A DNA stretch of 64,000 nt from Auricularia sp. M13. Its lineage: Eukaryota; Basidiomycota; Agaricomycetes; Auriculariales; Auriculariaceae. Below, one piece after another: positions 1 through 64,000 of the stretch; position 1 is the first letter of the stretch, and each line of letters opens with the position of its first letter. Location: assembly GCA_037042915.1 (NCBI GenBank), contig CM073193.1, positions 1,798,001 through 1,862,000 of the forward strand, read 5' to 3'. The translations under genes and the position numbers were made by a program. The notes under the pieces were generated by a model. That model was not told the DNA's origin and did not search any database. It saw nothing but the letters and a program-made list of their open reading frames with translations.

Positions 1-2593
1 CAGCGCGCAAGCGTGAATAGCAGCAACTGTATTTCCTCGTCCCATTCTCCGAACAGACCCTCAAAGCAAGGTGGTGCACACTAACTGATGTCAGAGCGTT
101 CCGATTGTGAATTTCAGGACATACCTCGAGCATATTGGCATATTCGTGAGCAGTCATCCTGACCATATCTGCGACATGATCGGAGAAGAGTCGGATGACG
201 TCGCGGCCGAATGTTGGCACATCTCGATATCTGAGAGAGCAGTTAGCTGGTGTCAGGCAGCTGAGAGCATGTCAACACACCTTCTGTTGAGCTCCTGTAC
301 CTTTTCGTAGCCAATGCAGTATAGGATTCGTATGAGATGAGCGAGGACAGCCATCCAAACTCCAAGTTCAATTTCATGCATGAGATCAACGACGAGGAGA
401 TCAAAAACATCAACTCGAACACCATTCTCCAGCGTTACAGAAAACGCGTTCTAGACACCAGTTATCATGGTGTGCGAAAAGAAACTGATTTGACGGGGCG
501 CACCTCAATCGCTACGTAGGATTCCGGTTTCAATTCCTTCTCGGCGTACGAGTTGTTCACAACGTAGCCGTCTCGCAATGTTCTCCGAGCGCGGCGAACT
601 TTGGCACGTCGTGACGCATCGTCGACGCGCCGCTGAGCCTCCCTCGACTGCATATCCTCAGGCGTGCCCATTTGATCGAGCTCGCTCTTTGGGACAAGGC
701 AACGGGGACATGGGCAGAGGCCACCGTCGCGAATCGTCGCAATGAGAACCCTAAAAAAACCTTGAACCGAGCCTGAGGAGCGATGGAAATGTAACGGCTT
801 ACTTCTCTGGATAATCTGCGCTGTAGACAAAAAGCCGCAGGTACAGCCGGCGCTTGACACCGTCCGCACAATCGACGACGCGCCCATGCTGATACATGTC
901 CCAGAAGTCCGGGTCAAGCAGAAGCCTCAGCGCCGCGTGGAAGTATTCGCGACGGCAGTGAGTGAAGATAGGGTTCTTCGTGGACTTAGCTCCACATAGC
1001 GCGGTGATGAACGCGCTCAGATCTGCCTCGGAAAGCTGTTCAACAGTCAGTATCAACTGAGATGAGCGCATAACGGAAGAGACTCACGGCAGGGAGATGG
1101 AGGACCGGGTGCACGGAATGATTGGACGGCTTGCCGCGCGAGTACATGGATTCGTTGGCAAAAGCGACGTTGAAAGGATGGATGTGCGCGTTGCCCGTAT
1201 CGGTGAGATGTGCTGAATCGGACATAAGGTTAATGCCAACCACTGCGCGAGGTAGAGAGCAGCCGGGTTCTGCGGGCAACTTCTGCAGTTCTTCATGGGC
1301 GTCGATGAACGCCTGGGACGAATACATCTCGCCGTACATCCTCTCCGGCGTGTGGCTACCAGGGGGAGTGTAGTACTCTTCGAAGGGCGTGTAGTGAAAC
1401 GCAGCACCGGACGGCTTGGAGAACTCCTCGCAGACGAGGTCAGCTATTGAGCGGTGCAAAATGTTGGGTGCTTCGAAGAGCGTGTCCTCCCGAGGCGGCG
1501 GGTTCTGCTTGATCCCATGCGGTACCTCAAACCGGACTGAGGAACGTTTCCACCCGCGCCCAAGGAAGAGAGATGGATCGTCGAGATCCCAGCGACCAAG
1601 CTGCTCATCAAGGGTGTCGAAATTCACACCTCTCAGCTCCTCCGTATCAAAGAGCTTGTGCAGGAGCACATTGCGGATGAAGACACGACGCTCCTCCTTG
1701 GAGCGCTTGTCGTGAGACCAATGGTGCTCGTTGAAGAGCCAAGCACTGAAGTTGGGGTACGGCGCGATAGCGTCTGCAATGCGGTCCGCCAACGAGCCCT
1801 GATCTTCTTCGGGGTCGCCCTCGGGGTCAGAGGGTGCTTCGTTATCGTTGAGCATATCCTCGAGCGGCGTGAACTCATCAGGAACAGACGTTGGGCGCCC
1901 GAAGTAACGGCGAGACACGCCAAAACTGTTCGATTCGGTGCGAGTGGTGTCGAGGCGGATGCGTACATTTCCGACTTGCAAAACGCGTCGAGCGCTCGGA
2001 TCCTCTTCATGCTCATCGTCTCCCTCGTCCTCCTCGATGAAGGGAGCAGGACCCTCTGGGAGAGCATCCTGGACGTATCTCGCTGGCAGCTTGCCACGGT
2101 TACGCCGCGCATGCCGCTCCAGAGGTTCTGGTTCAACGTCAGACGGCGGGAAGTCTGGCGTACGAGTTATCGACCCGATAGAATAGAAGAGCAGGTTTAC
2201 ACACCATCAAGAGGTTCAAAGTCGATCTCCATAGGTTCTCCCGCCTCATCGGTGGTCCATTCGTCGGTGAGAGGGTCGTCGGTGACCGGATCGTCGATGG
2301 CTGCCTCGTCAGCGGAGGCGGGCGCAGGAGTCGTCGTCTAATTGCCATGAGCGGTGAGAATGTACAGATAATACTCGACACACCTTTCGTCGCCTTCGGG
2401 CGTCCTTGCGTGGGCCAGAGTGGTAGGACGGCACGGGGTCACTTGTCGACGAACCACCTGCCGTTTGCGCCGTCGCATCCGAGTGAGGGATCATATTGTA
2501 CCTGAGACGATACTTTCTGCACTTGCGGTGGTGGTTCGAGAGGCCCTGAGCGTTGGCGTACGTCTCGCCGCAGCCCTTGCATCGTCGCACCAT
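1..2593 (-). CDS. Plavaka-family DNA transposase, 5' part (runs off the left edge)
   Basis: Transposase of the basidiomycete Plavaka family, usually placed near the CACTA group. Read leftward from the ATG at 2593, eight exons join in frame: 2593-2384, 2337-2205, 2154-1088, 1035-803, 750-504, 450-281, 230-125 and 80-1, giving about 748 codons without a stop. The start carries a C2H2-like finger (CKGC, then HH and C), followed by an acidic linker. Family blocks then follow in the expected order: 'IRLDTTRTESNSFGV', 'SRGKPSNHSVHP', 'CADGVKRR', 'YSADYPEK', 'PCPRCLVPKSE', 'VDLMHEIELGVW', 'VPTFGRDVIR' and 'FEGLFGEW'. The rest of the catalytic region lies outside the window. I could not see terminal inverted repeats or a target duplication at the right end. 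A TTTAAAATATGG stretch near 2718-2729 (minus strand) could be its promoter. The unbroken frame suggests a recent or still functional copy. Confidence 0.85.
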
Positions 2594-4502
2594 GGCGGAT
2601 TGCCTGCAGATCTTGCAGAGTCATCAACATCGAGATTCACAGCTCCAGGAAATAACAACACACCGTGGTCAAAAGCGAGGGCGAAAGACACAGTGACAAG
2701 CGTAGAGGCGGGTACCATATTTTAAAGCGCACCAAGCCCGTAGATTGCGAGCTAGACCGTCGCTGGGCAAGCGGTCGTGAGCGCGCGATCGTTAGGCCCG
2801 TCCTGCGTCGTGCAATCGGTTTGCTCGCAGCCAGCATGTATGCTACCGGTCCTGGAGTTCAGCCAGAGCAAGCACCTAAGACATTTGCCATGTACATACC
2901 TTGCAATGGCAAAGGACGTTTCCACAGGATGGCGATCGGCCCGGCAGGCACTGGCAATAGGACGCCATGCATTCTGAAGATGGCCAGGGACGCGCGGCGC
3001 GGCCATGCGATCACCACGGCCGGTGTGCATGGCCACGACCTGGTGTACGTGCCTGGAAGGAGCGCCAAGCCCGGCAATGCCCCGCCAGTGATGGCCATCC
3101 GAAACGGTTTTCCCCGATGACCTTCTGTCATTTCCTCTACCCACTGTGGCGTTGTGCAGCTACGATTCGCGCGAATTGGACCGGCCGCATGCTGCATAAC
3201 TCCCTCTTCTCGCAATCAAACTCTTTGAGCAACCTGGCTTCTCGTATTTTGGCATCATGTTCAACGGCGGCCTGCTCGCTGGCTCGTTCTGTGTCTAGGG
3301 CGCGGCTTTCTCAACCCAACGATTTTTCGTGCTTCGGGGCCTTTGCTGTTGCTCTTTCTGGACCAGGGCTGGACGCTGACGTTTCGCTTACAAACTACGG
3401 TATTGACGGGTGGCTGTACGACATTCGCCGCTTATTTAATGCATCTACCCATCATTCAGAACGGCCGGCTGCGCCAGCAAACACCTCGCTTGGCTTGCAT
3501 ATTGCAATCTACAGGACAACATCCAGGTCGACGTGTATTTGGGTTCTTTTCTCTTTTACCTTGATCGCTACAGCTGTACCGGGCTCTGACGCAAGGTTCA
3601 TGGTCCCTCATGCTGCAAGATGAACAGCAGTGGGCCAGTATACTCATGATAAGGAGTAACACGGCTGATTTGAACGACGTTGTTTGTAACCTCGTCGGCG
3701 GTGCTCTTGTGGTTCAGCACTCAGTGCTTGGTGGCCAATGTTCTATATCGAACTGTGCAGGTACATCAAATCAATGCTGTTTAATCAAATTCCTTTGTAC
3801 CACACCGACAGGTGGATGTGGCTAGCAGCACTGTCGACAGAAGTGAGCAACTCGGACTTTATGCACTTTATGCACTCTCATTGCAACAGAAATAGTTGTG
3901 CAATACCCTCTAGAATAGCACCTACTACACACGAGTTTGCGAGCGTTTCGTGCACAAAAGAGCACACTGGTGCCGCGATGATAGCGGGCTGGAGTGGACG
4001 GCGACTGTGAGAGCAATCCGTTTTCCCTCTATCGCGCCAAAGGTCGAGCATATTGGGAGACCTGGAGAGACAGAAGCATCAACGTAGTACGATTTAATGC
4101 ACCATGTCACACATAGGTTGGGCTCATATGCCGCAGTGTTTATGCGCGATCCTGGAGAGAGTTCATGTGAACAGGACATTTATATCCTTTCCATCTGATA
4201 GCCTTAATACAGGATGAGGATGGAGGATTCTTGGATTGAAAGGCAAATTAGAAGGTGAACGTCCAGCCGAATGATGCACAAGTTAATGACCATTGGTATA
4301 GTATCAGGGGGCTGAAGAAGTCCGTAGCACACAGAACGACGGCCTGAAACTCAGGCACTTCAATATTGGCAATTAGAGCTCATGTTGTGGAGGTAGCGAT
4401 TTGTGAAGCGACGAGGGGCAGGCCGGAAGCAAGCGGAGTTCGAACTGCATCTCCGTTGGTCGCAAATAAGGGGTGGGAGTGACCTTTCAAGCAAGGTGAC
4501 TA
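2594..4502. other. gene-poor stretch right of the Plavaka transposase
   Basis: Short open frames only, none with recognisable motifs or a plausible splice pattern. The first 150 bases presumably hold the transposase promoter and the right end of that transposon, but no terminal repeat could be identified by eye. Confidence 0.5.
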
Positions 4503-4585
4503 CAGCGCTTCTCGGGTTTCTTGGCGGGGCCCACTTTTTGTTGATACACGTCGGCCCCGCCAAGCCGAGGCCACTTTGCACCGGC
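4503..4585 (+). repeat. left terminal inverted repeat
   Basis: Pairs with 6049-6131 in inverted orientation. The first 24 bases are identical in both copies. Confidence 0.8.
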
Positions 4586-6048
4586 TCACATCCCGATGCA
4601 TGGAAACGCACCCAAATCGGGTCACCTTTACACGTCGTCTGTATCCAGAGGACTCAAGGGGCCTGGAAAGCATGTATTTCAACTAAGACAACTAAGTTTG
4701 ACAGTTTCCTGAACGTTGCGGCTGTCACTGACGAGCTGCCCATGTCCGGTAAGAGATGTTTTTATGGATGGGAATACGCGTCCAAAAGGCAGAATTCTAC
4801 ATACAGTTGTTCATCAAAAGCTCATAAGGCATGCGTTGGACAGGATCCAACACAGTCTCGCATCTCTTCAGCTCTAAAGCTGAAGATGCTACTATTTTTG
4901 GCGTGATCACACGGAGAAGCACGCTGTATCACGCCGTTAGCGAGCTCGGGCGAGCCTTGCCGCCCAGCGAAAACAAGCACTAGTGGATACGAGCTCGACA
5001 GAGCGATCGTGAGCAAGCCAACGGCGCTCGGCCGCGCCCGGAAAAGCTCACCCAAGCTTCAAAATCGAGAGGTTTTTGGAGCGATGCAGAGCTTCGGCGG
5101 GCACCGCCGAGCGTGCTCTGGAGAGGCTCTGTTGCGCTCACACACCTCCACACCGAATGTTTCCTGCTTGTCCAATAGGATTTCTTTCTTGAAGGCTTTG
5201 CTTGCATGCTTCGGGCTTTCCCATGCTGTACTATAGAATGATTTATTGGGTCTGAAGCAAATTGTATTCCAAGGACTATGTACACAGGTAGCTACTACAA
5301 CCAGGCGAATACCAAGGAAACTGCTCGCGGGTGGCGGGCGCATCACATCGCGCCAGCGCACGCCTGTCCTCCCACCGACCGTCGATGCCAAGAGGCTGTA
5401 GTGAAGCGTGAGAAAACACATGCCGCAGGAGAAGGGAAGCGACATACAGGAAACTCCTATGCGATGTCGTCTGACATCGTGCATTGTCACGGCCTGTGCG
5501 CTGTGGAATGCCGTTAGATCGACGGTTGACAACAAACTGAAGAGGAAGACATACCCAGATATAGCAGTGTGCTGCCGAGGTGGCGAGCTCGACGGCAGGG
5601 ACGGGCAGCAAGCAAAGAAACTAGATGAGAACGATGCAAGTCAGCTGCGGGCTGGACCGGGCAGGAGTGGGCGTACGTGGAGTTGTTGATGGTCGAGGTC
5701 GAGAGAGGTGGGTAGTAGAGTGACACTGACAGGACTTGTCGTTTTCGAGACGGCACGGGTGGAAGAGAGGCGACTTGGCTGAGTGCGAAGTAGACGTCCA
5801 CCTTGAGAGTGTTGGGAAAACTCCCGAAGGCGGGCAAAAAATGGCGCAAAGTCGTAAGATACGAGATTTTTGTGACAAAGGATTCCGTCGAGGGGCGCGA
5901 GCTTCAGAGCGATCACGAGCCTGACTGAGCCAGCTGCAAAAGGCTGCAAATGGCTTGTTCTGGCTCTGCCGGGCTCAAACTTCCGTTTGATCGCGTCAAA
6001 CGCGCTCGCAGCCGCTCACATTTGCTAGTGCGCGTTTTCACTGGGCTT

Positions 6049-6131
6049 GCCGGTGCAAAGTGGCCTCTGCTTGGCGGGGCTGACGTGTATATCAAAAAAA
6101 GTGGCCTCGCCAAGAAACCCGAGAAGCGCTG
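6049..6131 (-). repeat. right terminal inverted repeat
   Basis: Inverted copy of 4503-4585, ending GAAGCGCTG and followed by TA. Confidence 0.8.
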
Positions 6132-9100
6132 TAATGCTTCGGGCCACATACCCAGCATCTTTATGTTCGCCCCACAATGTGCACCCTGGAATAGTTTGTC
6201 CTGGCCGTTGATTCGATCCGACTCCATGATTTCTCCCAGCGCCCAGTTTATCAATTGACACGCCAGCATCTCCTCGGACGAACACTGGTCGATCCTGAAT
6301 ACGCATGCCGCGCACGCTGTTCTCTATCGAGTCCTTGTTGCGGCTGTGCCACGGGTGGTAGTACAGCAGCCGGACATTTCGCACGCGCTGCAGGCGCGGG
6401 CCCGGCCCCCATTGGCATCACAGTGGCCTCCGCCGGCGCGGTGTGCACGCGCAGCGGCTACACCACGCACAGCTCGAGTCGCTCATCGAGTGTATCTACT
6501 AGATGCGTCAGCCGCTGGACGGCGTATTGGATGCAGTACGCCAGCTGGACGCACAGGTGTAGGTCGCCCACAGGTGCGTCGCGTGCCCTATGACGCGAGC
6601 AGCTCGCAGGCGGTGTGCACTGTCACGTGCGTCGTGGAGGTCACGGCGTGCAGATATAGCAGCGCTGCAGCGTGCGGCCGGATGTGCAGCGTCTTTATCT
6701 CGCGCCCGAGACAACGTGCGCGCTGTTCCAGCCGCGTGAAGTCGAAGAGTGTGCTGAGCGATAATCTGCATGCCCTGCATCTCCCCTAGCTCGCAGCAAT
6801 ATCTGACAACATTTGTTGTTGTGAGCCATTAAGACTACGGTTCTTTAGAGCCTCCAGGCGTGGAACGTGCTGTTGACACGAATGGAACACAAGTTGAAAA
6901 TGCTTCGGACGTATTTTTAACCCATATCCAAGGCGTTTTCCGCTTTTTGGGATTTTCAACTCATTTTTCACAGTGGAAAACAGGTTGAGACGGACTGGTT
7001 GCGGGGTGTGTGATCAGAGTCTTGCACCCGTTTTACCGCCGCCTAGCAAGTCCACGGAATCTCCGCGTCGTGAAGCCATTGTCCTGCATGTGATGTCCTT
7101 TTTCATCAGGAAAACGTCACTCTGCGCATGACCGCGCTCGACGCACCAGAGCGGGCCGCGCCCAAGTTCTATGCCCCCCTGTTTGGAGCAGCCAGCCACC
7201 GCTCTGGTGCGGCCATTAGCGCGCCATGCCTTCGTATGCCTGCATTGTACCGCTTCATAATCCCAACTTTTGCTCCAGGTGGTCTGCAAATTGGGTTCAG
7301 CCCAGACGTTGTCGCAGCCACTGTCGCGGTCTCATGGTTCTAAACAGCTGCTTTGAGCCCGACGCGACATGGATTGAGAAACAGCGATATATTATGAATG
7401 AGGCGAAATGTATATTACATGGTGGCGGACATCGTGCGCCAGGGCACGATGTGTGAACATAATCAAATACTTACCGTGACAACACCGAGCGGCTAGGAGA
7501 ACCCGCAGGATTGCCATCGCGTGCCTCGCAGAGAGCTGCCGCAAGCCAAAGTAAGCGGTATGACGGAGGACATAGCCATGAAACCGAGACGTACCGACTG
7601 AGCGGACCTAAGAGCGTCGGGCAGGAATTCCGAGAAATCTAGAGCGTCGGGAGAGGACATGAGCATTGAGTACAGCCGACAGAGCAAAGTGAACGTACAA
7701 GATTTCCTTGAGGGATTTGCCAGAACTCGACGAGGCGCCTGAGAAGACGCTATGACGGCCTTGAATAACGGACGATCAAATATACGGGACGTACCGGCGA
7801 GCGCTGAGCAGGTGATCACGAACAATGCGACGGAACTGCGCGTGGACTGTCAGCGCCGTAGACCTGCAGGCTCGGGCAAGTACCAGGCATGCAGCTGAAG
7901 GGCGACAAGCTTCGAGGTCCTTGAGGTGGTGGTATGGCGAAGAAGACCTCTGTGTGTGCCTGAAGATGCAAGAGAGCGCGACTGCTGTGGAAAGAATGCG
8001 AGAACAAGATGGCGGACTGCTTCAGCGGCCGTCGATGCTGGAGGTGGGCGTCCGAGTGGAGGTACGTGGTCAAGAAGCGTTGAACTCCGACCCAACCATC
8101 GACCGGAGGAGGCCCAGAGTTTGACAGATTGAGCTAGTTCCTGTTCCTGACTGCCCATTCGGTGGGCAAAGTTCTGACCGAGGGACTTAGCCTCTCAGCA
8201 ACAGTCTTGATGAGATGGATACTCTACGGGATGCATTCTCATTCACTGTACGCCTGGATCCCTGCCCATAACACTGTCACTGCGGCACAAACGCCAAAAA
8301 CCTGATTATCTCGTGGCAAAATTGCTTCTGCACATGTTGCCATCTAGTAGCCGCTGTATGACTTTGTAAGAGCACTGTGGGGGCGCTGGTTAAAGGGAAG
8401 CCTGTTTGGAGAGAAGAGACCGGCATGTGCGGGATGTACACTCTCAAGCGCTTGATATCAACCAGTTGCAGCTCTGGCAGCACTTTAGCGATAGTTTTCA
8501 GCTTCCTATGCTACGGGATTGCCGTTGGCGAGCTTTCTGACGCACCTGGAGGCCTGAAAGGTGAGCAGAGTTGCACGGAAGCCACCAACCCGAATGAGAC
8601 GGGCTGTGGCAGCAGGCATCAGCGTACGAGCCACTAGAGTTGACTTATGCCGCAATAGGGAAAAACGCGTTTTCCTGATGTTGGAGACGTATCCTTCTGC
8701 CAGTGCCCCTATTTCTCTAATGACTTCGTAGAACATGCTCCCCATTGACAACGTGAGAGGTGGGAAATGTGTCTAAGATGCGCGTTTCTTGACTTTCACT
8801 CTCATCGAATGATCAATCATCAGAGAACTTAGAACCACACTCAGGACTCATATATGGGAGCTGACCTGGATCCAGGATCAATGTAGCTGTCTGGCGATGG
8901 TTTCAGATGAATATGCGGACTTTGCCGACGTGACTTCGTGGGAACTCAGGGTAGGTCTCCCGAGGACGGCACAGAAGGCTAGGCAAATTTCAGCCTCATA
9001 TACCGGTATCTAACGCAGCAAAGCTTTCCGGGATCACGGGAATGTTGACAGGGGATCCCCGCTGCATTGTCAGCCTCACGGAAACAATCTCGACGGCACT

Positions 9101-9428
9101 CAAGAGTCTTTTCCTCGTACAGGATTGCAAATTAAAATACCACATACACACGTCCCTCAATCCTGAGAGTATACGGAGTAGCTCTCAGTTGATTGTACGA
9201 CGCGATCCCACGCGCCACCGCTGAGGAGGCGAACGTTCGAATGTTTGCGCGATCGCCGGTTCGAACTCCACCCGCGGACCACCGCATAAATGACGAAGTA
9301 ATCGCGTTTAGATAGGTAATTGCCTCGAGCACGACGTCATCCCCTGCGTTGCGGGGCTCATAAAGGCTCGGTACGCCGCCAGCGCTATCCTTAACGAAAC
9401 ACGACTTAAATCTCGTCGAACCCGAATC
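6132..9428. other. gene-poor stretch; possible intron-rich gene at about 7.45-8.16 kb (-)
   Basis: No family recognised. On the minus strand between about 8158 and 7450 there is a run of fungal-style donors and acceptors (GTACGTCC, GTACGTTC, GTACGTCTC and GTAAGTATT, with CATAG, CTCTAG and GGCAG upstream of the next open blocks). It could delimit short coding exons, for example one reading 'LSARHAMAILRVLLAARCC'. I could not assemble a full frame or a convincing start. The rest shows only short unconvincing frames. Confidence 0.25.
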
Positions 9429-9859
9429 ATGCCCGTCGATAACGCCGCTCCCATCAACTCAAACACTGCTGGCGGCTACAAGGCCGCCATCGCGAACCCG
9501 CGTGTCGGCGACGAGGCGCGGGAGCACGCGCGCGAGGTGCTGCAGGAGATGGAGGACATGCATGGCGACTTGAGCGGCGAGTACGTCGACCCCGGCGACC
9601 GTGACGACCCTATCCCCGCCGACGAAGTCATCGCCGAGCCGGCCGACGTCCTGGACATGACCTCGACCGCCAACGAGAATAGCGGCAAGAACGAGGGCAA
9701 TGTCATCGGTGGTTATAAGGCGACGCTGAGCAGTACGTTGCCGTGTGCATTAATCGCTCTGACGTATTACTCATTACCCCTTTCTCAGATGATAGCTCGA
9801 GCGAGGAAGCTAAGGATAGGGCGCGCGCGGAATTGGACAAGCGCGGCGTTGACTATTAG
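9429..9859 (+). CDS. con-6 family (conidiation protein 6-like) small protein
   Basis: Two exons, 9429-9732 and 9789-9859, with a 56-nt GTACGT..CAG intron, encode 124 residues. The protein holds two copies of the con-6 repeat: 'NTAGGYKAAIANPRV' followed by 'EAREHAREVLQEME', and later 'NVIGGYKATLS' followed by 'EEAKDRARAELDKRG'. The intron falls inside the second repeat. Members of this family are small, hydrophilic and induced during sporulation or stress in ascomycetes such as Neurospora; the biochemical role is unknown. No signal peptide or membrane segment is present, so it is probably cytosolic. The ATG chosen is the first in frame and starts just before the first repeat. It stands alone, 640 bp from the 3' end of the next gene. 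Confidence 0.9.
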
Positions 9860-10494
9860 ATACGCATCTTGGACTGCTCGAGTCACTGTATCATATCGCC
9901 ACCGTTGGCAACCATTGAATCAATCTCACTTTCCATTACAATTTGAGCAACGCTTAGACATTTACACAAGATACAATTGATACGACTCATAGCACGGCGC
10001 AGATGAAAGTGTGAAGTCCGACTCTTGTCCTCTCATTCGTGCGGACCCTGACTGTACCGTCGTCGCACGCCGGTCTCGCGTCCTTTACTCCCTAGATTGC
10101 GCCTATAATTGAGTGTTCAGCAGTGTCCATAACACCTCAACACTTTCGACCACGAAGACACAAACCTCGGAGATTCAGAACCTTGGACCTCATTCACGCC
10201 ATCGACCCCCAGGCAAAAACGTGAGCTGCATGAGCGGCAGAATAACGCGGTCATATTCAGGGGAAAAAATCATGAAGACATGCTACATACGACGTCCTAC
10301 ATCGATGCATACAAAGCTGCGCTGGAGCTACCTACTTCTCTACAAAACGATGACAGGGCGCATGGGGAATGACAGGGTGAGAAAACTGCATACTACCTCC
10401 TATCCTAAATCCTAACGTATAATCCAACTTCATAACTGGTCATGGGAGCGAGAGCAAGACAGCAAGCGGTCGAGGGAAAGCGGCTTGGCCACCG
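9860..10494. other. intergenic stretch, convergent 3' ends
   Basis: Lies between the 3' ends of the con-6 gene (+) and the Gln-rich gene (-). No coding frame or repeat recognised; it probably holds both 3' UTRs. Confidence 0.5.
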
Positions 10495-13440
10495 TTACGA
10501 GTTGTACCCGCCGCCGCCGGCGAGCGCCTGGCGCAGGACGAAGTCGACGGCCTCGCGGTCCTGGCTCTGGCGGAACATTTCCTGCTGGATGCGCGCCTCG
10601 CGCTCCTCGTACATGCGACCGAGAGTGCTGATGCTCGCCAGCGCCGTCTCCAGCGCACGCCGGAGAGCCTCCTCGTTGCCGCCTGCACCTCCAGCCTCCG
10701 CAAGCGACAGCTGCGCCAGGCGATCTGCGAGCGATACGCCTGCAGACCCGCGAGCGGCGGCGCGCTGCGCCGCGAGACGCGCAAAGGAGGCTCGCATCGT
10801 GCTTATGTGTGGCGAGTGCGCTGCATGCTCGGCCTCTGCGCGTCGAATTGAGCGCGAGGACAGCGCCCGCAAGGTGTGCGTATCTGGCGGCGCTGCCATC
10901 AGCACCATGGTCGCGTCCGTCAAGCGGTCCACTTCTCGGAACTGCAGGCGACACAGTCAGTAACTGGTGAATGGCGAAATGGGGCAACGTACTGCTTTGA
11001 CGAGCCCATTCCATTTCTTCTCGAACTTCTTCCGCCGGCGCTCAGCGCCTGCGACATACGTGGGGTGGAATTCCAGTCCAAGCAAATCTTCATCGTCCTC
11101 GTCGCTCACATCGACCCACTCGTCCTCGCCATGCTGCTCCGCGTCCTTCTCGTCGTCTCTCAGCTCGTCGTCGTGAATCTCCGTCTGTGCCTCAGTGCCG
11201 TACTCGTCCCCGCTGTACTCCGTCTCGGGCGGCGCGGTGCTCTCTCCGCGCTGCGGCACGACGACGCTCTGCCAGTTGCGCTTCTTGCGCTTCGCCGCGC
11301 CCGCGCGGCGGAAGAAGCTGCCCATGCCGCCGCCCATCCCGGGGCCCTCGACGTGCGACTGCGTGGGCGACGAGCGCGCGGTCGGCGCGTACACGTGCGG
11401 CGGCAGGAACGGGAAGAACGCCGTCACGGGGAACGGCGTCGTCGCCGGTGAGAACGCGCTGTCTGATCCCGGCGGCGCCGCGGCGGCTGCGGCGCGCATC
11501 ATCGCGAGTTGCGCGTCGTAGCCTGCGAGGCCGTATGTATATGGGTACGGCGTCCCGCGCGGCTCTTGCGGCGTCGGCGGCTCTGGTGCGTCCGGCCGCG
11601 CGGGATGCAGGTGCGAAGAGTTCGAGCCGTTCGAGCCGTTCGTCTGCACATGCTGCTGCTGTTGATGCTGCTGGTGCTGGGCGTACTGCGGGTAGACGGG
11701 CGATGCGGCCATGCTCGGCAGCCCGGCCATGTCCTCCATCTGCAACATCTTGTGCAGCTGCGCCGCGATGGTCTCGTTGTTGGTGTACACCGGGAACGTC
11801 TGGTACTGCTGCTGGTGCTGCTGCTGAGGGTGTTGCTGAGGGTGTTGCTGCGGATGGTGCTGCTGCTGCTGTTGGTGCTGTTGGTACTGCTGCTGCATCG
11901 CCCGCCTCTGTTGCTGCTGCTGCTGGGCGGGATAGCGCGCATTGCTGACCGTCGGCGGAGGCGGCGGCTCGCGCAGCTGCTGGAGCGTGGTGTTCTGGAA
12001 GACGTCCGGATCGAATCGGTCCGTCGTGATGTCGTACGCGAGATGGCCCAGCGGAGCGCCCGCGGACGACGTGCTGAGCACCGAGTCGCCGTTCATAAGG
12101 CTTTGCGCCATCGCCATCGACATGCCGGGCGGGAGATGCACCGAAGGCGAGCGCGGCGTGCCGCTGGAATGCGAGTCGGCGCCAGCAGGCACCGCTTCGT
12201 GCGGTTCTTGTAGATGGTGGCTCATGTTCTTGAGCTCGGCAAGATTCGTCCGAGAGGTCGGCACGGGTGGCGTCGCCTGAGGCTCGTCGTCGTCATCGTC
12301 GTCGTCCAGGTCGTCGTCCACCGCCGTATCCTCCGGCGAGCGATGGGCGAGGCCACCGTATGGCGTCGGCTCGACGGACTGGCGAGCGCCGGCGTAGCCG
12401 GCCTCAGTATCGTAGACAGTGGTGCTCGCCCACTGGCCGCTGAGTCGGTGCGGATTCCGAACGGGCTCCGGGTCGTGCTCGTTGTCGTTGTCGGCCTCTT
12501 CTTTGAAAGGCAGGCTGCGGTCCGGGGTGCGGGTCTTCAGCAGCTGGCGGCTATTCTGGCGCTGGAGGCCCGGATGTTGCTGCTGCTGGGCGGCATCATA
12601 CTTGAACGGCGGTGAGCTCGAGTCCGAAGAGTCGCTGCGATGATGGCGGTGAAGTACCTGCTGCTGTTGCTGGGCGTAGTACATGTCGCGTCCGCCCGCA
12701 ATGGAGGTCGGGGGCGAAGGCTGTTGGGTCCTTTGAAGCTGCGCCTGGGCCGGCTGTGGGAAGGAATGCGCGCGCGTAGGCGTCGTGGCGGGCATCGTGG
12801 CGGGCACGCGCGGGCCACGTGTTGGTGCCGCGGCCGGCTTGATGCTACCACCGTCCTGCGGCTGCAGCTGCAGCGGACTTGTGCGCTGCTGCGGCTGTTG
12901 TTGCTGCTGCTGGCCTGAGTCGCGTGGACTGTTGCGCTGGTCGAGGCGCTGCATGGACTGGGCGACGATGGGCGCGTACGGCGACTCCCCCTTCTCGACG
13001 TCCGATACGGCGACCTCGCCGTTCCGGACGTCCTCGGAGACAGCCCAAGGCTCGTTTGCGACAGGATAGTGCGGGGGTGGCACGCGGCGGACGCTGTGCG
13101 GAGTTCCCTGGGCGGCGGTGACGGCTGAGCCGTACATGGGTGCGATCATTGGCACCTGGTTCGCTGCAGCCGTTGGAAGGCTTCCCGCGGGCGGCGTGCG
13201 CTGGAGCTGAGACGGGTATTCGCTTGTGGGCGAGTGCTGGAGGGCCAGCGGTGGCTGGGGCTGGACGGCGTGCATTGCAGGGCGGGCGGGCGTTCCGTAC
13301 GGCGACGGGGGGCCTGCAACTGTACAGTCACGGTACAAGGAAGAGGATGAGCAGCTGAGTTGGGCGGAGCGAAGACAGTACGTACAGGACAGGCTGCCGG
13401 ACTGACCCCGCCGCATAGTAGTTGTCCGAGGACTCGCCAT
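10495..13440 (-). CDS. Gln/Pro-rich conserved basidiomycete protein, function unknown
   Basis: Three exons: 13440-13386, about 13319-10993 and 10941-10495, giving about 942 residues. The intron at 10942-10992 (GTACGTTG..CTGCAG) is clear. The first intron ends at either 13320 or 13314; both keep the frame. The first 600 residues are disordered and rich in Gln, Pro and Ser, with polyglutamine tracts and a run of Asp near residue 350. An acidic stretch leads into the conserved C-terminal block, with 'KKFEKKWNGLVKAF' and 'REVDRLTDATMVLMAAP', then a helical tail. I recall similar tails in uncharacterised agaricomycete proteins but know no function. Its promoter faces the tRNase Z-like gene across 1.37 kb. 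No membrane segment is seen. Confidence 0.75.
11650..11935 (-). repeat. CAG-type triplet tract (polyglutamine)
   Basis: Imperfect CAG/CAA codons on the minus strand encode Gln-rich runs mixed with His and Pro inside the gene at 10495-13440. A smaller tract lies near 12890-12915. Length polymorphism between strains is likely. Confidence 0.8.
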
Positions 13441-14807
13441 TGTTCTTGCTCGTTGTTGCCGACGTCCACGCGCAAAGCTTCAAAGGCGCACACGCAAGCC
13501 ACAAGCGCGAAATTGCTGCCACTCAGCCAGTCGCCCAACCTTCAGCTCTGCCTCGAGGTCTCCGTCCTAAATGGGCTGCCTCGAGGCATCACAGGTAACT
13601 CCGGCCCGAATGGACCCGTACGACCCTGACCTCGAGCTCTTTGTTTCGGTTTCGAATGCTGCTGGCGTTTCCCTCTCAAGTAATTCCTGCCACCACGCGG
13701 TTCAAAGGTTTACTGAAATATTTCTTTTCAGCGTAACTTCCTTACCTGAAAATACCGATTTACGCAAACATGAAAATCCATCTCAGGCTGCTGGTCTCAC
13801 TCTCGGTCTACCACAACAGTATCCAACTCATGACGCGTCTCCCAGCCAAATGCGCCACCCAAACATTCGTCCCTTCTCGTCCTTCATTTCCCGCAGCACC
13901 GGGACATGCACCATTACAACAGCTTACTCTTACTGCAACCCTATTCCCTCAGGGTCTCCTCCTGCCGACAGCCATCTGAATTCTGGGTTGATTGCGATCG
14001 TCCCAGATATTACATACCACGCTGGCATTCGATCCTTCCCTGGCTCGACACAATCATGATAATCACAGCGCGCAGCTTGGGCGCATCCTACCCTGACCGG
14101 TCGCTTCATCTGCCGCTCCTATCTGCGTGGGGTTTCCCGCTCAGAATGCCCGACACCTTCCAGGGCGCCCATAGCCCTTGCATCGCTGGCACCCCCTGAT
14201 GACGCCCTATGCTCCGCACTCCCTCTGGGTCTGGATCTGCGGATTCTGCGCAACGAATAAAACAGTCAGGAATTCCGGCGCCACGATTCCCGGCGTGCTG
14301 AAGGACGCATCTCAGCCGCTCATGCACTTGGCGGAGAGCTCCGTGGTATCCTCATCGTCTTCGTCTTATAGTTTCTCCGACGGACTGAGGGCGGCTCTCG
14401 ATGTAGTCAGGATATGGTTGCTGTGGAACCTGTGACCCGCCCGTAAGGCCTTATCCCTCGTGGCTCACGACCTTCGAGTGACCAGTCGAGGCTCCTGTAT
14501 CCTGGATTCTGGACGCGCGTCAAGCAGTCTCGATTCCCGCGCTTACTGACTGACAGATTTCAATCGATAGCGCACGGGGGCTGACGCGGTCGCAGTCTCC
14601 ACCGATCCCGCCCACATCGCACAGCAAGGCGGGGGAACGTCTAGCGAGATGATTCTACGACGTTCTCCAGACGCACGCGACACGGGCAGCGCGGCAGCCG
14701 CATGCTTGTAGCCCCGAAACGGAGTCGCCTAGCCAGCATGCCCGTCCCACGCCTCCTACTTACCTTGGCTTCTCTCGTCCACCACAACGACCACTGGTAC
14801 CATAGAG
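13441..14807. other. shared upstream region of two divergent genes
   Basis: Lies between the start of the Gln-rich gene (-) and the start of the tRNase Z-like gene (+). Open frames of up to 162 codons overlap on this stretch but none resembles a protein family. Probably 5' regulatory sequence and UTRs. Confidence 0.4.
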
Positions 14808-17679
14808 ATGCTCGGCGAGCTCTATCTCGCCTTCTTGGGCACCTCCGCGGGCGAAGGGCCTACTGCGTCGCGCGGTTCGAACTTCCTGCTTGTTCGTTTT
14901 GGCCGCCCTGGTTTCTCACTTATATTTCAGGCGCGCCATGCATGCTCCTTCATCTGGGCAAGGAAATGTGGAGTAAGTTGTGCTTTCCTGAGCTCAACGA
15001 TATATTGAATGTCACTGGAACTATCACAGTGGTCGACTGCGGCGACGGGGCGTACCGCCAACTGCAGACGTTCCGCGCGCTGCACCACCCGCGCGCCGTC
15101 CTGCCCGGTACCAGCACGGAGGTCGACTTCCGCGTGCCCATCACGCGCATCTTTATCACACACCTGCACCGTGCGTCCGCCCTCGCGTGATGGCCAACTG
15201 AGAGTCACTCATCTTGCGTGCAGCGGGTCATGTGGCAGGTCTTCCACTTATGTTGCTTCGTCTACTAGGCGATGCTGTCGCCGCCGAGGACGAACGCGAT
15301 TTCAACGACAACCCCAGTCCGCCTGGTCAAACGACGGCGGGTGTCCACTCGCCGGTGCGTCTGCTCCTGCCTCTCGCCCCACAGATGCCCTGTATGCTGA
15401 TCTCAGGGCGGACAGCATTCGCGTGCACCTCACGTGACACTGGTGGGACCCGCGGGCCTCCGCCGCTTTCTTCGCAGCACGCTGAGCGCACTGCGGCTCG
15501 CACACCCGCGCGGCCGGTTTGCTGTGCATGAGCTGCTGTTGGACGACGATGCGCGTACGCCGTGCGGACCGACGCACCTTCTCTTGCCGAGCGAGGCTCC
15601 CGGACTCGACGTGCAATGTGACCGCTCCGGCTTATGGCGCGAATTCGATGTTGGCGCCGGTGGCGAGATCGTTATCAGCGCTGGGCCTGTCCTGCACACC
15701 GGTGAGGGTCCTCAGTGAACGGGAGGTCGGGTTAGCTTATGCAGAATCAGTTCCCAGCATCGGCTATGTCTTCACGGAGAGATCGCACGGTGTCCCACGT
15801 GCGCGTGTTTTTGACCCGGACGATCCGTCGGACTCGCTCACCATTTCGCACTCGTCCTCATCAGAAGCCGACGATGAAAACAGCCTGGGACCGGGTGTAG
15901 CACCACCGCCGCGTGTGCGCCGAGTGAGCTTCTCACTGCCGCCAGGCCATGAGTCGGAAAGGGATATGGAGAGTCCGAGGGAGCGAGAGCGGGACAGAGA
16001 TCCTCGCGAAATCTTCCCAGGTCGCAAGATCGTGGTGCTCGGCGACACCTGCGATGCGTCGTCTCTCTCACGAATAGCGATGGACGCGACGCTACTTGTT
16101 CATGAGGCGACGGACACCCATCTTCCGCATGAGAGTTCTGGCGCCGTGCGGGAGCGCGTCGTTGGCCGCGGTCACGCCACCGCGCAGATGGCCGGCGCGT
16201 TCGCGAAGAGCATTCGCGCGCGCCATCTCGTTCTTAATCATTTCTGCGCTAGGTTCGTCTCCCGCTGCCAGCGTTCTCTTTCCTTATATCCGATTTTCTC
16301 TTGCTCACTCCCGATGTAGGTTCCCTGCTCCCAGTGCGCCCAACGATCCGAAGGCGCTTGCAATGCAGGCTCTTGCAGCGCAAGCCAGTGCGCAGTGGGG
16401 GACCCGTGACCCCGGCGCACTTGTAATCGCAACCAAGGACTTTGACATTGTCGCTGCCCCGCCCGAAACCTCAACATATGCTCAAGCAAAGGAACTGCAT
16501 CCCGCACGACCTACACATCATCAAAGAGCCTCAAGCGCCGGTCAAAAGCTGTACGGAACTATGCCTGAGCCACAGCCATACCCGGGACAGCAGGCACCTC
16601 CTACCATTAATCGCCGACCCTCGATCTCAAGTCAACGAGGACCGTCGCCGCCATCTGCAGGGCCTACTCAGCAGTCGTATGACCTCATACCATATACGCC
16701 GGCCCAAGCTCCCCCTTCTGCCATGAATCGCCCGACGTCAATGTCTGGCCAACGAGGACCGTCTCCTCCATCTGCCGGTCACACTCAGCAGACGTACGAC
16801 CAAATGTCATACGCGCCGGCCCCTCCTCAGCCTCTTAATCGTCGCCCATCGATGTCTGGGCAGCGTGGACCGCCTCCCCCATCGGCAGGGCCGCCTCAGC
16901 AGCCGTATGAGGTTCAACCGTATACGCCAGCTCCTGCGCCTCCTCCGACCATCCATCGTCGGTCGTCGATGTCGGGACAGCGCGGCCCACCTCTGCCGTC
17001 TGCAGGAGCGCCTCAGCCTCAACAGCTGTTTGAATCGGCGCCGTATGTACCGACGCCAGCGCCGCCCCCGACCATCAATCGCTGGCCGTCGATGTCGGGT
17101 CAACGAGTCAGCGGGATAGTCCCTCCCTCTGCCTTTTTAGGTGAGAGTTTCGATTCTCTTGTCTTATCATATGCTGACTTGCGTATCATCAGATCCTGCG
17201 CAGGACTTTCGCCAGACGCACCAGCGAGCGCATAGCCAGCAGTATAACTTCACCATCCCTGCCAACGGCATGCCTCCACAGCAGCCGCAACCACAGCCGC
17301 AACCGCAGCAGAAGCAACAGCGACCTTCGCCCCCCACAGCGACTACGATGTACCCAGGTACGCTGCCCCCAGCCGCCGCGTCTCATACTCTCAAGCGTGG
17401 CGCACCGGCCGTCCTCACCCCACAGGCCACGAGCGGCGATCGTCCTACGCCGGTGGCGGGCAAGCTCCTCAAGTTCCGTACCCCCCGCCCCCGCAAGCCC
17501 AGCGCGGTTCGCATCCTCCTGGCGCGGCTTATGCGAGTGCGCGATTCACAAGTTGGCGGATGAAGACGTGGCTAAGACACTGACATCCGACCGTCAATGC
17601 AGATGGTGACCAGCAACCGCCAGGCGCGCGCGCGGACCGCAAGCGCTGGACTTTCCGTCTTGTGAGGTCGACAGTCTAA
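14808..17679 (+). CDS. tRNase Z-like metallo-beta-lactamase with a Pro-rich repeat tail
   Basis: Nine proposed exons: 14808-14910, 15030-15170, 15224-15354, 15407-15701, 15751-16252, 16320-17140, 17193-17357, 17426-17551 and 17603-17679, giving 786 residues. The first donor (GTTTCT) is weak and uncertain. Signature blocks of short-form (ELAC1-like) tRNase Z occur in order: 'LGTSAGEGPT', 'VVDCGDGAYRQL', 'ITHLH', 'LGDTCD', 'HEATD', 'GHATAQMAGAFA' and 'LNHF'. These enzymes cut the 3' trailer from pre-tRNA using two zinc ions. The central HxHxDH motif reads HLHPGH here across the intron at 15171-15223, so the catalytic Asp appears to be Gly. The domain also contains a long acidic and basic insertion (about 15800-16010). 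The C-terminal 350 residues are disordered with a tandem repeat. Activity is uncertain. Confidence 0.75.
16603..17106 (+). repeat. coding tandem repeat, about 111-120 bp, four full copies plus one partial
   Basis: Each unit encodes about 37-41 residues built around 'INRRPSMSGQRGPPPPSAG', followed by a Gln/Tyr stretch and 'PYTPAPAPP'. Copies differ by several substitutions. It forms most of the tail of the tRNase Z-like protein. Confidence 0.85.
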
Positions 17680-18030
17680 GTTTTCTCGGTTTGACGCTGT
17701 TTCTGTATTTCTTTTGAGTTTATTCCTTGTGTGTGGTTGTGCATAATTCACGCCGTATTTTCCGTTTTCATTTGCAGCTGGAAAAGGTGAGCTAGGCTTT
17801 GAGTATCAAGCATATTGATTTCCCTGTACGTGCTATTCGATCATTAGGTGGGGTGCGAATCGCGAAAGGAGAGAATTATAGGATGTAATTACAATACAGG
17901 TGTTTTGGGTGCAAATACAAGGAAGGCGCATGTGGCTTGCCATATAACTATCAACCCGGACTGTCAATCCAATTGTCCTCACGCAGAAGAAGCAAAAGAC
18001 ACGAAACCTTACACCTCGAGACGCAGAGCT

Positions 18031-19286
18031 TCACATGTTCAGTCCGCCCGCGAAGAACTGGGGCAGTCGCTCCCAAATGCCCGCTCGGCGATCGCGCAGT
18101 GTAGCACCTGCATTACGCTGACATGTCCCACACACGCCGTATAGAGTCTGCAACCCGGATTCTGCATCGTGTAACACGGCGAGCGGGTCTCGGCTGCGCA
18201 TGCCCGCGCTCAGCTGCCGCGCGAATGGTCCCCACCAGGTATTGAGAACGCTGCGGCAGCAGCACGGTGCGCTGCCGCAGATCCCAACGTCGCGTTCTTG
18301 CTGAGAAATGAAGCTGGAGAGCGCGGTTCGACCGCGCAGCAAGGTACGCAAGACAGAGGGTGAGAGCGTGCTGGTGAAGCGCACAACGGACTGGATGGAG
18401 AGGAGCGTGGATTCTGTTGCGGGGCTGCCGTTCTTTGAGGGAGAGGGAGGCGGGGACGCGGAGAGAAGCGCGCGGTCTGTGAAGACGCGGTTGAGATGAT
18501 AGAAGGCACTCGGGAGAACGCTGGGAATGTTGTGCTCGTGTGCGATCTCGATCATTTGCACTGAATTGCTTTTGTCAGTGCCTTCCCGAACCAGCATTCT
18601 GAATTCTGACACACGTACCAGCGTTAGGACCCTCGATTCCCGTTTCTATCAAGCCCTCTGCAATCTGCTCGCGCACGGCGTCTTCGCGCTCGTCCCACGC
18701 GTCGAGCATCGTAGGCCACTCGCGCTCCAGGAAGTCCACGACATCCGATCGAAGCGCGTCGACATCCCATTTGCTTGCCACTCTAAGAAGGGATGCCGCA
18801 CGGTCTGAAGCATCAGCGTCGATCCAGAATGCGAGGTTGAAGTGTCCAAGGTATCTGCGCGCGTCTGTGTAAATAGCTGCTGCACGAGCAAGCACATGGA
18901 CGGACGAACCCAATCACATAGATCCATTGCAGAAAGTGGTACAGATCCTCCGCGTCGTCGCAGAAGCGCACGACGGGCAGGTCGACACCGTCCAGATGTT
19001 CGTTTGGCTTAGCGGCCGCCGCCGTAAAGAGTGCCTTCCAACGAGCGCTCTGATGCACCAGCACTTTCTTATGTACCTTGAAAGCGCGCAGAGGCCGAGA
19101 AGACGATCGTTCTTCCGCCGTAACGGTCGCTGGCGCCACGAGCACGACGTCGCCGTCGTCGAACCATAGCTCGTCATCGCGCTCGACGTCATCTGGGCCT
19201 AGGCATTCGTCCTCGAAGACGGTTGCCAGTGTCAGTGTGCTGGAGAACGACGACGACGAGCGGCGCGGCCCATGCGAACGCGGCAT
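18031..19286 (-). CDS. BTB/POZ domain protein
   Basis: The ATG at 19286 opens an exon to about 18918, ending in a BTB fold: 'FKVHKKVLVHQSARWKALF', then 'FCDDAEDLYHFLQWIY'. A second exon ending at 18619 carries 'LLRVASKWDVDALRSDV', typical of agaricomycete BTB proteins. After a clear intron at 18561-18618 (GTACGT..CAG) the last exon runs to the stop at 18031. BTB domains mediate dimerisation or link substrates to Cul3 ubiquitin ligase; the partner here is unknown. The join between exons 1 and 2 (about 18918 to 18880) cannot be placed with GT-AG signals in frame, so that junction is unresolved. The gene converges on the tRNase Z-like gene 351 bp away. Confidence 0.75.
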
Positions 19287-20292
19287 TTGGGTGGCGCAAA
19301 GGAAAGGATAGACTATAGGTCGCGTTGTTGATGTCCCGCCGCGTTCATATAGAGAGCGTGCGACCACCGTGGCTGCGTCCGGGCCGGCAAACACGAGGCA
19401 GGGAAGCGCAGAAGGCCACGGAGAGTGAAGTGGTCCTTGTTTTTGTTCGTCTCGCGCGCGCTTCAGAAGGAGACGTCGCTTCGAGTATCCAGGTTGACCG
19501 TGGCGGCGTAAAGGCCGAAGGGACGAAGACAACATTGGATACCAAAGCTGTCATGGTCGATGACACCGCTGGGCCATGGTATTGCAATTATGTTGTGTAT
19601 ACGCCTGTCATGGTGGCAGCCTACAACAGTTATCAGTGAGGAGCCTGAACATTAGGCTGCTGACCTGAGCATTCTCACCTTTTTTTTGTCTGAATGCAGG
19701 CCCAGAAAATGCTGCCTGAGCTTTGCGCATTGCTTCCATCTATCGACCACGGGCCAGTGGGAAACGTACAGTGTCGAGCTCAGAATATAAGAGTGTCAGG
19801 GGAAAGGAGCGGAGATTCAACAGAAACAATGATCCTCCCAATGACATGCGCCGTTCTATGTAGGACCTTGCGCCTGAATACTACTACTACTACACGCCTT
19901 CGCGGAAACGCAACAGGCAGTCCGCTCATTTGAAGAACCGTGAGTTGCGCATGTTTTGCACTATCTCTAGTCGACTTATGGCGGGATCATTCTGTAGTCG
20001 TATCCAGCTCCGAGGCGCCATCTGAATCGCGGTCTGATTCCATTTCTCGCACAAATGACTGCTATGAAAGCGTAGGGGTAGACAACGTTCATTTCGACTT
20101 CAACCCAAGCTCTCCACCAATGAACCAAGGGTCGATCCTCACCAATAACATCGAAATCGTCATGTGCCATTGGCAGGAGCGTGGTCTGTATGAGGTTGGC
20201 TATCCAGCTACCTACCTAGCTCTAAGAACATGTCTACGTACCTCCAGGGAAGATAGCGAGCACCTCCAGCAGCGCAAGGGACATGCACAAAT
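19287..20292. other. intergenic stretch upstream of the BTB gene
   Basis: Contains the BTB promoter and unconvincing frames only. A frame at 19940-20410 (+) overlaps the antisense of the F-box tail and has no recognisable features. Confidence 0.4.
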
Positions 20293-20779
20293 TCACTTTT
20301 GCTCGGTGACAATCACCTCGCCTGAGGTCCACATGTCGGCCCCCCCTCGTGTCATGGCATCCCAGGCCGCGTCGTCCCCTGATGCCTCCACCTCTTCGAT
20401 AGCGAATTGAGTAGAGGGACGACCGAAGAGCACGAGAGCGTCCCGCAAATCGGAGATGGCGGCTTGTTTAGACTTCGAGTTGCCCGTGCGGGTGTAACGG
20501 CAGTAGACGCGTTTCATAGACTTCTTCTTCATGATCTCTGGGGTTAATATGATGGACAGGGCGTCGTTAAGCGTTGTCGCCGTAAAGCCGAGATGAGTCA
20601 ACGAAGGTAGACAATTGACGAGTGGTGGCAAGCATGCGCGCGTATCCGGAGAAACGGGCACGAATAGATGTGTAACGCTATTCACGCGGCTATAGATGAG
20701 CTGGTGAAGGGCGCCGTCCCTGGGCCAAAGTTCCAGGATCAGCTCTTTTATGTGGAGCTGCAGCGGGTGATCCTCCAAG
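20293..20779 (-). pseudogene. F-box-like gene, 3' half (separated by a LINE insertion)
   Basis: This is the C-terminal half of a host gene whose first half lies 10.5 kb away at 31271-31673 on the same strand. It reads 'LEDHPLQLHIKELILELW', 'VTHLFVPVSP', 'LPSLTHLGF' and ends 'DAMTRGGADMWTSGE'. Leucine-rich segments and a final 'AARGG.D.W' type block are usual in agaricomycete F-box-like proteins of about 300 residues. With one copy of the 16-bp target duplication counted, the two halves total 906 nt, exactly 302 codons, and the frame is continuous across the insertion point. Neither half alone should make a working protein. A proposed intact role would be substrate choice in an SCF ubiquitin ligase. 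Confidence 0.75.
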
Positions 20780-20795
20780 AGAAAACGCAGTCCAA
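20780..20795 (+). repeat. left copy of 16-bp target site duplication
   Basis: AGAAAACGCAGTCCAA, identical to 31255-31270. It sits at the point where the F-box frame is interrupted. Confidence 0.85.
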
Positions 20796-21596
20796 GGGCC
20801 ACCTTGCCTCCGGACCACCACGTCCTTTCCGAAATGATCTTGTTCCTGCCCTCTGCGGCAAGCTAGAGATGCAAAATCTGAACACACGCGCGATGCAAGC
20901 ACTGGGAGTCGTTCTAGACGATGCACAAATGCTCAAGCCGCCAAGTAAATATGTCGGCGACGCCGCCTCCGAGCACGACACAATCTGAACCATGTGTAAA
21001 GACGCAGAGAGATTCCCCGCCTCAGCCAGGCCGTTAAATGAGCCCATAGCATCCCAGACCGTGCTCACGGGCATCCGAGACATGGAAGTCGCTGTGGGCG
21101 TCGCCCACAGCCAGGGGGACATACGTGTCCGCAGCAAATGAGTCAGCGCTAGCACGTTTGATCCGTGACACCCGGACAAATGACGCACGCATAGTCAAAT
21201 TCCTCAACATTCCATCTCTCGCACACGACTGCCCGATCGGTGCGCCGGAAATGCAAGACACGTTTCTGGAGCTCGATGCAAATCTTCCGCACGCCTTATA
21301 TCCGGCGCCCGCTCTGCGTCCGAGAATTGTACTCAATGTCGCCCGTGTGCGTCAGTAAAAACGACTATGCTTCAACACGCGCATGAACAGCGGAAATTAA
21401 CTGTGATAACTGCCCGACGACCGCCACAATAAATCGAAGCCTGCTTGTCCCCCGGTGCGCACACAAACATTGCCTCTGAAATTACCACAAACATTCCACG
21501 CCTCGCCATACGAGAACGCAAGATCCCGGTCGTACACACCGTCGCTATAACCCACAGTATAAAATGCGACGCTAAAAAAAATGTGAACGACAGAAA
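20796..21596 (+). other. 5'-most part of the inserted DNA, no clear gene
   Basis: Begins GGGCCACCTTGCC right after the target duplication. Short frames on both strands, none recognised. A TATAAAA at 21559-21565 precedes the membrane-protein frame. Confidence 0.4.
21559..21565 (+). promoter_or_regulatory. TATA box candidate for the membrane-protein gene
   Basis: TATAAAA, 32 bp before the ATG at 21597, which would leave a very short leader. Judged from sequence and position only. Confidence 0.35.
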
Positions 21597-22228
21597 ATGC
21601 AAGACCCGAACGACGCTAACCCACCTCTCCCTCCGGTGGTCATCGCGCTGCTTATCCTCATCGCGATATGCCTGGGCGCAGCAGGGATAGTATCCCAGAG
21701 GCACCCCCACGGGCGCAACCCTTTCGAGGACCTGGAGCTCGCACAAGCTGCTGGTACGCAGGCGGCTACTCCAGCCCAGGATCCAGGGTCTGCGCAGCCT
21801 GGACCTGCCCCTGGAATACGTACCCCTCCCACGCCACTGGCTTCGGCGGCCGAACTGCGCGCCGACCCTCCGCCGATAGGCTCTAACTCCTCGCGTATCA
21901 CTGAGGAAGAAGGGACACGCCCAGTGCAGATCATCATCCGGGATCACCTGGCCCCCGGCCAGCAACCGCCGACGTTCGAACCAGGTTCGCCTCACACCAA
22001 ACCATGCTAAGACATTCTAATCGTCCAATAGGGGACAACCGCATTTTCATTGCCCTCCCCGATAAGCCGCCGACGCCTCGTGGATACTGCGAACCATCTC
22101 GCGTAGTGACTCAACCTGTCCCCTTCGGGCCCAAACACCCTAATGCTGTAATGTTCGACAGCACGGCCAGCAGCGCCTCCAAGAAGGGTCGAATCTCCAT
22201 CAAAGGCCTCTTCCCTCCCTATAAATAA
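21597..22228 (+). CDS. small single-pass membrane protein encoded upstream of LINE ORF1
   Basis: Two exons, 21597-21984 and 22032-22228, with a 47-nt intron (GTTCGC..ATAG), encode 194 residues. A short polar N-terminus is followed by one strong hydrophobic segment, 'PVVIALLILIAICLGAAGIV', at residues 13-32. A Pro/Ala-rich stretch and a tail with 'GDNRIFIALPDKPPTP' and 'FGPKHPNAVMFD' follow. Lack of a cleavable signal before the segment suggests an N-terminal anchor. I do not recognise the family. It lies inside the DNA bounded by the LINE target duplication, so it is either an accessory frame of the element or a host gene carried along. The stop codon overlaps a TATAAATA box at 22220-22227. 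Confidence 0.55.
22220..22227 (+). promoter_or_regulatory. TATA box candidate upstream of LINE ORF1
   Basis: TATAAATA followed about 20-50 bp later by CT-rich sequence (from 22240), a common fungal promoter and start-site pattern. It overlaps the last codons of the membrane-protein frame and could drive transcription toward ORF1. Confidence 0.4.
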
Positions 22229-23120
22229 GAGCTTCGAACGCGCTCCCCACCACTCCCTCACCTCTTTGAACTTCCCCTTGCACTGCCTTCGCTGTTGCTC
22301 TCGTCCTCGAGCCTAAAACATGTGCTTTACCCATAACTCATTAATTCAGCACGCGTGCAAACATCGCTTTATAAAGAACAAGTTCGAAGTATTATAATTT
22401 TTACTGAGGAGGACCAGTTGCTGATCAACACCTAGTGCAGATGCTTCAACCCCGCTTGCCGCACCAGCGTGAACCACGACAAAGCACACAACTGCACCTG
22501 GCGCGGCTGCATAGTGCTGAAAACGGCGACGAAGGACGTAGTGAACGAGATGTCCGACGAGGTCTGCGCATTGTGCGAGCACGGGCTCCCTGTTGTGAAG
22601 TATCACCCGAGGTCGCTGATCTAATGTAATGCGTAATCGACATGATGTTTGCAGAATTTGTCAGCAACGACAAAAACTAGCGGTCCCTGCTCGCGGCCGC
22701 CGTAGTATCATCAATAATGACACGGAAATGATGGCAACTTTGTAAGATGACTGTCCCAATGCTTGGACGTGCCCAAGCCGGACAGCTATCACCCCACATC
22801 AACTGCGGCCGAGACTCCCTGAGCAAAGAACGGGCCATTGCAAAGCCGTCCCTGGACCAATTTTTTCCATATTAAATCGTGCTAGCCCTCTGCAAGTTGA
22901 TGCCCAACTCAGTAGCTATTCGGGCCAGACGGGCACGGTATGCACAGACGCGCTCTTTCTCGGCCGCATCAAAATGGAGGAACAAAGCACTTCTCGCAGT
23001 GCCGAATTCGACTTAAATAATCTTCCAAAAATTGTCTGCACGTAAAGATAAGCTCTTTTCTGAGGTTTATAAGGCTTCGAGAAATGGTTGGGACGTACCA
23101 ATTCCCCACGGCGAGCGAAA
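22229..23120 (+). other. leader region upstream of LINE ORF1
   Basis: No credible coding frame; AT-richer than its neighbours. Possibly 5' UTR of ORF1 transcripts starting near the TATA box at 22220. Confidence 0.4.
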
Positions 23121-25071
23121 ATGGAATCGCAAAGTGAGCAACAGGCGGGATATCGGCTCCTTCCGAAGCTGATGCTCGTCAGACTCGTTCCAAGCGCTCA
23201 ACGTCGACGTACCTGCTCCGGACTCGAGCGTCGTGTCCGGTGCTGGCGTAGGCACTGCCGACCTGCTGCAATCTCCGCAGCGCGCTCAGCACGGCGCCCT
23301 TGCCGGCGTCGAAATCGACAATGCGCTCGGCCTCGCTGGCACGCCCACGCCTGCAGACAAGAATGCCGCCAAGAGGCCCAGAGGCTCGGGAGGCAACGAG
23401 AGCGGAGAAGACGACTACGCAGCGAGACAGGAAGCTCGCAGGACGGACCCGACGAATCCCTTCCGGGTCGGCGACCAGCTCAACCCGTTCGCGACGAAAT
23501 ATAGGGTAAGCTAAAGCGCCTTCCCAGCCGAGAAATAGGTCTAACGTTATCAGAATATGTGCGAAAATCGCCACCGTGAGCAGGTTACGGCGAACGGCCA
23601 CGCGGCCGCTGCCATTCAATTCGCCCTCGACCACGGCTTCCATCCTGACCGCGTTCCGTTCGACGCGCAGCCGGACGAAGACATGGAAGAAGACGAGGAC
23701 CTCGGGGAGGCAGGCAGCCCGACAGCCGAGGCCATTCGCCTCAAGCTTCAGCGCCTGGCGCGCCCCGCGACGGCATCGCGCCAGGCCTCACCCGGCGTCT
23801 ACCACCCCGCAGCGGCGCCCACGTTTGCTCATCCCCCCGGTCATGCTGCGCAAGTCATCGACGTCGACGCCTTTGACGTCGACGCTGCCGACGTGACCGA
23901 AGCCGCAGCGCTGCCCCCGCCGCTCGGTACCGCGCGCGTCCGCGTCCCGCGCAAACCCACCAAGAGCGAGTCCGCCGACGACGGGCTCACGGCCGAGGAG
24001 CGCAAGGACATGCGCAAGATCCACGAGGTCTTCGGGGACAGCACCATCCTGCTCAAGGTCGCCCCATCGACCTACGATGTGGACGGTCGCGGGCCGCAGT
24101 GGGCTCTCGCGAACGTTTCGCGCCAGCAAGCCGCAGACTGGGGCCTCTACGACGGGCCGCATTTTCTAATCGTCGTCCCAGGCCCGCCGATGGGCGACGA
24201 AATGCGCGCTGCAACTGCAGCCGCTCTCCAGTCGATCATCGAGCGTGCCGCTCCCGCTAAAGCTGCGATAATGCAACCACAGGTAGCTCCGGCCAACGCA
24301 CAGGACCCCTCTATGCCGCTGCTCAACATCTTCTTCGCCCACTCGCTCGACGAGGACGTCAGGGACGGCTTCCGCGTGTCCACGGGCTACTCAGCTGGCC
24401 GCGACAACCAGATCATGTTCACGTTCGGGCTCGGCAACCGCGCGTCGCCCTTCATGTACACTATGTACGGCATCACGCTCAAGGACCCCGTCAAGGACGC
24501 CGACGAGGTCGCCGGACTCGTATCGTCGACGCTCGCGCGCGCCGAGGAGGTGCAGACCGCTATCATCAAGATCAAACCGTCGCTAGCGCCCGCGCTCAAA
24601 CAGCTGTCCGACGGCGAGCTCGTGACATACATCCTCTCCTCGGTACGCGTGTCTGGCATGCGCATGGTGTCTCCGACCAAGCGCGGCGTGTGGATCACGC
24701 AGTGGAACGTCTACCTCGATCACGCCCACATGTTCCAGAGCCAGCACCGCGCCCTTCGTGCCACGATTGCCGCCGTCCCCATCGTCACGTCATTTTACGG
24801 AACGGGGCGGATGATCAAGAAGAACTGGTATTGCGCGACCTGTATGTCTATCTCCCATCCGACGGGCCTCTGCCCATTCACCGCGCTGCCCGGGTGGGCA
24901 AACTCGTCGTCAGTTGCGACGGACGAGCCGAACGACATCGCAACCCGGATCGGTGAGGCCGCGGAAGGTAGCATGAGCAGCAGGGGAAGCTCACGAGGAG
25001 GAAGAGGAGGCTTCCGAGGAGGTCGGGGTACTCACGGCGGCCGCAGCGGCCGCGGTGGTGGCAAGTCATGA
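23121..25071 (+). CDS. LINE ORF1 (gag-like RNA-binding protein) with apparent introns
   Basis: The large exon 23554-25071 encodes a conserved-looking body ending in a CCHC knuckle, 'CATCMSISHPTGLC' (C-x2-C-x4-H-x4-C, near residue 538), then an Arg/Gly tail rich in RGG. Such proteins coat the element RNA. The coding frame continues upstream only if introns are removed: 23183-23505 ('FRVGDQLNPFATKYR' at its end) joins through a 48-nt GTAAGC..ATCAG intron, and the ATG exon 23121-23133 joins through a 49-nt GTGAGC..GTCAG intron. The total is 617 residues, with all phases matching. The second intron is well supported; the 13-nt first exon is tentative. Without introns, translation could start at 23557. 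Confidence 0.7.
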
Positions 25072-25432
25072 ACACGTACGCTAGCAGCTGTCCTTCGCAC
25101 CAATGTGCCGCAAAAGTATATAATTGAAAATGCTCTGCATTCCAATGGATCTCGGAGTAAGGGCAAGGTGACCTTGTGCAAATTGAACCGGCAGCTTGTG
25201 TGAGGCCCAACGAAATCTACGCACAATGTGTTAGTGCCGTGTCCAAGCCCAAATTTACCAACTATTGAAAGATAGGATGGGAAAGCTGAGACACGTTATT
25301 CTCAAATAAACGGCGATCTATTTAGATCTGAGCGTGCCGTGCGGAGACGCTGAAGCCATCAGGAACGGGAGTATCTGTCCGGACGGATATTCACAAGTAC
25401 TGTCATGCATAGCTCACCGTGCCATCCGGGAT

Positions 25433-28400
25433 ATGATGGCTGAGCGGCGGAGGCGCACTGGCCTGCGTCCGCGAGATTTCTCAGTGCAACCAATATCATC
25501 AACAACATTTTCCAGACCGGAGACGATGAACAGGCTTGGTTTCTCGGACTACAACTCCGGAGCCGTGCAAGTCCCGTCCGCTGCTTGCATGAGCGGTGAT
25601 GGAGTGGTAGACCTCGGCGGTGGACAAAGCCCAACACCGGATAACTCTCACATCAACGAGGACGTCGGATCGGAGACTGACCAGCCTGCTGGCCATCTCC
25701 TCGATCTCCGTACTGTGTCACCGAGTGGCGAGAGTCTGAACGGGCAAAATGGCGGTAACTCTCCGCTAGGTGGCAGTGATCGTGGTCTCCCACGGACTGC
25801 AGAAGAACAGAACGACCTTGCTGGGCGAGGTTCAAATCCTCAAGTGCAAGAAGATCAAGAAGTGCATTCTGAATATCGAGTGCGCGACGAAGACATTGAA
25901 GCTGCATCTTCACGCGAGTCGACACCGAGGCCGGAACGCCGTGGGGATCGTATACGCGTCTTTCCGAGGAGAGGGCATAATAGTAATACACCTTTTCTCA
26001 GACTGCACATGTCAAAGGCTGGGTCAGGACTTAAAACAAAGGCTCACCTGCGAATGGAATCCCAGAACATGAGGGGAAGGAGCCATGACGGTCGTGAAAT
26101 GAGTAAATGGTGGGAACTGGCGAAAGAGATGCGTGAGAGGAAGGTGGGAATTCTCGCTGTACAAGAAACCCACCTTTCAGTGGAAATGATCCAGGAAGTC
26201 AACCGCGACCATCATGATATCGAACTGTTCTGCTCACCGGACTTGGAGAATGACACCGGACGCGGAGGAGTCGGGATTGTACTAAATAAGAAGCTGGTTC
26301 GAACGCAGGACGCAAAGTCCTGGGAGATAATCCCAGGTAGAGCGATTGTAGTGAGCTTTGATTGGCATAGACAGCAGCGACTCACCGTCTTGGCTGTGTA
26401 TGCACCAAATGATCACGCGGAAAACAAAGAGTTCTGGACGGAAGTGAGAGCGATAATACAGCGAAGGGCGGACGTACCGAAGCCGCACTGCATGTTAGGA
26501 GACTTTAACATGGTAGAATCGGCGAGCGACCGATTCCCAGCGCATTTACTCAGTGCTGACATGTCCGCCGAGTTCCAAGAGCTCATATCATGGCTCAAAA
26601 TGGTAGACGGATGGCGAGAAACTTACCCGCGGAGTTTTGCGCCCACATGGAAGGATGCGTCAACCGTACGCCATGCTCGCCTCGACAGAATATACGTCAT
26701 CGAGCAAATATTCATGACCAGTCGCGACTGGAAAAATGAAAGTATAAGAAGCTGGTGCTCGGGTTCAGACCATATACCAGTCTATGTTGATCTAATAAAT
26801 CCAGCGATGCCATTTGTAGGGCAAGGTCGCTGGTCAATGAATCTAGGTCATCTGCGTATCGGTAACTTAGTCAAAGAGATCATTGAGGACGGTAAAAGTC
26901 TTGAAAAAAAATTGGAAGACTTAGCTGCGAATGCGAGGATGCCGGAGCATAACATCCAACATCTATGGCATGAATGGAAGATCAAAATAGGTGAGAAAGC
27001 ACGTCTTCACGCGCGCATGAAAGGACAGAAAAATGAGCGCATGTTAAAAGCTCTGGAGAAAGAGAGACAATCCATGCTTCAGAAGGCGACGTACGGGGAA
27101 ATATCCAGAGAAGACTTGCCGTTCGAGATTCTGAGCATTGATGATCGTATAACGGAGATCACTAAGCGCCAGAAGAAGCGAAGGAAAGAGCAAGCGAGCG
27201 CGAAAAGACGTATATACCATGAGACAAACTGTGCTGAGTGGTTCAAACTCGGACGAGAGGAGAAGAGAGCGGAGATTATACCTTGCCTTCGAGACACCAG
27301 ACCTGTGGGCACGCGCGCGAGAAATGTAGATGAACGCGTAGAAGAGGCCGAAAACGAAGGAGCGGGTGAGTACGTCTCGTGCACAGATGATATGGTCGAT
27401 GTGATGCGTTCTCACCATGAGATCTTACAGTCCCAAGACATTCATCCTGACACGGAAATCCGCGAAGAAGACACAAAGAAGGTGCTTGACTACGTCAAGC
27501 AGCGAGGAAATGAGCCTCAGAACGGACTAGACGAGCTGCTTACCGAAGAGATAGTTCGGTCAACACTGCGGCAAGCCCCGAACGGTAAAGCCGCTGGACT
27601 CGACGGCTTGATTCATGAGCTATGGAAGGAGCTCGACGCCGAGTTTCAACTGTCAGGAGGCAGTGGTTTTGACGTAATTCGAGTACTCACAATACTATTC
27701 CGTGACATTCAAGAGCATGGACTTATCGAGAACTCGAACTTTGCGGAAGGTTGGCTCTGCCCTCTATATAAGAAAGGGGACAGGGCGAATATTGCGAACT
27801 ATCGGCCTATTACATTGCTCAACACAGATTACAAGCTATTTACAAAATCGCTTACCGACCAGCTAGGGTCCATTGCAACGTCCATGATCGACAGAGCGCA
27901 GAGCGGTTTTGTGAAGGGTCGCCAGATCACTGACACGACAAAATTAGTAAGGCTAATGGTGAGCTACGGTGAGAAAACAGGACAGAACGGTGCAATTTAC
28001 TCACTGGACCAGGAAAAAGCATACGACAAGATTATGCATGACTACCTATTCCGAGCGCTGCGACAGTTCGGACTACCTGAACTCTTCGTCAAAACCGTGG
28101 AGAACTTGTACAGATACGCGCAGACGAGAGCCATGATGAATGGAGTCTTGAGCTCTCCCTTCCGTGTCACAAGAGGAGTGCGACAAGGCGACCCGCTGAG
28201 TTGCCTGCTATTCGACTTTGCCATAGAACCATTATCTATAATGCTGAGAGAATCAGGTGACCTAGAAGGGTTTCAAATCCCTGGGATGACAAAACCGCTC
28301 ATTGCGACGCTGTTCGCGGACGACACGACAGTGTATATGTCAGAGAAGGACAACTTCGCAAATTTGGACAAGATCTTACGTACCTGGTGCATAGCGGCAG

Positions 28401-31045
28401 GCGCTAAGTTCAACGTAGCGAAGACGGAATGCATTCCGATCGGATCTCCAGAGTATCGCGCTAGGTTCAGAACCGATCGCCGAGCGCTTCCTGAACATAT
28501 GACATTGCCAGAAAATGTGCGTATAGCAGACGACGGCGAAACCATTAGAATTCTCGGGGCGTGGGCTGGAAACGATGCGAACGACGAGGACACCTGGGAA
28601 AAAGTATTCAAAAAGACGTCAGACAAATTAATGAGATGGGACGAAAACCATCCGACAATAGATGGCAGACGTCACCTCATACAAGCGTACCTGGGTGGTG
28701 GAACCCAATATCTCACTGCCGCGCAGGGCATGCCGCCGGATGTAATGAAAAGATTCATAAAGCTCGAGCTCGACTTCTTTTGGGAGTACAAGAAACACAC
28801 CGTAAATGCTGAGACTTTGTACATGCCGACGAGCATGGGAGGCGCAAACATCCTTGATCTAGAGGCGAGAAATGAGGCAATATATCTAGTATGGACGCGT
28901 GAATACATGAAACCAACGGATGAGAGACCAACATGGGCCTTCGTCGCGGACGAGATCTTTAGAAACACACTTACCCTTGACTGGCAAGACAAGATTGATG
29001 GGGATACCCACATCCTTTCGAATTTCGTCACACAATCCTGGGACCCTATGATAAGGAAAAGACGCACAGAGCGTACGACGGGTCGCGCCAACGTGCAAAC
29101 AGGACTCCCGCTTGAACTAGAAATGCTATATAAGACCGCGAAGAAGCACGATGTTAGAATAGAAGCAACATATGTGAGCGAGCAAGCCAGACGTCTCTCA
29201 CCTGCGTGGTATAATGCAGAGCATAGCTCATCGTTTCGTCAGCGACACTCCGGCGCGACGGTCAAATGTCTTCGCCGGAACCATCGTGTGATCGTAATCC
29301 AAGATGCGATCGATTGCTTCGAGAATGACGATGAGGAGGGACGTCACGGTCCAGCACACGTTCGTCATGCAAGCTGCGAGTGCTTACACTGTGAATATCA
29401 GAAAATGCTCGGATGTGAGGTTCCGTACCGTTGCCAAGATGTGGCATTTGATCTCGTCCAAAGCCAACGCGAAAAATGGCGTCCAGACTGGGGCAATGTA
29501 GATCGCTCATGCTATCTGCGAGAGGAGGAACATGAGCAAAATGCTCAAGCTGAACTGTTTTCGAAGCCGGTCACCTTCGACGCCACTGTGCCAGAGTTTA
29601 AACATCCAGAACAACACGCCCGCGTGTTCACGAGGGAGCTGAGCGTTATCTCAGACAGCCCGCCACCTGAGGACGGACATCCACAGGGTACGCACGAGCA
29701 TGCCGCCCCACCATCGGACGAGATCGTCATAACATGCTGTGGATCGGTCAGAGCAGCGCGAAGTAAACGCGCCAGGGCGACTTACGCTTTGCACAGCGAT
29801 GAGCTCGACCTAAATTATGCCAGGAAAGTCGGCGCTGGCGACCCTCAGACTCGTGAGCGCGCGGCAACATTGGCAGTCCTGGATGCCGCGCGGAGCGCAC
29901 CAAAGGATCGTCCACTGCTTATCAAAGTAAATGCAACGAGGACCGTCACTCGTCTGACTACTGCTAAGAATAAATTGGAACTTACCGGGTGGGTGATGTG
30001 CGGAGAAGACGCCGACGTATACCGTACAACGGCAGCCATGTTAAGAAGTCGACCGGCGCGCACTAGAATCCAGTACGTATGCGAAGAAGATAACGATCCA
30101 GGGTACATTCAAGCATTAGCTAGTGCTGTAGCCGCACTGGAGGGTGAGGACGTACCAAGAGCCCCTTTCCTCACAGCGCCAGCAAGTTTCGACACGCCGG
30201 GTGTCCCTCTTGCAAGCGTCACGCAGAAGCTGGCAACTAGAATCATTAGGAATTCGAAATCAATCAGAGTTGAATCACGAACCAGAACTCAGACGAATTT
30301 GGAGCGTTCCAGGAACGATATGGCGGCGCTGTTGAAATATCGGCTGCCAGATGCTAGGATCTGGAAGGCGACTCAACATAAAGATTTCAGTAAGGAAGCA
30401 CGCACCTTCTTCTGGCGAGCAATGCACGAAGGTCACAGGTGTGGCCAGTTTCTGGCAAATTGGGGAGGTGAATGGATCGAAAAATCGAAATGCAAAGCAT
30501 GCGTCGGCGGGAAACTAGAATCTTTAGACCACATACTTTTATCGTGCACAGATCCTGTATCGGCACAGATATGGCATCTGGCAAGATCGACGTGGAAAGA
30601 AACGAAGAGGCCGTGGCCTGCTCTGACGATGGGCAACATTCTTGGATGTGGCGCGGCGCGGTTTGTCGATAAGAATACACGAGGCGAAGATCGGGAAGCG
30701 ATCGGCACCTCGCGGCTGTATAGAATCATCTTATCAGAATCTGCAAGACTGATTTGGACGCTCCGGTGCAAACGCGTCATAGAACACGAGAATGAACCAG
30801 ATTGGCAGCATCCAGCGGCCTTCGTAGAAGCGGAGTGGTTCAGAATCTTGAACGACCGTCTCACATCGGATAGACTGCTTACAAATAGTCACATTTATGG
30901 CAGGAGGGCTTTAAAGAAGCATCTTGTACTCACAACATGGTCATGCTTAATAGATCCCATGTCGGCTCCCGAGAACTGGATTAACAGCCCCGGGGTTTTA
31001 GTGGGTAGAAAGAGTCCCACACTGCCTCAAAGGAGGCGTGCATAA
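25433..31045 (+). CDS. LINE ORF2: endonuclease-reverse transcriptase polyprotein
   Basis: An uninterrupted frame of 1,870 codons from the first in-frame ATG; 361 bp separate it from ORF1. Residues about 1-200 are low-complexity. An APE-type endonuclease follows (about 205-450) with 'QETHL', 'LGDFNMVES' and 'SDHIPV'. The reverse transcriptase spans about 710-1010 with 'GKAAGLDG', 'YRPITLLNTDYK', 'SGFVKGRQ', 'GVRQGDPLSCLLFDF' and the catalytic 'FADDTT'. Around residues 1425-1570 is a region resembling RNase H in layout, but the usual catalytic Asp and Glu are not evident ('VITCCGS' where TDGS is expected). A C-terminal zinc motif 'CKACVGGKLESLDHILLSC' lies near residue 1690. It nicks target DNA and copies the element RNA in place. 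It looks whole. Confidence 0.92.
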   Translation: MMAERRRRTGLRPRDFSVQPISSTTFSRPETMNRLGFSDYNSGAVQVPSAACMSGDGVVDLGGGQSPTPDNSHINEDVGSETDQPAGHLLDLRTVSPSGESLNGQNGGNSPLGGSDRGLPRTAEEQNDLAGRGSNPQVQEDQEVHSEYRVRDEDIEAASSRESTPRPERRGDRIRVFPRRGHNSNTPFLRLHMSKAGSGLKTKAHLRMESQNMRGRSHDGREMSKWWELAKEMRERKVGILAVQETHLSVEMIQEVNRDHHDIELFCSPDLENDTGRGGVGIVLNKKLVRTQDAKSWEIIPGRAIVVSFDWHRQQRLTVLAVYAPNDHAENKEFWTEVRAIIQRRADVPKPHCMLGDFNMVESASDRFPAHLLSADMSAEFQELISWLKMVDGWRETYPRSFAPTWKDASTVRHARLDRIYVIEQIFMTSRDWKNESIRSWCSGSDHIPVYVDLINPAMPFVGQGRWSMNLGHLRIGNLVKEIIEDGKSLEKKLEDLAANARMPEHNIQHLWHEWKIKIGEKARLHARMKGQKNERMLKALEKERQSMLQKATYGEISREDLPFEILSIDDRITEITKRQKKRRKEQASAKRRIYHETNCAEWFKLGREEKRAEIIPCLRDTRPVGTRARNVDERVEEAENEGAGEYVSCTDDMVDVMRSHHEILQSQDIHPDTEIREEDTKKVLDYVKQRGNEPQNGLDELLTEEIVRSTLRQAPNGKAAGLDGLIHELWKELDAEFQLSGGSGFDVIRVLTILFRDIQEHGLIENSNFAEGWLCPLYKKGDRANIANYRPITLLNTDYKLFTKSLTDQLGSIATSMIDRAQSGFVKGRQITDTTKLVRLMVSYGEKTGQNGAIYSLDQEKAYDKIMHDYLFRALRQFGLPELFVKTVENLYRYAQTRAMMNGVLSSPFRVTRGVRQGDPLSCLLFDFAIEPLSIMLRESGDLEGFQIPGMTKPLIATLFADDTTVYMSEKDNFANLDKILRTWCIAAGAKFNVAKTECIPIGSPEYRARFRTDRRALPEHMTLPENVRIADDGETIRILGAWAGNDANDEDTWEKVFKKTSDKLMRWDENHPTIDGRRHLIQAYLGGGTQYLTAAQGMPPDVMKRFIKLELDFFWEYKKHTVNAETLYMPTSMGGANILDLEARNEAIYLVWTREYMKPTDERPTWAFVADEIFRNTLTLDWQDKIDGDTHILSNFVTQSWDPMIRKRRTERTTGRANVQTGLPLELEMLYKTAKKHDVRIEATYVSEQARRLSPAWYNAEHSSSFRQRHSGATVKCLRRNHRVIVIQDAIDCFENDDEEGRHGPAHVRHASCECLHCEYQKMLGCEVPYRCQDVAFDLVQSQREKWRPDWGNVDRSCYLREEEHEQNAQAELFSKPVTFDATVPEFKHPEQHARVFTRELSVISDSPPPEDGHPQGTHEHAAPPSDEIVITCCGSVRAARSKRARATYALHSDELDLNYARKVGAGDPQTRERAATLAVLDAARSAPKDRPLLIKVNATRTVTRLTTAKNKLELTGWVMCGEDADVYRTTAAMLRSRPARTRIQYVCEEDNDPGYIQALASAVAALEGEDVPRAPFLTAPASFDTPGVPLASVTQKLATRIIRNSKSIRVESRTRTQTNLERSRNDMAALLKYRLPDARIWKATQHKDFSKEARTFFWRAMHEGHRCGQFLANWGGEWIEKSKCKACVGGKLESLDHILLSCTDPVSAQIWHLARSTWKETKRPWPALTMGNILGCGAARFVDKNTRGEDREAIGTSRLYRIILSESARLIWTLRCKRVIEHENEPDWQHPAAFVEAEWFRILNDRLTSDRLLTNSHIYGRRALKKHLVLTTWSCLIDPMSAPENWINSPGVLVGRKSPTLPQRRRA

Positions 31046-31229
31046 AGCATTTCCCCGGGCGTGCCCCCAAATGTAATTCTCGGTTCTTCTTAAAATCGCA
31101 TTCCACACGCGATCCTCGCCGGAGCCTTTCTTCACCTTCTCACAAGACTCTACTCGACCTCCCCCAGGGAGGTACTTGACTCAACTCGACACGCATTTCA
31201 TGCGACAGGTCGTGTTGCAGGGCACTAAC

Positions 31230-31255
31230 AAAAAAAAAAAAAAAAAAAAAAAAAA
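31230..31255 (+). repeat. poly(A) tail of the LINE
   Basis: About 26 consecutive A residues directly before the right target duplication. The last A is shared with the duplication. Confidence 0.9.
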
Positions 31256-31270
31256 GAAAACGCAGTCCAA
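31255..31270 (+). repeat. right copy of 16-bp target site duplication
   Basis: AGAAAACGCAGTCCAA, identical to 20780-20795. Confidence 0.85.
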
Positions 31271-31673
31271 TGAGCGCCTGCAGTCGAGGTTGGAATGCGA
31301 GGCAAATATTTCCGAAAGGTATCCGTATATAGCGTAACTTCGGCAGGCGAGGAACTACCGCATCGAACTCGTCGAAACGTGTCTTGCCCAGCTCAGGGTC
31401 AGGAAAACACGGCAAAGCCATCGAAAGCGAGCGAGTGCCTGCCGCGCATCCAGATCGGGCGGCCAGAAGAAATGAATCCATGTCGGCTGCTGTGTGCAAA
31501 GTGACGCGGTCGTACAAAGCGGGGAGAACCCAGCGCTGAACGATTGAGTTGACGCGGCAAAGACGGGCGCCGTCGGCCGGCCAATGCAAGGCGACAAGTT
31601 CCACAATGTCGCGCAGAAGGTCAAGAGGAAGAGAAGACAGCCCGAGCGTCGCTGCGGTCGTTTGTTCGGCCAT
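31271..31673 (-). pseudogene. F-box-like gene, 5' half (separated by a LINE insertion)
   Basis: Starts at the ATG at 31673 ('MAEQTTAATLG'). It has an F-box-like opening, 'LPLDLLRDIVELVALH', then 'LCRVNSIVQRWVLPALYDRV' and 'VVPRLPKLRYIRIPF'. The frame reaches 'ALIGLRF' and then runs into the poly(T) complement of the LINE tail, which would add a phenylalanine run and an unrelated end. The missing remainder is at 20293-20779. Intact, the protein would have 301 residues from a single exon. Confidence 0.8.
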
Positions 31674-32281
31674 TAGATGACACACAGAACAGGACGCGCG
31701 TGGTAAAATTCAGATTCCGACTCCTGAAAATATCCAGCGTGTCTTTCAGGCTCTTTGCTGACCTATAAAAGTTTACCACTAGTTGGTTTGAGGGAGTCAT
31801 AAAGCTGTCATTGCTTAACATAGAATGAATCGACCATTAGAATCAGACACTGCTCGAAAGATTTGAAGTTGGACGCTGCTCACTGCTCAGTAACTTACTT
31901 CACTTGCTCATGCTGGTAAAGGTCATAAAGACGCAAAAAAAAATCATAATACAGCTACCTAGACAGTTCTAGTAATGCTTTTGTGCCGCTGGACAGCAAA
32001 ACGGTCCTTTGGTCCCTGTATCACTGTAACATTCTCCTCCGCAACATCGTGCCTCGAGTCTCATACTCTCTGGCATGGTGTGCAATAATACTTGAAGCGA
32101 TGCACCCTGCTGCGTTTTCTCGATTGGAATTGCTGCGCAGCTGTAGCAGCGGGAAGGACGAAAGGCATATACTCCGGTCCTCCGATCCGGGTGCACTTGC
32201 ACCGCCTTCATGCTGTGCGCGCCACATATAAGGCTCAGCTCAGTTGCTCACCGATTGTTAGTGCAACGTCCAGTCCTAGCT
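31674..32281. other. intergenic, divergent promoters
   Basis: Between the F-box start (-) and the DUF3421 gene (+). Nothing coding was recognised. Confidence 0.5.
32225..32233 (+). promoter_or_regulatory. TATA box candidate of the DUF3421 gene
   Basis: CATATAAGG about 50 bp upstream of the ATG at 32282. Confidence 0.45.
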
Positions 32282-33287
32282 ATGGGTCGCAGCCGTTCTT
32301 CCAGCTCTTCCTCGTCGAGCTCCGGCTCGTCTGGCTCAGACAAGTACCACAAGAAGGATAAGCACAAGGCTGGCAAGGAGCACAAGGATAAGAAAGACAA
32401 GAAGGATAAGGACAAGAAACACAAGGACAAGAAGGACAAGCATGACGCGCACGGTGCAGGCCACGGCGGCGCCAGCGGGCTTCTGGGCATGATCGCGCCC
32501 CTCATCGGCGGCCATCAGCAGCATGATCGCGGCGTCGAGCAGCACGGAGGAGGCGGCGGACACCAAGCACCGTTCACCGCGGTACCCGTGCAGCATGCTG
32601 CGCATGTCAGCCAGCCGCCTCTCATGCCTGTCTTCCAGCAGCACCAGCAGCCATCCGCGCCGTACGGCCAGCACCTCCAACAGCAGCACTACGCGCCGCA
32701 GTTCCAGGCGCCGCCGTGGGGAGTTCATCTCAACACGGCCAACGGCCTCCCGCCGCCCAACGTGCTCGGCTGGCCCGTCTCCAACGACTAGTACGTCGCT
32801 GTATCACCTGCGCGGGAGTCTCAGCTCAATTTCCTCTTTCATCTCGTAATTAGCGGAGGCGAACCGTTGTTTCTCGCGCTCGTGCCGCACGAAGGCGGAA
32901 TCCATCCCGGCAAGGTCGTGCAGGGCCACAACCCGCCGGTGTACGTCTCGTGGGGCGGCCGCGAGGTGTCGCACAACGGCGACTTCGCCGTCGTGCCGTT
33001 CAACCCCGAGCAGATGTACTGGGCGCCGTCGCGCGGTGGCGAGCTGCCGTATGGCGCGCGCCCCGTCGACGGCGGGAGAGAGGCTGATGGCGCGCCGCTG
33101 TTCCATGCTATTGCAACTGTCCATGGCATTCGCGTCCCTGGCAAGGCCGGGCGGCACCTGGGCGGCGCGTCTGTGCCTTTTGGTGGGCAAGAGCACCTCC
33201 TGCAGGACTGCGAGATTCTGTTAGTGTTTCTGCGCAGCATTTCGAGAGCTTTGACTGACATATCCTATCCACAGATGCTGGCGCTGA
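32282..33287 (+). CDS. DUF3421 (DM9-repeat) protein with a charged Lys/Asp N-terminus
   Basis: Three exons, 32282-32790, 32854-33219 and 33275-33287, encode 295 residues. The N-terminus is a Ser run followed by a Lys/Asp/His-rich segment of about 50 residues, then a Gly/His/Gln-rich linker. The C-terminal half matches the DM9/DUF3421 layout: 'GKVVQGHNPPVYVSWGGREV', 'YGARPVDGGREADG', 'FHAIATVHGIRVPGKAG' and the closing 'CEILCW', completed only by splicing to the last 13-nt exon. DM9 proteins of animals bind glycans; the role in fungi is not known to me. No signal peptide, so cytosolic or nuclear. The ATG chosen is the first in frame, 50 bp after a TATA-like box. Confidence 0.85.
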
Positions 33288-34371
33288 ACCCGTTGGTCTT
33301 CCTGATATCGTCGAAGTGTGGCTACCTGATGGCAAGTCTTGTCAGCCATGGGGCCTTGAAGTTGGTGCTTGGATATATGATGTAAATTGTGGAAGAAAGA
33401 CCTGATGAATACACGACTTGGCTATTGTACCTGTAATAGTGATTTTAGTCGATAAATTTAGCAAACAGCGAAGAGAGGAACCTCTTCTCATCGGATAAAT
33501 CCTAGCTCCAGCAATCCCGCGGCCGAGTCGGTGGAATAATGAGGAACAGTGGAGGCGTAATTTCAGCAGGAGCTGGATTTACTGGCCTACCAGAGTGCAA
33601 AATCGCATCCTATAGTTAGTTCCCGTCTCACAGGGAGTTTCGCCGCGCCAAAGATTTTCCAACGTAGCCCGCCAGTGGAACTGGGGCCGACCCAGCATTT
33701 CGCCTGCTACCTGCGGAGCAATGAACTAGGAGCGGCTCGCGACAATTAAGCTTGGGATATAACTCCAGCTAGAAGCAGCAAGACGTCAAGAGACGCCGGG
33801 TGAGTGCAGCCTGACACCCAAACGCCGAGTTTGCCCCAAGCCCGCCTAGAATCGCCTCAGCGCACTCCGGCAGGCGTGGACAGTTTCCCCAAAGCCGTCG
33901 AGGGCTGGCGAAACATCGGGCAGCGAAATCGCCCTAAATTGAATGGCGCCTGTAAGTATGCAGGGCCGGACGGCGAGACCATGTGCGCGAAATTCAGTCA
34001 AGAGCGGAGACGCCGCGAGACGTACGTCTGCCGGGCAGAGGCGAGGCACCGGGTTCAGTATAGCCGTGAAATAGACAACAAGCTTGATGGGTTGACGCGC
34101 GCAAGAAGTGCCGCCAGATGCCATAGCGGCCCGAGGATACACCGCCGCGATAGCATCTGAGTCTGCGGCCACTGCAGGTCGTAGGGCAGAAGTGGAGCAG
34201 GAAAGAGGCAGGCAGGCCAGGCGAGGAGAGACTGGAACGTGTGGGTATTGTCCAGAAATTGCGAGAAGAATGCGAATAAGTGTACAGAGGCGTGCGCAAA
34301 CATCGGAGCAAAAATCACATCTCCCTTTGGGAATTAATGAGAGAGGAGAACTGCGAGGGGGTGGAGGTCGG
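33288..34371. other. intergenic stretch, convergent 3' ends
   Basis: Between the 3' ends of the DUF3421 gene (+) and HAP5 (-). Overlapping frames of up to 189 codons exist but show no motifs. Confidence 0.4.
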
Positions 34372-35145
34372 TCAGCAGCCTTGGGACGCGCGGGGAGAGG
34401 GAAGAACCTGGTCAAAAAGCTGCAGAGGCTCGACTTGGGAGAGATCGGGGCCTTCCTCTGTGCCGTGCTCTATGACCTCTATGTCTACGTTTGATCCTGG
34501 GTTTGACAGCGATCTTGGTCGCTGCGGCAGCGTCGAACCCTTGGATTGTAAGGCGGGCTCGCAGAGACAAGACGGAAGACCGCACCTCTTCTTTCTTCGC
34601 CTTTTTCTTGGATTGCGGTGCGTCCTCGCGCGGGATGATGTCTATGAGAAAGTCGAACTGGTCCGACTTGCTTATTGCCTTTGCAATGTCTGAGCGCGAG
34701 AGTGTGCGGCGCTTGTCCGAGTCGGCTATGATGAAGGCTCGTGCTGTTATTTCGGCGATGAAGACTGCGGGAGACGGGTGAGGCGCTCCTCCCTGCGCGA
34801 GTGGGTGGGTTGATACGCACTTTCGCATGCTTTGCAGAAGAGAATGGGGGCTGCGGAGGATGGGTGTGAGTGGCGGGTGTCAAATAATGGAGAGAAATGG
34901 CTAGAACCGTCGGCCGCGATCATCTGTCGAGCTCTAGTTCAGCTGAGGGCTGGAGCACTGCGGGAGCGGCCGACCTTCACGTCCGGGTCGCTCTTCATGA
35001 CTTTCTTTATTCGCGCGAGCGGCAGCGGCGGGTGGCGGACGTCTGGGGTCTCCTGCTCTGCGGCGTCGATTTGGCGCTGCCAGAAGGAGCGCAGGAAGGC
35101 GTCGAGGCTGTCGCCCGACTGCACATACGGTCGTGGCTGGCTCAT
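34372..35145 (-). CDS. HAP5: NF-YC / HAP5 subunit of the CCAAT-binding factor
   Basis: Five exons: 35145-34975, 34923-34908, 34850-34821, 34764-34586 and 34539-34372, giving 187 residues; all phases agree. The histone fold is nearly identical to known NF-YC proteins: 'FWQRQIDAAEQETPDVRHP', 'LPLARIKKVMKSDPDVK', 'APILFCKACE', 'ARAFIIADSDKRRTLSR' and 'DIAKAISKSDQFDFLIDI'. It pairs with NF-YB/HAP3 and joins NF-YA/HAP2 on CCAAT promoters in the nucleus. The fold is split over two very small exons of 16 and 30 nt. The start was taken at 'MSQPRPYVQ'; an upstream exon cannot be excluded. A basic 'KKKAKKEE' segment follows the fold, then a short acidic tail ending 'SPRASQGC'. Confidence 0.93.
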
Positions 35146-35894
35146 CAGCTGGGCGTGCGCATGGGCGGGCAGAGACAAGGGAGCGACCGCGCGAGCGCCG
35201 AGCGAACTTCAGCTCGGACGGAGGCGACCCGGCCCTTTCCGCGGACCGGATGAAAGAGGCTCCGGTCCGCATTCCCGAATTCGCGACCTCCGCCTCGCGC
35301 AGGACGCGCAGCCTGCCTCGCACCGTTTCCCCGACAAACCCTCTTTTATTCGCCTTTGGGTCGTATTCCCCGTGATTCTCTCAGAGGTTTGCCCGGCCGT
35401 CTCTGAGAGCGCCTATTCCCCGGGCTCGGCGCCTCGAAGGCCGGCTTGGATTGCCTCCTGCTCTTGCGTTCATTCCACCCGCACACGAGGCAAGCTCAGA
35501 TTCGGAAAAACCTTCTTTAAGCCCGTTTAACTCGGAAGGATCGGTGGCTTGTACGTCCATGATGTTCTAGGCTGCACCTCGCGACGTCTTGCTTTAGGTA
35601 CTGATCTTTTAAATAGCATGCGGTTTTCTTCGGACTGTGCAGTCTCTTCCCTCCCTCACCCGCTACACAATAACGTCCAACATCAAAGCTCTGTCCCACT
35701 GTTGGTCTCCAGACTCTTCAGGGAATGCTTGCCCCGCACCTCCGACAACCATGGGCTTTGATCCCGCGCGTCTCTTCTCGATTCGGCAAAGACTGACAGG
35801 TTTTACCATCTGACCACATCCTCCAGAACTCCCAAATGTAATTGCTACCTCTACGGTTGTGCTGAGACTCCCGGCACCGAACAGGCGAAGTCTG
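35146..35894. other. upstream region of HAP5
   Basis: Presumed promoter and flank. No coding frame recognised. Confidence 0.4.
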
Positions 35895-37092
35895 CTTCTG
35901 TAAAAACCGGGGTTGCTCTGGAGCGCTGTGGAGCCTCCATAGCGGCCAGAGCCGCCAGAGACACGTACCCCGATCTGAAGCAAGCTGTTTGCCCCAAAGC
36001 TCTCTCAGATCAAGCGGCCTGCTTTGAGAGCGCTCTGATAGCAAGCCAAAAGCGCTCTGGAGCACGCCGGTTCAGGCAACTCCGTGATATCCATGCCCCG
36101 CTGATACCGGAGCAGCATTTGATCACCCGATTGCTTGCCTGCTCCTTGCTTTTTTTCGGTCCTTGTTCTGTAGTACATAAAGACGCTAACAAACGTATAT
36201 TATAGTATATACGGCAACAAGTGGGACCGGGGCACGTTCGCCGTGTCGATGTGTAGAACGACATACAAGCATTCCGACGCCTCTCGCCCCCGATGATCCT
36301 TCGACTCCTCGCATGAAAGGAAACCTACCTGCCAAGAGAATGAGTGAAAAGTATATAAAATGTTGCCCATAAACCACGTACGTGTGCAGTTGCGGGAGTC
36401 GATGAACTTCTGAGAAAATATGTCAGATGTTCAAAAATGGGCGAAGCGTGACGGCATGGAGCAGGCAGTAAGTGAGCACCGCAAACAGAGCAAGATGAGA
36501 CATCCCAGTCAGCCCAGAACAGCCCAGAGCACCAGAGAGTCAGAAGTCTACGCAGACAGAAGAGTACCAGACCGAGCAGAGCACTCATACGGGACGGCGA
36601 GCAACTCCAGGCAGCACGACGAGACGGGAGTCAGGCAGTACAGCTGGCAGAAAGCTTGAATGTTGCGGGCGATCTTGTAGGCCGTCAGGCTTTGAGCGAC
36701 CAAGCGCGGCTTGTCGCTCGTGTGGTACGCCCCGTTCGGGGGGAGAGAAAAAGAGCAAGGGGAGTTCAAAGTCAGCACAAGTCGAACCATGTCCTCGAGT
36801 CCCGAAGTGACCAACCTGGCTGATGGCTACACGCCGATGGCAACCATCCGGGCGCGGCAGACCTGCGGCAGACTGAGCGGCGCGCGCAGAGCGGTCAGAG
36901 CAATCAAAAGCGCACCAGAGCCGCTGTATTTGGCTTCGGAGTGCCCTGGAGCATCAATTCAGTGCTCTGACGCGCTATGGTTCTTTGTATGGTGATCTGG
37001 AGTGCTCTCAGGCGCTATGGAGCAGCCAGCTGCTCTGGAGTACTCTTGTAGCCGTGGCTGGTGCTCTGAAGCATTTGGGTTTTTACAGAAGT
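35895..37092. mobile_element. inverted-repeat element with 'GCTCTGGAG' subrepeats, about 1.2 kb
   Basis: The left end reads CTTCTGTAAAAACC at 35895. The right end at 37092 is its exact inverted copy. Inward, both arms hold many variants of GCTCTGGAGC and CTCCATAGCG over about 170 bp, in imperfect inverted order. No target duplication could be fixed. The interior (36100-36880) has no transposase-like frame. It resembles a MITE or foldback-type element; superfamily not assigned. The poor arm similarity suggests an old copy. Confidence 0.5.
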
Positions 37093-37960
37093 GGCGGCTC
37101 CGTGATACACACATCATTGGCGTCCCTGCAGACGCGCCGTATGGCCGGCGCGGCAAATTCAGTTTCAACTTCTCCGGCCCGACGGCGTCGAAGGCGTCAA
37201 AGAAAATCTGTTCTCCTCGTCTAGGTCGCCGTGGTCGTCAAGCTTCAAGAGCCCGCTGGCGGACGAATCCGTATCGCGGCTCATGCATCGATGAAATAGC
37301 CCATAGCCACAGTCGCAAATTCTGATGTAGAAGGGGACCAATCTTTCACTTCATATCCCGTACGTCGTCGCCATACCTTCTATGCCACCGTTCTCCGTGA
37401 CATGTGTAGATGGCGATGCCGGACGAGGACGAAGACGCTGACACGTGCTTCGATCTTCCCCTCATGTGGCTGTAGGCCTCTCCCGATGTCAACCCTCCAG
37501 AATCAGCCAGAATCTATCGTTCATCTCCGGCGACGTGTTGTTTGCGCTGTGATTGAACTGTATAACTCGGACGTGTCACGGGATGGCCGGGATCTTCGCA
37601 ATCCTGTCAATGTCACGAGCCCTGTCCCAGCGAGCCTCAAGTTGAATGACGACCCGGGCCGCCTTGTCAGTCTCCTCCGGGACGATCGACCTGTTCACGC
37701 AGCGCGAAAAGGACGAATCTGCGCGTGCAGTGCAACTTGTGTGGCTATGTGCGTGTCATGATCTCAAGTTCAACCAGCATACTATCACATGCATTTATGT
37801 GCAGACTCTCAGAGTCCGGAGTTTCCTGCAAACTGCAGCTAAGCGCATTCCTTAGCTTCAAGAATTGGCTATGAGAGTTCCGCAAGATCAATTGGACTCA
37901 TTCTCGTCGGATGTCGATCAAATAAACAGGGCTCATTACATAGTACAGATAACAGTACAT
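37093..37960. other. intergenic stretch
   Basis: No supported gene or repeat between the inverted-repeat element and the LURP-one-like gene. Confidence 0.4.
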
Positions 37961-38618
37961 TCAGCTTTCCTCGTTCTCCCTCTCATCGAGGCAGATGCAC
38001 ATGGCCACGATGATCGACATGTCCACATTCGGCGCGACGGTGACGACGTACGTCTGCTGGTTGGTGAGGAGTTCGCGCGCATTGAAGAACTGGCGGTCGA
38101 TGAGGGCGACAATCTGCCCGGTGGCTTGGTCCTTGACCTCGGCCTTCCGGTCGAGCCAGTCGCCCTTGAGGGTGAGGGTGACTTCCTGCCCGCTGATGGA
38201 CTTGAAGATGCACTCCGACTTTGAGGTTCCGACTAAACGATGCAGTATCAGCGTCGCCCTCCTGAGTTCTATTTGACGATACTGAGGAAAGCCAAAACTC
38301 ACTGCTGAACTTGCCCTTGAGCTCAAAGACATTGTTCCCATTGGGATCCTCGCCGTAGAAGCTCTTGTGCAAGCGCAGATGGTGCTGGCGGATGTCGAAG
38401 AGCAGGTTTCCTTGCGCGTCCATGAGGTGCTTGCGGCGGCTGAGCGAGAAGACCTCGCCCTTGATCTTGAACAGCGGCCTGCCGTCGACCGTCTTGACGT
38501 CGAATGAGTCGCCCGAGAGCGAGAGCACCTTCTCCTTCAGCACCAGGCTCTCGCTCTGCCGCGCGATGAAGGGCGCAAAGACGCCCAGAGGCTGGGGGCT
38601 CGGTGGGAGGTAGGCCAT
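37961..38618 (-). CDS. LURP-one-related (tubby C-terminal-like) protein
   Basis: Two exons, 38618-38303 and 38232-37961, with a 70-nt GTGAGT..TTTAG intron, encode 195 residues. The sequence alternates short beta strands as in the LURP-one/DUF567 family: 'SLSGDSFDVKTVDGRPLFKI', 'DAQGNLLFDIRQHHLRLHKS', 'NNVFELKGKF', 'TLTLKGDWLDRKAEV', 'GQIVALIDRQFFNAREL' and 'YVVTVAPNVDMSIIVAMCIC'. The family shares the tubby/phospholipid scramblase fold with a central helix in a beta barrel; function in fungi is unclear and may involve membrane lipids. It follows MTAP on the same strand with a 302-bp gap, which must hold its promoter. Confidence 0.88.
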
Positions 38619-38920
38619 CGTGGATGTGGGTATGGGGTGTGCGGGCGGGGGATATCGATGTTGGTTGGAGACAGGACAGTCGTATGCGGCAGCCACCGGC
38701 CGGCGTCTTATGCTGCTGCTGCTGCACAGCCTGCACAGGATGACACCGGCAGCAGTCGGCTGTGCCGCCCCCGATGATTAGATGGTCGGGACAGCTTCAG
38801 ATCATATGGGCTCAGTGGGCTTCTTTCGCCGACAATGTTCAGTTCCAAGGAAGAATCCTCAAGCGGACCAATAGAAATACATCTGGACTGTATTCTTACG
38901 TTCTAAAGCTCCTCGGATAT

Positions 38921-40038
38921 CTACGCAAAGTACTCGGGGAGGATGTACGCCAGCTTCCTGCGGTCCTCCGCCGGCCAGTGCTCAGGACGCGAGATCAATG
39001 AATATTGCATTGAGCCCTTAGCGCCGCGAATGACGTCCGCCTTGACGAGCGCGGACTGCAGGTCCTCGATAATCTGCTCGGTGACGGAACGAGAGGTGTC
39101 GGCGTTAGTCTTCAGCGTCTTAACCACCTCAGCGACCGTCACCGGCTCCGCGCTCACGCGCCACGAGTCGTAATCAGTCGCTGTCGCAATGAGGGCGTAG
39201 CTATTGCACATTAGTTATAAAGAAAGAGAACAGGCAATACGCGCCTCAGTTCAGCTTCACGCGCGAGCTTAGCCTCGGGCAGAACGCTCATATTGATAAT
39301 GTCGCCGCCCCAGAGACGGTACATCTCGCTCTCCGCGCGAGTAGAAAACTGCGGGCCCTCCATGCACACGACGGTCTTGTCCTCGTGCAGCCTGACATCG
39401 TTTGCCGTCTGCAGCGCATTCTTGACGAGCTTACCGAGCACGCCGCGCAGCGCGTCGTCAAATGGGTCTCCGAACATGGCGTGCGCGACGATGCGCGTGC
39501 CCTCGAAGAAGCTCGCGGGGCGCACGCCCTTGGTGCGGTCGATGATTTGCGAGGGGATGATGAAGTCGCCAGGGCGGATTTCCTCGCGGAGAGAGCCTAC
39601 TGCGCTGAATGCGACAATGCACTGTACTCCCAACGACTTGAGCGCGGCGATGTTGGCACGCGCTGGGACGTCTGAGGGCAGATAGCTGTGGTGCGGCCCG
39701 TGGCGCGCGAGGAATGCGAGCTGGACACCGCTAGGCAGCGCAAAGATGCTGATCGGAGAGGATGGTGTACCCCACGGCTGCGTATGCGAATCATTATAAA
39801 GGATCGACAGTTATCCTGGAGCCCGGGAATGCGTACAGTTTCTGGATTAACTTCCTTCCTTCACGCATGGCTGAGTTGTAGTTGCGATTTCAGGCAATGT
39901 ACATAACTCACACGAGACTGAGGTTGTTCAAATGATAGAGGCCACTTCCGCCAATGACACCAATGAGCACTGGGGCAAGCGTGAGTGCGTGCTGCTGTCA
40001 GATCGAATACAAATGAATAGACCCTTGGGATCCGACAT
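38921..40038 (-). CDS. MTAP: S-methyl-5'-thioadenosine phosphorylase
   Basis: Converts methylthioadenosine plus phosphate to adenine and methylthioribose-1-phosphate in methionine salvage. Five exons, 40038-40023, 39969-39912, 39858-39837, 39777-39245 and 39200-38921, total 302 residues. Family motifs: '[14 protein letters not shown]', '[14 protein letters not shown]', '[19 protein letters not shown]', '[15 protein letters not shown]', '[13 protein letters not shown]' and '[17 protein letters not shown]', then 'ATATDYDSW'. Exons 1 and 3 are only 16 and 22 nt. The last intron (39201-39244) fits only as a GC-AG intron; GT donors nearby break the frame. Length and catalytic motifs match working cytosolic trimeric enzymes. 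Confidence 0.92.
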
Positions 40039-42909
40039 TTTGACCTATCCAGATCAGTCATTAACTGCAGTCCTGAGTCGCAGGCACACACGATACTAGA
40101 GGACCGGCGGGATGCAGCACGCAGGGATCTGACAAGCGAAGATGCCAGTACGAGGTCAAGATCTAAGCGCGCTTTCACGGTCCGACACTCCCGATTTTCC
40201 ACCTGCCTCTTTTGGGAATTGCGTGATCTCTTCCTATTTGAGCGAGCAATGTCCTCATCGCGCCACGTGCGACGGATCCCCTGCCTCCATTCTAATATTT
40301 AATTGTCGCTTCAAGACTGGTAAACATCGAGCACTCCGAGTCTCCGGAGATGCCTGCGGCATCCCGCTTTCCCATGATTAGGGGGGATCACAGCGGTCGA
40401 AACTCGTCAAAACGCCGGTAGAAATGGTCAGTCGAAACTGGTTGTTAGCTATGCCTTCCCCTTTACGAAATATTCATCCCTTTGATTCTTACTCTTCGAG
40501 ATGCGATTCCATGCTACTAAGGGCCTCAACAAAGCGTGCCTGCTAAAAGAATGTAAATTCCGGCAGGTTGGTTTTGCAAGTTTCGGCCTGCAGTTTACTT
40601 CGAACAATTATCTTCGAACGTCAAAGTCTGCGAAGGAGACTAGTTTTTGGGGTAGTCACAGTTGATTCTCACGATGTTTCTGTTTCTTTCAAGAGTTTCG
40701 ACGTCCCGTTTCTAGCAACGTTTCGACAGCTGTAATTCCCCCTATTGTGACGGTGACGAATTTGGCATTATTGTTGACCCTTAATGCCTGCGCTGAGAAT
40801 TAAGAGGAAGAGATAGCAATCGGGCACATTCAATGTCCGAAACGCGCTTTCATGGTCGGAAGCTCCGGTAGACCACATTTTTTGATCCGAGGCCACGACG
40901 TCTCCACGCCGCTGTTCACCATGAGTAGTCCAAACGCGTATGAGCCGGAAATAAGCGCCCGGCAAACTCCTAGCTGGTGGACTGTCCCGGGCAAAGATTA
41001 AGTCCTACGAGCAACTCTCCTTCAATTTTGTTGTGCAATAAATTATGAATATGGAGCATCTTGAAAGCTATGTTTTGATTTTGTCGCTCCAGTTGCCTGT
41101 TCGCACAGAGAGATAGTCCGACCCATGTTATTCCATGGACCGAGGCAAATTTCAGAGGAAAATCGAGCATAGAGTTGTTGAGAATAGTATAAAAAGAGAT
41201 CCTGCAAAAGGAGGGAAGTTTCTATGCTCTGGCTATGGAGATCATTCCCGGTCTTTCCTGTGAGAGTCTGCTCATTCGGAGGTAGCCGAGCTCACGTCGG
41301 CACCCCTTCGCACTCAAGCTAAGGGTTTATGAACCTGCATAATTCCTCGATATATTAGCAAAATATGTTCCTGAGTATTAATCTGCACGATTTTTAAGAT
41401 AGCTCTGCTGAACATGCCGGCAGACTTATGCTCGGAGGTACTCGGATGCATTTGGGTCCGCAGTGTTCACTCATCTCCCTCACTCGCGTGTGAAAGGAAG
41501 CATCTGTTGATGTATGTGAGACTTTCTTATGGCTCTATTAGTGATTTAAAAAGTGATTTGTACCTTGTGGAAGAGAGAATGACCAAAAGACGGTCATGAG
41601 GGTTGGACTGAACCTGAATTATGGTTCTATAAAAGCATCTCCCTCCCTTTTCTTAATCTCTCTAAGCTTATATAGTCTATATTATGGTTTTACAGAAGTT
41701 TCAAGCTGTATCGATTGGAATAGCTGCTTCCACAAGCAACTCTTGGTGCGGAGGACTTATCCCGGGAGCAGTCGGGCACAGCCGATGACCGGCATTTGGA
41801 CTACTCATTCACCATAGACGCGAAACCGGGCTCTGTACCATTCAAAGCATGCCGCGTACCTGTTTGTGGACGTGCTACTCTTTTCTGGGTGACATTGACG
41901 GCAACACGTTACAGTTGGTTGTGAGTGGCAGATTTCAGTTTCCTCTCCTACCCCTTCTGATACTTGAACGAACTCATCCAGCTTTTTTCTTCATGAAAAA
42001 ATGTGTCATTATCTGCTGTGGAGCTTTGTGCTTCATCTGCTGCTTGGTCCGCGAGACTTTGGACTGAATCATCAGAGTGCGCATCGTAAGTACTATCAAT
42101 CTACCTAGACAGCACCTTTTTACCTTTCACTGACCCTGAACTATTGCAATTATTGGGATTCATAGTCTTTCCACAGCTGTATATTATGCGTGCCACATCC
42201 AGACGCTCGAGCCACCGATGCCATTCTGCCTTCGACGCCGCCCCATAGAATTTCGAGGCTTGTGGTTTTTCTTAGCCAGTGTCTCACCAGGCAATTGACG
42301 ATATTCAGATGCTTTCAGCCATTCCGCTACCATTGGCGGCGGGAACGAGCTGGTGAGATCAAATTATGTACCATGCAGTATAACCTCCGCCTTTTGCCAG
42401 CCACAGCCCACAGGCCTAGCTGTCAGTGTTCTGGGAGTCATAGCGCGGCTGGCATACACTTGAACCAAGCTCCCTTTATGGTGCTTGATTCTTGCTACCA
42501 TTCGTCTCCGTCCTCAGGTGGTTCCCTCGCAGTTCGCTCCTATTGTCCAGCCTACGCTGCATCAAGGGACCGCTGTCTTCGGCCTGATTGCTTGCACGTT
42601 TGATTCTCATGTTCATTTGGCACCGTCTGGTAGCCAAGTGATCCCTCGTTGCCAATCCCCGCTTCGTTGTCCGGGATTCATGTTCTGTTCTTCGGCGGCC
42701 AGCCTACCTGCAGAATGTTCGGATCTTGTTTCCCACGCATTCAGCTCGGCATCGCTCAAATCCCTATTGTTCTCACTTCAACAAAAGCCGGCTTTATTTG
42801 ATCAGATATGGACAGACACGGACAATTTTCTCGGACATGGACAAACCGGCAGGCAATGACAGAATCGCGCAACAAAAAAGAGAAGCATACATGCGGGGGC
42901 TGTGTTCTT

Positions 42910-42914
<5 letters not shown>
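40039..42914. other. gene-poor, AT-richer stretch
   Basis: Nearly 2.9 kb with only short frames. Includes the MTAP promoter at its left. No terminal repeats or gene families recognised. Confidence 0.45.

Positions 42915-42948
<34 letters not shown>
42915..42948 (+). repeat. T34 homopolymer
   Basis: Thirty-four consecutive T, 41 bp beyond the stop of the forkhead gene. It would be poly(A) on that gene's strand. No flanking duplication was found by eye. Confidence 0.9.
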
Positions 42949-42951
<3 letters not shown>

Positions 42952-42988
42952 TTGGTCAAACGGGCGAGCATGCGACGTGGTGGATGAG

Positions 42989-44344
42989 TCAATTGATTAG
43001 GTCGGCGATGCGCATGACGCCCCTGCGCAATGACGAGCTGCTGGCTGGGGGGCTTGGGCTGGGCGGCAGGACTGGCGCTGCATATGGGTCGACACAAGCC
43101 TGTGGGACATGGTGCAGCATTGGCATCGGGGCGGGCGCCTGGTACCCGTACGGCAGCTGCGGCGTGGCGAGCGCTGGCAGTATACGGGGTGTATAATGGT
43201 GTGCGGGCAGCGGTGAGAACGAGCCCTGCCTGTAGACCTGGGACGACGACGCGGCTGACAACCCGCTCCCAGAGCGGCTGCGCGAGGCCCACGTCGCAAC
43301 CGTGTGACCCGGCATGGGCACGTATCGGCCAGCATCGAGGGGCTGCGTCAGGACCGTCGCATATGCTCCACTGGCAGGGGAAGCGGGGTAGTCAGCCGTC
43401 TGGCTTGGCATCGAAGAGCTCTGCGACGACACCAACGCCGACGAGGTGCTCCCAGAGCGGCTGCGCGTGTCCCACTTGTCAAGCGCGGGGATTGAAGTAG
43501 ACAACTGCCAGCCGGCGGCATCGCGGACGTCCATGGCGACGCAGGGGCGGCCCAGTGCTGCGAGGTTGGGCTCTGCGCCGCGAGCTCGCCTCAGGAGGGC
43601 TGCCATCATCCCGGCCCATGCAAGAGCCGCCTGATAACGGTCGTCACGTCCTGGGACGTGCCAGTCGTCGTCGTTGTGCATCGTGGCCTCTGCGGGTGCG
43701 CTTTTGGCTGAAGGCGATGATGGTTGCTGCGACCTGTCGGACGAGCCGCCCGCGCTGGTCTTGTCGCAATCCTTCTCCTTGCGAAGGCGCGCACCAGCTG
43801 GCAAGGGCTTAACCATCCACCAGTTCCCTTTCCCTGCGGGGTCTCTATCAGCGCGGTCCACATTTGTAAGGCCGAAAGGTATGCTTACCTTTATAGCCAG
43901 GCGGCCTGTAAACATTCACGAAATCCAACCGGCTGCTCAACGTGTGCCGTACCTTGTCCTGCATGGAAATGGCTGTCAGAACTACAGACGCGCATGACAG
44001 GGAAGACTGCTCACCCTCCATTTCTTACCGTCCCCGACCCTGTACCCGGGGTAGCGTTCTGCATGCACCTCGCAGATTTCTCCGTAACACAGTCGTCCGT
44101 GCGAGGAGCTGTTGATTGCACAACGAATCTGGATGGGTACCGAGATGATGATCGGGTTTCCTTGAGCGTCGCATACCGCCGCGCCGCTCTCTCGCGCGTG
44201 CCGTTCGACTATTTCAAACGTGATATCGTATTCACGATTGTATTTCATGGCGAAAGGGATTAGACGAGAGAAAGATGGTTTGTCGCTGCTTGAAATAGTG
44301 GTCGGGCTGTTGCAAGGTGGGGGTGGGAATGGGGAGAAGGGCAT
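42989..44344 (-). CDS. divergent forkhead-domain transcription factor
   Basis: Three exons, 44344-44015, 43958-43889 and 43842-42989, give about 417 residues. The forkhead core is recognisable across both introns: 'DKPSFSRLI', 'AINSSSHGRLCYGEICEV', 'GKKWRDKVRHTLSSRLDF', 'VYRPPGY' and 'DPAGKGNWWMVKPLP'. 'VRHTLS' corresponds to the DNA-recognition helix. Between the first strand and 'AINSS' about 45 extra residues are predicted. They may be a real insertion or contain an unrecognised in-frame intron (a 48-nt GTATGC..CCAG stretch exists there). The C-terminal 270 residues are disordered, rich in Ser, Pro and Ala, with two similar segments, 'WDTRSRSGSTSSA' and 'WASRSRSGSGLSA'. Probably nuclear. 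Confidence 0.72.
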
Positions 44345-47300
44345 GTTTGCGGGCGGAATTATATCCTAGACCAGACTGCTGAGCTCATCACACCACAAGG
44401 GTGTCCACCACAAGCTGGCCCAATCATTTTCATCACGCGCTATCAATGCACACTCGTTGTACTTTCGGATTCTCAGTCTCAGATCGATCCCAGGGACCAC
44501 ACCTCCACCGTGGTTCTTCGCAAATTGACAGCTTCACCCGATTCGAACGTCAGGCACGTTCTCCGTAGAAACCGCCTGGAAATAGAGCACACGAATTTGC
44601 ATCGGAAATGCAAACTCGGAATATGGCGCAGCGCCCTCGTGCTACCCTCGTGCTGTGGTATGCTTTGCTCACACCAATCTGGGCGCGCGTCGAACAATAC
44701 TGACCACCACGTTAAGCACACGTGAAGCCCGCCGTGTGACAGATGGAGAATTTTCACTGAGATAGCGCAGCTCCCGCGGAAGGCCCACTTTTGAGGGCAC
44801 ACATACTTAGCTTCAGACATCAGGTGGTATCGCAGCGAGCGCACTCGCAATTGGGGGCATGACCATTTAAGGCAGGCCTCTGGAATTACGCCTGCCATCG
44901 ATAACCGTAGACCTAGTTCCCTTCCGTCAGACTGTTTTCTCCATGTCACCATCAGTATTTTTTGAGGCAGTGGGTCTTATGCGACGAGGGCGGAGGATCG
45001 GATATCATGCAATGACACCCGGGTACACAGATAGAGGAACATATCACGATTATTGTCGCTCATCCATCCTCGCCGGCGCCGCTTGGTGCCCCTTAGGGGA
45101 AGCTCTCGGGCTGACCGGCGCAAACAAGCATGTCCTTAGTGGATGGATGCATACGCCTCTAAACCTGCACTCAAGGAGGCCGCCGTAGAGCGAGGACACA
45201 GACTGAGAAGCCGGCCTGATTCTGCGCTCTGTGGCTCAACCGAGCTCAGCGGCGCAGATGGTCGGGCTGGCAGAGCTGCAGCTGTGGGCTCATACTCCAT
45301 GAGTTCATCCTGGTTGAGCACAATAATATGCTTCCCAGTAAGGAGTCCCTAGAGAGACTGATGCCGCCATACTTTCACGTCGCCGGGCACGCCCGGAGAT
45401 GGTTGAGCTGAGCAGGAGGAAAGTGAGCGGCGCCTCGGAATCAAATCACTTCGGCTTCCTGTTCCGGACATTCGACGTCGTATTTCTTCCCTATCCGCAA
45501 GCATAGACAGATTCTTGAGTAGGGATATTTAAATATTATGGTTTCTTAGAGCATGTCTTTATTCCTCGTTCTGTCCATAAATCTATATACCAGTGGCTAC
45601 CCGAATAAGACCGGGATCACTCTGAGGGAACGAGGGACAAATATGCATTTATTATGACCCTTGAACTAATCTGTGGCATGGTGCATGAAGAGAGACACGC
45701 TCAATAAGCCCAGAATCGACAACTACACGTTGTTCGCGCTCGTTCACGTGTTCATCAGACATCTGCAGATCCCTTCCCACAGGCCTCCTGCCTGTTCAGA
45801 ACTTCCTCACCTGGTCAAAGTGCGCTCAAAGCGGCGTGCAAGGATAAAATCAGGTATCAGAATCTTGGCGATATGCGCATCGATAACGGGGCTAGTGTCT
45901 CACTGGAGGCATGTCACATTGTCAACGACGTCTTGCGTTTTGCCGGCGGCCTTGCAGAGCGTCGAAAGGCTTCTTGCAGGTAGTACCCCGCCTCGCTTGG
46001 CGCCTAGAGGTGAGATACTTTCTTGATATGAGAATTCTGTTCTGCACGGTTGAACGTCGTTCGTGACACCAATACCGGTTTCATGCGATGCCGAGCGGCG
46101 AGTGCATCACATTGCAGCTAGGCATCCGGCGAGCCTCGCCGCGAGTGTAAGCAAAGCTCGCCAGATGGGAGCCTCAGGATCGTAGGCGCGACATTGGCTT
46201 CTTGCAGCTTGGTACGGTCCTGACCAGTCATTAGTGACCGATTGCTCCTGCTTTTTCAAGTCGCGATCGCGTTGCCGACTGAGACTCTGAGAGTCATCAG
46301 AGCACTGGGAACGAGCGCGGCGCTCCGTATGTTCTTGTCCTCTGCGAGATTGTCGAGAGTTTCGTCGGTCCGGAGAGGGGGAAGGATGCTCGATGCTTCT
46401 GGTTCAGTGTAGCATTACAGCAGATATCTCTCCGTGTACGTCTTCTGGGAGCACCGCCGCGCAGGACGTGCGATGAAGGCGCGACTCGGAGACGTCGACC
46501 TATAGCAGCTCCAGCACCTCATGCCACCAAGCAAATCCATCAGCATTCACACAGTACGGTCATGCAGTGCGGCTTTATCTTGGACCGTTTTGATCTGGAA
46601 GCTGCATCCTGGACGTCCTAAGACTCTTAACCAAGGTTGATAATCGTTTGGCGTGCGTCTGAGACAGCCCGATAATTCCTGGAACGCGGTGTACATCAGC
46701 TCATTAAGTCCCCTGGGTTTATGTCAACTTACCTACATACAATACACCGCCAAAACCGGAGGATATGCCAGCGGGCCCCTGGTGATTTGTTTCCCGTCTG
46801 CATCAAGCAATCGGCCAAGCAGAGAGCAGCAGCGCCTGGGGCATGCTGGACAATTGAGATCAGCATACACAATCTACAGTTTGAGAAACCCACGCTCACC
46901 TAGGTATTGGTGCCAGCTTGCGCGCCGCAGGTTGTCGTTGTTCTCTGGTTCATCAGACAGTCAAAGTCTGCGAAGGAGAGCCGGTGCCGAGCGGTAGAAG
47001 CTGGACGCCTTGACGGTGACGGAAGGCACCGCGAAGGCAGCTGGCAGCTGTCAATCCACGCGCGTTGTTTCCCAAGCTGAGAAGCCGAAGCCTGCGCGCG
47101 GTCTCAGTCTGCCAGCAGCAGCACAAACAGTGCCAGAAAGAACAGAAAAGGCACGTGCGGAGGCGTGCGAAAGTTGAAAACGGTCAGGCCCCGTTTGGGA
47201 TGTCGCGCAGCGGCCGTTATCTTTGTCAGGTCAGGTCAGTAATGCGCTGACGGTGGGAAATGTCGGGCAGACTCACCGCCTCAGAGATGTACTGTACATC

Positions 47301-48099
47301 CCACGGGATGACCCTCGCATTCACGGTCGCACGCGGACTCAACCTCGAAGAACCTGCGAAGCAGATCTACCGTGGACCGTGCTGCCTGCCCCTGCGCCTT
47401 CGACGGCAACAATGAACAATCCAAGGCTCGTGGGAGTAGACGGCGCGCGGCGTGCGGGACTGTGTTATTGTTACTGCGACGCTGAAGCTGGCAGGGGTCG
47501 GGCAAAACTTTGCGCGAGTATGCCCCAAGCATTCCCTGAGATAACCTCGGCGCCGTTTGGACGGCCGGCGGCCAACGATGAGCTTCAACATGCTGCCGCC
47601 AGAGCGTTGGTTGGTGGCAAGGGGCGGGCGGCCAACTGGGTAATGGGGTGGCAAAGACAATGCCGGCGCAATGTGATAGGTGAAGAAGGGCGCAGGAAGG
47701 CCGGTCGCTCAGCCGGTTATCGAGCGTGGACGCCGATATTGATGGATAATCTTAAATGCTACGGCTTGGGCGAAGGTGGGTTGCAAGGCGCAGGCGCTGG
47801 CCTCGGGATGAGAGGTTCACACTGCCAGTGAGATGCTGGCGCGGTATGTTGAAGCATTACGAAGTCCGGTTGGGCGCGGATGCCCGAAGTCACGCAAGTA
47901 TCTTGCCATGGCGAGCAGTGTTAAAGTCGAAGTCCATGTTGTATACTACATTGATCAAGTGAAGAGACACATATCGACAGCGTATGTGATGAGGGGCTGA
48001 CTATATATACATAAGTAACAGCGCTCGGCGGCACGTTCTAGCCCGAGCGTCGGCATTGAGTGAGCGGCTCGAGTTCTTGGTACGCAAGAGCCCGCAGGT
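44345..48099. other. gene-poor stretch
   Basis: About 3.75 kb without a supported gene. Frames of up to 202 codons (47223-47831, +) lack motifs and homopolymer-free codon patterns typical of the real genes here. Includes the forkhead promoter at its left. Confidence 0.4.
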
Positions 48100-49384
48100 T
48101 CACTGGAGCGCAAAGCCCGTGAGTTTGCCGTTCCACATCCACCAGATCATCTCATGCTCCTCGGAATCGTCCTGATTCACCGCATCGTCGGAAGCGGCAG
48201 CCGCAGGGACCGCGGTATTGCAGCGCACGCGCACGCCGTCCTTGCGTTGGGCGAGGTGCGCGTCCAGAACGCGTTGGAAGCGCGGTTGGGCAACCCACTC
48301 GGGATGCGCAAAGCAGCGCGGAGCCCGCAGGAGGACGTGAGTGTTGGTCGGTCCTGCACGAGGTTAGTGAAGGAAAAAAAAAAATCATACGCGAGACGAG
48401 AAAGAGAACGTACCCATTTCCGTGCAGAACGAGTCGACAGAGCTGATCGTGCGCGACAGCATGCGCTCGGCCTGGACGAACGCCGTTTCCTGCGCAGCCG
48501 CGTCGGCTCGCGCCTGCGCCTGCGCGTCGTCGTCGCCTTCATCTTGCTCTTCGTCCGAGGAGTCGTCGTCGACGTCCTCGTCTTCGCCAAAAGCCGGGAG
48601 CTCGTCCTCGTAGTAGAATTCCTCCGGCTCTAGCTCCTCGTCGTCTTCGCTATGTTCGTCCCGGTCGGCTTCACCTGTCCCATCGTCTTCTCGACCGTAG
48701 GCCTTCACTTCGAATCCATCGATTTCGACGACGACGCGCGAGCGGGCAGTGGCGATCGTCTGGCCGAGCGCTAGCATCACATGCGCCTTTGCAGTCGACC
48801 GTGGTGGAGGGTAGCGGACGGCGTTCCGAGCAAACGCACGAGAGAGGGCGTCGAAGGTGGTGTGTAGGTGGCACACGAGCAAATCGTACACGTCCAGCAA
48901 CTGCAAATGCCGCAACCATTAGACTTCTGTACGGCGCTGTGCAGGGAAATTTTTATCGCACCTCAAGCAGCTTCTTGGATGATTTCGATGGGACCTGCAA
49001 TTGTAAAATGGTGTCAAAAAGGCTTTATAATAAGTCATTTAGAAATGAATTGACTGACTGCGTCGGGGTCGATGCGCGCTGCTAACTTAGCCAGCTGTCC
49101 GACAGGACTACAGCGAATGAGCTCGTTATCCCAGGATTTTGTCAAACACCTTACTGTGGAATTTGATCTTTCAGAAAGAGCACGTGACCCAGAGTACAGA
49201 GGGTAAGGCGTGCAGCCATAGTAGGATTGATGGTGTCGCCATCGATGGCGGCAGTGGGCAGTTCTGGCACGGCTAACTTGGCCTTTGCGGACACAGCTGA
49301 CTTTTTGGGCGACACCGGGGGCGACGTCGGTGGCGTAGACTCGGGTGTTGCGCGTGACGACGACGACGCGGAAGACAGGGTCAT
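48100..49384 (-). CDS. conserved agaricomycete protein, function unknown
   Basis: Five exons, 49384-49155, 49107-49059, 48994-48962, 48900-48414 and 48353-48100, give 350 residues with all phases matching. A Ser/Pro/Thr-rich start leads to a conserved helical block: 'LTLCTLGHVLFLKDQIPHPV', 'KSSKKLLELLDVYDLLVCHL', 'TTFDALSRAF' and 'VMLALGQTIATARSRVVVEI'. A strongly acidic stretch of Asp and Glu follows (about residues 175-235), then a tail ending 'EHEMIWWMWNGKLTGFALQ'. I recall similar uncharacterised proteins in mushrooms but know no function, and I see no catalytic motif, signal peptide or membrane segment. A poly(T) tract in intron 4 is non-coding. Confidence 0.78.
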
Positions 49385-50811
49385 GCTCGCGTGCGCGGCT
49401 GTGGTGACGCAGCGCGGAAGGAAGAGGTGCGGAACAGGTTTCGAGGTCCGCCACGCGCGTTAACTTCCGGACTTCCAGCACGTGCTCCCAGCCAGTTCAT
49501 TCTGCAACGCTACTCATGCTCAAATCTCGCCGCAGACTGGGAAATAATTACTCTAGGATCCGCTGGGCGCTCGTCTCTGTGCCTTCCAGATTTTTACTGT
49601 CCACGTCTACCAGGCTCATCCAGGCGGATCCAGGCTCCCAGTTGTGCTCGACGATCGCCTTCAACGAGCTATCTCCTTTCCCTGGGAGTGGTCCATACGC
49701 GGTGGAGATCTACTCGGGCGATTGCGCTGCCTCGGTGCTCCTTGGCTATAGCGGTACATAGGTGCCGCGCGAAGGTCTGAAGCCTGATCGCTGCCGCGGA
49801 ACGTCCCACGATCGTCGAGGACTGCTTCCTCGCGAGTGCTTCTTTGGGGAAGCAGCACTGGCGACACTCGTGGAAAATACCTGCGGCAGGACTGCTGCCT
49901 CGCCCGAGCTTCATCGCCATCCTTCGTCTTCGTCAGCGCCGAAATGACTGGCATGACAGTGCATGCTTCGTTTGACGCCTTGAATCCATGCCGACTCCTT
50001 GACATAACCCCCGGGAGCCCGTGCTGTGATCAGGCCACTATGTCAACTGTACCGGTCTCCGCAGCTCAGCTGTTCCATTGCTAGTGGTGCACTTCTCGAA
50101 CTGAATCCTCGCCGGGACGCCGTCTCATATTGCGAAGCCCAGCGGTGCCTTGCGCAGGCCAAATCTTGCAAGGATCATGCTGCTCTGAGATTCGGTGAGC
50201 AACATGTACCTGATGATCGGATCGCCCAGCCCGGCCATTCAGGAGATCGTGCTCCACTGGTACGGTCAACCACCGTCCCCACGTTTAGCACAAGTCCCTC
50301 GTCGCCCGCTCATCTGCGGTCTAACACTGGAAGCGCGAGGGCGTGCTCACGGTGGTCTCGGGCATGCGCAGTGCCAGAGGATTGAATTCAGAACTGATCA
50401 ATGCAACGTCCATCGTGACGCGCACTCAGGCTGGCAGCCCTGCCACTTCCAGCTCGCAGACCCGACCAAACCCGGCTCCAACCTCAATGCACACCCACAC
50501 ATGTACCCAAGTGCGCACAGCAGCGTGCTCGTCCCTGCAGATCGCACAGCTGCGGTGCCCAGCCGCGACCTTGGCCGTTCGTCCTCGCTGAATCAGGGAC
50601 GTCCCGCGGTCCGCCGTTATCGATCGAGGACCGAGCAGCGGAACCCCTCGTCTTCACTACTCGAGGCCGGCGCCAAGGCACGCAGACGACGACTTTAAAT
50701 CCTACAGGCATCGTGCGCCATGTGCTCTTTATCCGAGGCGTCGACCTGCGCTCCGAGTCACGGTCCCCTGACACGCGCACTCCCGCCCCGCTCACCCACG
50801 CGCCCGCGCTC
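49385..50811. other. divergent upstream region
   Basis: Between the starts of the conserved gene (-) and the polysaccharide lyase (+). Frames present are overlapping and motif-free. A TTTAAAT near 50693 may be part of the lyase promoter. Confidence 0.4.
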
Positions 50812-51766
50812 ATGAAGCTTGCGCTCGCGTTCCTACTCCTTGCGGCGGCGCTACCCAGCGCCTTCTCCAAGCTCCTCGTCAATTACACGGGCGGCCAGCC
50901 AGTAGAGGATCTGGGCATCGTCGAGCTGGAGGCTCAGGAATTGGGCGAGACGCTCTCCATCGCCGCTGCGGGTGACGAGGCGTACATCCGCCCGGAGTTC
51001 GACGACAAGACGAACAGATCGGCGCTGCACTTTCACCGCGACCCGCATCACCGGCGCGCGGAGGTGCGCGCGCTCGCCGGGGAGATCGAGCCCAATAAGA
51101 CGTACTACATCGGGTACACCCTGCGCGTGCCCAAGATGCGCGACCACCTTGTGCTGTTCCAGTGGTAAGCCTTCCGGCGGCCATCAAGTTTTTTCTTTGA
51201 TGCATTTCTCGAGTGTTACTCACGCTCACTGCAGGAAGAAACTTGACAAGTTCGCAGCGCCGCGGCAGAACATCCCCATCCACCTCTTCTTCTCCGACAC
51301 CGACCAGCTCGCTCTGGAGTACACCACGCCCGGTTCCACGGGGTCGAATCGTACGACATACTGGGCCGGCAACTTTTCCACGGGGCACAACGCGTCCTAC
51401 ATCCACCATCTAGGGCTGGCGATTAACACGAACATCGACGGAACGGGCTGGGCGGAGCTCTTCGTCGACGGCAAGGCGCAGGTGCGGCTTGAGGGCGCCA
51501 GCCTCTTCACAGGCACAACGTTCCCCAAGTTCGGCATCTATCGCGCCGAGGCGAGCGCGGACCGTGTGGCGGCTGGCGCGGAGTACGAGTTCGATTCGTT
51601 CGTGTACCAGGTGCAGATTGGCGATGGTGGATGGCACGAAGTCGCTGAGTCTGCTGGGCTCAGCGATGAGGTCCTCTCCCTGCTTGATGCAATGTCGCCG
51701 CCTGAGTTATCGTCCTCGTCGCGCCAGCGGAAGGGGGGAACTGCGAGATGGAGTGTTGTTGTGTAG
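50812..51766 (+). CDS. secreted polysaccharide lyase-like protein (PL20/Polysacc_lyase type)
   Basis: Two exons, 50812-51164 and 51235-51766, encode 294 residues. A signal peptide is clear: 'MKLALAFLLLAAALPSAFS'. The mature part has a beta-jelly-roll pattern seen in glucuronan lyase-like enzymes: 'RRAEVRALAGEI', 'YYIGYTLRVP', 'DHLVLFQWKKL', 'NIPIHLFFSDTDQLALEY', 'INTNIDGTGWAELFVDGKAQ' and 'FPKFGIYRAEA'. Several N-glycosylation sites (NYT, NKT, NRT, NFS, NAS) agree with secretion. The start at 50812 is preferred over an upstream in-frame start because it opens directly with the signal peptide. The expected reaction is beta-elimination of uronic acid polymers, but substrate and catalytic residues were not established. 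Confidence 0.8.
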
Positions 51767-54700
51767 TCTATCCTTATCAAACCTTCGTTGTCGTGGTTTC
51801 GCTGCATTTAGCATACTTTTTTCCCCCTCCCTTACAACATTTACAGTACTTACTTTACATTCCTGTATATATTTTCATGTAGACTTTAGACAAGCTCCAA
51901 TGCTGCCAAATCTTACCTTTGTTGGAATTCTGCCATCAGTGTTTTGTTGTCAGTTCTTCAATTCCTTATACAGTAATTCACAATGGCATGCGAACGAACA
52001 TTGTCGACTGAGAACATCCAACGACTACATTTAGAACATTTCACCAGTAACAGGATGCAGATCTTGGTCGCGTCAGGGATGACGCTTGCCTGGGCGCCTC
52101 GATGAGGCCAGAGTGTGAATCAAAGCGATGCGCCGGCGCCTGTTCCGAGCAGATCCCAATGATCTGCGAGATCCTTGGACACTTTCGGACGCTCAAAAAC
52201 TGTCACCGGGACCAACCGTCCACATCTGCACACCTTGCTCTGGCCTCCTGCGTCGCGCAATCGCGTTTCCACGCGCCTTGTGGCAGCCTGCGTGCGTCCA
52301 TTCACTGGGCGCGGCGCCCGTCAGACCTTGCAATTGACGCCTCTGGAGAGCCCCGGACAGGATTACAGTACACCCGTGCAAGCCTCACCATTCACGCCAT
52401 CCACGTGGCGCAAGCAACGTCCACATGCATTCTTTCACCTTGCAATTGGAATGCAAAACCTAGTCGACTCTTTAGGCTGCGGCGTTGCCCAGGATTCTAA
52501 ACTGAGGCAGCCCTGTCCAGCTCACGGCTATCGCGCTTGGCGGGCATCATGGCCGCCTTCAGACGCTCTTCTAGGTCGCAGAGCCCTATCGGATCTTTTT
52601 CTCGCGCATGGTGGCGAGGCGCCAACCGCACGAGTCTACAACCGTCCACCTTTGCGCGAATAAGCGCAGCCACCGCCGTCTGTCCACTCAGGGATGCGAC
52701 GTCTCTATGCAGCTGCCATGGCATCATCTAGATTGCTACAGGCCTGCTAACGCACTCGCCCAGTTCCGCATTAGGACCTGGCCGCGAATCAACCGCGGCG
52801 CCAGCGCTTGCGCCACTGTCGGCGCCCGACTTCTGGTCATGTGCACTTGAATGCGCGTCGGCGCCGCTGTCCTAAGGAATTCCTCGGGTTCTATCACGCG
52901 TCGGCCAGCTGGGCGGCACATCGGAGCGTCCTTGTCCTTGGTTAACTCTGAGATCTCGCGTCCCGAAAAGGAGTTTCGCCTGTCCTGTAGGAGCGCGTCT
53001 ATATCAACATGCGGCAGCCCGTGTTCTCTCTGTCTGCGATACTCTAAGAGTGGCTCCGTGTGTACGTGCGCAATGGCGACATTTTCATGCTGTCGAGGAG
53101 CCTGTCATATGTTTCTACCGCCGGCTTGCTGTTTGCCCACTTTCCCGCCGAGCGAGCTGTGTTTGCGGAAAGGACTCGTGCTTTGACGTATCTATATTCT
53201 CATGACCCTGCTTCGAACTTGCAGCATCAGTTTCATCCTGGGGCGAGCTTATCTGCAGCTGGTTTCATGTACGCGTTGCCCAACATGGTGGCAATCTTCG
53301 TCAATAACCATCACAAGGTTATTCCGCGTCTTGCCACTTCGGCTTGACCACACCAGTAATGGAGGGACGACTTTCGACGTCCCTTGGTGATGTGCCGTAT
53401 GCCCTGGCGCTGGCAAGATAGTGGTGCTTGTCCCGCACGGACAGAAGACCGTCATCGAAACGATAATAGCCAATGGCATTGTCATCTCTACGAGTGGAGG
53501 GCCGCGTCCTATGTGCTCAGTTGGCTCTCGTGCGGCTCCCTTCAATGCATAGGCAATATAGATTGCGCTCGCAGTCGACGCAATCGAGCGCTCCCGTGTG
53601 AAGGGTCATTACTATGGTCGTGACGTTGCACCAGCTTTGTCAACACGGGCAGCTCCGTGTCACGCACGCGTTACTTGGCTGCTTGGACCTCCCGATTCTC
53701 CCAGAGTGTGTCCGCAGTTACACAAGCCATCATTCCAGTGGGATCCAAGCGAACCGCGCTACGACCATCGCGAACGGGATCGACTGCATCTTGCACGCTC
53801 CCCGGTATGTACGGTGTACAGTATTGTACACCGTTAGCCGGGCTCTCTTGCTAAGCGGCACGCCGGGTCCAGCTGCAGCTTCAGGCTGTGAACGGCCTCG
53901 GGGCCCAGGCGGCCTACCGGGGTTCCCGCATACATCACACAGACGGGACGCTCGCTGCGCGTGAACGTACCATTGCGCCGGATATCTGTCAGGCGTACCT
54001 TACCTCACGAGAAGCCCACAGGAGGAACCAGGGCGCTTTTCCACGGTCGTTCACGCTCACGAACGGGCCCCTACTCCCGACCGTGTCGCGGCCCGGTCGC
54101 CATGCTCATGTGCTGCGCCCCTCTCTTCAGAGTCTCCTTACCGCACGGATCCGGGCCAGGTCTGGGACGCGCCGCAGTGGGACAAACTGATTCGGTGGGG
54201 TACCTGCCTTGCTTCGCTGTCGCGCTGGGGCAAGCAGGGCACGGGACGCCACTCGAATTGGACAGGGGCGCCTGTTGCGTGTGTGTGGGGGGTCATGTTG
54301 TCGTGCTGTGACCATTTTTCTATGTGGAACTTTCGACTTAGGAGCTCCAAAGCGGACATTGCTTATGCGATATGTGCCTTCGCGTCAGTTTCTACCTATC
54401 CGTCTGGACGTCCGTGTAACATTTTTCTCTCTGACAGTCTGTCTTCTTTACTGTGCCCTTTACACCTCATGCCAAACGGGTGCCCCGAAGCTATCATCGA
54501 TGGCAGAATGATAACTACTACATCGCATTCACGGTGCCGAGATGTAGATGTCATTCAGCAGGCCTGGACGAGATGTGTGACGACGTAAATCATGACCATA
54601 TCCAGCTGCGCGATGGGGATGATGATTAGATGCGACGACCAATTCAGAACTCGCCAACAGTAACACAGAGACACAAATCTCATGCGGCTTTCCGGCGATG

Positions 54701-55013
54701 CGATGCTGGGCATCGCAGCAACGCTTGCACGACGGCTGGGAGCGAGCCGTGGACAGCTGTCGCTGTCATCTGGCGACGATGAGGGAAGCAAGTGGTGAAA
54801 CGCAGGGAAGCTGGAAGCTTAGATGAGAAATGAACCCAGGCGCATGTCGACCCGGGACGTGTCGTCTAAGTCGCATACATTGGGCCAGCCCAATCTTGGC
54901 GGCCGGTGGACGCTGAGACCGTGGCCGGCCATGGCGGAGTTATACCATGGCCGTGACGGGCTGAGAGCTCGGGTGCGATTGCGGCGGGCGTGGCTTGGAC
55001 TACAGCTGTCTCC
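51767..55013. other. gene-poor stretch
   Basis: About 3.2 kb without a supported gene. A 95-codon frame at 53060-53347 (+) contains 'FPAERAVF', reminiscent of ABCG transporters, but nothing around it supports that. Confidence 0.4.
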
Positions 55014-56073
55014 ATGCCAGCCTACAAGGCCCTCCTGCTCGACCTTTCGGGCACGATGCACATCGGATCGCGCCCCATCCCTCGCGCCGCGGCGTCCCTT
55101 GGGCGGCTTCGGGCAGCCGGCATCCCGTTCAGGATATGCTCGAACACGACCAAGGATGGCTCAGGCGCGCTGGCAACCAGGCTCCGCGAGATGGGCTTCG
55201 ACATACAGGACAGCGAACTGTTTACAAGCCTGCAAGCGTGCAAGGCGGAATTGTTTGCGCGCAATCTCAAGAGGTCGGCCCTGCTTCCCCATTCAAACAG
55301 CAGCGTCTCGGTTGACTGACGGCTATTCCTGTTTGAACGTCGTCATTGCATGCATGTGCATTCGATGTGAACTGAAATGGCCAGCCCGCTCCTGTTACTT
55401 TCCGATTCAGCGCTGGCCGACTTCGGCGAGTTCAACTGCGGAGACGGCGGTCACGGACACGATTCTGTGGTTCTGGGTCTCGCGCCGTCACGATTGTCCT
55501 ATGGGCACCTCGACCGCGCCTTTCGCGTGCTCGAGGAAGCCAAGGGCGAGGCGCCCTTTCTTGCCACCCATAGAGCGCGGTACGTTCGGACCGAGGACGG
55601 AAGCTTGTCGCTCGGACCTGGCGCATTCATTTCGGCTCTTGAATACGCGTCCGGAGTGCATGCGCACCTGATCGGAAAGCCAAATCGTGCGTTCTTCGAG
55701 CTGGCTCTGAACAGCCTGAGAGAAGAGGGGATCGAGAAGGATGACTGGGAGAGTGTGGCTATCGTGGGCGACGACGTTGAGTCAGATCTTGGCGAGGGAG
55801 CGGTAGAACTGGGGTTGACCAGGATACTTGGTAAGAGCACAGTGGTGGCTGCGCCAATCGTTCGGCTCGGATGTGGCTGAAAAATATTTTGGGGCGCCTT
55901 ACTCAGTCAAGACAGGAAAATACCGCGCGGGGGATGAGAAGCTTGCAATTGGCGTCACATTATACGAATCATTTCCCGCACTTGTAGACGACCTCCTCGG
56001 GCCTGTAAAGATAGACTATAGGATACGGAAAGCACGCGGATTTAAGCGCTGGCGGTCTGGGTTGTTTTGTTGA
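55014..56073 (+). CDS. HAD-superfamily hydrolase, HDHD2-like
   Basis: Three exons, 55014-55273, 55385-55830 and 55907-56073, give 290 residues, all phases consistent. Family motifs: 'ALLLDLSGTMHIG' (motif I), 'FRICSNTTKDG' (motif II), 'FDIQDSELFTSLQACKAEL', 'VVLGLAPSRLSYGHLDRAFR', 'ARYVRTEDGSLSLGPGAF', 'LIGKPNRAFFELAL' (motif III Lys), 'VAIVGDDVESDLGEGAVELG' (motif IV) and 'ILVKTGKYRAGDE'. The second Asp of DxD is Ser, as is usual for HDHD2. Probably a cytosolic phosphatase of unknown substrate. It extends about 30 residues past the usual end ('PALVDDLL'), so the annotated tail may be less conserved. It lies 370 bp before the first zinc-finger gene. Confidence 0.88.
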
Positions 56074-56442
56074 AAAACACTGACAGGAAGCTTACATCAA
56101 TACTGATGTGACACGGTGACAGCGTGAGCACCGCCTCGAGAAATGTTACCTATAAGCCACGCGCCGGCCGTGGTCGAGGAGGTCATCGACTAGTAGGCGC
56201 AGTGGCGCGCATCACGGAACGGACGCGGCTCCTTGCCGTCACACGACGACCTTTTTTGTCTCTCAGCTTTGGGCACCGTTCTCGCGCTTTTTTTGTGCAA
56301 TTATTTGCGCGGTCTGGAGTGAAGGGGCAGCATTGCATTGTCTAGTTATTACCGGAGCGAGGATAAAGACCCGCGCCCCGCGACTTCTCCGCGCCTTCCA
56401 CCGCTTTACCTTATATCATCTGCCGCTTCTCGAATATCAGGG
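56074..56442. other. intergenic region before zinc-finger gene A
   Basis: 370 bp, presumed HDHD2 3' UTR and the promoter of gene A. Confidence 0.5.
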
Positions 56443-57618
56443 ATGGACAGGCGCGCGACCCTTCCTCCCTTTCCCCCAGACGACCTCGGAGACGCCTCGA
56501 ACCTGCCCTCCCTCCGCCAGCTTTTTCCTGGTGCGCCCGCTGTCTGGTGTCTGTTGACATCTAGGCCCCTGTTGTTAATGAATGCGACAGAACATCTCCG
56601 GATGGAAGCCGCAAACTATTACCAGCAACAACAGGCTGCCCAGGAGGCTACGGCGTCAAGACCAAGCGCCTATCCAGCTCAAATACAGCTACCACAGCAG
56701 CAGCAGGGTCCCCTCAGCCCTTCTCCCATGTCTGGCTACCACCACCCGTCCGCGCACCAGCAGCAGTATGCCGCGTACGCCACCCAGCAGCCCTCGGCCC
56801 AGCCCGTCCAAGGCTCGTCCCAGGGCGTGCTGCTGCCCGTGCAGTCCGCAGCGCGCGAGCTCGACTCCAAGTACGACTGCCCGTACTGTGGGAAGCGTTT
56901 CGACCGGCCCAGCAGCGTAAAGGTGCGTGCGTGTTCTAGCCACGGCGCGCAACGCTCCCGCTGACATTTCGGTTCCGCGAGCGCAGATCCATATCACTTC
57001 GCATACGGGCGAGAAACGTGAGTGTGTGCGCCCGTCGCCAGCGGCGTCATGGACGCCCTTGCTGACGTCCCTGCGTGGCACCCAGCGTTTATCTGCGCGT
57101 TCCCCGGCTGCGGGCGAAGATTCAGCGTCAACAGCAACATGCGCCGCCACCTGCGCACCCACGCCGCCCAGCCGCAGGCGGCGTCGTCGCACGACTCTCC
57201 CGATGCCGAGGAGGAGGACGCGCCGCGCCCGCCGCAGCACCGCCCGCCCCGATCCGCTCCGGTCGTCCCCACGATGCCCCCTATCATGCCCGCCCAGCCC
57301 CACGCCCACCCACAGCACCCCCAGTCGCCGGCGGCGCCCAGCGGCTACCAGCAGTACCAGATGCAGCAGCAGCCCATGCTGGGTGCCCAGGCCGCCATGC
57401 GCCCCCAATCTCAGCCGCAGCCGGCGCAGCATGGCGCCGCGATGCTGCAGTCACAGCCTCAGCATCAAGCCGCACCCGGCGTCGCCATGCCGCAGTACGG
57501 CGGATATGCTGCGTATGGTCAGTACGGCGGGTACGCGCCGGCCACGCCGGAGTCCATAAGATGGATGTCTGGAGCAGGCATGCATCAGGGTGGCCAACCC
57601 GACTATGCGCCACGGTAG
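56443..57618 (+). CDS. C2H2 zinc-finger transcription factor A
   Basis: Four exons, 56443-56530, 56591-56922, 56987-57017 and 57086-57618, give 327 residues. A short N-terminal motif, 'LPSLRQLFPEHL', is followed by a Gln/Pro-rich linker and two fingers: 'CPYCGKRFDRPSSVKIH' to 'HTGEKP' and 'CAFPGCGRRFSVNSNMRRH' to 'RTH'. The fingers are C-x2-C-x12-H-x3-H and C-x4-C-x12-H-x3-H. Introns cut finger 1 just before its first His and the linker Lys-Pro, leaving a 31-nt exon. The C-terminus is Pro/Gln/Ala-rich with 'QYGGYAAYGQYGGYAP'. Expected to bind DNA in the nucleus. First of three related genes in this cluster. Confidence 0.88.
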
Positions 57619-58940
57619 CCGCCGGTCTCTCACAATCCACGTCTATATTCACCTTCCATCCGCATGCTATCCCACCTCCACATCGCCTTCCATGCATTGG
57701 ACTCTCGAACTCGCTTGTGTTGCATTACAGGACGGCTGGGTATCAACCCCTCGCTCTCTCGACATTAGATCTCGTAATCTATATCAAATCTCTGCTCGTC
57801 ATGCTGTGCTTCACTTGCTCGTTGCTAATGTACTGCTTTTTATCGTTACACCCTCTGTGTTGTCCTGGTTAAAGATTCGACTCCTCTGCGAAGCCGAGCG
57901 TTGCCCGACGCGACGTTGACCGACTACCGGCTGGGTCACGTTCCCGCTACAGCACACGATGCCAATTATTCCAAGCGCCTCGGACGACTCCGTCTGACCG
58001 TGAAGCACCGGTGATAGACAGAACACGTGGCCCCGACTGGGTGCGGTTGAAAGCTGGAAGCAAAGTGGAACGCCCTAAGCGGACTTCCCAAGTTGTTATT
58101 GTTTGGCAAAGACCTGTCATTGCATGCCCGCACCGATGAGACCACCGTCACGGCCACCCGCGAGCGCCTCGCTTCCCCCGCTTCCTTTGGCCGGGCCCGG
58201 TGTACGCGTGCAGAAGTCCTCAGGAAGGGCGATGCTGGTCGTGCTGGCGGGTACGATTCGTGATTTCGGTCTCATCGGAAGGCAAAGATGGGCGGACGGG
58301 CCATCGTTCTTCGTCGATGCTGCGGCAACCTGCAGGGCTTCCCGTGCATCGACAGGGCTCCCAGAGCCACAAGCGTGCAGTCTTTTACTGGCCCCGGCGT
58401 TGTGCGATCTCAGCGATCGCAGGGTCTATCTGAGGACAAAGCAGAGCCAGTGCGCACAGACTGCAAAACAGGGGATGACACACATTGCTGTGGGCATCGA
58501 TGACTTTTCAAGTGTCAGCCGTGTGCCCAGCACTGGTGCAAACTCCTCTCCGGCGGACGCTGCCTCATCGGGGTATACTGGTCTGCATTTGGACGACAAT
58601 CAGTGATCACCTTCCGCTTTGCTGTGTTGTTGCCCTGGCCCTCGAGTGGCGAAGCCAGCCCTTCGAGCATCAGAATGTTCCCGCGGTGCCATATACACTG
58701 CAGCGGCGCCTCGATGGCTGCTGCGTCCCGCATCCTTCGATCTTTCCTGGTCTCTTTGCCAGCCCGAGCAAAGGAAGCGCTCTCAGCGTTGTCATGCTCT
58801 GCGCCTCGGGTGCACAAATCAGGGCCCATCCTAAGGCAGTATAAAGTATCATCACCTCGACCTTCGGCCTCCTGGATCGGGCCACTCGCTGACAGTCTCG
58901 TCTTTTACGACTAAGTTCCCCGTAGTCTTTATTCTATACC
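57619..58940. other. intergenic region between zinc-finger genes A and B
   Basis: 1.3 kb with a 167-codon frame at 58103-58606 (+) and overlapping antisense frames, none recognised. Confidence 0.4.
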
Positions 58941-60108
58941 ATGCACACAGGCCAGGAGCACGGTCGTCGTTCAACTAATCCTTCCAACAATTCGGGGTCC
59001 TCCAATTCCAACTCGCTGCCGTCTATCCGAGATGTGTTCCCGGGAGGTATGTGCCGTCTACCACCGAGAACGGCCGCCCGCTGACGTGCTCTTCCTTCAC
59101 CACCTAGCCTTCGAGTACCCACACGGAGATCCCAGGGCACACCCGCCCGGCCACTCGGCTCAACTGTGCGTAAATCCTGGCATGCTTGTCGCGATTCATT
59201 CAGGTTAATCATGTCGATCCCCCTATAGCCCTCCGCTGCAGCATCCCGTTCCTGTACGTCCAGTCATCCATCGACGCTGGTCGACGTCAATGGAGCGCTC
59301 ACGACGATGGCAGCCGTACCCCCAACCGCATCCCCAGCACCCGTACCCGGCGCGCGTCACCCCTTCTTCGTTTATGCCTTCTCAGCCGCCGCCGATGCCG
59401 CCGATGCATCGTAATAATTATTACGACCCTTCTTCCGCTCCTGGCCTAATGCCCCGCGCTCCCGCGCCTTTAACGCCGCGTCCGTATTCGGCGACCCGTC
59501 CTTACGGTGATCAACGTCCACCCCAACACGCAGCTCCGCTGCCCATGCAGACGCCGCCGCCGCCCACTATGCGCCCGCCGCCACCCCCACAGGCGGGCGC
59601 GATGCCCGGCGGCACATTCATTAAACTTGCCCCGTCGTCGTCCGGAAATCTTGTCATCAACGCCCAGTCCAACAACCCGCGCGGCCTATCCAAGATTGGC
59701 AATCTGCAATTTGAGCCCTCAGATCCAGCGGAGGGCCGACATGTCTGCGACCGGTGCGGCCGCCAGTTCGACCGGCCCAGCACCCTTCGCGTGCGTCTAG
59801 CTCGCTCTCCCCGCGGTACATAGCTGACGCATCTCGATAGACACACATGAACGCACACGATGGCAACAAGCGTGCGTGACGCTCGATACGTTCCACGTTT
59901 CTTCTGGCTCATCTCATCTCATCTAGCCTTCGCATGTCCAAAATGTGGACGTGGGTTCGTTGCGTCCAGCAACATGCGGCGCCACGAACGTCGGTGCCGT
60001 GAAGGCCAAGGCAGTACTGGCAATGACCCTCAATCACCTTCGTCCGCCAGCAGCGGTTCATCACGTTCTTGTGCGTTCTTATGCCTTCTTTTATTCTCCT
60101 TCGGCTGA
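58941..60108 (+). CDS. C2H2 zinc-finger transcription factor B
   Basis: Five exons, 58941-59046, 59108-59165, 59229-59790, 59841-59871 and 59927-60108, give 312 residues. N-terminal motif 'LPSIRDVFPGAFEYPHG', then a long Pro-rich linker and two fingers: 'CDRCGRQFDRPSTLRTH' to 'HDGNKP' and 'CPKCGRGFVASSNMRRHERR'. The second finger ends H-x4-C, so it is C2HC-like rather than C2H2. The 31-nt exon 4 has the same position and phase as in genes A and C. The tail is Ser-rich and ends in a short hydrophobic run ('CAFLCLLLFSFG'), which may mean a further intron was missed near 60062. Confidence 0.82.
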
Positions 60109-62312
60109 TGATTCCGCCTGTTTGCGCACACAGAAAGTTATACCTGCAAAACGCAGCACGGTTTAATCGGTATCTCAGCCACAAACACCTGCACACGCGT
60201 AATGATGTGCGCCTCATTTCCACCCCCTCCCTCGACCGCGCACCCGACTTTCTTCGGCTCCGTCTTGATATTATTCCCGTGCTTTCGTCACTGCTCCACT
60301 GCTCAAACACCACTGTTTCCGTAATGGCCCCCGATTCCCCAAAACTTAGACTTACCGATACCGATCCCGTCTGGCAGACAGCTTCCCGTCTTTCCAGTTC
60401 TTTCTTCGCCGTCTGTCTATTATTCGTGCTCGCTACTCTTTGGTGTTTTCTTTCCTGATCCGTCATTTTTATCCTCTTCGAACAATCTTTTTCCCTTTAG
60501 ACTTTCTCCATCTAGACTTCAACTTCTTTGGACATTGACTTGCATACATGTTTTCCCTACCGTTTGTCGCCGCACGTCATCACTCACTGTATTACAATGC
60601 CTCCCTCCATGTATGCCCCATGTAGCTCATACTATCCATGATCGAAGGCGCACATGAGATAATGTACACATGTTGTTCTCTTGAAACTCGCCGATTCAGG
60701 GAGTGCCCTCCAGTAGACACCTGTTCGAGCTGAGGCGTGGCAAAAACGTGGCCGGCATGGGTTAAACATGCGCAAAGACACGATCGTTATTTGTGAACGG
60801 CTGTATTTCAGTTTGCTTGCAGTATCCTCAGGCTGAAGCGAAAGACAAGTACCGCAACCGAAAGGGCGGTGAAACTCTAAAACTTCTGCCGATCTCGATG
60901 TATGTGAAGGCGATGCAACAGCACGTATACTCTCAGTGCTCCGCAATGCATTCAGGTCGGCGCAGTCAGGCCAGGAACGTCTGCGCTGAACAGCCTGAGG
61001 AACGCGCAGTCCAGCCGACGATCCGGCCGAGCAGCAAGCGTACCATCTGCACGGTTGAGATTCAACGTGGCATGGAATAGCAAGCTGTTCACGAGGGCTA
61101 AAGTTACTCTCCGACCGCAGACAGTGATCAACCGTGAGGGGGGGAAGGATTATTCGAAGCTGCTCTCCCTGTGGCGCGCAAGGAGTCCCATAACGAATCC
61201 GTGGCGATCGACTGCCTGAAGATCGGATCGAGTCATTAATGCACCTCTGCAGCAGTGCAGCCCTGTAGCCGTGTCTGTGATGCCCTGACAGCTTCTCCGG
61301 GTTTCCTGCAACAAAGGCATTGGTTGTCCCAGGCGAACGACTCGGATGGCGGTGACGCACGGGTTCTACATGATTATACATTATAGTACGTGAGGATTCC
61401 GTGAGATAGCGGAGGATGAATCACAGTTCCGGTGCTCCTGAGGATGGCGCAGCCTGATTATAATGGTTAGTTTAACCGAGCAAGTCATGACCAGGTCGAT
61501 CTTCTTCTGAATCATGCGCTGCACATAACCAGGCCTGTATTATTTTTTTATTCACTGTAAGACATATTCGCCTATCATAACTTTGTGCCTCATCACAGTT
61601 TGAGCTACAACTGTGCCGGACATTGCGTTCACGCGAGCATCGGGGTATCCCTGATGATCTGCGCACAGCCACAGAGCCTAATGTGACGCCATCGCCTTTG
61701 GAAGGGGATCATCTTGCCGATCATCGTCTTTGGAATGGCAAATAATCCTCTGACACTCTGAGAAGGATGCTCTCTTTAACCTCTCAATTAACTTAAAATG
61801 TTGCGTTGTAGCGCAGGTTCAAAGGGGGTGAGCGTTTCAAGGTGGCCAATTGCTTATCCAAGCCCTGGGCGCTGACGCGTCGATGCTGCAAACATGCATT
61901 CCCGATAACTGTGATCCATAGCTTTCGGTTGTGGCACTGCTTCAGGAAGAAAGCCGCTCAAGTGCTGACAACCTTTACCTGACCGTTTAACCAGCCGATA
62001 AAGCCACCATGTTGCATGCAGACTGAGAATTCCGTCTTAAGCAGCTGCAGAAGATATGGTGTGTTTAATTCTGTTACGAACATTGAGGCGTCGGAAGCGC
62101 CCCCTGTGTCAGCGGGTGCAGGGGCGTCAGGGATCCCGCAGTGCAAGCAAGGAGCAGCAAAGTCATGCTCGAGGTACCGCATCCGTATAGCATATCCTAG
62201 GATTACAGTATAAGAGCTCCCCTTCATCCCCAGCTCAAATCATCATCATCAATTTTCCATTCTTCCACATTACGCCTTTCTTCCGTCCCTCAATAACTTT
62301 CGCATACTACGA
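60109..62312. other. intergenic region between zinc-finger genes B and C
   Basis: 2.2 kb. A 249-codon minus-strand frame (61381-60632) has no family features. The right end holds a TATA-like AGTATAAGAG at 62207-62216 and CT-rich sequence ahead of gene C. Confidence 0.4.
62207..62216 (+). promoter_or_regulatory. TATA box candidate of zinc-finger gene C
   Basis: AGTATAAGAG about 100 bp before the ATG at 62313, followed by a CT-rich leader. Confidence 0.45.
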
Positions 62313-63070
62313 ATGTCTGGCCATCCTCAGCAGCAGAACCAGTCTGGCAGACCCACGCTGCCTCCTATAAGAAGCGTTCTTCCCGCATGTGAGCGCGTCG
62401 ATATTGCGGGCACTGATGACAGAGTTGAACAAGTTTTCCCAGCTGCATTCCCGCCTCAGCAGGGACATCCTCAGCCGCCGGCTGCATATGCAGCGGTAAG
62501 TCTTCAGACAGCGATTTGCGATTCATAGCTAACTGGATATGGAGGTTCCTCAACATGGCGGCCAGCCGGCGTACCCACATATCCTGCGAGGGCAAACACC
62601 AGCTCCGCCAATTGGGCCCATTCCTCCCCACCCTGCTATGAGACCCCCTCAGGCACCAAGGCCGGGAACCCCAGGATTTAGCGTATTGATCCCGTCTCCC
62701 GGAGGAGGCCTACGTGACCAGCAGACTCGACCGGGCACTATCCTCAGGCAGCCACATCCCGAAGGCTCAGTAACTGCTCCTCGACCGAGACGCTTTATAT
62801 GCAACTTTCCGAATTGTAACGCAGCTTTCGATCGCCAGGCTGCCCTCGACGTATGTTAACCTTGACTATCTTTCCGCCTACCAACACTTGTCTCACTCGA
62901 TTGTAGAACCACATTCGTACACACACTCACGAAAGGCGTAAGCTTATTGACCATTCTCATGTACCATCGTTGACTTCAGGACAGCATACAGGTGCAGATT
63001 CTGCCCGGCCGATTTCACGACCAGCAGCAACTTGAATCGTCACGAAAGAGACCAGCACCCTACCCGCTAG
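62313..63070 (+). CDS. C2H2 zinc-finger transcription factor C
   Basis: Five exons, 62313-62388, 62443-62495, 62545-62850, 62907-62937 and 62985-63070, give 183 residues. The start 'SGRPTLPPIRSVLP' resembles the N-terminal motif of genes A and B. After a Pro/Gly-rich linker come 'CNFPNCNAAFDRQAALDNH' to 'RTH', then 'ERPYRCRFCPADFTTSSN' and 'LNRHERDQHPTR'. The fingers are C-x4-C-x12-H-x3-H and C-x2-C-x12-H-x4-H. The first intron (62389-62442) is in frame and therefore less certain. Exon 4 is again 31 nt. Probably a nuclear DNA-binding protein; the shortest of the three. Confidence 0.83.
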
Positions 63071-63508
63071 AGCTCAAGATGAACCATCGTATCTGCAATA
63101 TTTATTGAAACCATAGAGGCCGTGACCAATCACCAGAGTACTGTATCCATAGCTTTGCATAGAGCCCTCCCCCCCCAGACTGTAACACTATCACCATAGA
63201 TTTATGTACGCTTTGTAGAGGTAGAAGATACGTATCTAAATTTGTATCAATTTCTGTAGTACTGTGTCACTAGCTAGACTCTAGAGTACTTTTACATAAT
63301 CATGTAAGAAGCTTCGCGGGCTCTTGACTGCAACCGGCGGGCCGGTCGAACAGTTGAATATGTGGAAGCCGACGCCGTGGAGAATTTTCGGGAATTGTGG
63401 ACGAAGCGGGCGCTACCGCGGGCCGCAGGGCTTGTGCTACGTGGGAGGGTCGTGCGCGTGATGCATAAAGGCTGCACGAGACTGTACGTTCCTCCAAAGC
63501 CCCTTGCC
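63071..63508. other. intergenic region before the GH3 gene
   Basis: AT-rich left part is probably the 3' end of gene C; the right part should hold the GH3 promoter. No other feature seen. Confidence 0.5.
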
Positions 63509-64000
63509 ATGCTGACGCGTCTGATCCTGCTTGCTCAGGCATTTCTTGCGTGCCATGGACGAGAGGGCAAGCCGCTGTACAAAGACCCGAGTGCGTCCAT
63601 CGAAGCGCGGGTCGCGGATTTGCTGCCGCGAATGAGCGTGCAGGAGAAAGTGGCCCAAATGTAGCGCATTCTCGCAGGCAGTAACATTCGAACTGACCCC
63701 AATCTCAGCATTCAGGGTGATATGAACGGATGGATGGACTTCAGTGACCCCAACGATAACACACTCACGTTCAATGCGTCGGGACTCGTGAGTTATCATT
63801 GCACTCCGGAATGTGTGTTGACAGTTTCAGGTCGACATGGCGAAAACGAAAGCGGGTGCATTCTGGGGTCAGACTTTGGCTGTGAAAATCCTTGGCGGTA
63901 CTGACATTCAGTTACAGGTGGCTACGCGACACCCTGGGAAAAGTTTACGTACGGTGTCACCATTGGGCAAAAGTATCTCATGGAGAATACGACTTTGGGC
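63509..64000 (+). CDS. secreted GH3 beta-glucosidase, 5' part (runs off the right edge)
   Basis: Exons 63509-63660, 63709-63787, 63831-63867 and 63918 to the window end join in frame. A signal peptide opens the protein ('MLTRLILLAQAFLACHG'). The N-terminal GH3 features follow: 'RVADLLPRMSVQEKVAQI', 'IQGDMNGWMDF', 'VDMAKTKAGAFWG', 'GYATPWEKFTYGVTIGQKYL' and 'MENTTLG', just before the usual 'IPAIIQSEGLHG' region, which is outside the window. GH3 enzymes hydrolyse beta-linked glucose or xylose from oligosaccharides outside the cell, often in cellulose or hemicellulose breakdown. Introns are 48, 43 and 50 nt. An upstream in-frame region from 63362 has an alternative start but would bury the signal peptide. 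Confidence 0.9.

Follow-up and report, generated by a model that had tools for sequence, protein, structure and literature searches.

A LINE with predicted introns, upstream accessory genes and an ORF2 from another clade in a split gene of Auricularia sp. M13

The window analysed here, a 64-kb stretch of the Auricularia sp. M13 genome, contains a host gene split by a full-length LINE (E1). The explanation held with good confidence is that an APE-type LINE was inserted, that it carries intron-bearing accessory genes, and that its 5′ half and ORF2 were joined from different sources. Insertion of E1 into a gene is, as such, ordinary. A broader model is slightly favoured, in which E1 belongs to a fungal LINE group that, like a complex retrovirus, uses its RNA in two forms: unspliced RNA would be reverse transcribed, spliced messages would give ORF1 and two accessory proteins (one membrane-bound), and recombination between 5′ gene sets and ORF2 units would also contribute to the evolution of the group. 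The boundaries of the insertion and the main parts of the locus are as follows.

20293–20795, minus strand: C-terminal half of the split F-box-like gene, including the left duplication copy (stop codon 20293–20295; homologues cross the junction)
20780–20795, plus strand: target-site duplication, left copy (exact repeat)
20796–31254, plus strand: LINE element E1, 10,459 nt (same ends in sister copy E2, which has its own duplication)
20796–20868, plus strand: conserved 5′ terminus with short predicted stem-loops, similar in E1, E2 and E3 (E4–E7 differ by eye)
25433–31045, plus strand: ORF2, with endonuclease, reverse transcriptase and a sub-threshold zinc-binding region (translation, Pfam)
31230–31255, plus strand: A tail, 26 nt, its last A shared with the duplication (sequence)
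31255–31270, plus strand: target-site duplication, right copy, its first A shared with the A tail (exact repeat)
31255–31673, minus strand: N-terminal half of the split F-box-like gene, including the right duplication copy (start codon 31671–31673; homologues cross the junction)

The sequence AGAAAACGCAGTCCAA forms an exact 16-bp repeat that occurs nowhere else in the window, and none of 100 shuffled sequences gave a match. Identity ends at 16 bp, neither flank adding matching bases. The right copy immediately follows the A run and, because its first A may be part of the A tail, the duplication measures 15–16 bp. An exact duplication after poly(A), as described in an earlier note on this DNA, is thus borne out. 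A poly-T run elsewhere in the window (42915–42948) had no detectable duplication.

When 20293–20795 and 31271–31673 are joined on the minus strand, with the duplication counted once, they give a single continuous frame of 906 nt including the stop (301 aa), in agreement with the claim that the flanks are halves of one frame. Two uninterrupted homologues occur in the same genome, L006 (321 aa; query 5–299, E 3e-17) and L007 (297 aa; query 3–293, E 1.5e-13), and each half, compared separately with each of them, scored above 500 of 500 shuffles. Four weaker matches (L008–L011) cover only parts of the joined protein. As L006 and L007 both run unbroken across the junction, a single gene was cut by the LINE; an origin of the halves from different genes, which would have refuted the split, is contradicted by these comparisons. 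The gene apparently has a single exon. The joined protein has no match in Pfam, and three of the five homologues scanned show sub-threshold matches to F-box or F-box-like families, which weakly supports an F-box-like identity; of the proposed F-box host gene, the split stands, while the F-box assignment appears only below Pfam cut-offs. The LINE, antisense to the host gene, cuts it near codons 134–140. A full-length APE-type element would have entered by target-primed reverse transcription, producing the 15–16-bp duplication; the structure is observed here and the mechanism is taken from established LINE biology.

E1 has the features of an APE-type LINE, namely an endonuclease and a reverse transcriptase in ORF2 (Pfam Exo_endo_phos, 1.1e-9; RVT_1, 7.4e-30), an A tail and a target-site duplication. 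From stop to stop, ORF2 spans 1,911 codons, and the unbroken 1,870 codons reported earlier match the count from the first ATG. LINEs of the Tad1 clade carry an RNase H domain in ORF2; no Pfam RNase H match was found in any of six ORF2s scanned. The ORF2 tree is made up of 25 rows, all from this genome. A Rfam search of the 5′ ends of E1 and E3 gave no match, and that of E2 gave one, at 13.2 bits, far below the gathering score of 46.7. The ends of the insertion are confirmed by E2, a sister copy on C11 that is 77% identical in ORF2 and has the same termini within its own 16–17-bp duplication. A more distant copy, E3 (13.9 kb), is 36% alike in ORF2 and has a 12–14-nt duplication. The proposal of a recent event fared less evenly. 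It is supported by 8,157 nt of frame that contain not one nonsense codon, which bounds neutral change at about 0.9% (95%), where identity of the duplication alone bounds it only at 17%; against it, no near-identical source copy was found, the closest full relative found being 77% identical in ORF2.

The two halves of E1 have different affinities, and the change falls near the ORF1/ORF2 junction.

25303–25507, plus strand: ORF1/ORF2 junction, 70–75% alike in nine further genome places and also found in elements M22, M28 and M29
25507–26024, plus strand: chimera breakpoint stretch, upstream like the main clade, downstream like E4–E6

ORF2 of E1 is 67–73% identical to those of E4–E6, with which its ORF1 gave no match by tblastn. 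By profile, ORF1 lies nearer to a clade other than that of E4–E6 (1e-16, versus 1e-8 for E4–E7 or 3e-6 for E4–E6). On these comparisons E1 is shown to be a chimera, its 5′ half grouping with one LINE clade and its ORF2 with another. In five other copies ORF2 is mostly 94–99% alike and the DNA just upstream is dissimilar; since nearly identical ORF2 units thus stand beside far more diverged upstream DNA, the swapping of halves recurs. One of these five, M34, has a matching duplication around the whole 14.1-kb chimera. For M22 and M29 no target duplication was found in the stretch fetched, and these 2 of 12 elements were left out of full-length counts. The E1/E2 lineage thus combines the 5′ half of one clade with an ORF2 and 3′ end taken from a second, the two meeting near the ORF1/ORF2 junction; the exchange was probably made by template switching during reverse transcription.

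Upstream of ORF1, two genes are common to E1, E2 and E3 in the same order, each set lying within the target duplication of its own copy. They encode a small membrane protein (ORF0) and a Cys/His-rich protein.

21558–21563, plus strand: TATA-like site; ORF0 starts 39 nt downstream of it, the spacing being 36 nt in E2 and 38 nt in E3 (sequence)
21597–21984, plus strand: ORF0 exon 1; the small protein has a single strongly hydrophobic (transmembrane) segment in its N-terminal part (dN/dS, hydropathy scan)
21985–22031, plus strand: predicted ORF0 intron, 47 nt (frames, splice signals)
22032–22228, plus strand: ORF0 exon 2 (dN/dS 0.19 to E2; 55% identical to E3 exon 2)
22320–22388, plus strand: Cys/His-rich ORF exon 1, 69 nt, as also in E2 and E3 (comparison of copies)
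22389–22435, plus strand: predicted Cys/His-rich ORF intron, 47 nt (frames, splice signals)
22436–22624, plus strand: Cys/His-rich ORF exon 2 (dN/dS 0.18 to E2)
23121–23133, plus strand: ORF1 exon 1, 13 nt (frames)
23134–23182, plus strand: predicted ORF1 intron 1, 49 nt, which E2 and E3 match in place and phase
23183–23505, plus strand: ORF1 exon 2 (dN/dS 0.23; wrong frames 1.77 and 1.19)
23506–23553, plus strand: predicted ORF1 intron 2, 48 nt, with in-frame stops
23554–25071, plus strand: ORF1 exon 3, which encodes a CCHC knuckle close to the C terminus

Between E1 and E2, dN/dS is 0.22 for ORF0 exon 1 (wrong frames 1.77 and 1.78), and the wrong frames of the Cys/His-rich exon 2 give 1.61 and 1.77; judged by these ratios, both genes are shown to be under purifying selection in this pair. 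In E3 the Cys/His-rich gene matches weakly (E 0.0025). The TATA-like site suggests that ORF0 may be transcribed from a promoter of its own; TATAA[AG] occurs at four sites within the first 4,500 nt of E1.

ORF0, the Cys/His-rich gene and ORF1 are interrupted at homologous places by GT-AG segments of 45–60 nt, which from their frames, splice signals and positions we infer to be short spliceosomal introns. The spliced ORF0 and Cys/His-rich products of the copies align gap-free at the junction, and spliced ORF1 of E1 gives 617 aa with no stop. The 13-nt exon precedes ORF1 intron 1 in all three copies; the second ORF1 intron was not found in E3. In the 5′ regions, the number of intron-like motifs does not exceed that in shuffled sequence, and antisense ORF2 has more of them, so the case for introns rests on the position of the motifs. 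The ORF0 donors are weak (GTTCGC in E1, GTCAGC in E2), and alternative GT-AG choices also restore some frames. The predicted 49-nt ORF1 intron of M29, another LINE of this genome, is missing from at least 11 of the 12 or more related places aligned on both sides and kept in at least one (C3:3779787, aligned on one side only, was left out). Nine of the 11 intron-less relatives are exactly 49 nt shorter, one 48 and one 51, and base-by-base alignment of M34 places a 49-nt gap exactly at the predicted intron.

Elements copied from RNA normally lose their introns. Given intron-bearing ORF0, Cys/His-rich gene and ORF1, reverse transcription must use unspliced RNA as its template, and the proteins would be made from spliced messages.

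Several other explanations were weighed. E1 might be an ordinary full-length LINE whose 5′ region is long and untranslated, with upstream frames that arose by chance and GT-AG segments that are not introns. The lack of motif enrichment fits this, as does the absence of any Pfam family for ORF0 and the Cys/His-rich protein; further, seven of ten elements scanned have no comparable sense-strand transmembrane frame in the stretch examined (best hydropathy 1.88, versus 2.67–3.12). It is nevertheless unlikely, as selection is confined to a single frame in ORF0 exon 1, Cys/His-rich exon 2 and ORF1 exon 2, the gene order and spliced alignment recur in E3 despite its distance in ORF2, and the predicted intron is absent to the base in M34 and by length in other relatives. 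Reading of the frame changes by programmed ribosomal frameshifting or readthrough draws on the ORF0 intron, where E1 and E2 are 87% identical (41/47), more alike than in the exons. A conserved programmed frameshift was rejected because the offsets across the junction differ between E1, E2 and E3 (2, 2 and 1 in ORF0; 2, 0 and 0 in the Cys/His-rich gene), and ORF1 of E1 contains, at a GTAAGC-CTAAC-CAG segment, in-frame stops that E2 lacks there, leaving this reading improbable.

More improbable still is a reading in which the two upstream genes belong to the host and are neighbours of the element by accident. They resemble small host genes in their predicted introns and possible promoters, but three separate insertions each carry them within the target duplication, and searches of the same genome outside E1–E3 gave only two weak matches for ORF0 (E 0.23 and 0.47) and none for the Cys/His-rich protein. 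The most serious competitor, though itself doubtful, concerns how the halves were exchanged: instead of template switching, resident LINEs could have undergone DNA recombination or gene conversion with each other, and several LINE families of the genome do have similar ORF1/ORF2 junctions. The recent chimera M34, however, lies inside one matching duplication, as a single insertion would give. A chimera formed earlier and then copied would look identical.

If the two-RNA model is correct, it makes introns compatible with LINE copying. Unspliced RNA would have to serve as template in a lineage that keeps accessory genes and spliceosomal introns; LINEs are not generally known to need such a template, in line with their contrast to the Penelope-like elements considered below. 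The genome holds copies with and without the same intron, allowing direct tests, and the different 5′ halves on nearly identical ORF2 units are a natural record of LINE recombination. The titles and abstract openings of the open-access literature searched gave no description of introns or of such extra genes in a LINE.

APE-type LINEs of the Tad, Deceiver and L1 groups are reported from Laccaria bicolor (PMC3411680). E1 is likewise a non-LTR element, with a CCHC ORF1, an ORF2 encoding endonuclease and reverse transcriptase, an A tail and a target duplication; the elements described here differ in their extra upstream genes, predicted introns and length of 10–14 kb. Penelope-like elements of bdelloid rotifers are reported to contain introns, and intron-bearing host genes to have been copied to new places (PMC3846280). 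That paper sets them apart from all other retrotransposon types and gives them a GIY-YIG endonuclease, whereas E1 has an APE-type endonuclease and no GIY-YIG match in Pfam; as to introns kept through copying, those of the elements described here are predicted, at homologous places. Retroelements with captured extra ORFs are reported from bdelloid rotifers, alongside LINEs with a membrane-linked esterase at the ORF1 place (PMC5408684). Accessory genes, some with transmembrane segments, are common to both cases, but the ORFs of that paper are ORF3s of LTR elements, partly common to Penelope-like ones, or stand at the LINE ORF1 place, and the word intron is absent from its main text. In mouse, mosaic L1 families have exchanged parts, and a share of the breakpoints falls towards the 5′ end of ORF2 (PMC3600994). 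The exchange of parts is alike; in the elements described here, the ORF1 DNA of the combined clades does not align, and the 5′ half carries extra genes.

A LINE insertion (E1, window 20796-31254, plus strand) splitting a host gene had been proposed in the earlier note; the description is correct as first given, and such an insertion is ordinary. The perfect 16 bp duplication is present as two copies in the window, with no third, and identity stops at both edges. A run of 26 A residues lies immediately 5′ of the right copy, and the joined flanks (906 nt) do form a continuous frame, of 301 aa. The joined protein was searched against the same assembly, here called the own genome (52.1 Mb, 14 contigs), and matched six places besides the split gene itself. 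Two of these (L006, 321 aa, E 3e-17; L007, 297 aa, E 1.5e-13) are uninterrupted frames aligned across both halves, and either half by itself beats 500 of 500 shuffles against each of them. The remaining four are partial matches only. The possibility raised earlier, that the halves derive from different genes, is answered within this genome: two uncut homologues cover both, so a single gene was split. Its identity as an F-box gene is weak: three of the five homologues scanned gave sub-threshold hits, and the joined protein matched no Pfam family. Close to the split gene, a minus-strand frame (18813-19550) has a weak BTB hit (E 0.12).

The main exon of ORF1, ORF2 (the endonuclease and reverse transcriptase frame) and the split gene provide 8,157 nt of frame without a nonsense change, which limits neutral change after the insertion to near 0.9% (95%); from the perfect duplication alone, the limit is only near 17%. 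The closest full copy of E1 found has 77% ORF2 identity, and none closer was present among the own-genome DNA matches listed, counts of which are lower bounds. A near-identical source may have been lost, may reside in another haplotype or strain, or may have been missed; alternatively, the assumption of neutrality may be wrong.

Other repeats occur in the window. Positions 4501-6133 hold a nested pair, the outer element having 85 nt inverted ends and, at C9:3225960-3226508, a shorter copy (about 550 bp, 98-99%); the 1,083 bp insert is 99% identical to C11:2065348-2066423. A 34 nt T run (42915-42948) may represent the tail of a retrocopy on the minus strand; a duplication was looked for there and not found.

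E1 is 10,459 nt long. A sister copy on contig C11 (E2, 10,396 nt as cut) has the same start sequence, an A tail and its own 16-17 bp duplication. Duplications flank ten of the twelve LINEs examined for ends (E1 to E7, M21, M28 and M34), and none was found within the fetched stretch for M22 or M29. The 5′ end of E1 can be aligned with that of the distant copy E3, and differs in appearance from those of E4-E7. The first 70 nt are similar among E1, E2 and E3 and contain short predicted stem-loops, two base pairs of which are altered on both sides; the fold predicted from E1 and E2 alone is not better than shuffles. E4, E5 and E6 have another 5′ end in common, with a long predicted hairpin.

Two frames between the 5′ end and ORF1 are common to E1 and E2: ORF0, which begins with a strong hydrophobic segment, and a Cys/His-rich frame (Cys). 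Own-genome searches matched each in one more place, C11 324.6-325.6 kb, which falls within E3, a 13.9 kb LINE with a 12-14 nt duplication; two further ORF0 matches were weak (E 0.23 and 0.47). No match below E 0.1 was found in M22 or M34, which were searched with the ORF0 and Cys proteins only, and no Pfam family matched either protein. The comparison of E1 with E2 gave dN/dS values of 0.22 and 0.19 (ORF0 exons), 0.18 (Cys exon 2) and 0.23 (ORF1 exon 2), compared with 0.14 and 0.07 for the long frames of ORF1 and ORF2; reading three of these exons in the wrong frames gave 1.2 to 1.8. A sense-strand hydrophobic frame above 2 was seen in three of ten elements scanned (E1, 3.12; E2, 3.02; E3, 2.67), the maximum in the other seven being 1.88, in M21. 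All three copies carry a TATA-like site 36 to 39 nt 5′ of the ORF0 start. Near its 5′ end E3 has an extra 514 aa frame (C11:322186-323727) with a C-x2-C-x4-H-x4-C motif and no Pfam hit, perhaps a second ORF1-like gene. M29 (C7) and M34 (C11) have a common frame 5′ of ORF1 ending RIDDIL...PAPY...CLGGC (DNA 72% alike), perhaps a different accessory gene of other LINEs.

Splicing of the upstream genes and ORF1 is predicted from sequence. ORF0 and Cys each cross a frame change or stop in E1, E2 and E3, except that Cys of E2 is open even unspliced. Removal of a GT-AG segment of 45-48 nt would bring the parts together in all six cases (two genes, three copies), giving products that align without gaps; five of these cases also allow alternative choices. 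The frame offset varies among copies, which speaks against a conserved frameshift. Against introns, such motifs are no commoner than in shuffles, two donors are weak, and E1 and E2 show good conservation of the predicted ORF0 intron. In ORF1, a first intron is predicted after a 13 nt exon in all three copies; for the second, predicted in E1 and E2, no counterpart was found in E3. The spliced E1 product would be 617 aa, stop-free. A consensus segment likewise joins the ORF1 frames of M21 and M28. M29 has a predicted 49 nt intron at its ORF1 frame junction. Of 12 related places aligned on both sides, 11 are shorter, nine of them by exactly 49 nt and the other two by 48 and 51 nt, and the twelfth retains the segment; base-by-base alignment of M34 with M29 places the 49 nt gap there, within two bases. 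The retaining place (C9:1144894-1145295) is 77% identical to M29 there, although the ORF2s of the two are 99% identical.

E1 ORF2 is 67-73% identical to those of E4, E5 and E6 (the E6 match spans half of ORF2 and contains one stop), and DNA alignment extends from element position 5151-5229 through the 3′ end. Upstream of this point, there was no DNA match with E4-E6 and no ORF1 match by tblastn. Profile comparison of the E1/E2 ORF1 gave E 1e-16 for E3, M21 and M28, 1e-8 for E4-E7 and 3e-6 for E4-E6. By these values all the ORF1s are remote kin, but the nearest kin differ between the two halves of E1, which makes the element a chimera. DNA at the ORF1/ORF2 junction matches nine further places, and also M22, M28 and M29. 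In the ORF2 tree E3 falls between the E1 clade (six rows) and 18 other rows, a placement made unsure by its long branch.

From a point shortly 5′ of ORF2 through the 3′ end, five other LINE copies (L029, L030, L031, L032 and L034) are 84-100%, mostly 94-99%, identical per 250 nt window, versus mostly 35-62% upstream in forced alignment; upstream exceptions are L031 and L034 (up to 70-71%), and L029 and L032, alike for some 350 nt more. Nearby ORF1 matches are 64-77% alike to ORF1 of M29. The full element of L034 is M34, whose 14.1 kb is flanked by a single duplication; it is 97.7% identical to M29 over 5,752 nt of the 3′ part and 66-82% in pieces upstream, leaving out the repeat-rich ORF1-ORF2 interval. 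The exchange of 5′ part against ORF2 part seen in E1 thus recurs in the five copies, where it is recent. In M29 and M34 a long stretch of degenerate repeats separates ORF1 from ORF2.

No description of a LINE like E1, with introns or extra genes, was found in the open-access literature, judged by titles and the starts of abstracts. The machinery of E1 is of the same type as that of APE-type LINEs. Published accounts describe introns and copied intron-bearing genes in Penelope-like elements, there contrasted with every other retrotransposon type (PMC3846280), captured extra ORFs in LTR and Penelope-like elements of rotifers (PMC5408684), and mosaic L1 families in mouse (PMC3600994).
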